64,000 nt of DNA from Atrina japonica. Lineage: Eukaryota; Mollusca; Bivalvia; Pterioida; Pinnidae. The stretch is from NCBI GenBank assembly GCA_030159075.1, contig BROG01000299.1:259501-323500 (forward strand). Direction: 5' to 3'. Numbering within the stretch: the first letter of the stretch is position 1; every line of letters begins with the position of its first letter. Below are positions 1-64,000 of the stretch, in pieces. A program made the position numbers and the translations under genes. The notes under the pieces were generated by a model. It saw nothing but the letters and a program-made list of their open reading frames with translations. It made no database searches and was not told where the DNA came from.

Positions 1-211
1 CACCAAATAATACAAGGAACTTCTTCTTAATCGCATGCAATCGGAAAGACCCGTGACTTATGCTTGCACTTAGTGCTTCGTAAGAAACCAAAAACAGACT
101 ATTTATAGATTTTAAGGTCGGATCTATTAGAGGCTCGATCTCGTGGCATCGGCATTAGAAGCAAATGTTCTGTTGTGCTATTGCGAGCGGTGAGTTATTA
201 TATCTAAAGCG
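1..211. other. Left edge, no gene seen
   Basis: AT-rich sequence before the first recognisable repeat. I see no open frame, splice-site pair or RNA gene in it. Confidence 0.4.
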
Positions 212-660
212 TAATAGATATTGATCTATTAATTAGTTATTAGTGTATCAGATGACCAATATCAGGAATTACATTGAATGACGTCATCGAGTCAATAGAT
301 ATTGGTCTATTAATTATTAGTGTATCGCTTGTTTTGTTTGTTTATTGTTGTTTAACGTCCCACTCAAGAATCTTTTACTCATATGGTGACGTCACCAAAT
401 GCCGGTGAAGGGCTTTAAATTTTGGCCTATGCTCGGCACTTACGGCCATTGAGCAGTGAGGGTTCTTTAACGTGCCGACACCTACTGCGACACGGGACCT
501 CGATTTTCAGCCGAAAGACAGGATACCAACCTACCGCCGGCTGGACTCGAACTCACGACGTCGCGATCAAGAGTCGAGCGCACTACTTCCTGAGCCAGGC
601 TGGCTCTATTAGTGTGTCGCATGTTAAATTCTAGGAATTTCACTAAATGACGTCATCGAT
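212..660 (+). repeat. 82-bp tandem duplication split by a SINE
   Basis: A unit beginning AATAGATATTGATCTATTAA and ending near ATGACGTCATCGA is repeated at 294. The second unit runs 294-328, is interrupted by the SINE at 335-606, and resumes at about 621-660, again ending with ATGACGTCATCGA. The two units differ by several substitutions, so the duplication predates the SINE insertion. Confidence 0.75.
335..606 (-). mobile_element. tRNA-derived SINE, family A, copy 1
   Basis: Read on the minus strand, this has a tRNA-like head (A-box-like GGCTCAGG, B-box-like GAGTTCGAGTCC). It continues into the body shared by all family A copies (GGCACGTTAAAGAACCCTCA, then CCGGCATTTGGTGACGTC) and a tail with ACGTTAAACAACAATAAAC. 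It is flanked by a 14-bp direct repeat, TATTAGTGTATCGC at 315-328 and TATTAGTGTGTCGC at 607-620, with one mismatch. This is a target-site duplication typical of LINE-driven retroposition. The open frame inside it has no coding meaning. Confidence 0.85.
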
Positions 661-1864
661 AGTATAAGTCATAGCATCGCTATCGCTCGGACAATATTGC
701 TTTCCAAAACAACACAATGGGAGACAATGATGAGCTATATTTATGTCGTAAAAGTATCTTACTTGTTACGTTTAGGGTATATCATAGTTTTTACACGCCT
801 TTTTTGTATAACTATTTAACAAACTTCGTATCAAAGAGATGCGAATCCATGTCAGTATTAAAATGTCAATTAAAGTTCATCAAGTTATTTAGCAGGATTT
901 TGGACAAACATATGCAATAATGCTAAATGTAGCTGTCCTAACGATTAGGGGCAAAGTACTTTATGATAAACTGTTGTCATAAGTGTATTAGGAACCACGT
1001 GTTCAGCTGAAGGGGCATTAGTTTCATCAAATGAATATTGACAGACAGATTCAGTTTGCGACAACGGTAAACCACAAAAATAATTTCCATAGAGCACATT
1101 ATGTTGATGTTGTACTTGTTGCAATCAACAGAAATGTGTGATACTTTTATATGTGACGAGATAATATTATACAGGTTTATACATTTCATTTGCCATTTTT
1201 CAAAATTAATTGTTATTTTGAATGTTAAAAGAATGACAATATATAAAATTGTTAACATCTGGCATAACATCCACTCAGCAGATATATTACGAGAGACGGA
1301 CAAAACCACAGTGATATATATACTGGCATTTAACTCAATTCTCTCTGTCCCGAAATATTTCAATAAAAATTACAATAAATCCATACTTAGAGGAATGAGG
1401 GCAATGACACCATTCTTACACTGTATTAAACCTAGACTGTTAGGCTTTATGTATCAGCATTCAAGTACTGTTTAAAAGAAATGATACGTAATGGCTCCCT
1501 GACTAACACATATTAACCCCCCTCCGACAATAAATGAAAATAGATGGAGATATGTGGAACAGTGATTTTGTAATTGTTTTGGTTACATGTATATTCATTA
1601 TTCACCGATTCTTATTCGCAGGTTATTACATTTTTGTTTAGTTCCTTCATATTTACAAACCATTTTTTTTTGTACAAGTACAGTTTTCAAGGTAAAGAGT
1701 TTTAGATTTGCTCTGGTATTTCAATGCTCACTGGACATTTTCATAACTTTGAAATTTGATTATTACAATAGTATCACGAGTTTTACCACTATGTAACATT
1801 TATTTATTTATTTATTTTAATTCATTATTATTTCTTAGAGTATACAGGACACATACTAGCAATT

Positions 1865-1869
<5 letters not shown>
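661..1869. other. Intergenic, no gene seen
   Basis: AT-rich sequence. The open frames here (for example 977-1363 on minus and 1101-1475 on plus) are low-complexity, overlap each other on opposite strands and show no recognisable domain. I do not call genes. Confidence 0.4.

Positions 1870-1933
<64 letters not shown>
1870..1933. repeat. (AG)n microsatellite
   Basis: A perfect AG run of about 32 units. It gives a spurious Arg-Glu repeat when translated. Confidence 0.97.
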
Positions 1934-1937
<4 letters not shown>

Positions 1938-2088
1938 TCAATATTACCTATACACCAGCACTAAAATTAGCACACAGGGAAAAATGAAAGAGAGGTAAAA
2001 TATTAAACAAGACGAAATCAATAACTATCATATAAAAATATTAAACATAAAATGGGGTACTCCCAACTTAGCTATCACATCGATTGTT

Positions 2089-2091
<3 letters not shown>

Positions 2092-2127
<36 letters not shown>
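2092..2127. repeat. (CA)n microsatellite
   Basis: A run of CA dinucleotides of about 18 units. Confidence 0.95.
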
Positions 2128-2129
<2 letters not shown>

Positions 2130-2527
2130 ACACACACTTATTATTCAGACATAATTATACATTCTGAATGAAATATATACATACCCGAATAAGAAAGCCA
2201 TTCTATCAGTGACTTCAGTTACTTTAACTCCTGTGCAGTATACGATTGTAATAATTCTGAAAATCAAAGTTTATGGATATGCTTGAGTGAGCATACATCA
2301 ACATAGATACACATTTTTAATGTTACGATACAGAAGTTGAACGTTTCGTCGTTCGAATTCTAATTACATATGTATATTCAAATAAACTAGAGAGTGTTGA
2401 CCTTTAAATACACTCTCCGATATCATATGTAGGGCAATTATAATGCAACATGTGGTTAGCTGAAAACTTAAACAGTAATGGAAGCAATTACAAGACACAG
2501 TTTGAAGTTTTAATCACTCTCATCGCA

Positions 2528-2637
2528 CGTATGTGTGTGTGTATATATATATGCGTGTGTGTGTATGCGTGTGTGCATGTGTGTATGCGTCTGTCTTTGT
2601 GTGTGTGTATGTGTGTATGCGCGCGCGCGTGTGTGTA
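2528..2637. repeat. (GT)n-rich imperfect microsatellite
   Basis: Imperfect GT/GTAT/GCGC repeats. Open frames over this stretch on both strands translate to Cys/Val or His/Thr dipeptides and are artefacts. A C-run followed by an A-run lies just downstream near 2686-2713. Confidence 0.93.
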
Positions 2638-3179
2638 AAACAGTTCAACACAATATTACTGAAATATCCACCATTCAAACTAACACCCCCCCCCCCCAAA
2701 AAAAAAAAAAAAACGACAACATCATGATGGTTATTGCAAATCACGTGAATATAGAAGAATTTACATAAAACATTGAAACCATTACATTTCAAATTCCTTT
2801 TTCGCATCACTGTAATATCGACTTATCAATATATCGGTTTTCCCGCCAAAAACAGCCTAAGTGGGACATAAGGTGTTGCTGACTTTTTCACTCGGTATTG
2901 GAAGCCAGTGTCAACAGTATACTATCGGTTTAATCTGTAAAATCACCAAATGTACTCAATCTCAATTTATCTTTTATGAATTCAGGATGAAACCACACAT
3001 ATTTCAGATTTTATTGGTAGTAAATACATAATGATGAAATAGGTCGAGGTTCATTTGCAAGGTCAAAGGTCAAGATAAAAGACCGGGGCATATATAGAAT
3101 TAACTATCTGTAATTATTAACCATTTTGATCATAAAATAAAATAAAATAGATAAATGATATAACTTTTTTGCGTTTTCA

Positions 3180-3335
3180 TAAAGACATCAGATACCAAAG
3201 TATAAATCTTCAGGATGTCCAGGATACAGGCAAAATTAATCTGGTAAAAATTGGACCTCTGGAAATCAAGAAGTGGGATAAGGTGCCATGGAAGAGTAAT
3301 CATCCCCAGTTGACTCCCTCATGTTCACAATTATG
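3180..3335 (-). mobile_element. Retroelement family R, 3' tail fragment
   Basis: The minus-strand reading matches the tail seen in fuller copies at 4905 and 12420. It has a block corresponding to TGGCACCTGATCCCAC, then CAGAGGTCC, a pyrimidine-rich part, and GGACATCCTGAAGATTTATA before GATACCAAAG. It appears 5'-truncated, as expected for copies made by target-primed reverse transcription. Confidence 0.7.
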
Positions 3336-4139
3336 TATGTCGGTATCGTCTGTATAGGCTATTAGGATTTTCCATACACTGCACTTCCAAACAGGTGAAT
3401 TCCACATTTTATGTAAACAAAGTCAACCGATTTACAGTTACTGTCTTTTTGGATTGGTATGTATTTTTCCGTAGTAGGTTGGATAGTAATGACAGCACTA
3501 CAAGATGTGTAAGTATTAGATCTGAGATCATTAACCAAGAATAATCCTGACCTGAAGGTGAGTATTCTGTCTTTTCGTTAGTCAGAGTTTTCTCCCATGT
3601 CAGCAGATATCGATTGTGCCGTCATGTATTTACGTGAGAAAAAAACCGTCGTTTTCACACAAACATCTGACGTCACAATTGATAACTTTTCCTATTTTAC
3701 GCACAATCTCAATCGATACCTGCTACGAGGGGTGGTAACTCTGGATAATGAAAATACCTAATATTTAGTGCAGAAGATGTAGTAGAATTTAATACTGGTG
3801 CGCAACCTGTAATTAACTCAAATAATTCAAGCCGCTCCCTTTCCGATTCTCTCTATCTATCGAGGTGAACTGACCGAAGTGAGCGCTATATATAATCTGA
3901 ATTATTGGGGTTATATTGTAAACTATGAAACGAACTAAAGTAGGTAAATCAAATAGTTACATCATCTTAGGGATAACTATATTATTTGAGTTTAAAGCGA
4001 TATAATTTTTTATTATACTTAAGTGTGTTTTCTTTATTTTTATAGATGAATAAATTCACTTATTGTCGAAAAAGGACTATTGACCGCATAATAGTAACTT
4101 TGAAGAACTATTTCCCAATTATTTATGTGAATTTAACTA
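3336..4139. other. Intergenic, no gene seen
   Basis: Unique-looking AT-rich sequence with no convincing open frame or RNA gene. A splice-donor-like GTGTAAGTATT near 3508 has no coding context. Confidence 0.4.
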
Positions 4140-4300
4140 TGGACTGACGGTGTTTGTGACAGGTCAACAGAGTATGAATACTCCTTCATGGCACCTGATC
4201 TCACTTCTGGGTTTTCAGAGGTCCTGGTGTGTACAAGTTTCCCCTGATTTGTATATTGTCTCATGAACTTTCTTCTACAGGAAAACTGTTCACGCTCATT
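4140..4300 (+). mobile_element. Retroelement family R, 3' tail fragment
   Basis: Contains the family blocks CTCCTTCATGGCACCTGATC, TTTTCAGAGGTCC and the downstream pyrimidine-rich region. Only the non-coding tail is present. Confidence 0.7.
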
Positions 4301-4589
4301 TAATAGTCTTTGAAACTATTATCGGTAACTGGATATAAATTTTCCTGTGCTTTTATAAAGATTGTGTTCTCGTTGGAGGATTACCGGTAAATGATTTTTT
4401 TTGGGAATGTTATTACTTTACCGTTTTAAATTGATTCTTACCAGAGACGTCTGAATGACAAGAATAAGACAAGAAATTGCCACTGTTTCAGAAGGCAGAT
4501 TTGCATCCCTCTCCGGGACCGAGTTATACAAAAAATATTGGACGACAGAGAATCGGTTATGATTTCTGTAAAATAAACACCTATTTACA

Positions 4590-4661
4590 GGCTATGAAGA
4601 CGATAGCAAATTTATAGTCCCGAGGGGGGGGGGATTGATTTGCTATCGTTGTTATAGCCAG
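4590..4661. repeat. Inverted repeat with a G-run loop
   Basis: GGCTATGAAGACGATAGCAA on the left pairs with TTGCTATCGTTGTTATAGCC on the right. They are separated by about 30 bp holding a run of G. It could form a hairpin or be the core of a short palindromic element. Confidence 0.7.
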
Positions 4662-4904
4662 TTAATTGATGTATAGTATTAATCTTGTGTGTGTTTTTGA
4701 TAACTAGTGAAGTCGACTTTTCAAATGGTTATCTTAATTGCTCTTTAAAAGTGATAAGCCCGTTTATATGTCAGTTTCTTTGCCAACATAGATATATACA
4801 TGTACACGTAATTTGATTTAGCAATAAATGTAAATCTGATAAGCTAATAACTTTATGATGAACACATTTATTAACCACTGATTGCCTTACTTTGTATTAT
4901 ATAT

Positions 4905-5525
4905 ACACATGTTTCAAGCACACACGTTTCCTACTTGGACGTTTTACTTACTATAGACACAGACAGGAAATTAACTGACAGGCAGTAAGACAAAGGCGAC
5001 GATTGCGGCTTTTCCATCGTAAATTGTCCAAAGTTAGGTAGTAATATCCTGCAATCATCTGCATATGGTGTCACAAATATACGATATGCCAAGGTGTGTT
5101 CACCATAATTAAGAACATTTCATATACAAAGGTAAACTACTGACTGACAAGTTATTGACACAGGAATATCGAAAATCGCGTTTGATGTCAACGTTTCGCA
5201 AAGTTTATGGTTGTTATAATGAACTCATTTGCGATTACTCTGTTTCACTAAATGAAATGTTGAGTTAGCTGTTCGATAGCGGTTGTTGGGTCGTCTGTAC
5301 CAATTGAGAAGAGAATGTGTTCCTCATTAATGTTATTTGAATTCGACTGTGGACTCGCGGCGGGTACGACCGGTCAACAGGGGGATGCTTACTCCTCCAT
5401 GACACCTGATCCCACCTCTGGATTTCCAGAGGTCTGTGTTTGTTTAATATTCACCAGATGTGTATAATATATATCTTGAACATTCTGTAGATTTATACTT
5501 TTGTATTTGAGATTTTTATATTGTT
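4905..5525 (+). mobile_element. Retroelement family R, decayed copy with coding remnant
   Basis: The first part (4920-5270) parallels the coding stretch of the copy at 12420-12840, including the segment ACAAGTTATTGACACAGG and the one encoding LMSTFRK. It is broken by stops and frame changes. The second part (about 5335-5525) is the family tail with CGGTCAACAGGGGGATGCTT, TGACACCTGATCCCACCTC and CCAGAGGTC. It is a dead copy. Confidence 0.75.
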
Positions 5526-5932
5526 CAGAAGTCGCTGTTGAATGGCATTCCCCTATTGTGGCCTATAATTTTATTCCACGTGTAATTAATTATCAGAATA
5601 AAAAAATTTCGTCATGTTATTTTGAATTAGAAATTGTAGTAAAAAAATATATTGTATATCAAAACTAAAGATACACTTTAAAAAAGGTTACAAGCTTATA
5701 CAGAGCAAAATTTAGAGTACATTTATGAATTTTACAAGAATTTTGTGAAATCGAAACAGAGATTGAGAGCTCTGTGTAAGAGATTGGCCAATATATGTAA
5801 ATAGAATAGGAAAAAATTAAAGGTGTTTGGATCTCCGATTTCACTCAGTCATGGGTCACACGCTGCCTACTGTTGGCCTATGTATAATTGTTTATAAATG
5901 CTTTAATTATGACTGATTTTTTCGCCTTCCTC
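5526..5932. other. Intergenic, no gene seen
   Basis: AT-rich stretch between two mobile elements. No coding or RNA signal recognised. Confidence 0.4.
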
Positions 5933-6024
5933 TTAACCCTTTCAACTCTACAGGCAACAATTGACTGGTCATAAACTATAGAAAGAGCATACCATTCAGA
6001 TACAGCCAGGGGTGAAAGGGTTAA
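5933..6024. mobile_element. TTAA-ended mini-MITE, group 2
   Basis: 92 bp, starting TTAACCCTTTCAACTCTACA and ending AGGGGTGAAAGGGTTAA. The ends are inverted repeats (CCCTTTCA against TGAAAGGG), and TTAA occurs at both edges as in piggyBac-type insertions. An interior block GACTGGTC recurs in all group 2 copies. There is no coding capacity. Confidence 0.75.
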
Positions 6025-6143
6025 ATTCGTTTTATTTTAAAGGCCGAAAATGGCAAAAAAATATATGGGCAAAACTTTCCAGGCATGAAGTACTATATAT
6101 TTTTTGCGCTTAATTATACACAAAATAACTGAATATGCACTAT

Positions 6144-6425
6144 GTTTGTTTGTTTATTGTTGTTTAACGACACACTCAAGAATCTTTCACTCATATGGAG
6201 ACGTCACCAAATGCCGGTGAAGGGCTTCAAATTTTGGCCTATTCTCGGCACTTACGGCTGTTGAGCAATGAGGGTTCTTTAACGTGCAAACACCTACTGT
6301 GACACGGGACCTGGGATTTTACTGTCTCATCCGAAAACAGGAAATCGACCTGCCACCGACTGGACTCAAACTCACGACCTTACGATCGAGAGTCGAGCGC
6401 GCTACCGACTGAGCCTGACCAGCTC
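6144..6425 (-). mobile_element. tRNA-derived SINE, family A, copy 2
   Basis: A nearly full-length copy in minus orientation. The tail (GTTGTTTAACG) is on the left, then the body with GAGACGTCACCAAATGCCGG and GGGTTCTTTAACGTGC, then the tRNA-like head (B-box ACTCGAA-type, A-box CTGAGCC-type) on the right. Short similar flanks (GCACTATG and ACACTATG) may be a worn target-site duplication. Confidence 0.85.
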
Positions 6426-6544
6426 ATGTACACTATGTGTTTATATAGTTATGATACCTTAGTTTGTAGTGCTTAAATAATTATCACCATAATTCATTAT
6501 GAGTTGATATTCATCAGAAGCAATACATCAGATGTACAATTTTT

Positions 6545-6671
6545 CACAAAATGTATGGGAATAGAAGCTTGTGTATAGCTCTTATTTTTATTGTACGTCA
6601 AGTATAAGTAGTAAAAGTAGAAAAAAATCGAAATATTTTCTTCGGGTATAAACACAGCTAATGCCCCTTTT
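6545..6671. mobile_element. Fragment of the TAAAGGGGCA-ended MITE
   Basis: Matches one terminal half of the complete copy at 26207-26571. It has ACAAAATGTATGGGAATA, a GTGTATAGCTCTTATTTTTA-like block, a region rich in GTAGTAAAAGTAG, and ends in AGCTAATGCCCCTTTT. Confidence 0.6.
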
Positions 6672-6743
6672 AAACAAAAAATACCGGTTTCAACTGATCA
6701 ACAATTAGATGTATGACCTAAACAACTGATAATTTCGTTATTT

Positions 6744-6960
6744 ATTCGAAAATCTTCTAAAGCTAAGATAGTCATTTTTTTTTTTACAGTGGTTACTCTT
6801 AGACGGATTTCGGCTAAACATTTAGAGATATTATTTGGCCTTGTGTGATACCACTTTACCTTTAGAAAATACACATACTTTTCAAACTGGAGCTCAACTG
6901 ATGAAGTCTAATTGACAGAAACGATATCGTCTTGAGCATTATAACTTTGGTATTATGTTT
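6744..6960 (+). repeat. 217-bp duplicated segment, copy 1
   Basis: Begins ATTCGAAAATCTTCTAAAGC and ends TTGGTATTATGTTT. Copy 2 at 7106-7323 is almost identical: the T-run is one base longer and there are two substitutions. The spacer between them does not match. No gene is carried. Confidence 0.93.
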
Positions 6961-6969
6961 ATAATATTT

Positions 6970-7070
6970 ATAACCACTAGGTCGTTGCCACTGCTGGTGG
7001 ACCGTTTGAGTCCCCGAGGGTATACATAAACCTAGTATCTGGTGTTTCGGTACCAGCTGTTCATCTTATA
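6970..7070 (+). repeat. Interspersed repeat fragment between the duplicated segments
   Basis: A stretch with CCACTGCTGGTGGACCGTTT and GAGTCCCCGAGGG. I recall this as a recurrent bivalve repeat sequence, but the element type is unresolved. Confidence 0.35.
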
Positions 7071-7105
7071 CTAAAGTAATATTTGGCACTGTTAACACCA
7101 TTTAA

Positions 7106-7323
7106 ATTCGAAAATCTTCTAAAGCTAAGATAGTCATTTTTTTTTTTTACAGTGGTTACTCTTAGACGGATTTCGGCTAAACATTTAGAGATATTATTTG
7201 GCCTTGTGTGATACCACTTTACCTTTAGAAAATACACATACTTTTCAAATTGGAGCTCAACTGATGAAGTCTAATTGACAGAAACGATATCGTCTTGAGC
7301 ATTATAACGTTGGTATTATGTTT
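7106..7323 (+). repeat. 217-bp duplicated segment, copy 2
   Basis: A near-identical direct repeat of 6744-6960, starting 362 bp downstream of it. Differences seen: a T-run length change, AACTGG to AATTGG, and AACTTTGG to AACGTTGG. Confidence 0.93.
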
Positions 7324-7489
7324 TTAATATTCATATCAGTTTACACAAATATGGTTGTAAATTCAACATAATATATATTATAAAAATTATGCTAATTCTT
7401 GATCCCTGATCCCACCACTGAGTTTCCCATGTTTGTAGATCATTATTGGTTTCCCTACCGATACCATTTTACGAGGTGATGCAATACGT

Positions 7490-7850
7490 CACTTCGTTTA
7501 TTTGGCATCACACTCAAAATGGCTAGTAGCCAAAAAATTGCAATTTTCAATTAATTTTAATAATAATAAAAAAAAGAAATATACAAAGGAGTAAAAATTT
7601 TTAAATTCCTATACATTTTGTCAGAAACTCGGGTTTTGCACTTTTTCAATTCCAACTGATTAACTTAATCTTACTATTTGTAAATGAATACGCACTGGAC
7701 CTTACGTTATGTTCGCAAAATATACAGGGATATGATATTTTTTTTTATACCTGTGTGTAGCTCTTGTTAGTTATTGTACAACAAGTAAAAGTAGTAAAAG
7801 TAGTAAAAATAGAAATATTTTTTGTAAACACGGCTTATGCCCCTTTAATA
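7490..7850. mobile_element. Degraded MITE of the TAAAGGGGCA group
   Basis: The right side has a GTGTGTAGCTCTTGTTAGTT-like block, GTAGTAAAAGTAGTAAAAA, and ends GGCTTATGCCCCTTTA. The left side is more eroded but carries AAGAAATATACAAAGGAG and TATACATTTTGTCAGAAA, the mirror-side blocks of the family. No coding content. Confidence 0.5.
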
Positions 7851-7984
7851 ATTTTTCTTAAATATAGTGAATACTGCAAACTGTCTCTCGTTGAAGCATA
7901 AAACACAACAGTTGCTTCTATCCACTTAAATCGTACACGAGGTATAAACTTCGAACTGCAAATTCAGGTTCAAAGTAAGTGACC

Positions 7985-8035
7985 TTTGTCACTTGTATCC
8001 TGGACATCCTGAAGATCAATACTTTGGTACCAGTG
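7985..8035 (+). mobile_element. Retroelement family R, terminal fragment
   Basis: A short piece with ATCCTGGACATCCTGAAGAT followed by CAATACTTTGGTACC, the extreme 3' end of family R. Confidence 0.5.
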
Positions 8036-8438
8036 ATTTGTATATTCATACGTTCGAAAAATAGAGTTCACAGGAGAATGGAATATTTTCTTATAAATAT
8101 AGATCTTTGTAAAATAATGGTCACTAAGTTTATCATTTATGTTTTGTGAATAACTGTACAGAAGATGAAATGTACAATGTATAACAATTACACACACGAT
8201 GAAGGTATTCCTACAGTATCCATTAGTGCCGCACATGTGTTTTATTGTCGAATAAATCGACGAGTTCCCGCAATTTTGTCCAGACAATTTACCGCTACTA
8301 TATTAAAGGCAAATAACTGCTACAGAAAATATAGTTCATTGTTTTATATTTACCATCTACTGGTATCGACACTATATAATTGTTATAAAAATTTGTTGTT
8401 CATCATTGTCTTATTGTCATATCTTCCTACAGCTGTTA

Positions 8439-8707
8439 CCGCTAGTGGTGGTCTAGTAGTAGAACGTTCGACTCGCAAGCGGAAGGCCCCGTGTTCGATT
8501 CCCGGACAGACTCATACCAAAGACTTTTAAAATAGAAGCGCTCGGCATACGAAGTGAATGTCACTAGTGGAAGGCGTGGCAGGTAAAAGAATCCTCTTTG
8601 TATTGGCGTCAGTCCATAGCACAGGCCAAACTTTGGACTTCACCTAAAGCCGGTGTCATCTCAATATAAGTGAAAAATTCTTGACGGGATATAAAACAAC
8701 AAACAAA
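8439..8707 (+). mobile_element. tRNA-derived SINE, family B, complete copy
   Basis: The head is tRNA-like: A-box TGGTCTAGTAGTAGAACG, an anticodon-arm-like GACTCGCAAGCGGAAGG, and B-box GTGTTCGATTCCCGG. The body has CATACCAAAGACTTTTAAAA, AGCGCTCGGCATACGAAGTG, AAAGAATCCTCTTTGTATTG, TCCATAGCACAGGCC and CCGGTGTCATCTCAATATAA, then a (CAAA)n tail. ACAGCTGTT flanks both sides (near 8430 and 8718), a probable target-site duplication. The tail resembles family A, suggesting a shared partner LINE. Confidence 0.85.
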
Positions 8708-8975
8708 CAAAACTCCAACAGCTGTTCCAGGGATTGTACGTACAAGAACGATGACGTAATAAAGAATGTCAACAGTTCATTGTCATACTGACCCACATAG
8801 ATCTACGTGTGTTTTAATTATGCAACCACTGAACTGGTCATTTAGTGGTCAATGTTTCACTGATTTTTGTTTATCAATGTTGACAATTGCATGCCAACCG
8901 AAGTAATAGATAATGTATAGTCTTGTGAGTAAAACAATAAAGGATGTGATCGACACACGTATTACTGTGTATTTT
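8708..8975. other. Short intergenic stretch
   Basis: AT-rich spacer between the SINE and the satellite. No gene or RNA recognised. Confidence 0.4.
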
Positions 8976-11275
8976 AGATGTTACAGGTAAATTAAAAATC
9001 ATCAAACTTGTACGATGTTACAGGTGTAATATAAAATATCACACTTGTACGATGTTAAGGGTGTAATATAAAATATCACTCTTGTACGATGTTATGGGTG
9101 TAATATAAAATATCACACATGAACGATGTTACGGGCGTAATATAAAACATCACACTTGTACGATGTTATTGGTGTAATATAAAATATCACACATGTACGA
9201 TGTTATGGGTGCAATATAAAACATCGCACCGTACGATGTTATGGGTGTAATATAAAACTTCACACTTGTACGATGTTACAGGTGTAATATAAAATATCAC
9301 ACTTGTACGATGTTACAGGTGTAATATAAAATATCACACTTGTACGATGTTACGGGTGTAATATAAAACATCACACTTGTACGATGTTATGGGTGTAATA
9401 TAAAACATCACACTTGTACGATGTTACAGGTGTAATATAAAATATCACATTTGTACGATGTTACAGGTGTAATATAAAATATCACACTTGTACGATGTTA
9501 TGGGTGTAATATAAAACATCACACTTGTACGATGTTATGGGTGTAATGTAAAACATCACACTTGTACGATGTTACAGGTGTAATATAAAACATCACACTT
9601 GTACGATGTTACAGGTGTAATATAAAATATCACACTTGTACAATGTTACAGGTGTAATATAAAACATCACGCTTGTACGATGTTACAGGTGCAATATAAA
9701 ACATCACACTTGTACGATGTTATGGGTGTAATATAAAACATCCCACTTGTACGATGTTATGGGTGTAATATAAAACATCCCACCGTACGATGTTATGAGT
9801 GTAATATAAAACATCACACCGTACGATGTTATGGGTGTAATATAAAATATCACACTTGCACGATGTTACAGATGCAATATAAAATATCACACCGTACGAT
9901 GTCACGGGTGTAATATAAAATATCACACTTGCACGATGTAATAGGTGTAATATGAAATATCACACTTGTACAATGTTACGGGTATAATATAAAACATCAC
10001 ATTTTATACGATGTTACCAATGTAATATAAAATACCCTTGCTCAACCAATACGATGTCATAGATGTAATATAAATACGTGTTCGATGCTATACTAGGTAT
10101 AATAGAAAATATCATACTTTTGAGATGTTATAGGTTTAATATAAAATATCATAATTCTACGATCTTAAAACGTTATACAAAAAAACTTGTACGGTTTTAT
10201 GAGTGTAATATAAGAATTTCACACTTATACGGTGCTATAGGTTTAATATAGAAATATTATACTTGTACGGTGTCTAGGTGTAATATAAAAATATCATACC
10301 TGCACGATGTAACAAGCATAATATAAAAATATCATACTTGTACAGTGCTATAAATGTAATATAAAAATATCATACTTGTACAGTGCTATAAATGTAATAT
10401 AAAAATATCATACTTGTACAGTGCTATAAATGTAATATAAAAATATCATACTTGTAGGATGTAACAGATGTAATATAACAAATCATAGTTGTACGGTGTT
10501 ATAGGTGTAATATAAAATATCATACTTGTATAGTGTTATAAGTGTAATATATGAACATCATACTTTTACGATGTTATAGATGCAGTATAAAATATCATAC
10601 TTGTACGGTGTTATTAGTGTAATATATAATATAAAAAATTTCAGATACCAAAGTATAAATCAATAGAATGTCCAGGACATAGATACAAATCCGGTAAAAA
10701 TGGACAAACACGGACCTCTGGAAACATCATACTTGTACGATGTAATAGATGTAATATAAATATCATACGTGTACGATGTAATATGAAAATATGATACTTG
10801 TACAATGTTATACGTGTAATATAAAAATATTATACCTATACGGTGTTATACATGTAATATAAAAATATCATACTTGTACGGCGATATAGGTGTAATATAA
10901 AAATACCATACTTGTACGGTGTTATACGTGTTATATAAAAATATCATACTTGTATGGTGTTATAGATGTAATATCAAAATATTAACTTGTGCGGTGTTAT
11001 AGATGTAATATAAAAATATTAACTTGTGCGGTGATATAGGTGTAATATAAAAATATTATACTTGTACGGTGTTATAGATGTAATATAAGAATATCATACT
11101 TGTACGGTGTTATAGATGTGATATAAAATATCATACTTGTACGGTGTAATAGATGTAATATAAAAATATTTTACTTGTACAATGTAACAGATATAATATA
11201 AGAATATCATACTTGTACAGTATAACAGATGTGATATGAAAATATCATACAATTTTCTTGTACGATGTAATAACA
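8976..11275 (+). repeat. 37/38-bp satellite array, about 60 units
   Basis: A head-to-tail tandem repeat. The left half (to about 10,000) uses a 37-bp unit of the form CACTTGTACGATGTTACAGG followed by TGTAATATAAAATATCA. The right half (about 10,240 onward) uses a 38-bp form with TACTTGTACGGTGTTATAGA and an extra A before ATATCA. Divergence rises to the right and at the edges. Three successive units near 10,320-10,440 are almost identical, showing local amplification. The unit contains a small palindrome around GTAATAT and ATATCAC. There are no unique spacers, so it is not a CRISPR. Minus-strand frames over it are periodic artefacts. Confidence 0.95.
10629..10728 (-). mobile_element. Family R tail inserted in the satellite
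   Basis: The array period breaks here. The minus-strand reading is TTTCCAGAGGTCCGTGTTTG, TCCATTTTTACCGGATTTGT, then GTCCTGGACATTCTATTGAT and TTTGGTATCTGAAATT, the family R 3' tail. The satellite resumes directly afterwards with CATCATACTTGTACGATG. Confidence 0.85.
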
Positions 11276-12410
<1,135 letters not shown>

Positions 12411-12419
12411 TTTCATACA

Positions 12420-13090
12420 TATGTCAATGCGACATATCCTAGAGAACTATAAATTAAAGATACAACAGAATCAAGCACACACGCTTTATACCTGGATATT
12501 TTACTTACTATAGACACATACGGGAAATTGGGAATTAAGCTATACGAAAAACGCGACGATTTCGGCTTTCCCATTGTAAAGTTTCCACATTTAAGTAGTA
12601 AAATCGCACAATCACCCGCATATGGATTTTATATTTCACAAATGATCCGATATGCCAGGGCGTGTTCAACATATGAACATTTCATAAACAGATGTAAACT
12701 ACTCACTGACAAGTTATTGACACAGGGATATCGAAAACCGCGTTTGATGTCAACGTTCCGTAAATTTAATAGTCGATATAATAGTGTTGTTTGCGATTAC
12801 TCTGTTTCACTAAGTGAAATGTTGATTACCTGTTCGATGGCGGTTGTTTAGACGTCTGTACCAATTGTGATAAGGATCCGTTCCTCACGTATTTCATTTT
12901 GATTTTACTGAGGACTCACGGCGGGTGTGACCGGTCGACAGGGGGCGCTTAATCCTCCGTGGCACCTGATCCCACCTCTTGATTTCCAGAGGTCCTTGTT
13001 TGTCCGGGTTTTTTTTACAAGATTTGTACCTATATCCTGATCATCCTTAAGATTTATTCTTTGGTATCTGAGATTTTTCATATTGAATAC
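12420..13090 (+). mobile_element. Retroelement family R, best copy with coding remnant
   Basis: The coding part spans about 12440-12840. A frame interrupted near 12525 continues into the open frame GIKLYEKRDDFGFPIVKFP, then APAYGFYISQMIRYARAC-like residues, LLTDKLLTQGY and TFRKFNSRYN. I recall this KRDDFxFPIVxFP / AYGxYISQxIRYARAC block as the C-terminal part of reverse-transcriptase-type ORFs of abundant invertebrate repeats, but I cannot name the clade. The non-coding tail follows: CGGGTGTGACCGGTCGACAG, GGCACCTGATCCCACCTCTT, TTTCCAGAGGTCC, and ends GGTATCTGAGATTTTTCAT. The catalytic reverse transcriptase core is absent, so the copy is 5'-truncated and dead. Confidence 0.75.
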
Positions 13091-14117
13091 GATCTATTGC
13101 AATTTTAGAATTACTGAGGATACAGGACCTCACCCAGTTTTTTTGGGGGGGGGTGTCCTATTTTTTAGTTATGTAAAAATCATTTTCTGACAATAATATT
13201 GTTTTTCTTATATCAGAAAATTGTTTTTATATTAATAAATCGATTTTTTTAAACAAGAGAAAGGGGGAATAAATTCCACAATTTGAAAGGCTAAACTTAA
13301 GATATAACACATTATTTAATAGTGTCTCTGATTTTAGTACAAAAATGAAGTACATGTATATGCATGTGTTAAATATCAATTTATTGATTAAAATTATATA
13401 ACTCAAGACAGGTGTAATCCTACCGTAACGAAGCCGGGTGGGTCGTTCACGGTCAATTAAATCTTGCTGAGAACTATCATGTCGTGACTAAACACTTTTT
13501 GCATGCAAAAACCGTATTTTGCATTAAAGAAGAATTTGTTGCCAGTTATAAAAACCACACACATTCATCAGTAAAAAATTGTATGTATCGAGGACAGATA
13601 TGATTTATAAAATCATCTTATATCTACATTTGCCTTCTAAAATTCACCTCAAAATATCACCTAATAGACTACGCTATTGAGGTCAATTGAAAGATGTAAT
13701 TACGAGATAAAATGTATTAATTACAAGACTTTATTTTTCAAATGATTCCGAGATTTTAAAAAGTCATAATTGCGATATTTAAAATAAGTTTTATCCCTTC
13801 TGTTCAAACATTTGCAAAATCAGAGGGAAAAGGGGAAATTTCTGTTGGAATATCAGGAATTTTTGTATAATCAATAAATTAGATATAATTAGCTTGTAAA
13901 ACAGCAGCTAAAATACCTCAGGTAATCACAGGTAAAAAGTAAGAGAAAAGTTGTCATAATATGAAGAAAAGTTAATTTACATATACATTGTACGTCAGTA
14001 TGCAGTGAGTATATTTATTGTGAATCATTTAGTAATTGTAAAAAGAAAGCATTTATATCAAATGTAAACAGATTCTAACAATGTTAGAACATTTGAAAAC
14101 TCAATAACAACATAAGT
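13091..14117. other. Intergenic AT-rich stretch
   Basis: No gene seen. It includes a G9-10 run near 13144 and scattered repeat-like words. Nothing further can be supported. Confidence 0.4.
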
Positions 14118-14480
14118 AAAGATGAGTAAGAGAGGAAAAATATTTAAAAAAATACCGAATACCTAAATTTGACTAAATATTTGAATTTTATTAAATACCA
14201 AAATTTTACTAAATTTATCATGAAATTAAAAAATTAAAGATGTATAAGAGAGAAAACAGATAAAATTTGTCTGAATACCTAAATTTTACAAAATATTTAA
14301 ATTTAACTAAATACAAAAATTTTACTAAATTTACCATTAAATTGAAAATTTGAATTAAAGTATGTTAGCGAGAACAAATATTAAAATTTAGCTTAATACC
14401 TTAACTTTACTAAATATTTGAATTTACCTGGACATGTATACATAAATTTTTACTAAGTTTTCTATAAAATTGTAAAGAAA
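14118..14480 (+). repeat. Degenerate tandem repeat, about 120-bp unit, three units
   Basis: Units start near 14118, 14237 and 14357, each with an AAAGATG/AAGTATG start and an AGAG-rich segment. Each continues through AATACCTAAATTTKACWAAATATTT-like words, AAATTTTACTAAATTTA and ATTAAATTGAAAATT-like words. Divergence between units is substantial. Confidence 0.65.
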
Positions 14481-14825
14481 GAAAAAAAAATGTTTGAATT
14501 TACCTGGATATCTAAATTTACCTGTATCTTAATTAGCTTTGAATTGCTTAAAACAACATATTAACTTTTTAAAAAACATCTATTGTTCATACAATGTTTT
14601 TTTTCCCCAAATGTTGGAATAAGAGAAATACACCATAATTTAAGTTAAAATATCGCTGTTACCGTTTTATGAAATAAAAATTCTTTATGACTTTCAATTA
14701 TCATAAAAATACTTTCATCGCGTTATAATTATCTTTCAATTTGACCTCAACAGGTTTTTGTAGGACCTATTTATTGATATTAAAAATTTGGTTCATTTAA
14801 TATTAAAAATTCGATTTATATATTA

Positions 14826-16860
14826 GGTATGAAGGTGATAGATTAAGTTATATACGTAGATGTAATCCTAGGCAGTTTTATGAAATATTTAGGAAGCGTT
14901 CCTACAGTGTTAAATCAAATTGATCTGTAAATGATTTTTACGAACACTTTAATGGAATTTTCGGCATTAATAATTATGAAGAGGACCGTAATGAGGTTAA
15001 TTTGGGTGAATGTGTTTCTGATGAATGTGACCAAAATATTAATGAACGCGAAATTTTAAATGTATTGAATCAAGCAAAGTTTGGCAAATCACCTGGTATG
15101 GACAATATGCTGATTGAATATTTTGTAAAATTTAAGCATGTTTTTGTACCTTTGTTGTATCAATTTTAACAAAGGAGTTTTTCCAAAGAGGTGGTCAAAG
15201 GGCACTATTGTACCGTTACATAAAAACATGCTTAAATTTTATGATAAGTAGTATGGCAAAACGTTTTACATCTGTATTGAATAACAGGCTTTTAGAATGG
15301 TCAGCTAAATTTTATATTATCTCGGATGCCCAGTTTGGTTTTAAGCCTGGTCATGGTACTACAGATGCAATATTTGTTCTCCGTGGTGTAATTAATAGAG
15401 TGTTATCTCAGAAGAAAAAACTATATTGTTGTTTCGTGGACTACGAAAAAGCCTTCGACAGTGTGAATAGAAATAAGTTATTTTTTTAAGTTAACCGAAT
15501 CCTTAGTAAGCGGTAAAATGTATATTATGATTAAGTCTTTATATAGTAATGTTAGATCTTGTGTCCAGTTTAATTCTGACAGAGACATATATAACATATG
15601 TGTTATATGTGTCTCTGATTCTGAAAAGTCAAATTTCTTTAAGGTTCCAAAGGGCTTAATGCAAGGCAAGGGGTTGTCTCCCTTTTTATTTTCTATAAAT
15701 GATATGGAAAAGGATATGTTGATTAATAATTGTCAGTCATTAGATTTAGGAGATCTGTCTCTGTTTTTATTTATGTATGCAGATGCTACAGTTCTATTAT
15801 CAGAGTCAATTACGGGCTTACAAGATATGTTCGATAGTCTGTATCTATATTATAGAAAATGGAATATACAGATAAATGTTGACAAAACAAAGATTGTAAT
15901 TTTCCGTAAAGGTAAACGAGTCCCACAAAATGCTGTTTGGTATCATAACGGAAAATCTATAGATGTTGACAACTGTTTTAATTACCTATGTATTTCTCTC
16001 TTGTACAATGGGAAATTTACACATACTTAGCAAGTATTGAGTATGCAAGGTAGAAAATATATGCATAGTATTTTGAATATACATGTATGTAAAAATGAAT
16101 ACCTTAATACTGAATCAAAAATACATGTATTTGACATTTATGTATCTAGTATTCTATGTTATGGTTGTGAGGTATGGGGTTTCAATCTTGCGAAAGATGT
16201 TGAAAAAGTACATACCGATTTTTGCATGCGTGTACTAAAAATAAAAAGGTGTACACCAAATCACATGCTGTACTCAGAGCTAGGAGGGTTATAAATAAAT
16301 AGAAAAAAATTAAAATACTGATTAAAACAACCGAGTACAAACAATTGTATTTTGAAAAATGTATATGAATATATGTTGTATAATATTGACGTAGAGGTAA
16401 ACTGGTTAACGCATATGAGAGAGCTTTTAATGTCTTTAGGGTTGGTGTATATATGGTATAACCAGTCTGTTTTAGACACTGATGTTTTTATAACACACGT
16501 TAAAAGGCGTCTTAACGATATTTTCATACAAGAAATGAAAGCTTACCTTGAATTATCTTGTAAATGTAGTCTGTATCGATATCTTCCGGAAACTCATTCA
16601 TTGCAATTTTATTTACAAAAATCTATTTCAGAAAAAAATATTTATAATTTGGCGAAGTTTAGAATGTCATCTCATAACCTATATATTGAAAAGTGTAGAC
16701 AATTACGGGTACCAATGGCGGAACGATTATGTGAAAAATGTGGTATGAATGAAGTTGAGGATGAATGCCATTTTGCTTTAATATGTCCTCATTATAGAGA
16801 TATCAGAATACAACATATTTATACCGTTACTTTTGGCGCAGGCCACGAATGTTCAAATTA
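14826..16860 (+). pseudogene. Broken non-LTR retrotransposon (LINE) ORF2: reverse transcriptase and C-terminal region
   Basis: A dead LINE, 5'-truncated, with no endonuclease domain in view. In order: a pre-RT linker (about 14900-15150, with FGKSPGMDN); an RT segment at 15208-15489 with DAQFGFKPGHGTTDAIF and the motif A block CCFVDYEKAFDSVNR; then 15518-16030 with motif B-like GLMQGKGLSPFLFS, motif C FMYADATVLL and the downstream WNIQINVDKTK. The C-terminal parts at 16037-16294 and 16352-16858 end in a Cys/His cluster, CEKCGMNEVEDECHFALICP. Defects seen are an in-frame stop before 15180, frame changes at the T8 run near 15480 and again near 16030 and 16290, and motif C reading YADA instead of the catalytic YADD. 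Several hundred bases of the RT fingers appear deleted around 15230. The RT call is secure; the clade is not resolved. Confidence 0.88.
15580..15617. repeat. 38-bp palindrome inside the LINE
   Basis: CAGAGACATATATAACATAT is followed by its near-exact inverse ending ATATGTGTCTCTG. It lies in the reverse transcriptase region, where other elements have unpaired coding sequence. Confidence 0.8.
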
Positions 16861-17821
16861 GTACAACTCATGTCAACGAAAAATAAGAAATGCTTTGTAA
16901 ATTTGCAAAATCTCTACACTTATCATTAAACGAAGAAAAATATAATGGTGTTAACTTCATGACTGTTCTCCTCCTTAATCTTCTTTTCTTTTCTGTTCAG
17001 GTCACGGTTATGTGTTAAAACCATTTGTATATTACTTTAAACATATTTTATTTATGTCAAATACACATACATATATTCATCAATAGTAACATTGCAAAAA
17101 AAGGCGTCAGAAAAAAACCGGGGGGCTAGGTAAATTCTTAGCCTAATAGTTTTAGTTTTTGCAGACAGAGTAGACATATTGTGAGTAGACTTTAAATATG
17201 AAGAGGCTTAGCCCCAGACGAAAAAACAGAAGGTATGGAAAGTTTAAACAGAGTCCCCCGTACTTTCAATTTATATTCCGACGCTGATGATTGTATATGT
17301 AATCCATTTCATTCAGATGAACCAAATGTCTTAAGGTTAATTAATACTATACTACACTGTACTATACTAAAAAAAATAGGGAATAAATTCCACCAACGGC
17401 TTGCCAAACATTATCAATTTATTTTGATAAGAGGCCAGCATTTGCTTCGTTGTTGCAAACGTGGTTAATCGAGAATACAAAGACCGACAACTCTTAATGG
17501 TTACGCTAGTTATCTCCCTTAGACCTAATGAGGTCATTCCGCCAGGTGAGAACAGGTAGACTCTGAATCAAAACAACATGGAGGAATAGAAACATTTTTG
17601 AATTATTTGTGGAATTCCGTCATAAAAGAGGAGCTGTATTGCTTTAATCAAAGCAGTTTTCGTGAATTTTTAGTTTTTAGTTTATTTAATTTTTAGTTTT
17701 TTCTGTTTAAATTGTCTTTTAAGCCGCAAAAATTGCGTCTTCAGGCGTAAATAGAAACTTCCTTGCACCGGAAGCTCAAAATTTACTATACCATCCCAAA
17801 GATAATCCGAAAATTGCGAAG
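16861..17821. other. Spacer upstream of gene 1, probable promoter and 5' UTR
   Basis: Between the LINE and the start codon of gene 1. The last 300 bases should hold the 5' UTR and promoter, but no TATA box or initiator stands out. The open frame at 17235-17468 is not recognisable as a protein family. A T-rich stretch (TTTTTAGTTT words) lies at about 17660-17710. Confidence 0.35.
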
Positions 17822-18095
17822 ATGTCTAATCCAGTTTCGAACTTTTTGTCGAGCAAAATTTTGGCAATATCAGCCGGAGTTCTGTTCCTTTGTTCTTTAC
17901 TCTCTGTATTTAGCGCATTGAATCCGTACTGGTTCCGCTTACGCATGCAGTTGACATTTGTTGATGATTTCAAGCCAGTATCACAACAAGTGTCTGTTAT
18001 GAGGGATATCAACTGTGGGATATTTTTCCTCGATGAAAATCGTTTTGTAAACATCTTGATGTTGGATAAAGCCGACAACACCCATTTTATGCCTG
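17822..18095 (+). CDS. Tetraspan claudin/PMP22-like protein, coding exon 1
   Basis: First coding exon (codons 1-91 plus one base) of a 283-aa protein. The start ATG has an A at -3. Residues 12-32 form the first membrane span (ILAISAGVLFLCSLLSVFSA). The large first extracellular loop holds NPYWFR near residue 36 and INCGIFFL near 73, reminiscent of, but not identical to, the claudin W...C signature. The exon ends ATGCCTG before donor GTAATA. Joining its final G to exon 2 makes an Ala codon and an unbroken frame. The role is inferred only from topology: PMP22/claudin relatives act at cell junctions or as channel or receptor partners. The open frame continuing to 18154 is intron read-through. 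Confidence 0.82.
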
Positions 18096-19035
18096 GTAAT
18101 ACTAATATGTTTTTGCAGAATTTGAATCGATGCAGTATAATTATACTTCATTAACATTTCTCAATATTGATGTGGTAATTAATAGATGTGGGCCTATCCG
18201 GTCCTACAAATTACCGAAAACATGGTACAAATTGCCAAAAACACAGCATAAATTGCCAAAATGATGCATTTGAGTGTATCAATTAAATACATTTATTCAT
18301 TATGAAGACAAAATTTTTAGCTCCTGGATTTTTCTCTCAGCCATATCAGAAACTTTCTGTGTCAAAATATTGTTAAACACCCCCACCATGTTTAAATACA
18401 TGTTGTCAATTCATATGGTATGTTGAACCCGACTCTGTAAGCTGTTTAGTAGTATATTTTGTTCTGAACTGTATAATGCATTAATTATACTGAAAACCAA
18501 TATTTTTTTTTTTAAAAGTAAAACACAATGCATCGTGTAAAAGTATTTCTTTATTTTATTCACCAATTTTTGAGTTGATTTATATACCTATATCTTATAA
18601 CAGTGTCTGGAAGCAATGGTTCTTTAATAGAAATCTGCAAGTTTTGCAAGATTAGTTCAGTTAACAAAAAGTGAAAAATTTATAGTTACTTTACGTTGAA
18701 ATTAAACAATATTTTTTGAAATACTTCCTGGAATGAGTTTGAGTCTATCCAATACTCTGTTTTCGGTAATTTGTAATACCTGGCCTATATCTGCTGTCCC
18801 AAATTCGGCACATGTAAACAGGAGGGTAGGGTCGTATGCCAAACCTAACAGAATGCAGCTGAACCTATGCTTTTTTCAGTTTCAGTTTGCAATGTTTAAG
18901 ATTTAGAGGTGATCATGTGAATCACCTGTACCTTCTCATGAAAAACACACTACAGGAGACATGAATGAGTTTGATACCAAAATCACCTAAGCCGTTAGGG
19001 AATCGCTAATACTATCGTCCCAGTGTTTGCATATC

Positions 19036-19125
19036 TTAACTCTTTAACCCATGAAAAACAATGGACTCTTCTGTAAATCAATGATTTGAGACTAGCCAAC
19101 TGTATCTTTAGGGGTGGATGAGTTA
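19036..19125. mobile_element. TTAA-ended mini-MITE, group 1
   Basis: About 90 bp starting TTAACTCTTTAACCCATGAA. The conserved core is AATGGACTCTTCTGTAAATC, and it ends TTTAGGGGTGGATGAGTTA. The ends are imperfect inverted repeats. Confidence 0.7.
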
Positions 19126-19200
19126 CGAAGATTGCTTGAGGTCAGACTTACAGAAGTTACATGTACATGTACCTTCTGCTACTGCTCTAAGCCTCAGCAG

Positions 19201-19470
19201 GCCGGCCTGGCTCAGTCGGTAGCACACTCGAGGTTTGAGTTCGAGTCCAGTCGGGCGACAGGTCGAATTCCTGTCCTTCGGATGAGACAGTACGTAATAA
19301 CCCGAGATCCCATGTCACAGTAGGTGTCGGCACGTTAAAGAATCCTCACTGCTTAATGGCCATAAGTGCTGAGCATATAGGCCAAAATTTGAAGCCCTTG
19401 ACTGGCATTTGGTGACATCTCCATATGAGTGAAAGATTCTTGAGTGGGGATGTTGAACAGCAATACAACA
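19201..19470 (+). mobile_element. tRNA-derived SINE, family A, copy 3
   Basis: Plus-strand copy inside intron 1. A-box CTGGCTCAGTCGGTAG and B-box GAGTTCGAGTCC are intact. The body has GATGAGACAGT, GTGTCGGCACGTTAAAGAAT and GGCATTTGGTGACATCTCC, and the tail has a degenerate TTGAACAGCAATACAAC. Confidence 0.88.
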
Positions 19471-19796
19471 ACCTAGCCTTGGATCATACCTTGTACATTA
19501 ACAAAATTTGCATGATACAATGACTGCTGACAGAAGGGGTGGTCTTTCAAGACAGGTTCCACTGTAGATATAAAAAAACTGTTTTCAATGCTGTGGTTTG
19601 AAAGATTGGTTTATATTTGGATGGGGCTAGGACGATGTAAAAATGTGGATGTGAGCTTTGTAATTTAATCTTTGATAACTCTCAATCTATGCTTGAAAAA
19701 TGGCAGCTAGCATTTTGATTATAATGTAAAACTACATGTACTTTAATGTTGATCAACCTGGATGTGATTTACAGAAAAAAAGGGTAATTACCTGTA

Positions 19797-20032
19797 TACC
19801 TGAAAATTTTCGCCCCTGGTCATTTTCGCCCTTTTAGGACAGAAAACATTCACCCCGTCTTAAATTTGCCTTATATCACTATACATGTATAGTCGCATGG
19901 ATAGCATGAGTCTGATTCGCTGTCAGATAATCCCTGCTTCAGTTATTTAACTTCAAATTTTCGCTTTCATTTTAAATTTGTCCTCTTGGCAAAAATTAAA
20001 CCGGAGCCAAATTTTCTTGGTGTTGTATAGTA
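19797..20032. repeat. TTTTCGCCC-rich interspersed element
   Basis: Begins GTATACCTGAAAATTTTCGC and carries repeated TTTTCGCCC words plus CTTCAGTTATTTAACTTCAA. A clear relative lies at 26872-27085 and an inverted one at 27555-27760. It looks like a non-autonomous inverted-repeat element, class unresolved. Confidence 0.6.
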
Positions 20033-20074
20033 TTTTTGACCAATTCAGTTGACTTTCAATCATTTGTTTTTCAG

Positions 20075-20218
20075 CCTTGCTACATGTAGCACAGATATTC
20101 TACCTTCTCGGAAGCATTGGAATCGTAATATGTTGTTCAACGGCGGTGATGCTTGCATTGAAGAGATACGGATCACCAACGGCAGAATTATGTCTGGCTG
20201 CCGGAACATCATCATTAG
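20075..20218 (+). CDS. Tetraspan claudin/PMP22-like protein, coding exon 2
   Basis: 144 nt, bounded by acceptor TTTTTCAG and donor GTAAAG. The frame, set by exon 1, encodes the second membrane span (HVAQIFYLLGSIGIVICCST), a short basic inner loop (LKRYGSPTAE) and the start of span three (LCLAAGTSSL). Both ends are phase-compatible with neighbouring exons, which is the main support for the model. The two adjacent Cys in span two are possible palmitoylation sites. Confidence 0.84.
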
Positions 20219-22132
20219 GTAAAGGGGAATAACTCTTTCTTTTGAAGATTATAGGTTTATCATGGATATCTGTTAAGTTTGAAATATGGACTGAAATTAC
20301 ACATATGGGTCATTCTCTCACAACTTGAGTTTTGATTTTTGTTAAAGAATCAGTGTCAGTATCATTTAAAAGTGTGATCAAGGTATTAACCCTTTCAACC
20401 CTACAGACCATAATAGACTAGTCTTAAACAGTAGAGAAGAGCATACCACTCAGATATTAAGGGGTGAAAGGGTTAAGAGCATAAGTGTGTGTTACATGAT
20501 GCAAATACATGTAGCTGAAGATTTCAATGTCACATGCTTTTTAAGAAATCATGTGACATTGTGCACGTGCATGTGCCAAATGTTTTTACTATCACAAAAT
20601 AAAAACCATTTAAAAATGCCTATTCCATTTTTATTTCGCATTTTTATTGCTAAGTTGCAATAATCTTGTGTCCAAGGTTTGATTTGATTTTTAGAAACAG
20701 TTGTTGGAAAATCCTGAAAATATTTATTTCAGAGCGAATTGTATTTGCTGTAACTTAAAATGACACCTTAATTAAAAAAATTTTAATATTGTTTTCAAAA
20801 GAAAAGTTTTACAAATTATCACATTTTTCTTATCAAATTCTTCTTTTAAGCTTTTTAAAAGAACTTAATGTTAATAGGCAACTGTGGGTATCTAAATACA
20901 TCAGAAAAAAAGTCATTTTAAAAGTGTATCACGGTAGAGTACGCATCATTACGGTAAAGACGTGTGTGACGGTGACAACAAAACAATGTCAGGAGAAACC
21001 AATAATGGTCTGAACAATGATTTATATTGTACTAAAAACATGAAAATGGCTTATTTTTGTATGCAGTTTTTATCAGAAGACAGCAGTCAAAGTTTTCACC
21101 ATCACAAATGATGTCTATACCATCACAAGTTAAGCTACATTGTTACGGTAAGGACCATGACGGTGAGGACATTCACTGATTTTGTCACATATATGGCGGG
21201 GTGTAAATTGTACTGGCCTCTGCAAATTTTGTATACTGGCAGAAGACATATTTATGATTATGATTCGGATTAATTTTTATTTTCATCAATCAATGCAAGT
21301 GTAGCTTAATGGTCAAACGGTAAAGTCAATGAACTTAAGTATACGTTTCCTTATCTCAAACTTACCATATAAGTAATTCAAAGTCGGACATAAATGTTAT
21401 CCATTTTCATGCCTACCCCTCTTAGAACTGGCCCTTCTTTTATGAAAACCATTTGACTGAAAAGATTCTGACTCAAGGAAAGTAATAACACATAAAATTG
21501 GGATTGTGATGGTAAAGACATTTATTTCGGTGACACAATATTTTGGAAGAAAAATGGTGATTTTGAAACCGTTGGAAAGATTAAAAAAATCTCACATTTA
21601 TAATTTTTCAGTTTTACAAACTTGTATATATTATATAAATCAATTTCGTGCAAATTTTTTTTTGCTTAAAAAACCATACGCAGGCAGCAATTGGGACATT
21701 TGTCATCACATTTACATGCCATTGGCTTAACAATATGTAACTGTAAAACTGTTCTCTATTCGATGGATTTTTTAAAAATTCAAAGAATTTCAATAGAGTC
21801 TCTATTTATATTCCTGTAGAGTAGGCACAAATTAAACCAAATAACTACATTCTGTTGATATTTCTAAAAATTTCTGCAAAATAAAGACCTGGAACACTTT
21901 TATCATACAAAGTGTAAAGTTGTCAGAGAATGACCCATTTGCACTTAGCATCAAGAACGAAAAAGATGTACATTACGTCATTTGTACTTGTCATAACCTC
22001 CACGTTACCTGAACGATCACTTTCATGTTACTATGTGCTCTGCCATCTAAAAGTCTTTAAAAGTACAATTTTAACCTTTTCATCTTTCAATGTTTTCATC
22101 ACTGAAGACTTAATATTTCTTTTTATTTTCAG
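20219..22132 (+). other. Intron 2 of the tetraspan gene
   Basis: Begins GTAAAG and ends TTTTCAG. It holds a group 2 mini-MITE at 20386-20476 and diffuse repeats of GGTAAAGAC / ACGGTGA words (about 20930-21170 and 21505-21560). No separate gene is seen. Confidence 0.78.
20386..20476. mobile_element. TTAA-ended mini-MITE, group 2
   Basis: 91 bp, TTAACCCTTTCAACCCTACA at the left and AGGGGTGAAAGGGTTAA at the right, with perfect TTAA at both edges. It is the clearest group 2 copy. Confidence 0.8.
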
Positions 22133-22566
22133 CAATATGCCAGGCTCTAGCCATTGTTCTCATCGTCATTCACTTGATGGTTTTCCCCGATGCGGTATGG
22201 CAGAATTTTCCTGTCCAGGACTACATTCCAAATCGCTACACCTACTACACCATACTGAATGCCGTACCCACTATGTACCTGGAATGGGGATTTTACATCG
22301 GATGCGTATCAGCATTTTTTAGCTTAGTGGGTGCCGTTGGCATGTGGTCACACGCCTGCTGTTCCTGTAGCCACTTGCGAAAAGTTCGCTACCAGCTGTT
22401 GAGAGAGAAACCGGACTTTGGATCTACCCCAATACCATCGAAGCCATCTTATCCAGCCTATCCCAACCCAGGATTTGTGAGAACTTCACCCACGGAATAC
22501 CCAGCAGTAGCGCCAATGGCTGTACCAATTTCACCTGGTGCTATTGGAATGGAGCTTGATCTTTGA
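22133..22566 (+). CDS. Tetraspan claudin/PMP22-like protein, final coding exon
   Basis: 434 nt from acceptor TTTATTTTCAG to stop TGA. It completes span three (ICQALAIVLIVIHLMVFP), an outer loop with WQNFPVQDYIPNRYTYYT, and span four (GFYIGCVSAFFSLVGAVGMW). A cytoplasmic tail of about 80 residues follows, opening with HACCSCSHLRKVRYQLLREK and then rich in Pro, Tyr and Ser (YPAYPNPGF). The Cys cluster after span four could be lipid-modified. The tail lacks a clear C-terminal PDZ-binding motif. Total length of 283 aa is somewhat longer than typical claudins, mainly through the tail. I do not recognise a vertebrate orthologue. Confidence 0.87.
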
Positions 22567-24384
22567 ACTTTGACCGTTAGCATCATTACTGCACATGAAC
22601 ACATTTCTTTAATCACAGATATCATTAAACAACTGGTTGATAGATTTTGAAAAATAGTTATAGTTTTTGAGATACATACTAATGTAAAACCATTAACTGG
22701 TTACCCTTCTATTAACAATATAATGATACAGAACTTGAAATTAAACCTGGAAGTAAAATTTTTTCGTCCCTCTGCCATTGTCATTTTTCTCTCACAAATA
22801 TCCAAAAATATTTCTATAAATTCACAATAATATTGCCGTCCGTCCAGATTTCCAGGAACTTGGTTATGGTAAATTATTAATGTTTGTGTATGGAATGAAA
22901 AAGAATTTTTTTTTAAGTTTTCCTTATTCCTATGGCAGAGGCAGAATCTTAAGAATTCGGACATGTATTTTGTAGGTTTATAAATATCTGATGCATAGTC
23001 CTCAGTATTTATATGTAGGCATGTACATTGAATTAATTGCTTTCAGTAATGTTACAGAAAGCTTCTTGTGCCATAGTATGTCAGAATGACTGATTTATTT
23101 TGCTTCTTCTCTACAGAAATGTGTCACATGTGTATGACATTTTGGTTTTACATTTTCGTCAGAAAAAAATACCCCTATACACTCATCCCATATTTCTTTT
23201 TGTAAAAATCTTTGATCCACTCCCGACCTTCCAGTATATATGTATATAAGCCTTGAGCTTTAAAAAGGTGACAGTATATTTGATGTCTAAAAGGGATACT
23301 ACTGGTATTCAGAAATGTACCCAAGCCTGTAACCTTTGCGTCATTAGCAATGATTAAGGGGAAGAAACTCTTGAATATCTATTTCTATTGAGCATGTATA
23401 CCCTACATTCCAGATAAGTACTGATTTTCTAACAAACTGCGTGTATAGTTCTTTTTATTTGAAAGATTTAATAGGATATAAGATATTTTGTAAGCAAAAT
23501 GTTCCACTCAAACCTCTTGTGTGGTTTGGTATGAATTTAATCAATATTTTATGTAATTTTGCCCCTCAAAATGGACTCTGTCATCTAAAATAACTAGCCG
23601 TTATGCATTCTTCAACTATAAATAATTTTTTTTTTTTTTTTTTTTTTTGGAAAGTTCGAAATATGTGTTCAAAACATATTCATTTACGGTACCCCTTTCT
23701 AACATGTTATCTGTTTTTTTACAAGGCTATTACATGGTTTATATAAAGGGGTGGGGCTATGTCTGACAGGACAAAATCAGTACCCTAACATTAAACTGGA
23801 TGTGTATTTTATATTCTTCAGTATCATTAATTACCAGTACATTAATACTTGTAGATGTATATGTATGTATATATATATTCTTCATTTATGTGTGAAAGCA
23901 ATTTATACCATAATCTTCAACACTGAACAAGTCTTTTTTTTTTTATAAGTTTTTGTAAAGTATATATAACATATGTACATATTTTCATTTTATTCATTTT
24001 AAACAGCATATTATAAATAAAAAAAACTTGATCATGCTATGTTACTGAGTTACCTCCCTTCCCAAAAGGGGAAATCATTTTACTATTTTGATACAATTTC
24101 TATAATTTGAATATCAATTCATCATGATAATATTAAAATTTGTAACCAAAATAATGACTATGTGGATTAACTCTTTTATTATTTCTCCCTTTGTCACAGT
24201 TAAAAAAATATTTTGAAGTCATGTATCTAGTTATTATATATACGAAACAAATTTACCTTTGCACTGAAATTGACAAATATTATTACATGATGTAGCTATG
24301 CAATTAAATAAACACAAATTACTGATCATTCCAGTTATATTAATTTCCACATCACAAATATTTTGTGAAAGGGAGGTAATCATA
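22567..24384 (+). other. Probable 3' UTR and flank of the tetraspan gene
   Basis: No coding signal. A candidate polyadenylation signal AATAAA occurs near 24016, and T-runs occur at about 23627-23648. The true transcript end cannot be set. Confidence 0.45.
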
Positions 24385-24476
24385 TTAACATGTTCACCCC
24401 TAAAGACACATTTGGCCTGTTCTTAGTCATTGATTTACAGAAGAGTCCATTGTTTTTCAGGGGTTGATGAGTTTAA
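24385..24476. mobile_element. TTAA-ended mini-MITE, group 1
   Basis: Inverse orientation copy: TTCACCCCTAAAGACACATT at the left, core ACAGAAGAGTCCATTG, and AGGGGTTGATGAGTTTAA at the right. Confidence 0.72.
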
Positions 24477-24524
24477 GTTAGCTTTACTACAATGCTCATT
24501 CTGTGCTTATCATTTTTTTTGAAA

Positions 24525-24978
24525 TACAGTAGAACTTCAATGAGTCGAATTTCTAACTACTGACAAAGTTGCGAATAATTTTGTTATTTAATGCTACTTA
24601 AAAACATTTTATAATTCAAATTTTTATGAGTCGATTTTCTTGATGTTTCAAATAAATTTTTGGGCCCATTTCTATAAAAACAACGGAAATTCCTAATATA
24701 ATTCTGAGTCAAAATTTACATGTGTAATTAATTCTTCTCATTCTCATAAAAACTCAATGTTTTAATTCCACGAAAATTAAGTTAAATTGAGCACCAATTA
24801 TTAATTTTAATGACCTTTTATGTCATAAATGTTTCGAAGCAGTCATATATACCTTATGGAACTTCTGAAACTAAAAATCGTATGATTCTCGGTTACTATC
24901 CATGAATCGAAGTCCCGATGTTTCGACCTTTTCTAAGCGGTCCCTTGAACTTTGACTCAACAAAGTTCTACTGTATAA
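24525..24978. mobile_element. MITE with ATACAGTAGAACTT ends
   Basis: About 450 bp with terminal inverted repeats ATACAGTAGAACTTCAATGA and the complement of AAGTTCTACTGTAT. The TA-CAGT ends resemble Tc1/mariner-type non-autonomous elements. Interior words GAGTCGAATTTCT and TTTTGGGCCCATTT recur in a truncated copy at 41922-42140. No transposase is present. Confidence 0.75.
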
Positions 24979-25934
24979 GGTTTTTATTTCATATATTTTG
25001 CATAGTGTATATTGATCACATGAATATACAAAGAGGACTAGTCGATATTTTTTTTTATATTGGCCGTTATGAAGGCTAGCTCTGTCGGTAACCAATGAAG
25101 CCTTTGGCTGATTTTTTCCCTCTGATTTGATTGGCTATAAAAAATGTTGGCTACAAACTACAAAGAAAATCTTCCCAAGCTAATTCTACCATTACCCATA
25201 AAATAAAATCTCTGTTCAAAATTCAGCAAATCATTTTAGAACAAAGAATACTACACAATTTTGAATTTCATTTTTTTTTAAAATGTGTTATTCCTACACA
25301 GAGATGGCACATTTTATTATTTTTAACTCATTGTTGGATGGGTCAGAATGTGGAAAGGGGAATAACTCAACATCAGACTGTGTTACAGACATATGATTTG
25401 TAATGATGTAATGAAATTTCAACATGTTTTTTTTTATTTTGTTGATATAGTTAAACAATGAAAACAAAATTACAATTAAATTTTCTGATTCTCCAAAAGT
25501 TATAAATTTGTCTGCAAATATTCCAGAATAGAAAATAAATAGTATATTTTTATAATTTGTTAAATTATCTATCCAGATAGCAAATGTTTGTCAAGGTTAA
25601 ATTTTCCTGTCCACTCAGAAATATAGTTCGTTTTTTTTATACAAAAATTTTGTAAATAAAGATTATTAATATTCATTTTTTGTATACAGTAAAAATATGT
25701 AAACAAGTAGAAAAATAAAAAATTTAAAAAAAATCTAAAATTTCAATGTTATTGTTATGTTCACAAGTATTCTTTTTTATCAAATGAAATTTAATGAGAG
25801 AGGATGTCAGAGACCCTTGTTAAGGTAGGTGTGGCATATAAGAGAAGCCACACTACACTGGCATGATGGCATCTTCCCATTAAAAACATGTAGGCCAAAA
25901 CATACGGCACTCAACTTACAGAAAAGTTTATGGT
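24979..25934. other. Intergenic, no gene seen
   Basis: AT-rich. The open frames at 25131-25403 and 25829-26062 show no family resemblance, and the latter runs into a MITE. Confidence 0.4.
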
Positions 25935-26130
25935 ATAGTCTTCTGGTCGGGACCAGTAACCAGCTAGAACCAGTAGCCGGCTATAATGTGATTTCGTCTT
26001 TATTATGTACCACGCAAATATTTTTTTTCTTCTGTTTGAGAAAAATGTCCAACGTCTCATAATATCACAAAATTTTGTTCTATTTAGCTGAAATCATGTA
26101 ATAGCCAGCTACTGGTCTCTGATCAACAGT
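25935..26130. mobile_element. MITE with CTGGTC-type palindromic ends, eroded copy
   Basis: Shares ATTATGTACCACGCAAATAT and GAGAAAAATGTCCA with the complete copy at 34715-34924. The ends contain repeated ACCAGT/ACTGGTC words. Confidence 0.6.
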
Positions 26131-26206
26131 GGAAGCTAGGGCATTTAACTCGCAAGCGGAAGGTTCAAGGCTTGATTCCATGTTCCAGATGATACTTAAG
26201 ACATTT
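26131..26206 (+). mobile_element. Family B SINE, head fragment
   Basis: AACTCGCAAGCGGAAGGTTC and GGCTTGATTCC match the anticodon-arm and B-box region of the family B SINE at 8439. The body is missing, cut by the adjoining MITE. Confidence 0.55.
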
Positions 26207-26571
26207 AAAGGGGCACTAGCTGTATTGACCCCAAAAAAATTTTTCATTTTTTTTACTACTTAGATAGATGTAAAATAACAAATAAGAGATATACACAGGC
26301 ATAAAAATTCTTACACTGGTATTCCTATATATTTTGTGAAAATAAGGTCACTTCCAGTGTAGTATGCATATATAAATAGTAAAATGGAATTAATTATTTG
26401 CAAACGAATAATTGCCAAAATGGGTTGCTGATGCAATTTTCAAAAAATATGTAGGAATTCAAGAATTTTCATGCTGTGTATATCTCTTTTTTTGTTATTG
26501 TACCTTAATCTGTGTAGTAAGAAAAAAAAAGAAAAATTTGGGGTAAAACCAGAGCTAATATGCCCCTTTAC
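26207..26571. mobile_element. MITE with TAAAGGGGCA long inverted repeats, complete copy
   Basis: Ends TAAAGGGGCACTAGCTG and the complement AGCTAATATGCCCCTTTA. The inverted arms extend more than 100 bp each, including TTTACTACTTAGATAG against GTGTAGTAAGAAAA-type sequence and paired ATAACAAATAAGAGATATAC and GTATATCTCTTTTTTTGTTA. No open frame. Partial relatives lie at 6545, 7490, 27300 and 60150. Confidence 0.8.
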
Positions 26572-28110
26572 AAAGTGTGTATTGAAATGAAAAATGACTG
26601 GTCCTATGCGATGTGTTTGGCACAGGAAGTAAAAGTCACAGTTCGTTTGTGTGAGACTTAATATAGAGGCCCCGCGGGACTTTGAAGATCCCTCACTGCA
26701 AGACCAGTGTATCAGTCAAAATTTGTGAGATTTCATCTTAAGTTGCTACAAATAGGGGTCCAATGTAAATGAAAATTTGTAGGCAATTTGTATAACGACC
26801 ATGAAAATTTACTGAGCAATTGTAATCTCTCACTTAGAGATGAAACAAATGTTTGTAAATTCGCAAATGAATACTGTATACCTGCAAATTTTCACCCCTG
26901 GTTATTTTCGCCCTTGTACAACAGAAAACATATTCACCCCGTCTTTAATTCACCTTGATTTTATGTACGTCCATGCTTCAGTTATTAAGCTAGAAAATTT
27001 TGTATTTTATTTTAATTTCGCCCTCTCATTTAAGAACGAAAATGGCGAAAATTAAACAGCAGTGAAAATTTACATGTACATGTATACGGTTGTAAACAGC
27101 AAATATTCAAACATGAAATCAACTTTCAAATATTTGGTCACATATCTAGTGTCAGTAAATTACACATTGTAACATCATTTTGCCATCACTAATTGACATG
27201 AATAGCAAAATTTGGGAAAATTTTCTCTTTAAATGTACTCCTTTATGGTTAAGTAGTGAATACAAAGTTTTGTTTTCTTGTGATCTTATGTTTTGATACT
27301 TATAGGGGCATTAGCTGTGTTTACCAAAAAAAAAAAAAAAATAACAATTTGATTTTTTTCTACTTTTACTACTTGACAAACATACAAATGAGAAAAAAGG
27401 GGAAGTTGTATTTTCCTGTTTTGATTATCTTAGTAGTATTTTCATTAAATTTGTTGAAATATGCATAAAGCAAATGACTGAGGATGCTAGCTGGCGACAA
27501 GAAATTTCACACAATAATTTGCAACACTCTAGAAAGGTAAGAATATTATTACTACTCTATGCCTGGAAAACTTCGTGTCTGTGTAATATTTGCCACTTTC
27601 GCCCTTAGATGTCCAGGGCGAATTTAAAATGAGAGCGACATTATCAAGTTAAATAATTGAAGCACAGACTTACTTGCCGTCCGTAAGGCTATGGTGATTT
27701 AGGGCAAATTAAAGATGGGGTGAATATGTTTTCTTTCATAAAAGGGCAAATATATATATATATATATATATTTATATTAATAATAATCAGAGCAGAAATT
27801 ATCCAGGTATAGAGTATATGGCAACTTATCATCGAGAGTTTTAGTTTTTGATACTGTCTGACCTGACTGATTGTACTGTTTCTGTCAAGATGGCAGTTGA
27901 ACAACTTTACATTTTGGTTTTATGGGTTGACTGTTGTTTTACACCCTGCCATGTATTTTTCATTAACAAGGAGACTTCACCAAGGCAGGAAACATTAAGT
28001 CATCACCCCCAGAAAACAATGGACTCTTCTGTAAGTCAATGACTTAGACTAGTCAAATTGTGTTGTTAGGGGTAAATGCATTAGCATTTAAAAATATTTC
28101 TTTTCAGACA
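26572..28110. other. Repeat-rich intergenic stretch
   Basis: Contains two TTTTCGCCC-rich elements (26872-27085 plus, 27555-27760 inverse) and a left arm of the GGGGCATTAGCTG MITE (about 27302-27410). It also holds a short AT run near 27750 and a group 1 mini-MITE (27999-28082). No gene. Confidence 0.55.
27999..28082. mobile_element. TTAA-type mini-MITE, group 1, worn ends
   Basis: Core AACAATGGACTCTTCTGTAA and GACTTAGACTAGTCAAAT with TTAGGGGTAAATGCATT at the right. The end sequences have drifted. Confidence 0.65.
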
Positions 28111-28119
28111 TAAAAGAAC

Positions 28120-29060
28120 GAACACTAACTCTTGTCATGTAAGTACAATCACTTGTAATATAAGTAAAACATGTGTCATTACGTACAAACACTTGTTATG
28201 TTAGTACAGACACTGGTCATGTAAGCATAAACACTTGTCATTTAAGAACAAACACTTACATGTGAGTACAAATACTTGTCATGTAAGTACAAACACTTGT
28301 CATGTGAGTATAAGTACTTGTCATGTAAGTCAAATTACTTGTCATGTAATTGCAAATATTTCTCAATTAAGAAAAACACTTGACATGTAAGTAAAACACT
28401 TGTCATGTGAGTATAAATACCTGTCAACTAAGTATAAATATTTTTGATGTAAGTGCAAACACTTGTCATGTAAGTACAAACATTTGTCATGTATGAACAA
28501 GCACTAACGCTTGTTTTGTATGAACAAACACTATCACTTGTCATATAAGTATAAAATTTTGTCATGAAAATAAAATGATTATGTAAGTACAAACACTTGT
28601 CATGTAAGCACAAACACTTGTCAGGTAAGTATAAATACTTTTCATGTAAGTACAAACACTTGACATGTGAGTAAAACACTTGACATGAAAGTACAAACAC
28701 TTGTCATGTAAGTATAAGTACTTTTCAAGTAAGTACAAACACTTGACCTGTGAGTATAAATACTTGTCATCTAAGTAAAACACTTGTCATGTGAGTATAA
28801 ATACTTGCCATGTAAGTAAAAATAATTGTCATGTAATTGCAAACACCTGTCAATTAAGTAAAACACTTGACATGTAAGTAAAACACTTGTCATGTGAGTA
28901 TAAATACTTGTCATGTAAGTATAAATATTTTTCATATAAGTGCAAACACTTGTCATGTAAGTACAAACACTTGTCAAGTATAAACAAACACTAACACTTG
29001 TCTTGTATGAACAAACTCTAACACTTGTCATATAAGTATAAACTTTTGTCATGAAAATAA
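28120..29060 (+). repeat. 21-bp minisatellite, about 45 units
   Basis: A tandem unit CTTGTCATGTAAGTACAAACA with frequent one- or two-base changes and occasional indels. Because the period is a multiple of three, the minus strand stays open for long stretches, giving repeats of the type CLYLHDK/TSVCTYM. I regard these as artefacts: the frame breaks wherever indels occur, and overlapping frames are all open. Confidence 0.93.
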
Positions 29061-29350
29061 AACATGTGACATGAGATATAACGTCCAAAGCTACCAACTT
29101 AGTTCTAATTATACTGTCTGAAGCACACCAAAAATTCAATGTCAAAAGACGTTTCATCATTAAAAAAAAGCCTAATTCAAAGGTTTGGTTGCAATCCCCG
29201 TAACTTCCTCTAAATTTGCCAATGTTTGCGTACAGTCAATTGTCTATATCTGATTTAAGCTGTCGTTTGCTTATATAGCGGAGCCTCGCTATAATACGAC
29301 CACCTGAAGAATTGTGACTCAAACTGGTCTCTTCTGCGAGGTAGTCTCTT

Positions 29351-29500
29351 CATTTATCAACCCTTCTGATCACATTTAGAGTCCCCCATAATCAATAGAT
29401 AGTGTGTTCCACTGTCATAATTCAGGGGTGTTCCATTTAATATTTTTATCGTTCTTTTAAAATGGGTGAGTCCAAATGTGACTACAGGGGTAAATGAGTT
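29351..29500. mobile_element. Mini-MITE, group 3 (longer relative)
   Basis: TTATCAACCCTTCTGATCAC at the left and ACTACAGGGGTAAATGAGTT at the right, with internal AAATGGGTGAGTCCAAATGT. It shares end words with groups 1 and 2 but is about 150 bp long. Other copies are at 41406-41593 and 43440-43653. Confidence 0.65.
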
Positions 29501-29563
29501 GAGGGTGTAGACATAATTTATCCGTCATTACCAAAGAGAACTGCTCGTCAGGTGCGGTTGCAC

Positions 29564-29566
<3 letters not shown>

Positions 29567-29628
<62 letters not shown>

Positions 29629-29684
29629 GAGACAGACACACACACACAACACACACAGACACACACACACACAAACACACACAA
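29567..29684. repeat. (TA)n(CA)n microsatellite
   Basis: A perfect TA run (29567-29618) followed by an imperfect CA run. Confidence 0.96.
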
Positions 29685-29904
29685 ATAAAGTAAACAATTG
29701 CAGAATCCGTAATATATTTTCGCAGCCTTTGAAATTCGCCGTTTTATTTCCGTTTGGGGAGTTCGCGAAATTTAAAGGAGCGCGAAAATTAAGGGATTGA
29801 CAGTACTCATCCTACAGAAGCATGTGAACCCCACCATTGTATATTAATTACAAGTTGAAAAAGTAGAGTATTTTTTAATGCAAACACATCGTGAATGCCT
29901 CTTT

Positions 29905-30155
29905 ATGCTGATTTTGTGAGAAAGTTTGTCAGTTGCCTTACTGAAGTCCGGTGATCTCTACCAGGGTAAAATAAAGTTAATGTGACCTAAACCGGGTTTG
30001 GTTCTTCACCGTCTGACGGTAAATTTGTTGGGCGCGACGTAAACCACGAATTAACAAACACAACTACATGTATATAGATAGCCAGTTGACCGGGTTCTCT
30101 CCACCACTTTATAACTGTAAAATTGCTGAGCGTGGAGTAAAACAAAAAGTAAGCA
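29905..30155 (+). mobile_element. SINE family C, body and tail fragment
   Basis: Shares GATTTTGTGAGAAAGTTTG, CAGTTGCCTTACTGAAG and GGTGATCTCTACCAGGGTA with the copy at 59592, and ends in a GAGTGTGGCGTAAAA-like tail (here GAGCGTGGAGTAAAACAAAA). The tRNA-like head is missing. Confidence 0.5.
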
Positions 30156-30174
30156 AATATTCAACGCGTTATAT

Positions 30175-30390
30175 CCAGGAGCGGATCTAGGAATTTTCAA
30201 AGAGGGGGTGTAACATTTTTTTTTCTTTACAATGAAATGCTGAGAAAACGCAAGCAAAGGAAAATTTATTTATCGATATGTAGGGCAAACACTTCAGACA
30301 GAAACTGAAATAAAACAAAGCATAGTCAAGAGCCATAAGATTCAAAGTATACAAAGTCAGGATGGATGTATTATTTCAAGTTAGAGGAAA

Positions 30391-30470
<80 letters not shown>

Positions 30471-30652
30471 AGAATATTTTGGCAATTTGGTTTTTTTTAA
30501 TTTCACAACTTTTTATGAAAAAATTTATATGCTTTAAACCTTTTTAGGTCAAATTTTGGGCTTTTGAGTTGATCTTACTGTACATACATCTATAGTCTTG
30601 CGTCGAAAGAGGGGACGTACGCCCTTTACACCCCTTTTGAATCCGCCACTGA
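30175..30652. mobile_element. MITE with GGAGCGGATCTAGG ends, holding an AT tract
   Basis: The left end CCAGGAGCGGATCTAGGAAT pairs with the right end TTTTGAATCCGCCACTG, followed by inverted GAGGGGGTGTAA and TTACACCCC. The CAGTGGCGGATCC style of terminus is common in hAT-like non-autonomous elements. A perfect AT run (30393-30466) sits inside. No open frame. Confidence 0.7.
30393..30466. repeat. (AT)n microsatellite
   Basis: A perfect AT run of 37 units. Confidence 0.97.
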
Positions 30653-30886
30653 TATCATGTTAATTATTAGCATTATGAACTATGCGTGTTCTCTCTATAA
30701 ACCTAGCGGCTACTCTCTCTCTCTCTGTGACATTGGTTTAGTTACCGGTTGGTTGTTACTAAGATGTAAACATTACTGGCAATACACTCGAAGGGAGGCA
30801 ACTCGAGAACATGCCAATACACGTTTGCAGTAGAGAAGAAATTTATACGGGTATATATGTAGTCTGTTTAGTTTATATCAACCATC

Positions 30887-31045
30887 ATGGGTGTGTTGAT
30901 AACATGTTATCACATTGTGGTGTTTGCAATTGATTTCGCATCAGTAGCTTACGATGTAGCTTATATAGTGATCCAACCCGAAGAGACAACGTTCAATTAC
31001 CGAGGATATGGCGGAAAATTCAAGTATTTGACATTTTGGACTATA
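30887..31045 (+). CDS. AIG1: AIG1/ADTRP-like hydrolase, alternative first coding exon 1a
   Basis: A 53-codon exon from ATG to donor ATA|GTAAGT, phase 0. It encodes the N-terminal membrane span (residues 5-27), a short loop with [11 protein letters not shown], and KFKYLTFW. Thr49 aligns with the catalytic Thr43 of human AIG1. Spliced to shared exons 2-6 it gives 238 aa, the usual length for the family. AIG1 and ADTRP are multi-span membrane hydrolases that cleave fatty-acid esters of hydroxy fatty acids, using a Thr and a His. Exon 1a lies 6.7 kb upstream of 1b and 10.7 kb upstream of exon 2, so it needs its own promoter. AIG1 versus ADTRP orthology is not settled. Confidence 0.86.
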
Positions 31046-31099
31046 GTAAGTAGACGTATATATATACACAGCCGCTTGTACATATGAGAACTATGTATA

Positions 31100-31101
<2 letters not shown>

Positions 31102-31196
<95 letters not shown>
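31102..31196. repeat. (AT)n microsatellite
   Basis: A perfect AT run of about 47 units, starting 57 bp after the exon 1a donor. Confidence 0.97.
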
Positions 31197-31198
<2 letters not shown>

Positions 31199-31397
31199 TG
31201 ATTGTCCATAGGTTTGTTGTTTAACTTCTATTAAGGCAGTTTCCTAATAACAAACGTTGCAGAATACGTTCAATCAGATCCCGGGCTATTTTCAAAAATT
31301 CGATTTCCTAATGGAGTGTACCTATAGTTCTTATGAGGTATATTGCATTTTTATACACAGTTGAGTGGATATGAAAGCCGTCTTTTGATCTCGTATA

Positions 31398-31471
<74 letters not shown>

Positions 31472-31893
31472 TATTCATGATTGTCCATAGGTTTGTTGTT
31501 TAACTTCTATTAAGGCAGTTTCCTAATAACAAACGTTGCAGAATACGTTCAATCAGATCCCGGGCTATTTTCAAAAATTCGATTTCCTAATGGAGTGTAC
31601 CTATAGTTCTTATGAGGTATATTGCATTTTTATACACAGTTGAGTGGATATGAGAGCCGTCTTTTGATCTCGTATACCTATATATATCATGATTGTCCAT
31701 AGGTTTGTTGTTTAACTTCTATTAAGGCAGTTTCCTAATAACAAATGTTGCAGAATACGTTCAATCAGATCCCGGGCTATTTTCAAAAATTCGATTTCCT
31801 AATGAAGTGTACCTATAGTTCTTATGAGGTATATTGCATTTTTATACACAGTTGAGTGGATATGAGAGCCGTCTTTTGATCTCGTATACCTAT
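31197..31893 (+). repeat. Three direct copies of a 205-bp unit separated by AT tracts
   Basis: Units at 31197-31402, 31476-31680 and 31688-31893, each starting CATGATTGTCCATAGGTTTG and ending TGATCTCGTATACCTAT. AT runs of 93, about 70 and about 8 bp precede them. Only about four bases differ across all three copies (for example AACGTTGC to AATGTTGC in copy 3 and ATGAAAGC to ATGAGAGC in copies 2 and 3). The amplification is very recent. Confidence 0.95.
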
Positions 31894-32824
31894 CACATTT
31901 ATAAAGAATATCACGAATATCTTAAAGTGTTTAGAAGTTGATGAAGTGGAAAAGGAATTTGTATGTTAAGTTGACACGCGTAATATTTTGACAAATGTCC
32001 GTAGCTCTTCAGGCCTGTCACATCATTTTACAGCCTAGTTGTTGTCCCGGATAAGCGATGGAATTTATTTAATGTATACCGTACCAGTTTATGTACTTTT
32101 TACGGAGGCTACTCATTTCTAACTCGGGTTCAGTAATACATTGTCGGCCGTGGTCATTAATGGCACCGGGAAGATAAAACCCGGTTAAAATGTAAACAGC
32201 CGACGAGGGACGAAATCGGCCGTCCGCAAGTACACTGACCTTCAGGGTGATACTAAATGAAGAACTCTAAAGAACTAGATTTTGGGGTAGTTTAGTGGGT
32301 AACATTAAGTTGTATTTACTAACAATCAATTAATTCAATACATACAAACCTACATATATTAATTGTATGGACAAAAACCTTGAATTTTATAGATTTATAA
32401 TAAAAATAGTACGTAGTAACGCTAGTTCTAGACGGCACTTTCCCTTTGTGCTTTCTTTGCTTTGATCAATCTATTGTTCCAGAATTACTCTTATACTATT
32501 TATCTATTTATTAATTTCCGTTAAATAATTAAATAATTATTATCATTTTATACCGGCCGTTTTAACTTGTCATTTACGAGATTTACGATCAACTTGTCGT
32601 TTCAAAATGGCGTCTTCTACTGCGATTTTAGTGGATCGTAAAGAAAACATAAATCTCTTTAATTCGATTAACATTAATCCCGTAAAATATGTAATATTTG
32701 AATTGCCTGCGTTCTAAAGATTACGATTCTGCTATTTTTACACATACATAATTTCCAATAGTGAAAATAAAGCTAAAGTTCTTCATTTAGGGTCGCCGGA
32801 CCTTTAGCATTAGTTTATACTCCC

Positions 32825-32960
32825 GTTTTGCACAGATCCTCCTCTCTGACTGACCTGTTTTTGAGAGATGTCGTATAGAGAAGGTTGATGCTCCAACAAT
32901 TCGACCATTGAGCGACCTTGGTGGTTGCAATGAAAGCCGCCATGTCAATACCGTTTGACG
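32825..32960 (-). mobile_element. Possible SINE head fragment
   Basis: The stretch TTGATGCTCCAACAATTCGA, ACCATTGAGCGACC resembles the gene-like word order GATGCTCCAACCATTTAGTC seen downstream of the family C SINE at 59592. Weak and eroded. Confidence 0.25.
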
Positions 32961-33959
32961 GCTTAATTTATTACTAATACTGTAATACGTGTCTAATGAG
33001 TTTCTCGGTTTCTACAGATTGCGATATTTACACCTGTTTATGTACAACGATTACCTGGGGAGACGTACGTGTGACGAACGCACCTTTTTGACTTTAGTTT
33101 CAGGGTATATGTGTACTATTTGCATGGAAATTTAGCATATGTGCTATTTTCACATCATGAAAAAGCTCGAGCCGTCAAAAGTTAGACAATCTGCGTATAG
33201 CCTAGGTGTTAAGAATATTTTAACCTCGTGGAAATAGGCCTAGCTCATGCTGCAAGTATAACACAATGGAGCACATCCACACAACCGCCGTGCACTCTTC
33301 TATTCATTTTCTTTCACATTTACACTTTTGTTTGATCTTTCTCCGGGATAAGTACTAAAGTACAGGTCTACCAAGGAAAACTGGCACACGTTTATAAACA
33401 CAACGAGTCTAAATCAAATCATAACAAGGGTGACAAGCTACATGTCGTCATAAAAGTAATAGTGATTCAGTATCGCATGTATCTGTACAACCTATTTTTG
33501 GAAAGTAGACCATTTGTTTTGGTTTTTGACTGAACCCGGATGTGCCACTTTACCTTGGTAGACCTATAGTTTATATATTGGGGGGGGGGTGGGGACATTA
33601 CATTATTTTCTGACTTACCACACCGAACGTCGGGGCATCTGTGGTTGGAACATCACATTTTTAAAAGGTCAACGGACATGACTTTTTTCCGTACATACTT
33701 TGTGTCTGATCCATACAACTAATTATAAAAAATTCCGAATGTCTAAAACCGCACCGGTCTCCTCGGTAAAAATCGGGAGATTGCGGAGCGCTTGATCTAT
33801 GATGCACACGACGCGGTTGTTACTCAGTAGTGCCAAATATTATCACAATACATAGCTTATCTATATACAGATATAATGCACAATGGTATATACTACAAGG
33901 TATTCGGATGAATGAATAAATTGGTGACTAGGTTCCTCAAGGAATGAAACATAACGACT

Positions 33960-34070
33960 GGATTATTCGGGTTAGTTTGTCCAGCGATATATAATCGGAT
34001 GTCTCTCACTTCTGGTCAGCGCAGTTTTGAGCCCCACACTAGGCTGATTTTGTAAGAAAAGATGTTATTT
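33960..34070 (+). mobile_element. SINE family C, head fragment
   Basis: Has TCTCACTTCTGGTCAGCGCA, GTTTTGAGCCCCAC and CTGATTTTGTAAGAAA, matching the head and start of the body of the copy at 59592. Confidence 0.5.
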
Positions 34071-34263
34071 AAGAGATTTCCTGACAAACAATTGCATTCC
34101 AGCTTTTTTTCAACAGATTTTGACCAAGAAAACATGGTCATTCTTTTCTTTGACCAAGTTTTGATGGCGGAAAATTTTGACGATGGTGTCAACACAGCTT
34201 TAGCTGTCTTTTCATAACCATTCAGTCCTGTTGCTTGTGCAACTGCTTACTTCCCGCGCGCGC

Positions 34264-34294
<31 letters not shown>
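34264..34294. repeat. (GT)n microsatellite
   Basis: A perfect GT run of about 15 units. Confidence 0.95.
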
Positions 34295-34297
<3 letters not shown>

Positions 34298-34714
34298 TAT
34301 ATTATACCCGGACACAAAGCAATGGAAATTCAAATCCGCTGAAGTGTTTGTAAGAAGGTTAACACTAGAATTCGGCGAGCGATTCAATTGTACATGCTAA
34401 ATATGTATACAAGCGGAAATGATAACTTTAGTGTGAAGAAGTAGCCTATAGTTGCTTGTGGTTGAACAAAGTCAATAAGAATGTTTGTTCTGTGGCGTAA
34501 GAAAATAAAAGGGGGGGGGGGGTAATATACACTGATTACATTTTTAAAAAGGCTTAAGTGTTAATAATATAAGAATTTTGTTTGTATGTAGAAAAGTGTG
34601 GGGAGGGACGCCCTCGTTCCTATACGCCTGTTGTCAGTCGGTAAGGCAGCGATTTCAAATCTGGACTATCCGTTGTGGATGGTAACTAAACACCCCTTTA
34701 TATACTGATTGCAT

Positions 34715-34924
34715 CTATACTGGTCGGGGACCAGTTGCCTGCTTTGGTGTCATTTCGCCTTATGTACCACGACAATATTTTTTCTTCTCTTTGAGAAAAA
34801 TGTCCATCATCTCATGATTGATTTAAAAAAAAAATTCTCACAACATCGAGCTCTACATACGGCCGAAATAATGCAATATCCGGCAACTGGTCCTAGCAGG
34901 TTACTTGGTCGCCGATCAGTATAG
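34715..34924. mobile_element. MITE with CTATACTGGTC ends
   Basis: About 210 bp. CTATACTGGTCGGGGACCAG at the left and GGTCGCCGATCAGTATAG at the right are imperfect inverted repeats. Internal inverted words ACCAGTTGCC and GGCAACTGGT extend the arms. A worn relative is at 25935-26130. Confidence 0.78.
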
Positions 34925-35097
34925 ATACTACAGTGAAATAGGCCAGTCTGCTGCAGAACGTGGTTGTATGCTTACTTTCCTGGATACTCGTGAGGAGAAA
35001 TAAAAATCTCGATTATCTCGGATTAGCCGTACAAAGTCGAGTAAAAGGTGTTTCCAACCCGAACAATTTCATTTGTAGCTCGATCTATTAGTGTTTT

Positions 35098-35180
35098 CTC
35101 ATCAACCCGTGAAAAAATGGACTCTTCTGTACATCAATGACTTAGACCAGCCTAAATGTGTATTTAGGGGTGAATGAGTT
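35098..35180. mobile_element. TTAA-type mini-MITE, group 1
   Basis: CTCATCAACCCGTGAAAAAA, core GGACTCTTCTGTACATCAAT, and ATTTAGGGGTGAATGAGTT at the right. Confidence 0.72.
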
Positions 35181-35429
35181 GAGAAAGTGTTGAACGTTGT
35201 TCTCATCAATATTGATTATGTTTTGTCATTCCATTGATTTATAACAATCTTCTGTTGGGCACCTGTATAGCAGGTGTTATGTAATTATATAGAGCACTAA
35301 AATAGTAAATAATTAACAACCGTAATATGACTTAAAACCTTGTGTATCTTTATCTGAATCCTGTGTAAAATGCTGACCGCACTCTGTATCAAAAAATCCA
35401 TACGCGTGGAAATAAACGGCTACAGTGTC

Positions 35430-35460
35430 TTTTTTTTTGGGGGGGGGGGGGGGGGGGGGG
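35430..35460 (+). repeat. T9G22 homopolymer block
   Basis: Nine T followed by 22 G, then TGTGGGG. A run this long could fold as a G-quadruplex, or could be a copy-number-uncertain assembly position. Confidence 0.9.
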
Positions 35461-35639
35461 TGTGGGGTGTTTAACGGCATAGGCCTTTTTGTAAATTTAA
35501 GCCAGATAAAATAACAGCTGTATATTGTATACTATTTTTGAGAATTTCTCAAGTAAAGGTTAGTTCGCCATAATTTGGGAACCATCGGCACAGTAACAAA
35601 CAGATTTCCCTATTTTTCAAGAATGAGTACACATCATAG

Positions 35640-36500
35640 GCGTCGGAAAGCAAATTGAAAGTGGGGGTGCTAAACCAACATAAAACACACACACGCCAGA
35701 AACGTCTGGGGACTAAGCCCCAATTTTCAACACCTATGTCTATCTTTGCAAAAAAGTGGGGGCTAAGCCTTGGTACCTTGACTTTTGACCTAGTCACCTT
35801 GACCTTAGACTTTGATCTACTTTTCCAAAACTTTAACCTTGGCTATGGTTTTTAAACTATGAGGGATAGGGCTTTGATATTTCGCATGTAGATTTCTTAT
35901 GATCAGTGCCCGAAGTCACCAAATTAACTCAGTACTCAAGCTCAACTAACTTTTCACGATTTTAAGGTAAAAACATGCAAACTTCATTCTGTAACTGGAC
36001 ATTTTTGTATATTGATGGCATACAATTGTAAATGATGATAAAAATCATTGCTCATCTGAAGAAAATTTAAGAAATATTTAAAGAATGTTTGAGTACGTAC
36101 TCAAATCTTGAGTACCGTACTCAACATATTTATCCGGGTTTTTACAGGAAAATTATGTGTGGCGCAAAAAAATATAAATTGTATATAAATGATTAAAAAT
36201 CAAAGTATGTTTCCTAATCACTAAAATCCAAAAAATAAACAATTTTACAGTCCAAATAATGAAATAAAAGTTGAGCTTGAGTAAATTTGGTGACTTCGGG
36301 CCCTGAGGTTTCATTTGGTACCTTTACTTTTGATCTAGTGACCTTGACCTTGAACTTTGATCTACTTTTCCAAAACTTTAATCTTGGCTAGAGTTTTTAA
36401 ACTATGAGGGATAGGGCTTTGATATTTCGCATGTAGATTTCTTATGGCCCAGAGCTTTCATTTGGTACCTTGATTTTTTTATCTTCCAGCCTTGACCTAG
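35640..36500 (+). repeat. Interspersed repeat with CCTTGACCTTGAACTTTGAT words, split by a MITE
   Basis: The segment at about 35770-35905 (TGACCTAGTCACCTTGACCT, then AAACTATGAGGGATAGGGCT and GATATTTCGCATGTAGATTT) recurs at 36315-36445 with few changes. A 394-bp inverted-repeat element (35908-36301) lies between them. The (C)TTGACCTTGA style repeat is common in molluscan DNA; its class is unknown to me. Confidence 0.65.
35908..36301. mobile_element. MITE with GCCCGAAGTCACCAAATT ends
   Basis: 394 bp. The left end GCCCGAAGTCACCAAATTAA and the right end AATTTGGTGACTTCGGGC are an 18-bp perfect inverted repeat, extended imperfectly by ACTCAAGCTCAAC against GTTGAGCTTGAGT. It is inserted between two similar repeat segments. 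End-like pieces also occur at about 61618-61650 and 63338-63365. No coding content. Confidence 0.85.
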
Positions 36501-37565
36501 AACTTTGATTTTTAACCTGACTGTTGAAGGAATCAAAATTAAACGGGTCAAATATGTATAATTTACACCCATTTCCGCGAGCTTTGTTGTGTTCTGGCAA
36601 CTCTTGATGTTATTGTATATAAACGTAAGCAATAAAAAGGGGGAAAATGACAAATACACAGCTAGTACAGATAATCGTTACACAATGTACTTTATCTATT
36701 CAAAATATAAAAATTTCTATTTTTGTTTTTATCTTTTCTTTTATTCATTTATATCTTTTTACTTTTTATTCAGTTTTTGAAAAGTGAAATTACTTTTTAT
36801 AATCATAGCTGGCATGATAACAAAATTTTTGACAGGAACAGCAATGGACACATATGTATCAAAAAGTGCTGGAAACTTAAAAATAATAATATTGCAATCT
36901 TTTCATGCAAAACTGGGGCCTTTTCATGAAAACAGTGATAATTAATTCTTACGTGAATTTTTAAGCTTTAGGTCTCTGTTACCATCAGCGGTTCTGACAC
37001 CCATTAAAACGGCTTCTCCTACAAGGAATCATGTCTGGTCAAACCTCATTTCCCATTACATTTTGTAACTTGAACTATCTTTTTGAAATAATTCGTTTCC
37101 AGTGTTTCCATCTTTAAGTCTGTTTTCTTAAAAATTTTCAACAATTATATTTGAATACATACATATTGACCTCCTGACATGTTTAGTTTAACCTGGTTGT
37201 TAATTAGGAAGTTACATGCATTTATTCTTGCTTAGTTAATTTTGCGAAATCATTTCCTTCTTGTTCTTAATTAGTAAACTACTCCAAGTAAAAAAATTCT
37301 GGTAATGATCGATATTATGTTGTATCTAGAAATTTTACAATCATAGAATGAAAATAAACTTTATGGATTAATCTTTAAGTCAAAGAGAGTCAGTCATGAA
37401 ATTTAAAAGAAATTGGTCAAAAACATACCCAGGAGAATATTTCAAAAAGATAATTTTACATACAAAAGTAATGACGAAATGACGTTTGTTCATAAACTTA
37501 TGGCACTAGATCTATACTATGTACAATGTATACGTAGCTAACCCAGTCTTTTCAAAAATGTTAGT
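36501..37565. other. AT-rich stretch without a gene
   Basis: No recognisable coding or RNA signal. It is the region from which the exon 1b promoter would be expected near its right end. Confidence 0.4.
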
Positions 37566-37698
37566 GTGTCGGTCGATTGCCAAGTGAAATATCAACGGGA
37601 AGTAACTCTTATGCCACAAAGCAGGTGCGCGTCGGTTGTAAGTGCTGCTGAATGGTTGTGTATTTCCCCGTTATACTTGACAAAATACATGAGTCAAC

Positions 37699-37848
37699 AT
37701 GAAACAGATTGTATCAACGTTTTACCACATAGCAATTTACGTCGTTTATACATATTCTCTGGCGTATGATGTGATTAATGTCGACCTGGGGGGAAAACTA
37801 TGGCAGAACTACGGCGGAAGGTTTAAATATTTGACATTTTTGAATCTG
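37699..37848 (+). CDS. AIG1: AIG1/ADTRP-like hydrolase, alternative first coding exon 1b
   Basis: 50 codons from ATG to donor CTG|GTATGA, phase 0. It encodes a membrane span (STFYHIAIYVVYTYSLAYDV) and a loop with LWQNYGGRFKYLTFLNL. The YGG(x)(x)KxLTF(x)xL pattern is closer to vertebrate AIG1 than exons 1a and 1c are. Thr46 is the predicted catalytic Thr. Joined to exons 2-6 it gives 235 aa, and the catalytic His then falls at position 134, the same number as in human AIG1. The donor (GTATGA) is weaker than the GTAAGT of 1a and 1c. Confidence 0.82.
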
Positions 37849-38126
37849 GTATGACTGCAGTTTAATTTAACTTTTCTACTGTATTACATCATTTCTTTTT
37901 TTTTTTAAATAATTACATCTGAACAGCATTTTTTGCACACACAAGATAAGGTTTTGTTTAGAATGTATTATTCAAACAAAACTTTATATGTCAACTTAAC
38001 CTTTGAAAATAAATCTAGGCTGTCGCGTTCTTTTAACATAACAAAGAAGGCAGTACCTATATGGGGCTAAAGGTCGCCATGTGATCATTGTTTTACTTCC
38101 GGGACATTATCTGGCCTTAGTTAGAC
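37849..38126 (+). promoter_or_regulatory. Probable promoter and 5' UTR region of exon 1c
   Basis: Only 278 bp separate exon 1b from the ATG of exon 1c, so the 1c promoter must lie here or within 1b. An ETS-type site TTTACTTCCGGGACAT sits at about 38092-38107, 20-35 bp before the start codon. No TATA box is evident. The promoter call is an inference. Confidence 0.4.
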
Positions 38127-38285
38127 ATGGACTTCTTACGGATTTTCTTTCACTTTGTCGTATTCACCATTCTGTTCTGTTCATTTGTGTACAACATCAA
38201 ATATGTAGCTATTGATCCCAAAGAGGGAGTTACGACGTATCGAGGATATGCCGGGAAGTTTAAGTATTTAACGTTCTGGTATTTT
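38127..38285 (+). CDS. AIG1: AIG1/ADTRP-like hydrolase, alternative first coding exon 1c
   Basis: 53 codons from ATG to donor TTT|GTAAGT, phase 0. It encodes a membrane span (FFHFVVFTILFCSFVYNI), a loop (AIDPKEGVTTYRGYAGK) and KFKYLTFW with Thr49 as predicted catalytic Thr. It is closely parallel to exon 1a in length and in the [18 protein letters not shown] block, so 1a and 1c look like duplicates of one another, while 1b is the divergent member. With exons 2-6 it gives 238 aa. Confidence 0.86.
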
Positions 38286-38599
38286 GTAAGTATATACGTC
38301 ACTGTATCGGGGTGTTTGTAGGCCTACGTACACGAACCGACATTGGCGACAAGGTGACAATCGGTGCACATAGTTCAGTCTTAGGATCCACACACAGACT
38401 AACGCTCGGGTGGGTAGTGGGTGATGTGACAATCGCAAGTGATTTGTTGATTTACGGAGAGCATTTCAAAATGTCATATGATTTATAAGTGTAATGAGAT
38501 CAATGTTTGTTATGTTCCCGGGGGTGTATGTGTGTGAATGTGTGCGGGCGGGGGGGGGGGGGGTGGTGGTGGGTGGTGGTGTTGTGTTGTCACAATATA

Positions 38600-38710
38600 C
38601 ATGTCACATGTTTTGTGTATGTATTAAGAGGCATGGTATTGTAAGTATATATATCTGGGTGTTCGTATGTACACAAACCAACAAGGTGACAGCCAGTGCC
38701 TGTAGTATGA
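38600..38710 (+). pseudogene. Decayed duplicate of the exon 1c donor region
   Basis: TGGTATTGTAAGTATATATA at about 38634 parallels TGGTATTTTGTAAGTATATA at the exon 1c end. The following ACACAAACCAACAAGGTGAC, AGCCAGTGCCTGTAG parallels ACACGAACCGACATTGGCGA, CAAGGTGACAATCGGTGCAC. Coding sequence for KYLTF is not recoverable upstream, so it is at most a relic of a fourth first exon. Confidence 0.5.
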
Positions 38711-39139
38711 ATGGCCGATTAAGTCACAAATGAGATGAACTAGGCCGGTAAGGCGACTTGAATTACTGAAACAAAGCTGAAACACACTTAAATTAGTAGA
38801 GAAAGATACAAATGTCAAAATATATGTTGTCTAAGTATTTAAAAAATGTAATTTGTAACATGATTTATGAGTATTTATGGATTAATTCTGAATAAATTTC
38901 CAAAACAGCACCGAAATACACTAAAGTTACCGAAACAGACCGAAAAACACCACACTTACTGGAGCAAGATACAAATGTTGTAGTATAATATATGTTTCGG
39001 TAAAACGTCCGACCCAACTAGGCCTATCGTGGTTGCCACTTTCATAATAAAATATGCGAAAATATGTGATAAAACATACTTTTATCATAAAAGAGGTCAT
39101 TGTGTTAATTCTGACCCATTTGTGACAAAATACAGCCTT

Positions 39140-39270
39140 TTATAACAAAGTTCAGTCTTAAGATCCATACACAGGCTAACACTCAGGGTGGGGTTTGTGG
39201 TGGGGCAATCATGTCATGGCATTTGGTAATGGTGGATTTGTTTATTTACGGAGAGCACTTCAAAATGTCC
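39140..39270 (+). repeat. Second downstream copy of the post-1c segment
   Basis: AGTTCAGTCTTAAGATCCAT, CACAGGCTAACACTCAGG and TTACGGAGAGCACTTCAAAA parallel AGTTCAGTCTTAGGATCCAC and TTACGGAGAGCATTTCAAAA at about 38365-38475. Confidence 0.75.
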
Positions 39271-40313
39271 GAGTAGTGCTAAGAGAAAAATGTTCCCGTG
39301 GGGATGTAACTTGGATGGCTCCCACAATGTACGTGTCTTTAGTATATGTGGAAGTTCTTTTGACCCCCTCCCAACCCACACGCACTCATTGATTGTAAAC
39401 TAATGAAGCGTTACATTGTGTACTACATAATTAAAAGATTTATAATAGTATATTAATAATATCAACTTGAATGAGTCAAATATTTCCTGTATTAATTAAT
39501 AATTTACCAAATAATCGATGAGAACATATAATTACTATTATAAAAATATAGAAATGTTTCATTCCAAAATCGGGTAGTCATAGGGGAATCCCGATCCAAC
39601 ATTAGCTCTGACTATAGTCCTGTAACACAGGAACTTGCATGGTGGGTGGTGATATTTATATCTTCTTTTTTTTTTCTTTTTTTTTTTAATAATTCTTAAT
39701 TTACAAATCAGTTTTCTACTGGACAAGACAGAAACATGGCATGACATTCACAAAACATCAACACATACATACATATAAGTAACTGTATAAACACTAATTT
39801 TTTCACATTTTCGGAAAAACAAAAAATGAAAATATCAGCATGAAAATAACAGGATAATCATTTAATGTGAAGGCATATACCAGTACATATACATGTATTA
39901 TTAATTATAGGACTAGCTAACCCTATACATGTACATATACATGTAGATGTTGTACTGATAGTGTGTACATTGTACATATATGTACAATGTACCAATTCTT
40001 TACATGTATTTGTGTATATTTTGAAAGGCAACAGTGTACTGGTACCACTAGAAGCCACGTTTGCTTGAGGACATCATGTACTGTAAATTATTTTTGTATC
40101 AAACATTTAGAGTGTGTGATTTATGATAATATCTTGTTCTCTGTATGGATGATTTAATTTCATTTTGTATATAATATACGTATCTATGTAATCTATCTAA
40201 AAAGACTGGGCCTAGTTGAAAACGAGCTTTTTATTGACTATAAGAAAAATATTTTTATCTTCGTTTATTTATAGATTGATCAGCTACCTGTTCATATGTA
40301 CATGTACTTGTAT

Positions 40314-40501
40314 TACAGTGAAATTTATATAATGACCTCCTTAGGGACACAAGAAAATTGGTCTTTATAGGGAGGTGATCTTTATATATAGATGTTGATT
40401 TGTACACAAATGGTACTACATATGTATTGGGGACAGCAAAGAAAACAGTCTTTGTGACCAGGTGGTCTTAATACACAGGTGGTTGCTAAAGCAGGTTTTA
40501 C
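40314..40501. mobile_element. MITE with TACAGT ends (GACCACCTGGTCACAAAGAC type)
   Basis: The left end TACAGTGAAATTTATATAAT and the right end AGCAGGTTTTACA are short imperfect inverted repeats. Interior GTGACCAGGTGGTC and GTACACAAATGGTACTA recur, inverted, in the copy at 44900-45106. A fragment lies at 43113-43203. Confidence 0.72.
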
Positions 40502-40564
40502 ATTAGTTGTATATTGCATACATGTACATGTATATTAATTGCATAGGAGACGTCATATTTATTA

Positions 40565-40652
40565 TTAACTCATCAACCCTTGAAAAATAATGGACTCTTC
40601 TGTAAATCAATGACAGGTCGGCTCAAATGTGTCTTTAGGGGTGAATTAGTTA
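40565..40652. mobile_element. TTAA-ended mini-MITE, group 1
   Basis: TTAACTCATCAACCCTTGAA, core AATGGACTCTTCTGTAAATC, and TTTAGGGGTGAATTAGTTA. Confidence 0.75.
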
Positions 40653-40943
40653 CTGAAAGATAAACTATTTCAAACATTTTACTTTTACAAATGTAGTATT
40701 TCTGTGGACAAATGTCTCAGATTGGGTAGATCACTCAGGGTTGGCAAGTGTGGAAAGTGAAAATAGGTGTTTGTGTGTGTGTGGGGGGGGGGGGGGGGGA
40801 ATTAGAGGGCAGCGGGATTTGTTTGTATCAGCATACTTGCAAACATATGAAAATTTTCAAGGGGAAGATCGCGTACGGCTAAAATTTTCAGCGTTGAGCC
40901 AGACTGTGTTCTGTTGTTGTAGAGGTGAAATGAATATCAGAAT

Positions 40944-41039
40944 TTAATGTTTTCAACACTAAATATTACAATAGACTGGTCTAAGGCAATAAGAAAGAGC
41001 ATACCATTGAGATATTTAAGGGTGAAATACTTGGTAATT
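40944..41039. mobile_element. Mini-MITE, group 2, worn copy
   Basis: TTTTCAACACTAAATATTAC, AATAGACTGGTCTAAGGCAA and GAGCATACCATTGAGATATT match group 2 interiors. The ends have lost the perfect TTAACCC. Confidence 0.6.
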
Positions 41040-41070
41040 AAATATTCATGATAAACTATCAATTCATATA

Positions 41071-41264
41071 CAGTGGAATCTCATAATGGCAAAATCGGAT
41101 GAGTCAAAATTCCGGATATTTTAAGGTTGTACAGCCAGTCCAGATTTTTATGGATAGAAAAAAAAATGCTAATTAAAAATTTTGTTTATCTCAAATTCTG
41201 GACATCTTGAAGTAATAAGGACAGTCCCATGAATTTCGAGATAATAATGAGATTCTACTGTATT
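41071..41264. mobile_element. MITE with ATACAGTGGAATCTCAT ends
   Basis: 194 bp. ATACAGTGGAATCTCATAAT at the left is the inverse of TAATGAGATTCTACTGTAT at the right, a 17-bp inverted repeat with one mismatch, flanked by TA. The style is Tc1/mariner-like and it has no coding content. Confidence 0.8.
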
Positions 41265-41405
41265 TGAATATTTGCCTTTTCTACAATGCATATTATTTCT
41301 TCCATTCTCTTGGTTACATTATTTAATAGTGAAAGGTGTCTTGAGAGATTACCATTGTGAATGAACTCCTGTCTTAGGACACTACAATTAAAACACGCTT
41401 CTGAT

Positions 41406-41593
41406 AACCCATCCATCCCTGAAGTCACATTTAGACTCATCTAAATCAATAGATAGCATGGTCTACTTTCAAAATTCAGGTGTGTGCAAGTTAAATGTAG
41501 ATTCAAAATCATACACTCCCTAATTCTGATAGTGGACTTTACCATTCTTTGAAATGGGTGAGTTCAAATCTGGCTACAGGGTCCAAGGAGTTA
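41406..41593. mobile_element. Mini-MITE, group 3
   Basis: AACCCATCCATCCCTGAAGT at the left and CTGGCTACAGGGTCCAAGGA before GTTAA at the right. Interior GACTTTACCATTCTTTGAAA and ATCAATAGATAGCATGGTCT are shared with the other two group 3 copies. Confidence 0.65.
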
Positions 41594-41747
41594 AATGAAC
41601 CTCTGTGGGGTGATTATCTATCTCAAGATGCCACATTGTTGTGGCAGAATGGGTGGTCTCTTAAGTTGGGTTCCATTGTATGGTAAGAGTTTATTATTTG
41701 CCATTTGGATACTGACATATAAAATGTTTTGTTTGAATTTTTGACAG

Positions 41748-41894
41748 ATTTTACAGACAGTTTATTTTGGATTATGCGTTGCCAATGACCTTTGTGGATC
41801 AAACGTACGACCCTCACAAAAAGGTCAAACAAGGTCAAGGTTACAGAGATGGCGAGATTACTTACTGGCTACATTAGTATTCCCATTAGGAATG
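41748..41894 (+). CDS. AIG1: AIG1/ADTRP-like hydrolase, shared exon 2
   Basis: 147 nt, 49 codons, phase 0 at both ends (acceptor TTTTTGACAG, donor ATG|GTAAGT). It encodes ILQTVYFGLCVANDLCG, the second membrane span, then a basic loop (SQKGQTRSRLQRWRDY) and LLATLVFPLGM starting span three. QTVYFGLCV and WRDYLLATLVFPLG match the family pattern recalled for AIG1 (QAVFFGICV and RDWMLAVLAFPVG). Every first exon can join it without changing frame. Confidence 0.92.
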
Positions 41895-42365
41895 GTAAGT
41901 ATATGTATGTAGATTTGCAGTAGAGCTTTCTTGATGTTTCGAACTATTGACAAAGTCCCAATTATTTAGTTACATGTATTCAACGCTTCTTATAAATGAT
42001 TTATAATTCAAACCTTTTGACTCAAATTTCTCAATGTTTTAAAATTTTTTATGAACAGTTTATATTTTGAACTTTTATGAGTCGAATTTCTCGATGTTTT
42101 GATTAAAATTTTGGGCCCATTTATATAAAAACATAAAATATTTGTACAAATAATTCGTAGTAAAAATTAACATGTGCCTCATGACAATTTTTCTCCTTCT
42201 CATAATCACTTGATGTTTTAACATAACAAAAATTAAGATATTTTCAGCATTGAGTACTAGATATCATATATATAATTATTATATACCCTACTTTCGTTTT
42301 CCATTCTCTTAACATCAGATGAAAAGATGCAATATCCTACCCAGGCCACAAAATAACAGAATTCA

Positions 42366-42426
42366 TCGTAACCCATTTACAGGTTACGCTAAAAGGAATG
42401 ACGATAGGCGTAACCTGTAGGTTATG
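42366..42426. repeat. Hairpin-forming inverted repeat
   Basis: AACCCATTTACAGGTTACGC pairs with GCGTAACCTGTAGGTTA across a loop of about 18 bp. This may be a small MITE or the core of one. Confidence 0.75.
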
Positions 42427-42536
42427 ATAGCAATAATGAAGACTTGATAATGAAATTCATCGAAAACGAAAAAGAGGTTGCATGATTTGTATTTGTCATA
42501 ACTTCCATGTAACCTGAACAATCACTTCCATGTTTT

Positions 42537-42811
42537 TATGTCCCCGGCCTGAAAGATCAGCCGGGGGCATCTAGTGTTTGGATCGTCCGTCTGTCTGTCC
42601 GTAATTCCATCTTACTTCTGTGCCGCTTACGTATAAAGTGCAATATTTCAAGTTTGGATTGTGATACAGTAACCAAACTTGGAATATGTTCATCTAAGGG
42701 TTGCTCACACTTCACTGACATCACATGCCCCTGGGGGTAGGGTAAAAATGTTGGACATTGCAATATTTAAATTATACATATTATTTGCCATCATAGAAAT
42801 TTGTGAAGACT

Positions 42812-42846
<35 letters not shown>

Positions 42847-42850
42847 ATGA
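42537..42850. mobile_element. Interspersed element with CCGGGGGCATCTAGTGTTTG
   Basis: Starts with GGCCTGAAAGATCAGCCGGG, then GTCCGTCTGTCTGTCCG, and ends TGGGGGCATTTGTGTTTCAC, AAACACATCTTG. I recall this as a very common non-autonomous element of bivalve genomes. Its class is unresolved and it contains no gene. Confidence 0.65.
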
Positions 42851-43015
42851 TCTGCTACCATATATGCCTGGGACTGGTTTTGAGGTTAGTGTAACATCAT
42901 GTTATGAATGAGGTTACATCATTGTGTGACTTTATATGAGGAACTTCATTCATAGTAAATATAAACACTGTCTAGATTAACACTGAGTCAGTGGGTGTAA
43001 ATATTGTTGCACTGT

Positions 43016-43110
43016 TTTTTGTTTGAAATATTTACGCCCTCGTTCTTGGCGTGGAGAAGTACCTTGCGAGCTTGGTCTTTTGCCGCGTCAAGAACTCTGC
43101 AGCTGCAGCT
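43016..43110 (-). other. Coding-like stretch of unknown origin (minus)
   Basis: The minus-strand frame reads [20 protein letters not shown] followed by GVNISNKK, using varied non-AT codons unlike the surrounding intron. It may be a fragment of a retrocopied or transposed gene. I do not recognise the family, and the flanking part is MITE. Confidence 0.3.
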
Positions 43111-43264
43111 GCTTAATGACCACCTGGTCACAAAGACCATTTTTTGCTTTCTTGTGTCCCTGAAAAGGTCATTATATATAGAAGTTTCCCTGTATACAGT
43201 CAATAACCTATACTTATATTCACGGGTTTATTTGATGATTAATGATTGTTTTATTTCTTTTCAG

Positions 43265-43366
43265 TTCGTTGTATTATCATTTTGGGGAATTTACGCGATT
43301 GATAGAGAACTCGTTTATCCAAAAAGCTTAGACGCAATCATTCCATCGTGGCTAAATCATGTTATG
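43265..43366 (+). CDS. AIG1: AIG1/ADTRP-like hydrolase, shared exon 3
   Basis: 102 nt, 34 codons, phase 0 at both ends (acceptor TTTCTTTTCAG, donor ATG|GTGAGT). It encodes [20 protein letters not shown] and [13 protein letters not shown]. The IYAxDRExxYPK block and the WLNHxM end are highly characteristic of AIG1/ADTRP proteins. The His in WLNH is conserved but is not the proposed catalytic His, which follows three residues later in exon 4. Confidence 0.93.
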
Positions 43367-43439
43367 GTGAGTTTTCAAGGTTATGTCAGTCAAGTGCTAG
43401 AGATAACAGATCAGTCATGTTGCCTTCAGTTTCTCTATT

Positions 43440-43653
43440 ACCTCGTCATACCCCTGTGGTCACATTTAGACTCACCCGAATCAGTAACTGTAGAGTCTAT
43501 TGTCCAAATTCAAGGGTGAACAAGTTAATATTGAATGTGAAATTATTTTGAAATTTGGATTCTAATTACAAACTCCTGAATTCTGACAATGGACTTTACC
43601 ATTCTTTGAAATGGATGAGTCCAAATGTGGCTACAGGGAGTCAAAGAGTTAAG
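43440..43653. mobile_element. Mini-MITE, group 3, longest copy
   Basis: CCTCGTCATACCCCTGTGGT at the left and GGCTACAGGGAGTCAAAGAG before TTAA at the right. Shares GACTTTACCATTCTTTGAAA and GGATGAGTCCAAATGTGG with the other group 3 copies. Confidence 0.65.
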
Positions 43654-43849
43654 ATATACTTTCTCATTAACAATATTTCAGAGTCATAGAAAGCTGTGTA
43701 AATAAATAAAGAATCTGAGTAACTGTCACTTCTATTGGGTGAATTTATTTGATATGTATTCAATCTCCATCAATGTAAATAACTTGGAAAAGATATTTCA
43801 AAAACATTTAGGCAAAATGCGTGATGTTTCATTTTCAAAATACTGAGAC

Positions 43850-44465
43850 CACTTGCAGTGGTCTTACTAGTAGAGAGCTGGCCTGGCTCAGTCGGTTGCG
43901 TGCTCGACTCTTGATCGTGAAGTTGTGAGTTTGAGTCCAGCTGGCGGCATGTTGGTTTCTTGTCTTTCGGTTGAGACAGTAAAAATCGAGGTCCAGTGTC
44001 ACAGTAGGTGTCGGCACGTTAAAGAACTCTCACTGCTCAATGGCCATAAGTGCTGAGCATATGCCAAAAATTTGAAGCCCTTCACCGGCATTTGGTGACG
44101 TCTCCATGTAAGTGAAAGATTCTTGAGTGGGACGTTAAACAACAATAAACAAACAAACTTACTAGTAGAGTGTTTGACTTGAATGGGTAAGGTCACAGGT
44201 CATACCGACATACCAAAGACTTTGAAAAATGGTAGTGACTTTTTTTTTCCCAAGCGCTTCCCATACAAAGTGAAAGTCATGGGTCTTTAGGATGAGGCTA
44301 GAAACTGTGGTCCCATGTTGTGCATGGTAGACGTGGCACTGAGAAGAACCCCCACTGCATTGGCCTTAGTACATAGCACAGGTCTAAATTTGTGGCACTT
44401 TTCCTTGTGACATCTCCCAATATCAGTGTAAAACATCAACATGATCAACGAAACTAAAATCCAAA
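43850..44465 (+). mobile_element. Family B SINE, interrupted copy
   Basis: The head begins at about 43855 (GCAGTGGTCTTACTAGTAGAG), is split by the family A SINE, and resumes at 44158. The body then has ACATACCAAAGACTTTGAAA, AAGCGCTTCCCATACAAAGT, AACCCCCACTGCATTGGCCT and CATAGCACAGGTC, parallel to the complete copy at 8439-8707. It carries an extra stretch around 44280-44330. Confidence 0.78.
43877..44157 (+). mobile_element. tRNA-derived SINE, family A, copy 4 (nested)
   Basis: Full-length. Head with A-box TGGCTCAGTCGGTTGCG and B-box GAGTTTGAGTCC, body with GTGTCGGCACGTTAAAGAAC and GGCATTTGGTGACGTCTCC, tail ACGTTAAACAACAATAAAC. It is flanked by a perfect 13-bp duplication CTTACTAGTAGAG (43863-43875 and 44158-44170), so it inserted into a pre-existing family B copy. 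Confidence 0.92.
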
Positions 44466-44556
44466 AACAAGAAAAAGATTGTTGATGAATCGACAAAAAA
44501 AAAAAAAAATCATCAGAAAATTGTTAATTGATTTGCTTTTTTTTTTTGTATTTCAG

Positions 44557-44672
44557 CATACAACGATTCTACCATTTTTGCTTCTTGATATATCTTTGAA
44601 TTATCACCAGTACCCCAGCAGAAAATCAGGAATTATTACACTTCTTTCCTTTGCATTGTTTTATTTACTATG
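44557..44672 (+). CDS. AIG1: AIG1/ADTRP-like hydrolase, shared exon 4
   Basis: 116 nt (acceptor TTTTGTATTTCAG, donor TG|GTAAGT, ending in phase 2). The first codon is the predicted catalytic His (HTTILPFLLLD), aligning with His134 of human AIG1. It continues with SLNYHQYPSRKSG, a family hallmark, and the next membrane span (ITLLSFALFYLLW). The Trp codon is split across the exon 4/5 junction, which confirms the splice. Confidence 0.93.
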
Positions 44673-44899
44673 GTAAGTATTATTTATAAAAAAATAAACC
44701 TTTTTTTCAAATTGTAGCATTTTGTACAGTTTTGTCGATTTTACTCGGATTTCGTCACTTCAACAGAGTCGGGCAAGATCACTTTTGGTTTTGTAATATT
44801 TACATTGACGACATTCATTGATATCTTGTTTGAGTTCATCCGCCAGGAGTAAAGAAAATAGACAAGTAACATTACTTTTCTGTAGGCTGCCTTTCAATT

Positions 44900-45106
44900 T
44901 ACAGTACAACCTGCTTTAGTGACCACTTGTGTATAAAGACCACCTGGTCACAAAGACCATTTTTGCTGTTCCCAATAGAACCAGTTGTGTACAAATCAAC
45001 CTTACATAAAGTTTGATTTGTACACAAATGGTACTATTTTGAACAGCAAAAAATAAAAGTTTTTGTGGGTCCCTATGGAGGTCGTTGTATACAAGTTTTA
45101 CTGTAA
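44900..45106. mobile_element. MITE with TACAGT ends, inverse copy
   Basis: TACAGTACAACCTGCTTTAG at the left and ACAAGTTTTACTGTA at the right. Interior AGACCACCTGGTCACAAAGA and TTGTACACAAATGGTACTA match the copy at 40314-40501 in reverse. Confidence 0.78.
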
Positions 45107-45109
45107 TTA

Positions 45110-45170
45110 ATAAACTGATCTCTCACTGCTGTTGTTTTCTGATATGTCGCGTAGAGGATCTAACACAATC
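45110..45170. repeat. Short interspersed repeat with CTGATATGTCGC
   Basis: The stretch AACTGATCTCTCACTGCTGT, TTTCTGATATGTCGCGTAGA recurs at about 52318-52370 and 58245-58300. Origin unknown. Confidence 0.55.
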
Positions 45171-45217
45171 AGTTATGGGGTCATGTGTAGCTGACCTTGC
45201 ATAGACGTGTACTGTAA

Positions 45218-45303
45218 TCATCAAACTCTGACAGACAATGGACTATTCTGTAAATCAATGACTTAGACCAGTCCAAATGTGTTTTTAGGGATAAATGAGT
45301 TAA
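45218..45303. mobile_element. TTAA-ended mini-MITE, group 1
   Basis: CAATGGACTATTCTGTAAAT core, GACTTAGACCAGTCCAAATG, and TTTTAGGGATAAATGAGTTAA at the right edge. The left end is worn. Confidence 0.7.
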
Positions 45304-45914
45304 CATCGAGAAGGAAGATGCAGTATCTTATCATAGAGTTCTCTCTTTGTTCTGTCAAGAAGGTACATGTATTGTGATATATCCAAACAGAAATTTCCGA
45401 TAAATTTGTTGAAATTGCCACTTGGTGTCACTTAAAAGAAGCTTTTTCTTTTAAGTATTATGGTAGTAAGGGTCGGAGACAACTAAAATTATTTTTCCAT
45501 AGGAGATAATGTTTACAATTTTGTCATGTTCGTGTACATCACAACTTTTGAGTGAATGCTGTCCTTCAGTCTGACGTATAAATCCTAAATCGATCTGTTC
45601 GGCGTACATTGGGCAATCAGAAAATAAACACATAACATAGACGTGAACATCTTGTTTTTCTGTCACATGTGTATATTTCAACCCCCCCCCAGTACTTTTG
45701 CAGTGAATGGACACAGAAATATACTTTTCAGGAAATTGACTCTTAAGTTTATCTAAGTATCAGTACAGATTATGTTGATTCAAGGTTTTTTATTCTTAGT
45801 ACATAAATCTACTGTGTTGAAATTTAAAATTTGTCTGTAGATACAGACACCAGGTTACATTTAAAATAACAATTCCTCTCTACCTACACTTTTTCTAACA
45901 ATCAATTTCTGGGG

Positions 45915-46196
45915 TACTGTATACGACCTATTAAGCGCCCAGTGCGCTACAAAATTCAGGAAAAAGGGGTGGTTGCTTAATGGAACCAATTAATAGTCAA
46001 AATGTTGTTGTAGTTATTACCGAGGACAACTATCAACATTTTTCTGTTGCTAGGGGGCGCTACAGATGAACTGTTAGTTACAGTGTTTCAGGTCTACATC
46101 TCCTTGTCAACCAGCTAGAAAAGATTCTGGATCATGTGCACTAAAGGGAGAGGGTTGCTTATAGGGACATAGGCACTTAATAGATCATATACGGTA
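45915..46196. mobile_element. MITE with TACTGTATACGACC ends
   Basis: 282 bp. TACTGTATACGACCTATTAA at the left inversely matches TTAATAGATCATATACGGTA at the right, with four mismatches in 20. The arms continue with GGTGGTTGCTTAATGG against GGGTTGCTTATAGG only as direct words, so the arms are short. No coding content. Confidence 0.75.
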
Positions 46197-46818
46197 TTTA
46201 GTTGTCCCTGACCTTAGCGCATGATGGAGGTAGTGCTGGAACATTATTTTAAAGTGACATACACTATCAGCAAACTTAGAAACGATAGAAACAAGTACCG
46301 ATAATGATAACTTACATAGGTAAACATGCAGGCCTTATTTCTGCCAATGTTGGGGAAATGTCTTTGGAGACATTGATAATTTGGGAATGTTCATTTGAAT
46401 TCGTGTCACACTGGGGAAAGTAGTTTGTGCATATTTAAATCTGAATGGAATGGCATATCTTTTGTAAATGCGTTTCATCCTGCATGAATAATTTTTTATT
46501 TGACTTTTTTTGGAGGGGGATTTTTTTTTCCCGTCACATTGTAAAAAATAAACATGTATTTTGCATTGGGAATTGGGTTGAATATTGGCCCGGTGGAAAC
46601 TAAAGAATACTATTCAATAGACCGGACAATTCAGGGTACTCCTCTGGAATTTTTAATTCATCTGCCAAATTTTTGGCCAAATCTAAATTGATTACATACA
46701 TATATTGTACATGTTGTATATACTCCTGGCATTTATTTATGTGTTTACGATTGCTTAGAATTGATATGGCAACAAAACAAAAGAAATGTATTATTGTGTT
46801 TAATTACGTCTGTTTCAG

Positions 46819-46970
46819 GATATTATGGATAGCCTATAAAGCAAATCTTTGGGTCTACCCCATCCTGAAGGTTTTAGCACCACATCAGAAGGCAGCCTTT
46901 ATTGCACTCATGATGGTCGTGTTTCTATTTATATACGTGCTGGGCGAACAACTGAACAAAATGATATGGG
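46819..46970 (+). CDS. AIG1: AIG1/ADTRP-like hydrolase, shared exon 5
   Basis: 152 nt (acceptor TCTGTTTCAG, donor G|GTAAGC, phases 2 to 1). After completing the Trp codon it encodes ILWIAYKANLWVYPILKVL, then APHQKAAFIALMMVVFLFIY and VLGEQLNKMIW. The WVYPxL and YxLGExLNxxIW blocks are family hallmarks and include the last membrane span. The open frame continuing to 47032 is intron read-through. Confidence 0.93.
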
Positions 46971-47945
46971 GTAAGCATTTCTATTGGTTAAGGAAACAGA
47001 TTTTGCATGAAGGTCCATTAACATTCATTTGATTTTTAAAAGTTCTCATGTCAATCAGGAGTCATATAATATTAAATTTGAGTTATCCCCCCTTTGACCA
47101 GAAAACTGTGAAAACACTATAGGACTTTAGGACTATACCTCCCCAGATAAGTTGTAGGAAGAAAGTTCCCTCATGAAAGAGGCAGAATAGATTGATAATA
47201 TTTAGAAAAATAATTATAACGTTATGAGTATAAGAAATTCAGGGCTTTGTCTGATCTATATCCATAGAAGCCAACCTGAACGGGCAAAAGACCCATTTGT
47301 GAAGTGAACAGGAGTGGTATAGGATGTAAAAATGTATCAAAATCCATAGAAGATATAATCAGACAATTTAATGTGTATCAAGTGAGAACTGCTGTTTTAA
47401 GTCAAATTATGTGTGAGAAACACCAGTACTGATTACACTGGTCACTGTCATGTTTTTTTTATGGATAATTGTCAATGTTGTATCTTGAACCTGATCATCT
47501 ATTTTGTTGCTTCATGACATACCTTGGTATTGTTAAGAGTATGCTATCATAAAATCTAAACCATGAAACATATTTGTTTTGAACTGCACTCACACATAGG
47601 CAATGCCTTATATGATTATAATAAGTAAGAAAAGAGCATCAATAAGTAATTCAGTCGAACCGGCATATATTGAAGTCAAAGGGGAATGAATAAACAGTTG
47701 TTTCAGAATAACTTAATCATAAATAATTAAAAAATGGCCGGGGAATTAAAATCATTTCAAATAAATCATGATTTCAATGTAACAGGGTTCAATAAAGTCG
47801 ATTTGATTGTATATGATTCACACTGTCTCTAGATCATGATTAAAAAAGCATGTAGTAGTAGTATAAATTCTCAAATATTAAAAGAGTGTATTCAAGGGAG
47901 ATAACAAAGTTTTCATTAAGTTTTGTTTTGTTTTCGATTTTTCAG
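46971..47945 (+). other. Intron 5 of the AIG1-like gene
   Basis: No element stands out clearly. A possible MITE lies at about 47655-47815 (AGTCGAACCGGCATATATTG at the left, GTCGATTTGATTGTAT at the right). It ends TCGATTTTTCAG. Confidence 0.65.
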
Positions 47946-47986
47946 GAAAAGAGAGATCACATTTGGTAGCCAAGAAAACAAGATGA
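47946..47986 (+). CDS. AIG1: AIG1/ADTRP-like hydrolase, final coding exon 6
   Basis: 41 nt after acceptor TTTTTCAG. It completes a Gly codon and encodes GKERSHLVAKKTR, then TGA. The last four residues, KKTR, fit the KKxx dilysine signal that retrieves membrane proteins to the ER, provided the C-terminus is cytosolic. The short basic tail matches the family's usual polar C-terminus. Confidence 0.85.
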
Positions 47987-48351
47987 ACAAGACCATTTTC
48001 TTAGGTTTAAATGATTTTGTGTAAAAGTTGTATATGAATTGATGTGAATGTAAACAAAGCAAAAGTTAAAGATTTCAAATAAAAAAAAAATGGTATGCCA
48101 AAGAAAAGATGAGCTTTAGATGAACTTTGCTGTCGATAAAATTTCCATCAGTTGAGCCTGAATTTTAATTTGTACAGTTCCAGAAGATAAAAGTGGTATT
48201 AGGCAAGGCCAAATACTAAACCTTAACGTATTGTCGAAACTGTCTTAAGATTAACCACTATGAAAAAATGACTGTCTTAGTTTTGTAGGTAATAATTTCT
48301 TGTAAATGTTTGTTGTTTTGTATCATTTTTTAAAAAGACTGGAAAAATAAA
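47987..48351 (+). other. 3' UTR of the AIG1-like gene
   Basis: Two candidate polyadenylation signals: AATAAA at 48078, followed by an A-run that could be genomic, and AATAAA at 48346. The second would give a 3' UTR of about 380 nt. Confidence 0.5.
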
Positions 48352-50554
48352 CATAATCATTGTGATATCTGATTAGGCTATATAAACAAATCATCTAGTT
48401 CTGAGATATATGATTTTGAAATTGTGGCAAAGGTGAGGTTTTTATTTAATGTATTTCCAATTCCCATATGGATTGGGTTTTCATATTTTCATTTTATCGA
48501 CGATTTTCCAATACAACTCCATTTACTTTTGAATGAATGCAAACTATTATATTGTTCAAAGTGAGACTGTCAGAGTCTCCAATGTTGTTTTGGTGACTCC
48601 AAAAATCACATTTCTCTGATTCTCCGCGACAAGTTCATTTTTCAGTAGGACGAGTAAATGTTACTTCTCAATTGTGCGACGGGACAAATGAAATTGTTGT
48701 AGACAAAAATTATTTTGATAAAATTTACTTCTTTAAACGAAAAACAATATTTGATTTTTTATTAAGTGTTGCACTTGATTTTGTACAATGGGACAAGTAG
48801 GCTTGATTTCAATACTACTTGTCCTGCAGTACAAGTGAACGTTTTATTATCGTTGACCCCTGATATATGTTTTCTGCTACTGTAAAGATGGATATTTCAG
48901 CTTGTTATTATTAATTTATGCGATTTTTATATTCAATCTTATTCAAACTTTATGCGTGGGGGATATTTATGTTATGGCTCAAGTTACTATAAGAAGTCCT
49001 GTATTAAACAATAATTCTTAGCTGAATTTTGGGACTGGTATGTGGGGGTAATTTACATGGAAAATTATTCATCGTGTATTTCGTGTAAATTATCCCCACC
49101 CATGAATTTCCACATTCACAGTCATTTACCTTCGTTTCGGATGATCTGCCTACCAATATATTAAATTCAGAATTTAATTTTCCTTCAGAAGTATGAGTAC
49201 TATAGGTGGGTATTATATAACAGTAAGACATTATTGAACCCATGGGCCAAATGTTCCAAGGCAAGGAATTATCTGAGAACTAGATAGATTTGATATAGCC
49301 TTGATTAATGCTATTAAACTTTATCAAAATATCTTATTTATTTGTTTCTTTCTTTTTCCATCACCGCTGTAATGCATTATTGTTCATTTCTATTGAAACA
49401 CCACTAACTTTAGATGAAAAAGATCAAATCTGGGACCACTTACACAGGTAGAGCCAAACAGCGATTCTCTAGGGCCTGTCACACAAATTTCCTAGAACCA
49501 CTGGCAAAGGTTCTCTAGAACCACTCACACTGGTTTCCTAGAACCACTGACACAGGTTCCCTTAAACCAGTCACGATTCCCTTATCTCGGCATCCCCGCT
49601 GTGAAGTTGAAGTCTGCATTCAGACTTTCAGGACACTACAAGCTGTGGTCACTGAAAGGTGGACTTCAACTAATAAGGATCGCGCGACAGTCTTTGAAAT
49701 AGGCCTATGGGAATTTTTGTAATAAGTAATACAAGCAAATTGACGCTCAATCTTGAGTATTTAATTGTATGACAATTGCAGCTACAGAATAATTTAAGCA
49801 AATTTAAGAATAAGACAGGGATTGAGGTCGCTGATGTTACAGTTATAACGGCATAATTAATTTAATGATGATTTGACAGGGTAACATAGTAACAATGTAT
49901 GTGTACATTATCAGTACACACAAGTAATAAAAGTGATGTTAAATATGATAAAATGCACCAGTTATTAAACATAAACGATGTATTTCTTTTGTTCTCATAT
50001 CCATGTTTTCATCTCTGCCGACTTCGAGCTCATGCTGTAGGCCTACAACAAAGTTGATTGAGTGTTTTCATGATCTATGTGTTGGCACCCCTGTACTCTT
50101 TAAAGCTAGAAGTTTATCAACTATACAGATGTGAATCCACCTAAATTTTATTTTACTAGATTGTTAGATTTTCTAGGCATACCCACAGCAGACAGGCTTT
50201 GTAATTTTTTCAAGTGCTCGATGTCGTTTTGGCCATTTAGGCCTTTGATTATTTATTTTGGTTTAGGCTACCCACTATGACGAAGTTACCAATGACTGCA
50301 TAAAACTGCTTTGAACTATGTACATAGCAGATATTAAGTATATATATATATATATGTGTGTGTTCTTTCTAATGTAGTGGATGATCTATAATTTTTTACA
50401 GAAGGGGTGTGGGGTGTGGTTGAGGCTTGTAACATAGAAACGAACTAATATATTTACATGGATTTAAAACTGTTACACATGTACAATACATATCACAACA
50501 CATATTTCCATATTATATGAAACTACATGTACACCAGTTTACCGATATGAAATT
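48352..50554. other. Intergenic, no gene seen
   Basis: AT-rich. It holds a short minisatellite (49436-49580) and an AT/GT run near 50340-50362. No coding family recognised. Confidence 0.45.
49436..49580 (+). repeat. Short minisatellite, about 23-30-bp unit
   Basis: Repeated TCCTAGAACCACTGACACAG / CTCTAGAACCACTCACACTG type units, about five, with variable spacing. Confidence 0.75.
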
Positions 50555-50720
50555 CACAGATACCAAAGTATTAATCAAAAGAAGATTATGGAGACAATAT
50601 ACAGACAATGAAAATTAGACATACAGACCTCTGAAATGATGGAGGTGGGATCAGGTGCCACGGAGGAGAAAGCATCCCGTTTTCTGGTCTCACCCGTGAT
50701 GAGCCAAAAGATGAATTCAA
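50555..50720 (-). mobile_element. Retroelement family R, tail fragment
   Basis: CAGATACCAAAGTATTAATC, GACATACAGACCTCTG and GGGATCAGGTGCCACGGAGG are the inverse of the family R tail. The frame over it is not a gene. Confidence 0.7.
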
Positions 50721-51004
50721 ATGAACAAATATATCGCGCTAATAATAGTAATATCCATCTCGAAAGAAGGTGTTCTCGATTGTTTAATTGTAAATTAGAA
50801 TTAAAGTTTCCCTTCTTCGAAACAGAATGAGCAGAAATGTCTTTCAGAAATTACATCTATCTTATACAGTAATACAATACTTGCATCTATGTAAAATTCT
50901 ATATTGTAGCAATCTAAGTTATGTATCTTTGGTAAGTCCAAATACACTGTTGTTAATATAGGTGTTAAGTTCTTAAGTCATACCATTTTGAAAGATTGGA
51001 AGGG

Positions 51005-51250
51005 GAGTGCATATATTTTATACCACGCAGAAATAAGTGAAAATGAAGAAGATCGAATGGATATTCCAAAATCCAAGTCCCAATAGAATACGACAAATTG
51101 GGTAAATAATAATAGTCCCAACATGACGAACAATTTGGAATCTTAAACGGGATGGGATCAGGTGTCCGGAAGGAGTCAGCCTCCCCTGTTAGCATTCTTC
51201 GTTTGTCGCATATGTTCCATGGAAACCTTTCGAGTTCAGTAACCATACGC
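51005..51250 (-). mobile_element. Retroelement family S, tail fragment
   Basis: Has GTGAAAATGAAGAAGATCGA, CAACATGACGAACAATTTGG, GATCAGGTGTCCGGAAGGAG and TGTTCCATGGAAACCTTTC. The same word order occurs at 61860-62095 and, inverted, at 52880-53145. Confidence 0.65.
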
Positions 51251-52494
51251 TAAAATTTACATCCTTTATGTTTATGGGTTGTTATGTAATAACAACCTAT
51301 TATGGGTTTACTTCGACTTTTCATCAAGGGCTATCCTGTTATCAGCGAAGAGGTCATAGAGGTTGCATTTGTAAAATATAGTCCAACTCAAGAATTCAAC
51401 TTTTACAGAAAAGTCAAATATTTTGTTGTGAATGAAATTAAATCTAGTTTGAATAATCATTAAATGAAATGCCACATAATTCTACTTACTTCTGCCTTTG
51501 AAATTATACAATAGGATTTGTAGTTAGTGTCAACAAAACGTCATCGATCTATATATAAACATGGAATTCCACTAAGTCCAAGTGATGGTGAGCCTGCCTT
51601 GAGGAACTGCAGTATTACTCCGCCATTCATCATATTGATATTGACAGGTACAAGCATACAGCGATTGTAAATAGAAATAATTATATATCGCTGATACCAA
51701 CATGAAGCTAAATAAATTTTTATTGAACTCTCAAGAATATACATGTTTTCTAGTCTATGGAAAAAAAGAAAATAAAAGCAGAATAGAGGGTATAGCATCC
51801 AGTAGGAGGTGCTTGTTATGCAAATGGCGCGGGAAATTCATTATGAATAAGTTCCTGTCCATTTTGGAAACTATCAAATTAGCGTGTTTGTCAACTAATC
51901 GCTACATATAATCTGCCTTAACGATATTTCCTTTATTTATACCCCTATATGGTGATCACGTGCCTTACATAACCAGCGACTGCTCAGTTTCAACGAACGG
52001 TCACTTGCATACTGTGTGTATTGATATTGCAAAGGAAGGTAACTCGAACATCGACGTTACTTGAATATCTCCAGCTTTTTGCGGTTAGTATTTAAATACA
52101 TCTCTCTTAAGTGACCACTTGGGATAACTCTGATATGTATACTAATTACTGCTTCCTTCCTAGTTTATAGTTACTGACCTTTGCACATGCGGCATTCCTT
52201 CCTGTGTTAATTATCTTAAATTATTATTTTCCGTTTTGTTCGACCAAAGGTGACGTATATATTCATATTCTTCGACTCAATTATTTCATCCCTGTTTGAT
52301 TAGTTCTGCGTACAAATCTAATAAAAAACCGATCCCTCACCGCTCCCGTTTTCCTGATATGTCGCCTATTCACGACATAACAGAAAACAGACCGGGAACG
52401 AATAGAGATCGGGTTTTAAATGTATTTCAAAAATGCGTTACTATGATTTTGTATAAACATCCTCCATGGGATGAAATTTAGTCAAAATGTTTGT
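51251..52494. other. Intergenic with short repeats
   Basis: A CTGATATGTCGC repeat fragment sits at about 52318-52370. No gene is recognised. Open frames at 51541-51798 and 51702-51911 on opposite strands are not recognisable. Confidence 0.4.
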
Positions 52495-52790
52495 TTTTGA
52501 TCCGATATGCCAGTGGCTGTCCAACAAATGAACATTTCATATACACAGACAACCTTCGTAATGCTAACATTTTATCACAATGATATCAGGAATCGCGTTT
52601 AATGTCAGCATTTCGCAAATTTCATGGTCGATATAATGATCTGGTTTGTTTGCAATCACATGTTACAAATAAAGCGGCGGCTGTGACAGGTTATTAGGAA
52701 ATGCTGACTCCCGCATGATATCTGATAAGACCTCTGGATTTTTCAGACGTCCGTGTCTCTTTAATGTTCACCGTGCTTGTACATTGTCTA
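52495..52790 (+). mobile_element. Retroelement family R, decayed copy
   Basis: Starts in the coding remnant (GATCCGATATGCCAG, then AATCGCGTTTAATGTCAGCA and TTTCGCAAATTTCATGGTCG) and passes into the tail (GGAAATGCTGACTCCCGCAT, CTGATAAGACCTCTGG). A middle portion is missing. Confidence 0.7.
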
Positions 52791-52879
52791 ACGGACCTGT
52801 AGTTAACGATTAATACTAGGTTATCTATTTTCATGTTGTAATGGTTATGGTACAAAAAAAAAAAAAAAAAAAAAATCCC

Positions 52880-53145
52880 ATCCTCATCCACATTTTCCCT
52901 CACCGAACTTGACCTCTTCACAAAACTTGACCTTTTCACCGAATTTGACCCGTTCATTGTACTAGAAAGGTTTCCATGGAACATTTGCGACGGGTGTTTC
53001 ATGCCAGCAGAGGATGCTGACTCCTTCCGGACACCTGGTCCTATCCCGTTTGGGATTCGCAATTGTTCTTCATGTTCAGACCATTGCACATCTAATTCGT
53101 CGTGTTCTAATGAGCTTCGAATATTAATTGGTAGTTCTTCATTTT
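52880..53145 (+). mobile_element. Retroelement family S, tail fragment
   Basis: Plus-strand: AATTTGACCCGTTCATTGTA, GAAAGGTTTCCATGGAACAT, GCTGACTCCTTCCGGACACC and TGTTCTTCATGTTCAGACCA. It is preceded by an A-run at 52855-52876 and a short tract of repeated GACCTTTTCACCGAA words. The minus-strand open frame here is an artefact. Confidence 0.65.
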
Positions 53146-53935
53146 CACATTAGGCCATACCAATTTGATTTGTAGTTCTTTGGGATTTCATTTTCAGATT
53201 TTGGACCGAACGATCGAAACTTTTTTCAAGTTTCATTAAAATTGGACCGAAGCAATAAAATACGGACCGAACGAAATTATTTTATATCATTTTTGTAATT
53301 TTTACTTTACTAATGCAAAATTTCATGTAGATTATTTAATTACGAAATCTCACATTTTACATCGTGATTATCATAGATATCCACTGGATATCCAAGTTAC
53401 ACGGCCAACTACTTTTTTTTTGTTTAAACATATTTTATTGCTTTTAATGCAATTGGATTGAGCACAAGTTATCTCAACTTATTTACGCTCTCTCCACAAC
53501 AAATATATACAAATAATTTCAGCATTTTGGTAGAAAGAAAGGCATAGAGAAGAGAAGTATAAGGGATTAAACAGATTTATATAATATACGTTATTTGATG
53601 TCACAATTAAGAAAAACCCAACAACCTCCTTACTTATAATAACAATACATTCAAATACCCTCGCTAGCAAAATGTCATGAAAACACATTCCTTGAAGACT
53701 ATCTCATCACATTCCGGTCTTTCCAAGTAATCTAACTAAGTACCAGGTAAACATTCCTCCCAAGTATTTATTTTTCACATATTTTAAGACAGACACATTA
53801 TATTTCTTCAATCAACGGTTTGACCGTAGAAAGATGGAAAAGAACGAGAAAGGGTGCACCTGTTATAGAGGCTGACGTTTAAAATCGATTGCTAGCACGT
53901 ATGAAGGTTTGTACAATTTTAAATATTTCTTCATT
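53146..53935. other. Intergenic, no gene seen
   Basis: AT-rich. A segment at 53352-53420 (CATCGTGATTATCATAGATA, TCCACTGGATATCCAAGTTA) belongs to the inverted-repeat family described at 54590-54960. Confidence 0.4.
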
Positions 53936-54400
53936 TTCAGTATTTGGGAGCTCTGGGTTACCAGACAACAAAATATCTAAACTTATTGGGTAATATGGCT
54001 GGAGTTTAGTGAACATTTATTTCAAGATGTATATTGGACATTCCAGCAGGTAGTGGAAGGCATTTTCAATCTATGGCCACATTGGCATGCAGGAGAATCT
54101 GTCACGGTAGAGATTTATTTAGAGAGCTACAGTTATATCGAAGTTTTGAATTATATTGATGCGACGCAGACCGTAACTGAAGAAGTCAGGAGATTTATTT
54201 TGATGATGTGATATAGCACTTCGAAATCTGATACAGAAGTTTGGTTTCGGGTTATTTCAGGAAGATTGTTCCAAGTCTAGTAGTATAAGGTATAAAAGAT
54301 AGTCTAGTACGGTGAGTCTATAGTTAGGTATTACGTAATCATACCTTAATGGGTTTGTGGAGGTGTAGGTAAGATGGAGTAAGATTATTATGAATTTTGT
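53936..54400 (-). pseudogene. LINE ORF2 C-terminal remnant (minus)
   Basis: The minus-strand frames read DSPACQCGH, then after a one-base frame change AFHYLLECPIYIL. This is the C-x-C-G ... H-x3-C cluster common at the C-terminus of non-LTR retrotransposon ORF2 proteins. The rest is too eroded to read. It differs from the LINE at 14826. Confidence 0.55.
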
Positions 54401-54454
54401 AAAATAAAGTTATTCTTCTCCTATCTCGGACTCTCATACAACTAAATCATACAT

Positions 54455-54540
54455 AAATACTAAATAAATGCAAGTTTCAATCACTGGGGGTTGTTAACAC
54501 CGGAACTCATACATAAATACTAAATAAATGCAAGCTATTT
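54455..54540 (+). repeat. Short direct repeat with ACATAAATACTAAATAAATG
   Basis: CATACATAAATACTAAATAA followed by ATGCAAG occurs twice, about 58 bp apart. Confidence 0.8.
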
Positions 54541-54589
54541 CAACTCATACAACAACCTACTTATGTCTAGAGCTTAAAATAGACTACAG

Positions 54590-54960
54590 TAACATTTTAC
54601 ATCATGATTATCTGAGATATTCACTGGATTATCTGAGACATGCACTGGATATCCGAGTTACATGACCACCTACTGGAGTTGCTAACCCTGTAGTACAAAC
54701 ATAAATACTATGGTTTAGACCTTAGAATAAACTACACAGTAACATTTTACGGATATCTTTGAAAATCACGATGTATACTTTGGGGTATAATCTCAGGTTT
54801 AGACTCGGTTATGATGTTGTGTACGTACTGAATGTTCGGATTTCTTCAGTGTTTATGTTTGTACCAAGAGTTAACAACCTCAGTAGGTGGCCGTACAACT
54901 CGGATATCCAGTGGATATCTTTGATAAACACGATGTAAAATGTTATTGTGGGGTCTAACC
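54590..54960. repeat. Inverted-repeat element with GGATATCC words
   Basis: The left arm (CATCATGATTATCTGAGATA, GGATATCCGAGTTACATGAC, CACCTACTGGAGTTGCTAAC, ACATAAATACT) inversely matches the right arm (AGTGTTTATGTTTGTACCAA, GTTAACAACCTCAGTAGGTG, GTACAACTCGGATATCCAGT, AACACGATGTAAAATGTT). A further piece of the family is at 53352. It looks like a palindromic non-autonomous element. Confidence 0.7.
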
Positions 54961-55229
54961 TAAGGTCTAGACCTGATTATGGTGTTGTATGAGTAGAAAG
55001 AGCTCGAATAACTTGCGCACTTGATACGGGATCGGCAACTCTCACGAACTCTCGTCAACTCTAGCCGACGCCTACTACTGATTTCACTCCAAGTCTCAAA
55101 ACTGGAAAAAAAAACAAGTTTCAGTTCTAAAAATAAATTCATTTTCAGCTCCAAAACTGGAAAAACCCAACTTCTATCTTTTGCAGGTGAACTCACGTGA
55201 CCTCTCACGACCCTGACCTCTTGTAACGA

Positions 55230-55500
55230 AGGCTCTCATTGGCTCGTTATTCAAGATGGCCGCACTACAAACTTCCGCTTCCGTTCATAGACACAGCCCC
55301 GAGCTCATCGATTGGCTCTTTCTACCAGTCACCTTGGAAAAATGATCTCACTTCCGGTATGACGTACTTCCGATATGACCTCACTTCCGGTATGACGCAC
55401 TACCGCTTGTGACGTCACAGGTGGTTCCATGGCGTTCCATTTGAATTGACCAATCAGAAGCCAGGATTCTGATGACGTCATCAGTGGCGGAAAATTCAAA
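55230..55500 (+). promoter_or_regulatory. Promoter-like cluster of ETS, CRE, CCAAT and YY1 motifs
   Basis: Within 270 bp: a YY1-like CAAGATGGCCGC at 55252; inverted CCAAT boxes (ATTGG) near 55238 and 55309 and a forward CCAAT near 55449; ETS sites ACTTCCGC near 55270 and three tandem units of about 16 bp (ACTTCCGGTATGACGT, ACTTCCGATATGACC, ACTTCCGGTATGACGC) at 55349-55397; and CRE palindromes TGACGTCA near 55409 and 55472. The stretch is GC-richer than its surroundings. These are typical of TATA-less housekeeping promoters, often bidirectional. No confirmed gene is attached. Confidence 0.6.
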
Positions 55501-55559
55501 TGGCACACTAGGGAGCTGCCTATTACTTCTCACGAAACTGTGCATGCGATCTATTTTCA

Positions 55560-55631
55560 TTGTTTTCATATGCCTTTTGATTACTCATTAAATATTTACG
55601 ACATAGGAGGATCTAGATTTTCTTAAATGGT
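55560..55631 (+). other. Possible first exon ending ATG|GTGAGT
   Basis: Downstream of the promoter-like cluster, TTTTCTTAAATGGTGAGTGT places an ATG directly before a consensus donor. If it is used, only the start codon lies in this exon. No matching downstream coding exon can be proved, though a candidate acceptor is at 63501. Confidence 0.25.
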
Positions 55632-55639
55632 GAGTGTTT

Positions 55640-57010
55640 TTAGGCTGGTGACATAAATTTATATTATTTTGCGATGCAATGCATACATCATGAAAAGCTG
55701 TCTGAGGATTTTATTTTGAGTGGGTGTAAATTTAAAAATTATTCGCCGAGCAGAGCACGGCCTGAAATTTTGTGAAAGTTTGGGAAATTTTCCGATCTTT
55801 TACAGAAAAATGGTTTCACGCCTATTTCAGCTTTAGGGACACACCCTCCCTGGTCACTGCACATAATTTTAAGTGTTTGATTAAATGTGAGGCAATATTT
55901 CATTAGGAGGTAATGTTTACGCATCTAATAAAAACTATAATTTTTGAAATTTGGAAACCAGTAGAAGCATTTTTCTACGTCCAGACGCAAAATACGCCTA
56001 GTAATCCGCTCGTAAATCACACTGATTACCGTTCTGAAAAGAAGTTTGAATCAGCGAAAAGTTAACTAAAATTGGGTCAGACATTCAATTAGGACCTCTT
56101 TATCGTAAAAAATATTTTGTTGATATATCATGTTCCCACTTTTTTATTTAACGGGGGTTTTACCTGATAATGCCCACTTTTTGGTAAAACCCGTGGTAAA
56201 TCAAAAAATTGGAACATGATAGATAGATTGATTTGGAAGCCCAGTGACATATTCTCTAGCTTTCAGACACAAAAATCATCGTTTCCCAATGGTCCATCTG
56301 GGTATACTTTCCAGAAATGATCAATTTTAAAAGTTCATAGAGTTATTATCACATTGCGACTCGTTTTTATTCCGGCCAAGTATTTTATGAAATTGACAAA
56401 TTTTTGTCGTACACGTGAAAATGGTGCGTTCATTCTGTTTAAAGATCTTGATATCATCGATGATTAAATTTTCAGATCTTTAGCTGATAATAACCCAGAA
56501 GAACATCGTTTACATTTTGATCAAATGCAAATTTTGTTTACAAACAAATGTTCCTATTCATACATGCTGAAAAAAATAACATCGGCGGAATAACAACTCC
56601 TAAGTTTCTTCCGCAGAGGAGTCTGGTGCACGCACAACGGAAGGCCTCGGGTACCAGGCAATGAGGCGGGGCCAATATAGTAGGCGTGTCGAACAATCAC
56701 CCAACCAGGATTGTTAACCTTTATTGCACACCTCGTAAAAAAAAAAAAACGGAGGACAAGGCTGAAGATTAAAATCGTAAAAGAAAACGGCAGTCCCGAA
56801 CCCGAATCTTGAAAAAAATAATTAGCGTGTGCACTTTCAAAACAGGGGAGTTAAAAATTAGGACTGGGATTTCCAACGAACTACTAATAAATTGGTGTGG
56901 CCTTATATACGTGTATTATTATATGCCTGTATTTTTGTTTATCTACCGTAAATCAATTTTATATCGAGATTTATTAATTTGCGTGTAAATTCGCAAATAC
57001 TCGCAAATAT
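55640..57010. other. Intergenic or intronic, no coding signal
   Basis: AT-rich. Inverted GGGGGTTTTACC and GGTAAAACCC words near 56155-56195 form a small hairpin. Nothing else recognised. Confidence 0.4.
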
Positions 57011-57011
57011 G

Positions 57012-57102
57012 CAAGCCTTTCAATTCTACAGACCATAATAGACTGGTCTTAAATAATACAAACGGACATATTACTAAGATATTCAGGGGTGAAAGGTTTA
57101 AA
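57012..57102. mobile_element. Mini-MITE, group 2
   Basis: GCCTTTCAATTCTACAGACC, ATAATAGACTGGTCTTAAAT, and TTCAGGGGTGAAAGGTTTAA. Confidence 0.72.
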
Positions 57103-57242
57103 TTAATTTTGTCATATCGGAATTAGTTTATTTGCACAAACAATAATACTTGCCTGCAACACTCGAAAATTAAGTCTTTTGCAGCTTCTCCATGTTAGCA
57201 AATTGATGTATTCGCCGATGTGTCCGAAAAGGCTGTTACGAA

Positions 57243-57333
57243 TTATCCCTTTCCACCCTACGTTTCTAGAGAGTATGGTCTTTTCTGTTGTTTAGACTGG
57301 TCCATTGTGGTCTGTAGGGTTGAAAGGGTTATA
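57243..57333. mobile_element. Mini-MITE, group 2, inverse copy
   Basis: TTATCCCTTTCCACCCTACG at the left and TCTGTAGGGTTGAAAGGGTT at the right, with GTTTAGACTGGTCCATTGTG inside. It lies 140 bp from another group 2 copy in opposite orientation. Confidence 0.75.
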
Positions 57334-58090
57334 CTGTACTGATTTATCGTATACACCTACATGTCTTTACTGTATGTTCCGAAAAATCATTTACCGTAAA
57401 CCTTCCATTGACAGCACAATCTTTATAAAAGTACTTGGGAATGTTTATGCCCAGTTCAAAGTTCTTTTCAGACAATTTCGTAAAAATATGTAAATTTGTT
57501 CATCCATTATGTTATAAAGAAAACAAATACAATAGATATAATAATATTTATTATTGATCATTCACTGTGGCATATTTCAAGGAAAGGGTAAGTTCCAGAA
57601 AAAGGTTACAGTGCATTCAATTCAGTTTACACGGACATAATCCGGAAGTCTTGGTGCTTTGATCACTTCCGGTATAAATGGAGTTTAAGTGGACGAAATT
57701 TTGACCATGGAGGTCATTTTCTGGTCAATAACGATAACTGAATAACGCGTTTGACTGTTATAAATAACATATTTGTTTCATGTAGTGTTATTATTGAAAC
57801 TATCAAAATTACAAGGTCACAAAATAATTGGTCGATTTTAAAGCTTGCATAAGGAATCCTATTTGATCTCAAAATTCGGTGCCAACATGCGATTATATAA
57901 AACGGGTAATTTATCTGTCAAGTTTGGTGTTTGTGACTTTCTGAATATCATTTATTTTTCAGTTAGTTATGTTCATGTACAAATTGAATGAAAATACCTT
58001 GAATATCCAAGAATATGCACTTGTCAAACAAATTTGCTAACCTGTATGTCGAATAACGAATTCAAACGTCATTGCAACAATGTAAACAAC
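57334..58090. other. Intergenic, no gene seen
   Basis: AT-rich with two ETS-like ACTTCCGGTA/CCGGAAG words near 57645-57675. No coding signal. Confidence 0.4.
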
Positions 58091-58094
58091 AACA

Positions 58095-58107
58095 GCTACT
58101 ACTACTG

Positions 58108-58189
<82 letters not shown>

Positions 58190-58206
58190 ATCACTGCTAC
58201 TACTAA
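58095..58206. repeat. (TAC)n microsatellite
   Basis: About 33 nearly perfect TAC/CTA triplets with rare GCTAC variants. It gives a poly-Tyr artefact in one frame. Confidence 0.96.
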
Positions 58207-59431
58207 ACCTCCTCCATTCGCCATGTTTACAAACAATGCAATCTAATTAAAGACCGATCTTTCATCGCTACAGTTTTCTGATATGTCGCGTAGAGGATCT
58301 AATGAAGTAAGCTTCGAGTGACACTCATAGGTGTGTACTGTTCGACCAATGAAAATATGATTTACAAAATTTTGAAAGTTTTTTGGCGGTAGAGACGATA
58401 TGTCTGGCACCACCAACCTGTGGTGTAACTGTCTTGTCAAAATAGTAGGGATCAGAAAAGGGCCAATTCTTCGGCTGTGTGGGGCAAAGAAAAGTGTGTT
58501 TTAGTATTTAAATCAAAATGGCCAGATTAAATGACATTCTACAAGTATATTTATTCATTAATATTTCTGTAAATCTAATTTTTAAAGAATTCAAAGGGGG
58601 GGTGGTTATAGTTTCAATGGATTTCCATCGAACCCTGGCCTCCTTAGGTACGTCTCCTTGCTGCAACAGAATAAATTACAAGAATACAAAAATACATAAA
58701 TCATAAAAGACAAATAAATGAAAAAGAAATCCAATAATAATAATAATAATAATAATAGTAACAATAAAAATGAATTAAATAACAAACAATTAACACAGCA
58801 TATATATTGAACAAACCTTTATTTATTGACAATCGCAGTGAAATAGCCTATACTGTCACACGCGCCCATTGTACTTATTCTACAAGAGTTCATGTGTGTT
58901 TATAGATAAAAAGACACGGTAAACAAAACACGTACACATGATACAGATCTAATACTTGAAATATTCTTTCAAGCGACTTGTAACAACTTTCATAGAAAAC
59001 ACAATGCCTTTGTTTGCACGTACTGTGTCTAAAAAGAATGAAAATGTTATTTTTGGACCTTAAACCAATCAATCGAGCACTTATCATTATTTCTATCAAC
59101 AACCCATAAATAGTTGAGTGTTTTATTCTTTTGTGATGCAAAGTTGTGTGTCCATGTTGACTATATTGTATCCAGAGCATGAAAGCAAATCTCTGTCCTT
59201 CGGAAAATAAAAAGATTACTCTTAAAGAGGAAACTTTCTCCAATCTGTAGTTTTTATCTTACCTTTACTAGACCCATTTGTGGATATGCTTGTGTGTGGA
59301 ACAATTCATCTTTATAAGTGGTCGGAAAGCTCGAAAAATCACAGTTGGAAGCAGCGGTAATTGCAACTCGACTCCTCATACTGTATATTGTAGCAGAATC
59401 TCTTTTCTATTCGAAACCGGGTGGGATATAT
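58207..59431. other. Intergenic with short repeats
   Basis: A CTGATATGTCGC repeat (about 58245-58300) and a (TAA)n run near 58733-58757. The minus-strand frame 58890-59243 has no recognisable domain. Confidence 0.4.
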
Positions 59432-59520
59432 GACTCATTCACCCCTAAAGACACATTTGGACTGGTCTAAGTCATTGATATACTGAAGGGTCCATTGATT
59501 TTCAGGGGTTGATGAGTTAA
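59432..59520. mobile_element. TTAA-ended mini-MITE, group 1, inverse copy
   Basis: GACTCATTCACCCCTAAAGA at the left, core TTGGACTGGTCTAAGTCATT, and CAGGGGTTGATGAGTTAA at the right. Confidence 0.75.
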
Positions 59521-59591
59521 AATCAAGACGACACAAGAAAAGACTCTTTATGTTATAGTAACTTCAGGATGGGTTCACACCAGTGCATATT

Positions 59592-59820
59592 AAATTGCCG
59601 AGTGGTTGGTCTCTCACTTCTGATCAGCGCAGGTTTGAGCCCACTTGGAACTTAAGTTGATATTTGTAAGAAAGTTTGCCAGTTTACTTGCTGTAGGCCA
59701 GTGGTCTCTTCCGGGGTACCTTGTTACATTTCTCCTCCACAATTAAGAATCGTAAAAGACTTCGTGGTTCAAAGCGCGATGCTCCAACCATTTAGTCACG
59801 GATGCCTGGTTTTACATTAA
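59592..59820 (+). mobile_element. tRNA-derived SINE, family C
   Basis: Head with A-box TGCCGAGTGGTTGG and B-box-like GGTTTGAGCCCA. Body with GTAAGAAAGTTTGCCAGTTT, GCTGTAGGCCAGTGGTCTCT, TTCCGGGGTACC and TTTCTCCTCCACAATTAAG. The tail is unclear. This SINE style is widespread in bivalves. Confidence 0.65.
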
Positions 59821-61337
59821 CATGTTGTAATACAGGCACTGAATACAAGTTTTCCTATTGATGAATTCCTATCCCATAATAGTTTACTTCTTTATTTTTT
59901 TAACATTTAGATTGATATACAATAACAAAGAAGAGATACTTTATGTGTATTTAAATTAGTGCACTCATATTTTAGCGATTTCAGGGGGGTATGGACTTAA
60001 TTAGTACAATCTTGAATTGCGTAATTAATTTCATTGGCTTTGTCGTGTTTAAAGAATGACAGGACGGAGAAATTTTAGCGCTGCCCTTGAATTAGCACAA
60101 TGACTTTAGCGGCAACAGCGCTAATATTAGAATACCGCTAAAATAAGTACACGTACAGTACACACAGACATAAGCGTTCTAAAATCACTATATATTTTGT
60201 GAAAATTACTTGAGAAACATGGTTTGGCAATTATTCACTTGCAATTAATTCAGCCATGATATTTGCCTAATTATGCATATCACACTAGACTTGACCTCAT
60301 TTTCACAAAATGTACAGGAATATATGATTTTTAAGACTGTGTATAGTTTTTATTTGTTATTGTACACCAAGTAAAAGTACGCGTAGTTAAAGTGGGAAAG
60401 TTTATGGTTTAAAATCGCGATTCTCTAACCATTTGGCGATGGACGTCCCTCTCTAAAGTAATATATGAAGATTATTGATGTAGATAAACAAGATGCTATA
60501 ACGTTATGACTATCAGATCAGAGATTACGTAGTTTATCTTATACTGCATGATAAATGGGATAGAATTTACAAACCACAACGGCGGGTCATATGACAATAA
60601 CTATTGCATTCTCTAACAGAGTGTAAAACGATGGATGCCAAATTATTGTGTTCAAAGCTATCGGTAGTACGAGGATGTATAATCATTTATCGCAGTTTAT
60701 CTGGATTTTAAACTACTATGAAATAGATGATTTGATTTGTAACCATTTCACAGGAAGGACATCATAACTGATTTGTTAGTGTGATCGTCGTCCCGCCAGG
60801 AATATTTCGCAACTATTCAATGACTTTCGAATTAGACTTTGGCGGTAAATTTTAAACGATGGAAGAGAACACAAACATATTCTACCGACCGCTCATACCT
60901 TCCATGAGTCCGTAGTCAAATTCAGAGATGGGACCAGGTGCCTTGGAAGAATAAACAATCTCGTACCCCCTGAGTCAGCAGTTATGAAGATGGACACATG
61001 ACACGGGATCAACAACACATCAAATTAAGTTTGTAAATGGCAAGATTCCATCTTGTGTTATCCAGTAATCTGTTAAAAAATTATTGTATACCTAGAAATT
61101 TTCCCTCCCGTTTAATTTTAGCCCGATGAGAGGGCGAATTTAATACGTTTATGTAGTGCTATGTGATAAGCCCAAATTACATAAAGTTTGTAAACATATG
61201 GAACATATATAAATTTTGTATTAGAATTTTACATAATAATACACAATGTATAAAAATTTCAGAGATTGTGTTTGTGTAATGTTCCCCTGATTTGCTTATT
61301 GACTCTTGAACCTCCTGGCTATTAATAGTATGTATCT

Positions 61338-61340
<3 letters not shown>
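59821..61340. other. Repeat-rich intergenic stretch
   Basis: Includes an eroded TAAAGGGGCA-type MITE (about 60150-60410), a short family R tail fragment on minus (about 60915-61000) and a TTTTCGCCC-type fragment near 61087-61145. No gene. Confidence 0.45.

Positions 61341-61430
<90 letters not shown>
61341..61430. repeat. (AT)n microsatellite
   Basis: A perfect AT run of about 45 units. Confidence 0.97.
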
Positions 61431-61433
<3 letters not shown>

Positions 61434-61859
61434 AGTCTATAAATTAATATACAACTCGTCGCGTAATGGCGTAAATCATAAGTTAAAGCGAAATGAATAC
61501 CTTACACACGACATGAAATAAAATACATTTTCAAGCAAAAGAATTACAGAATTGGGATATTTATTCATTATTCTAATAAAACCATAAAAGTAAGGAAACC
61601 ATAGAGGTTACCAGGATTCGAAATTTACTTAATACTCAAGCTCAATTTTTATTTTAATATTTTGTCTACAAAATTGTTTGCAAAATTTGGATGTGACTAA
61701 ATAAGAATCACATTATTATTTTCCATTTATATATCTAAAAGCAATGGTTCATATTTATGATAAACCGTTTAATACTCAAAATATGAATACGAACTCGATC
61801 TAGTTTGGGATATTACTGAAGTTTTCCTCAAAAGAGCAATGCTCTTTAAGGTATCCGTT

Positions 61860-62095
61860 TATAAGTAAAAATGAAGAAGTACCAATCAATAATTAAAAAC
61901 TCAAGTCCATTATAACACGACGAATTAGATGTACAAATGGTCTCAACATGAAGAACAATTACGAATCCCAAACGGAATAAGACCAGTTGTCCGGAAGGAG
62001 TCAGCGTCTTCTGCTGGCATGCCACACCCTTCGCAAATGTTCCATGGAAACCTTTCTAGTTCGTGAACGGGTCAAATTCGGTAATTGAGTATGTT
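61860..62095 (-). mobile_element. Retroelement family S, tail fragment
   Basis: AAGTAAAAATGAAGAAGTAC, CAACATGAAGAACAATTACG, CAGTTGTCCGGAAGGAGTCA and TGTTCCATGGAAACCTTTCT, parallel to 51005-51250. Confidence 0.65.
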
Positions 62096-62454
62096 AAATT
62101 CAGATAAATTGTCACAATCTCGGCAAATTCCAGAAAAAAATTTCATTGCAATATCATAAAAGTAAATTTTCTTTAGAAGAAAGTCTTATAATTGATATTA
62201 ATAAATATTTGTAAATGATTATTGTACAGAAATCATCAAACAATTACAACAACTATGTTTTTACGTTTAATGTCATCGAAATTTAACTCCATGATTAGTG
62301 CTTTGGCAAGTATAAATCCAAAATAACAATGTGCAAGATTTTTTTCACCTTCGATATTTGGTCCCTAAAAACCTTATATTTGTTTATGGGACATACCTAT
62401 CTATCATAAAATATAATCATTAAAGTACCCTACCAGGCATCAAATTTTGACCTT
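62096..62454. other. Intergenic, no gene seen
   Basis: AT-rich spacer between two retroelement tails. Confidence 0.4.
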
Positions 62455-62815
62455 TTATACAATGGATACCGCGTTTAATGTCAACGTTCCGCAAATTTTA
62501 CGGTCGAAAAAATAGTCTTGTTTGCGACTACTCTGTTTCACTAAGTGAAATGTTGAGTTGCCTTTTCGTTGGCGGTTGTTGAGACGTCTGTACCAATTGT
62601 GACGAGGATACACTCCTCACTTGTTTCATTGGACTTGACTGTGGACTCACGGCGGGTGTGACCGGTCGACAGGGGATGCTTACTCCTCCATGGCACCTGA
62701 TCCCACCTGTTGGTTTCCAGAGGTCCGTGTTTGTCCATTTTTACCGGATTTGTATCTATATCCTGGACATTCTATTAATTTATACTTTGGTATCTGAAAT
62801 TTTTATATTGATACT
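62455..62815 (+). mobile_element. Retroelement family R, truncated copy
   Basis: Starts within the coding remnant (CCGCGTTTAATGTCAACGTT, CCGCAAATTTTACGGTCG) and runs through the whole tail (GCGGGTGTGACCGGTCGACA, CATGGCACCTGATCCCACCT, TTCCAGAGGTCCGTGTTTG, CCTGGACATTCTATTAAT). It is the best-preserved tail and a good template for the family. Confidence 0.78.
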
Positions 62816-62866
62816 CAAAATATGAATAGGAACTCGAACTACTTTGGGATATTACTGAAGTCTTCT

Positions 62867-62957
62867 TTAACCCATTTACCCCTAAAGACACATTTGGACT
62901 GGTCTAAGTCATTGATTTACAGAAGAGTCCATTGTTTTTCAGGGGTTGATGAGTTAA
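62867..62957. mobile_element. TTAA-ended mini-MITE, group 1, clearest copy
   Basis: 91 bp with perfect TTAA at both edges: TTAACCCATTTACCCCTAAA at the left and TTCAGGGGTTGATGAGTTAA at the right. Confidence 0.8.
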
Positions 62958-63501
62958 ACTGTAATTATTTTACAAAGGTATGTCCGTCCTCAAAATAAAG
63001 ATGTCCAGTTGCACGATAAAATTTTTGGTGTTTTCTTGAAATCATAGAAAGTAAGTGTTTGTCCAATGTTCACTAGATTTGTGTATTTGTCTCATGGATA
63101 TCCTGAAGATAAATACAGTAAAAACTACCACTCTTGGTTCAGCCAAAATTTCACATTGTAAAGAGGTTTGAAAATATGGTGAGGGAAACCTTAAATGAAA
63201 TTATAGCGAAAATTGGAAAAGTGGACTTTCAGAAATTGTGGCGATAAGCCAAATGGCAAATGAAATATAGAAGTCGGGGGGGGGGGGTGTTATAAAAAGG
63301 TTTTACTGTTCTTTGGTATTTGTGATCTTTACGATTATTGAGTAAATTTGGTAACTTCGGACCCTAATTATTTAAAGAACTATATTTTGTCTATCCCCTC
63401 GTCTATTTCTTCTTTCAATCTTAAATATTTAACAAAATCAGAAACACGTATAATGCATTCGTCTATCATTTGAATCAAGTAGTTTTTCTTTTGCTGTACA
63501 G
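62958..63501. other. Intergenic or intronic stretch
   Basis: Holds a short family R end (about 63060-63125), a G-run near 63276 and a fragment matching one end of the GCCCGAAGTCACC MITE (TGAGTAAATTTGGTAACTTC, near 63340). The last 20 bases form a pyrimidine-rich splice-acceptor-like sequence. Confidence 0.45.
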
Positions 63502-63701
63502 GAAATGCGCGAGAAAAAAACCACTCTCAGTACAAACGTATCGGAGGAAACAGTAGCGGTATCAAGCTTCAAACTCTTCAAAGGATTTCCTCTACACATC
63601 CAAGGACAGATCTTATGACAAACATTTTGAATAGAGAATACATGAAACTTGAAGAGATTCTCTATGTATTTTCGGTTTTATCAATGACAAAAATCGGCTG
63701 A
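63502..63701 (+). CDS. Possible terminal coding exon, protein unknown
   Basis: After a good acceptor (TTTTTCTTTTGCTGTACAG), two frames are open. One, needing one base from a preceding exon, stays open for 66 codons to TGA at 63699, immediately followed by AATAAA at 63703. It includes YKRIGGNSSGIKLQTLQRIS and NILNREYMKLEEILYVFS. The other, phase 0, runs 38 codons to TGA at 63616 and begins EMREKKTTLSTNVSEETVAV. Neither is recognised. An upstream partner exon is not identified, so this is a candidate only. Confidence 0.35.
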
Positions 63702-64000
63702 TAATAAAGAAACAGAGGTGTCTCTTTTTCTTACTTGAAAGATTCTAGTTGCGATGTTTACGAGACATACAATGAGCGTTTATATTTATGACTTAAACCG
63801 TGTAAACAAGTTTAACATAGACAGTATGTTTCTATACATTTTGATTATCACAGGAATCTATTGTTTCAACAATATAACGTTGTTTGTAACTATGTACAGA
63901 ATTGTCATTATGATGTGTGAATGGTAGGGGTCGGGATCCCATAAAACATAAACCGCTGGATCATTTCCCAATCAGAGAGTTCAAAAATAATTTTTATGCG
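63702..64000. other. Right edge, possible 3' UTR
   Basis: An AATAAA at 63703 follows the candidate exon. Nothing else is recognisable. Confidence 0.35.

What the first reader, a model, noticed from the sequence alone, without database searches (positions are those of the whole stretch)
30887..47986. AIG1-like hydrolase gene with three interchangeable first coding exons
Seen: three separate exons (30887-31045, 37699-37848, 38127-38285) each start with ATG, encode one membrane span, end in KYLTF plus 2-3 residues, and stop at a donor in phase 0. Only one set of exons 2-6 follows, and its acceptor is phase 0. Known: AIG1/ADTRP enzymes use Thr43 of the LTF motif and His134 (human AIG1 numbering). 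Inference: the gene makes three proteins that exchange the N-terminal span and the half-site carrying the catalytic Thr, probably under three promoters, giving tissue- or substrate-specific hydrolases from one locus. I am not aware of a description of such an arrangement for this family.
Basis: partly seen in the sequence, partly recalled or inferred. Interest (0 to 1): 0.88.

Follow-up and report, generated by a model that had tools for sequence, protein, structure and literature searches.

The report
Lipid-hydrolase gene with three alternative beginnings
A mollusc gene for a membrane enzyme of the AIG1/ADTRP kind, which probably cuts fatty-acid esters, has three interchangeable first coding exons in front of one shared body, and gene models of related shellfish and a lamp shell show the same design, so it looks like an old way of making several enzyme versions from one gene rather than an accident of this genome.

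Summary
Exons 1a, 1b and 1c each have an ATG, an in-frame stop just upstream, one hydrophobic span, the KYLTF motif with the conserved Thr, and a phase-0 GT donor. One set of exons 2-6 follows (41748-47986, all GT-AG). Each joined protein is a full PF04750 protein. Three searches of the 832-Mb source genome matched only at this locus.

The strongest evidence is comparative. Of 45 homologue pairs with bodies at least 85% identical, 11 have first exons only 28-52% identical; all 11 are lophotrochozoan as far as named. Three of them are within one species and 100% identical after exon 1: Sinanodonta, Dreissena and the brachiopod Lingula. First exons group by type across species, bodies by species or genus. 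One species-specific triplication is rejected (AU p = 0.0003).

Best reading: one gene with three alternative 5'-terminal coding exons, probably under three promoters, swapping TM1, the first loop and the segment bearing the catalytic Thr. The layout is that of GCNT2 and UGT1, in a family for which my searches of an open-access library found no such description. No transcripts of this species were available. Promoters and tissue or substrate specificity are untested.

The parts
30887..31045 (+). alternative first coding exon 1a (53 aa; TM1, loop, start of TM2 with conserved Thr49, codon 31031-31033); donor GTAAGT at 31046
   Evidence: a-type relatives in oysters (P0005, P0007, unnamed oyster-like P0002) and Pinctada (P0001)
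37699..37848 (+). alternative first coding exon 1b (50 aa, short-loop type; Thr46, codon 37834-37836); donor GTATGA at 37849
   Evidence: b-type relatives in Mytilus, Dreissena, Pecten and a chiton
38127..38285 (+). alternative first coding exon 1c (53 aa; Thr49, codon 38271-38273); donor GTAAGT at 38286
   Evidence: c-type relatives in oysters (P0004, unnamed oyster-like P0003) and Mytilus trossulus (P0008)
41748..41894 (+). constant exon 2, acceptor phase 0, shared by all three first exons
43265..43366 (+). constant exon 3
44557..44672 (+). constant exon 4; its first codon is the conserved His (H137 of isoforms a and c, H134 of b)
   Evidence: this His is present in 167 of 168 aligned homologues
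46819..46970 (+). constant exon 5
47946..47986 (+). constant exon 6 with stop codon

Best explanation
This is a single mollusc gene of the AIG1/ADTRP (FAR-17a/AIG1, PF04750) integral-membrane hydrolase family, with a variable-plus-constant layout. Three homologous 5'-terminal coding exons, each with its own start codon and a donor in the same phase, can each be spliced to one constant set of exons 2-6. Shown by sequence: the exons, frames and splice sites; the single body found in the assembly; related exon types in other species; and gene models elsewhere with identical bodies and different exon 1. Inferred: each first exon has its own promoter, each transcript skips the other first exons because those lack acceptors, and all three are used in this species. 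The swapped part is TM1, the first loop and the first turn of TM2 with the catalytic Thr; the conserved His comes from constant exon 4. All isoforms therefore keep the catalytic pair but differ in the span and loop next to it. The likely effect is tissue- or condition-specific expression, and possibly different substrate or membrane preference.
For: Anatomy and coding. Family: each isoform has PF04750 at 208-224 bits, and six hydropathy peaks above 1.2 are seen in each. Uniqueness: the whole-genome searches hit only this locus. Control: of 12,407 homologue pairs compared, 45 have bodies >=85% identical. Trees: exon 1 groups by type over species and bodies group by species or genus. AU tests reject holding together the window trio (p 0.0003), the oyster-like pair P0002/P0003 (7e-9), the Mytilus set (0.006) and the Dreissena pair (0.006). 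Thr is present in 163 of 165 homologues that have a letter there and His in 167 of 168. The model of homologue P0003 (pLDDT 95.5) has helix 2-27, a loop with a short helix 44-47, and helix 49-70 starting next to Thr50; by alignment exon 1 ends at residue 54. No acceptor-like site lies in the 300 bp upstream of any of the three ATGs (0 of 43 AGs).
Against: There is no transcript evidence from this species; use of each first exon here is inferred. Of the 11 divergent-exon pairs, only three are within one named species; seven are between species and one (P0002/P0003) has no names. The proteins compared are the best-listed 120 of 316 and 120 of 523 hits of lophotrochozoan queries, plus 3 more, so the absence of such pairs outside Lophotrochozoa is weak. 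The exon-1 tree rests on 54 columns; the branches that define the a, b and c groups (95/78, 83/89, 94/87) do not reach the tool's starred level, and 1a with 1c alone is only weakly rejected (0.024). The Lingula pair forms its own clade and the Sinanodonta pair was not rejected as a clade (p 0.18), so those may be independent exon duplications. Pecten maximus P0009 and P0033 have clearly different bodies, so in scallops the types seem to lie in separate genes. The acceptor scan is crude: about 1.1 chance sites were expected over the three stretches, and its cut-off would miss two of the gene's five real acceptors. First-exon donors score 7, 6 and 6 of 9 against 8, 8, 8 and 6 for exons 2-5, and 16% of all GT sites in the window reach 6.
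Confidence: 0.88

Rival explanations
1. Only one first exon is functional. The other two are relics of tandem exon duplication that still look intact.
For: No RNA data for this species; donors 1b and 1c score only 6 of 9; 1a lies 10.7 kb upstream of exon 2 beside AT repeats.
Against: All three frames are open with a start and a GT donor. The exon types appear to predate the split of the window species from oysters and mussels, so non-functional copies should have decayed. Each type has relatives used as exon 1 in other bivalves.
Confidence: 0.07
2. Three tandem genes whose bodies were collapsed or lost in the assembly.
For: Two AIG1-type genes with different bodies occur in one species, e.g. 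Pecten P0009 and P0033.
Against: No second body was found in the 832-Mb assembly by three searches or in the 6.7-kb 1a-1b interval. The 1b-1c gap is 278 bp, too small for a body. Gene models of three other species show identical bodies with different exon 1.
Confidence: 0.03
3. Mutually exclusive internal exons of one transcript with a single upstream promoter.
For: The exons are homologous and share donor phase.
Against: Each exon begins with an ATG preceded within 18 nt by an in-frame stop, and none has an acceptor-like site within 300 bp upstream by a crude scan. A shared untranslated exon farther upstream, joined to weak acceptors, is not excluded.
Confidence: 0.05

Closest known systems
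GCNT2 (IGnT) cluster
   Same: Three tandem, homologous first exons in human, mouse and rat, each with an N-terminal transmembrane segment, spliced to a common constant set; orthologous exon types among eutherian mammals (PMC1885805, abstract and section 7 read).
   Different: Different enzyme family (glycosyltransferase); variable exons much larger (recalled). Separate promoters and splicing are stated there and only inferred here. GCNT2 exons expanded within vertebrates.
UGT1 cluster
   Same: Variable first exons with constant exons downstream; the N-terminal domain binds the acceptor substrate and holds a proposed catalytic base (PMC1885805 abstract).
   Different: Nine functional isoforms in human (abstract of PMC1851988 in the listing), Rossmann-fold domains and broad detoxification; I made no sequence comparison, and a relation to AIG1 is not known to me.
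Human AIG1 and ADTRP
   Same: Same Pfam family; Thr and His needed for FAHFA hydrolysis (ADTRP T47/H131 in PMC8123165, passage read; AIG1 Thr43 in PMC8394805, passage read).
   Different: Separate genes. The passages read mention UniProt isoforms for ADTRP but do not describe an array of homologous first exons; I did not examine the human loci.
Lophotrochozoan AIG1-like gene models (Sinanodonta, Dreissena, Lingula; between species also oysters, mussels, Haliotis)
   Same: Same or similar body with a different exon 1.
   Different: At most two types per species were seen in the listed hits; the window is the only place where I saw all three. Known to me only from protein records, not from a description.

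Membership tests
FAR-17a/AIG1 (PF04750) membrane hydrolases | Pfam profile above the curated cut-off over the whole protein | tested here: met
   208-224 bits against 24.5, all three isoforms
FAR-17a/AIG1 (PF04750) membrane hydrolases | six membrane spans | tested here: met
   six 19-residue hydropathy peaks above 1.2 per isoform, the fourth weak at 1.24; the model of homologue P0003 has five long helices and a broken pair (130-137, 140-150) at the fourth peak
FAR-17a/AIG1 (PF04750) membrane hydrolases | conserved catalytic Thr and His | tested here: met
   LTF Thr in all three first exons, His at the start of exon 4; of 168 homologues 163 have Thr, 3 a gap (truncated), 2 another residue (P0071, P0073), and 167 have His (P0021 not); roles from PMC8123165 and PMC8394805 passages
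FAR-17a/AIG1 (PF04750) membrane hydrolases | FAHFA hydrolase activity | not testable with these tools
   needs an assay
multiple-variable-first-exon genes (GCNT2/UGT1 type) | tandem homologous first coding exons with the same donor phase upstream of one constant exon set | tested here: met
multiple-variable-first-exon genes (GCNT2/UGT1 type) | each variable exon separately spliced to the constant set | tested here: inconclusive
   no RNA for this species; gene models of three other species with identical bodies, and contigs of 1253 and 1464 bases that code the full ORF (P0002, P0003; source 'lgn', which I take to be SRA assemblies, not verified)
multiple-variable-first-exon genes (GCNT2/UGT1 type) | own promoter before each variable exon | not testable with these tools
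   only weak indirect evidence: no acceptor-like site in the 300 bp upstream
multiple-variable-first-exon genes (GCNT2/UGT1 type) | orthologous variable exons across species | tested here: met
   exon-1 tree and AU tests; modest support, 54 columns, group branches not starred
mutually exclusive internal exons | acceptor in front of each alternative exon, frame open into the exon | tested here: not met
   in-frame stops 3-6 codons upstream of each ATG; no acceptor-like site found by a crude scan

The most novel reading that the evidence does not exclude
An ancient isozyme switch in Lophotrochozoa: one AIG1-type lipid hydrolase gene has kept two or three alternative first exons since at least the early bivalves, and perhaps since before molluscs and brachiopods split. 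Each gives the enzyme a different TM1 and entrance loop beside the catalytic Thr, and so a different lipid substrate or membrane.
Probability: 0.35. Interest if true: 0.65.

Novelty: new member of a known kind. Interest (0 to 1): 0.5.

Why it matters
AIG1 and ADTRP are membrane hydrolases that depend on a Thr, and how they recognise substrates is, to my knowledge, poorly understood. My sequence search of the PDB found no chain at E<=1, and the fold search had no match at E<=0.001. Here nature has swapped only the first 50-53 residues, including the catalytic Thr, while keeping the rest identical. These are ready-made chimeras that let the role of TM1 and the first loop be tested directly. The case also adds a lophotrochozoan membrane enzyme to the variable-first-exon genes known from vertebrates (GCNT2, UGT1), and it warns that counting AIG1-like genes in molluscs by N-termini will overcount.

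Tried and rejected
Considered and rejected: separate genes or lost bodies; mutually exclusive internal exons; recent species-specific triplication (AU p 0.0003; the sets tested were named by species or locus, but after I had seen the tree). Flank comparison: apart from the coding part, the first-exon flanks (3 kb each side) share only short matches that look like dispersed repeats, so they carry no dating signal. A region-limited protein search with exon 1b gave only 3 weak hits (P0121-P0123). PDB sequence search with isoform c: no hit at E<=1. PDB fold search: 323 hits with E<=10, none at E<=0.001, so no fold assignment. Literature on FAHFA and molluscs: one paper, unrelated by its title and abstract. 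Literature on alternative first exons and bivalves: three papers listed, none opened. Two primary AIG1/ADTRP papers are not held, so the catalytic residues rest on passages of two other papers. AIG1 His134 I know from recall and from the finding; PMC8394805 numbers it His181 in its own scheme. Not done: dN/dS of the first exons (no orthologous DNA was available), and expression analysis.

Rows dropped: P0001 (Pinctada, chimeric gene model) was left out of the all-protein alignment (168 of 169 fetched proteins) and of the body tree, but its exon 1 was used in the exon-1 tree. The exon-1 tree used 35 of 169 fetched proteins plus the 3 window exons; the body tree used 34 plus the window body. Alignment A3 used 81 of 169 and left out P0021, which lacks the His, and truncated models; Thr and His are invariant in it for that reason too, so I give the counts over 168 instead. 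One search compared only pairs with at least 25 shared exon-1 columns and 100 shared body columns: 12,407 pairs. The 169 proteins are the best 120 of 316 hits, 3 of 3 and the best 120 of 523, with overlap, from a database clustered at 90% identity. Below the 85% body cut-off, one search also lists divergent-exon pairs of unnamed proteins (P0019, P0027, P0029) and, with exon-1 identity 0.60-0.67, of fish and mayflies.
Full report
Observation. All three first exons start with ATG, have an in-frame stop 3-6 codons upstream (30869, 37690, 38118), end in KYLTF plus three residues, and stop at a GT donor in phase 0. Exon 2 begins in phase 0 at 41748, and the remaining introns are GT-AG and in frame to the stop at 47986. 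The three joined proteins (238, 235 and 238 aa) each match PF04750 at 208-224 bits and each show six hydropathy peaks above 1.2, the fourth weak.

More than chance. Among 59 homologues from other species, 54, 52 and 48 match 1a, 1b and 1c in the window by tblastn at E<=1, and 28, 9 and 16 at E<1e-5. The 12 other places matched in the window have a best E of 0.033, and none is a fourth first exon or a second body.

One gene. The source genome (832 Mb, 2347 contigs, unnamed) was searched with PF04750, isoform c and isoform b. All hits (3, 6 and 6) lie at this locus. The search is exon by exon and not exhaustive (isoform c missed 1b and isoform b missed 1c), so a divergent second gene is not excluded. 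The 278-bp gap between 1b and 1c leaves no room for a lost body.

Same design elsewhere. In the listed homologues (best 120 of 316, 3 of 3, and best 120 of 523) I compared identity before and after the exon-1 boundary. Of 12,407 pairs of 168 proteins, 45 have bodies at least 85% identical. In 34 of these the first exons are also fairly alike (0.62-1.00). In 11 they are not (0.28-0.52), and all 11 are lophotrochozoan as far as named: bivalves, Haliotis and Lingula. Seven pairs are between species (oysters, Mytilus, Haliotis; one of them holds the unnamed P0002) and one is the unnamed pair P0002/P0003. The queries were lophotrochozoan, so other animals are under-sampled.

Age. In a tree of 38 first exons, 1c groups with the oyster-like P0003, Saccostrea P0004 and Mytilus trossulus P0008 (94/87); 1a groups with Pinctada P0001 and oysters P0002, P0005 and P0007 (95/78); and 1b falls with Mytilus, Dreissena, Pecten, chiton and two unnamed short-type exons (83/89). 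None of these three branches is starred; the nine-row set holding both a and c types is (96/87). In the body tree the same proteins group by species or genus. Holding the window's three exons together is rejected (p 0.0003), as it is for the oyster-like pair (7e-9), the Mytilus set (0.006) and Dreissena (0.006); 1a with 1c alone is rejected weakly (0.024). It is not rejected for Sinanodonta (0.18), and the Lingula pair forms its own group (90/92). So the types most likely predate the split of the window species from oysters and mussels, the short b type may be older still, and the Lingula case may be independent. The tree has only 54 columns.

What is swapped. In the model of homologue P0003 (pLDDT 95.5, pTM 0.90), helix 2-27 is TM1, residues 28-43 are a loop, and after a short helix (44-47) helix 49-70 begins just before Thr50. 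By alignment exon 1 ends at residue 54. Of 168 aligned homologues 163 have Thr in that column, 3 are truncated there and 2 have another residue; 167 have the His of P0003 position 137. The corresponding Thr is in each first exon and the His is the first codon of exon 4. Published work assigns hydrolase activity to this Thr/His pair in ADTRP and AIG1 (passages of PMC8123165 and PMC8394805; the primary papers are not held). All isoforms therefore keep the catalytic pair; the variable parts are TM1 and the loop, whose length differs between b and a/c.

How it most likely works. Each first exon is probably a true 5'-terminal exon: it has its own start, an upstream stop, and no acceptor-like site within 300 bp (0 of 43 AGs; about 1.1 expected by chance over the three stretches, so this is weak). 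A transcript starting at 1a would skip 1b and 1c because they have no acceptor. For GCNT2 the stated arrangement is a distinct promoter before each variable exon and separate splicing to the constant exons (PMC1885805, section 7). Promoters themselves, tissue use and substrate preference are inferred and untested here.

Known or new. The layout is that of GCNT2 and UGT1. No paper on this layout in the AIG1/ADTRP family turned up in the listings of my searches of the held open-access library: 'AIG1, ADTRP, alternative first exon' gave no paper with the last term among the 20 shown of 27. Further searches were 2 papers; 12 shown of 1,710; 2 papers. This library lacks most subscription papers. 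Public protein records already contain such isoforms. I rate the finding as a new member of a known kind.

Noticed in passing
P0001 (Pinctada imbricata FSP39_010246): The gene model holds an a-type first exon, an insert that looks like retroelement sequence (by recall, not searched) and two tandem, non-identical copies of the exon-3 segment (ending LNHMQ, then LNHVM). This suggests a duplicated exon 3 in pearl oysters; none was seen in the window.
   Followed up: partly
P0009 and P0033 (Pecten maximus, same listed contig length): Long-type and b-type first exons sit on clearly different bodies, so in scallops the types appear to be separate genes; this may be a case of splitting an alternative-first-exon gene.
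   Followed up: partly
P0002, P0005, P0007 (oyster a-type): The conserved LTF motif reads LTN in these a-type first exons; the catalytic Thr is kept and the Phe is lost.
   Followed up: no
P0071 and P0073 (both named Plakobranchus ocellatus): These two homologues align no Thr at the catalytic column; whether this is a gene-model fault was not checked.
   Followed up: no
window 15136-16027 +: Two slightly overlapping open stretches match the reverse transcriptase profile RVT_1 in consecutive parts, in keeping with a broken retroelement.
   Followed up: no
window 22114-22563 +: An open stretch gives only a sub-threshold Claudin_2 match (E 0.07); possibly an exon of a neighbouring membrane-protein gene.
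   Followed up: no
window about 31103-31196 and 31400-31466: Long AT dinucleotide runs, the first beginning about 60 bp after the 1a donor.
   Followed up: no
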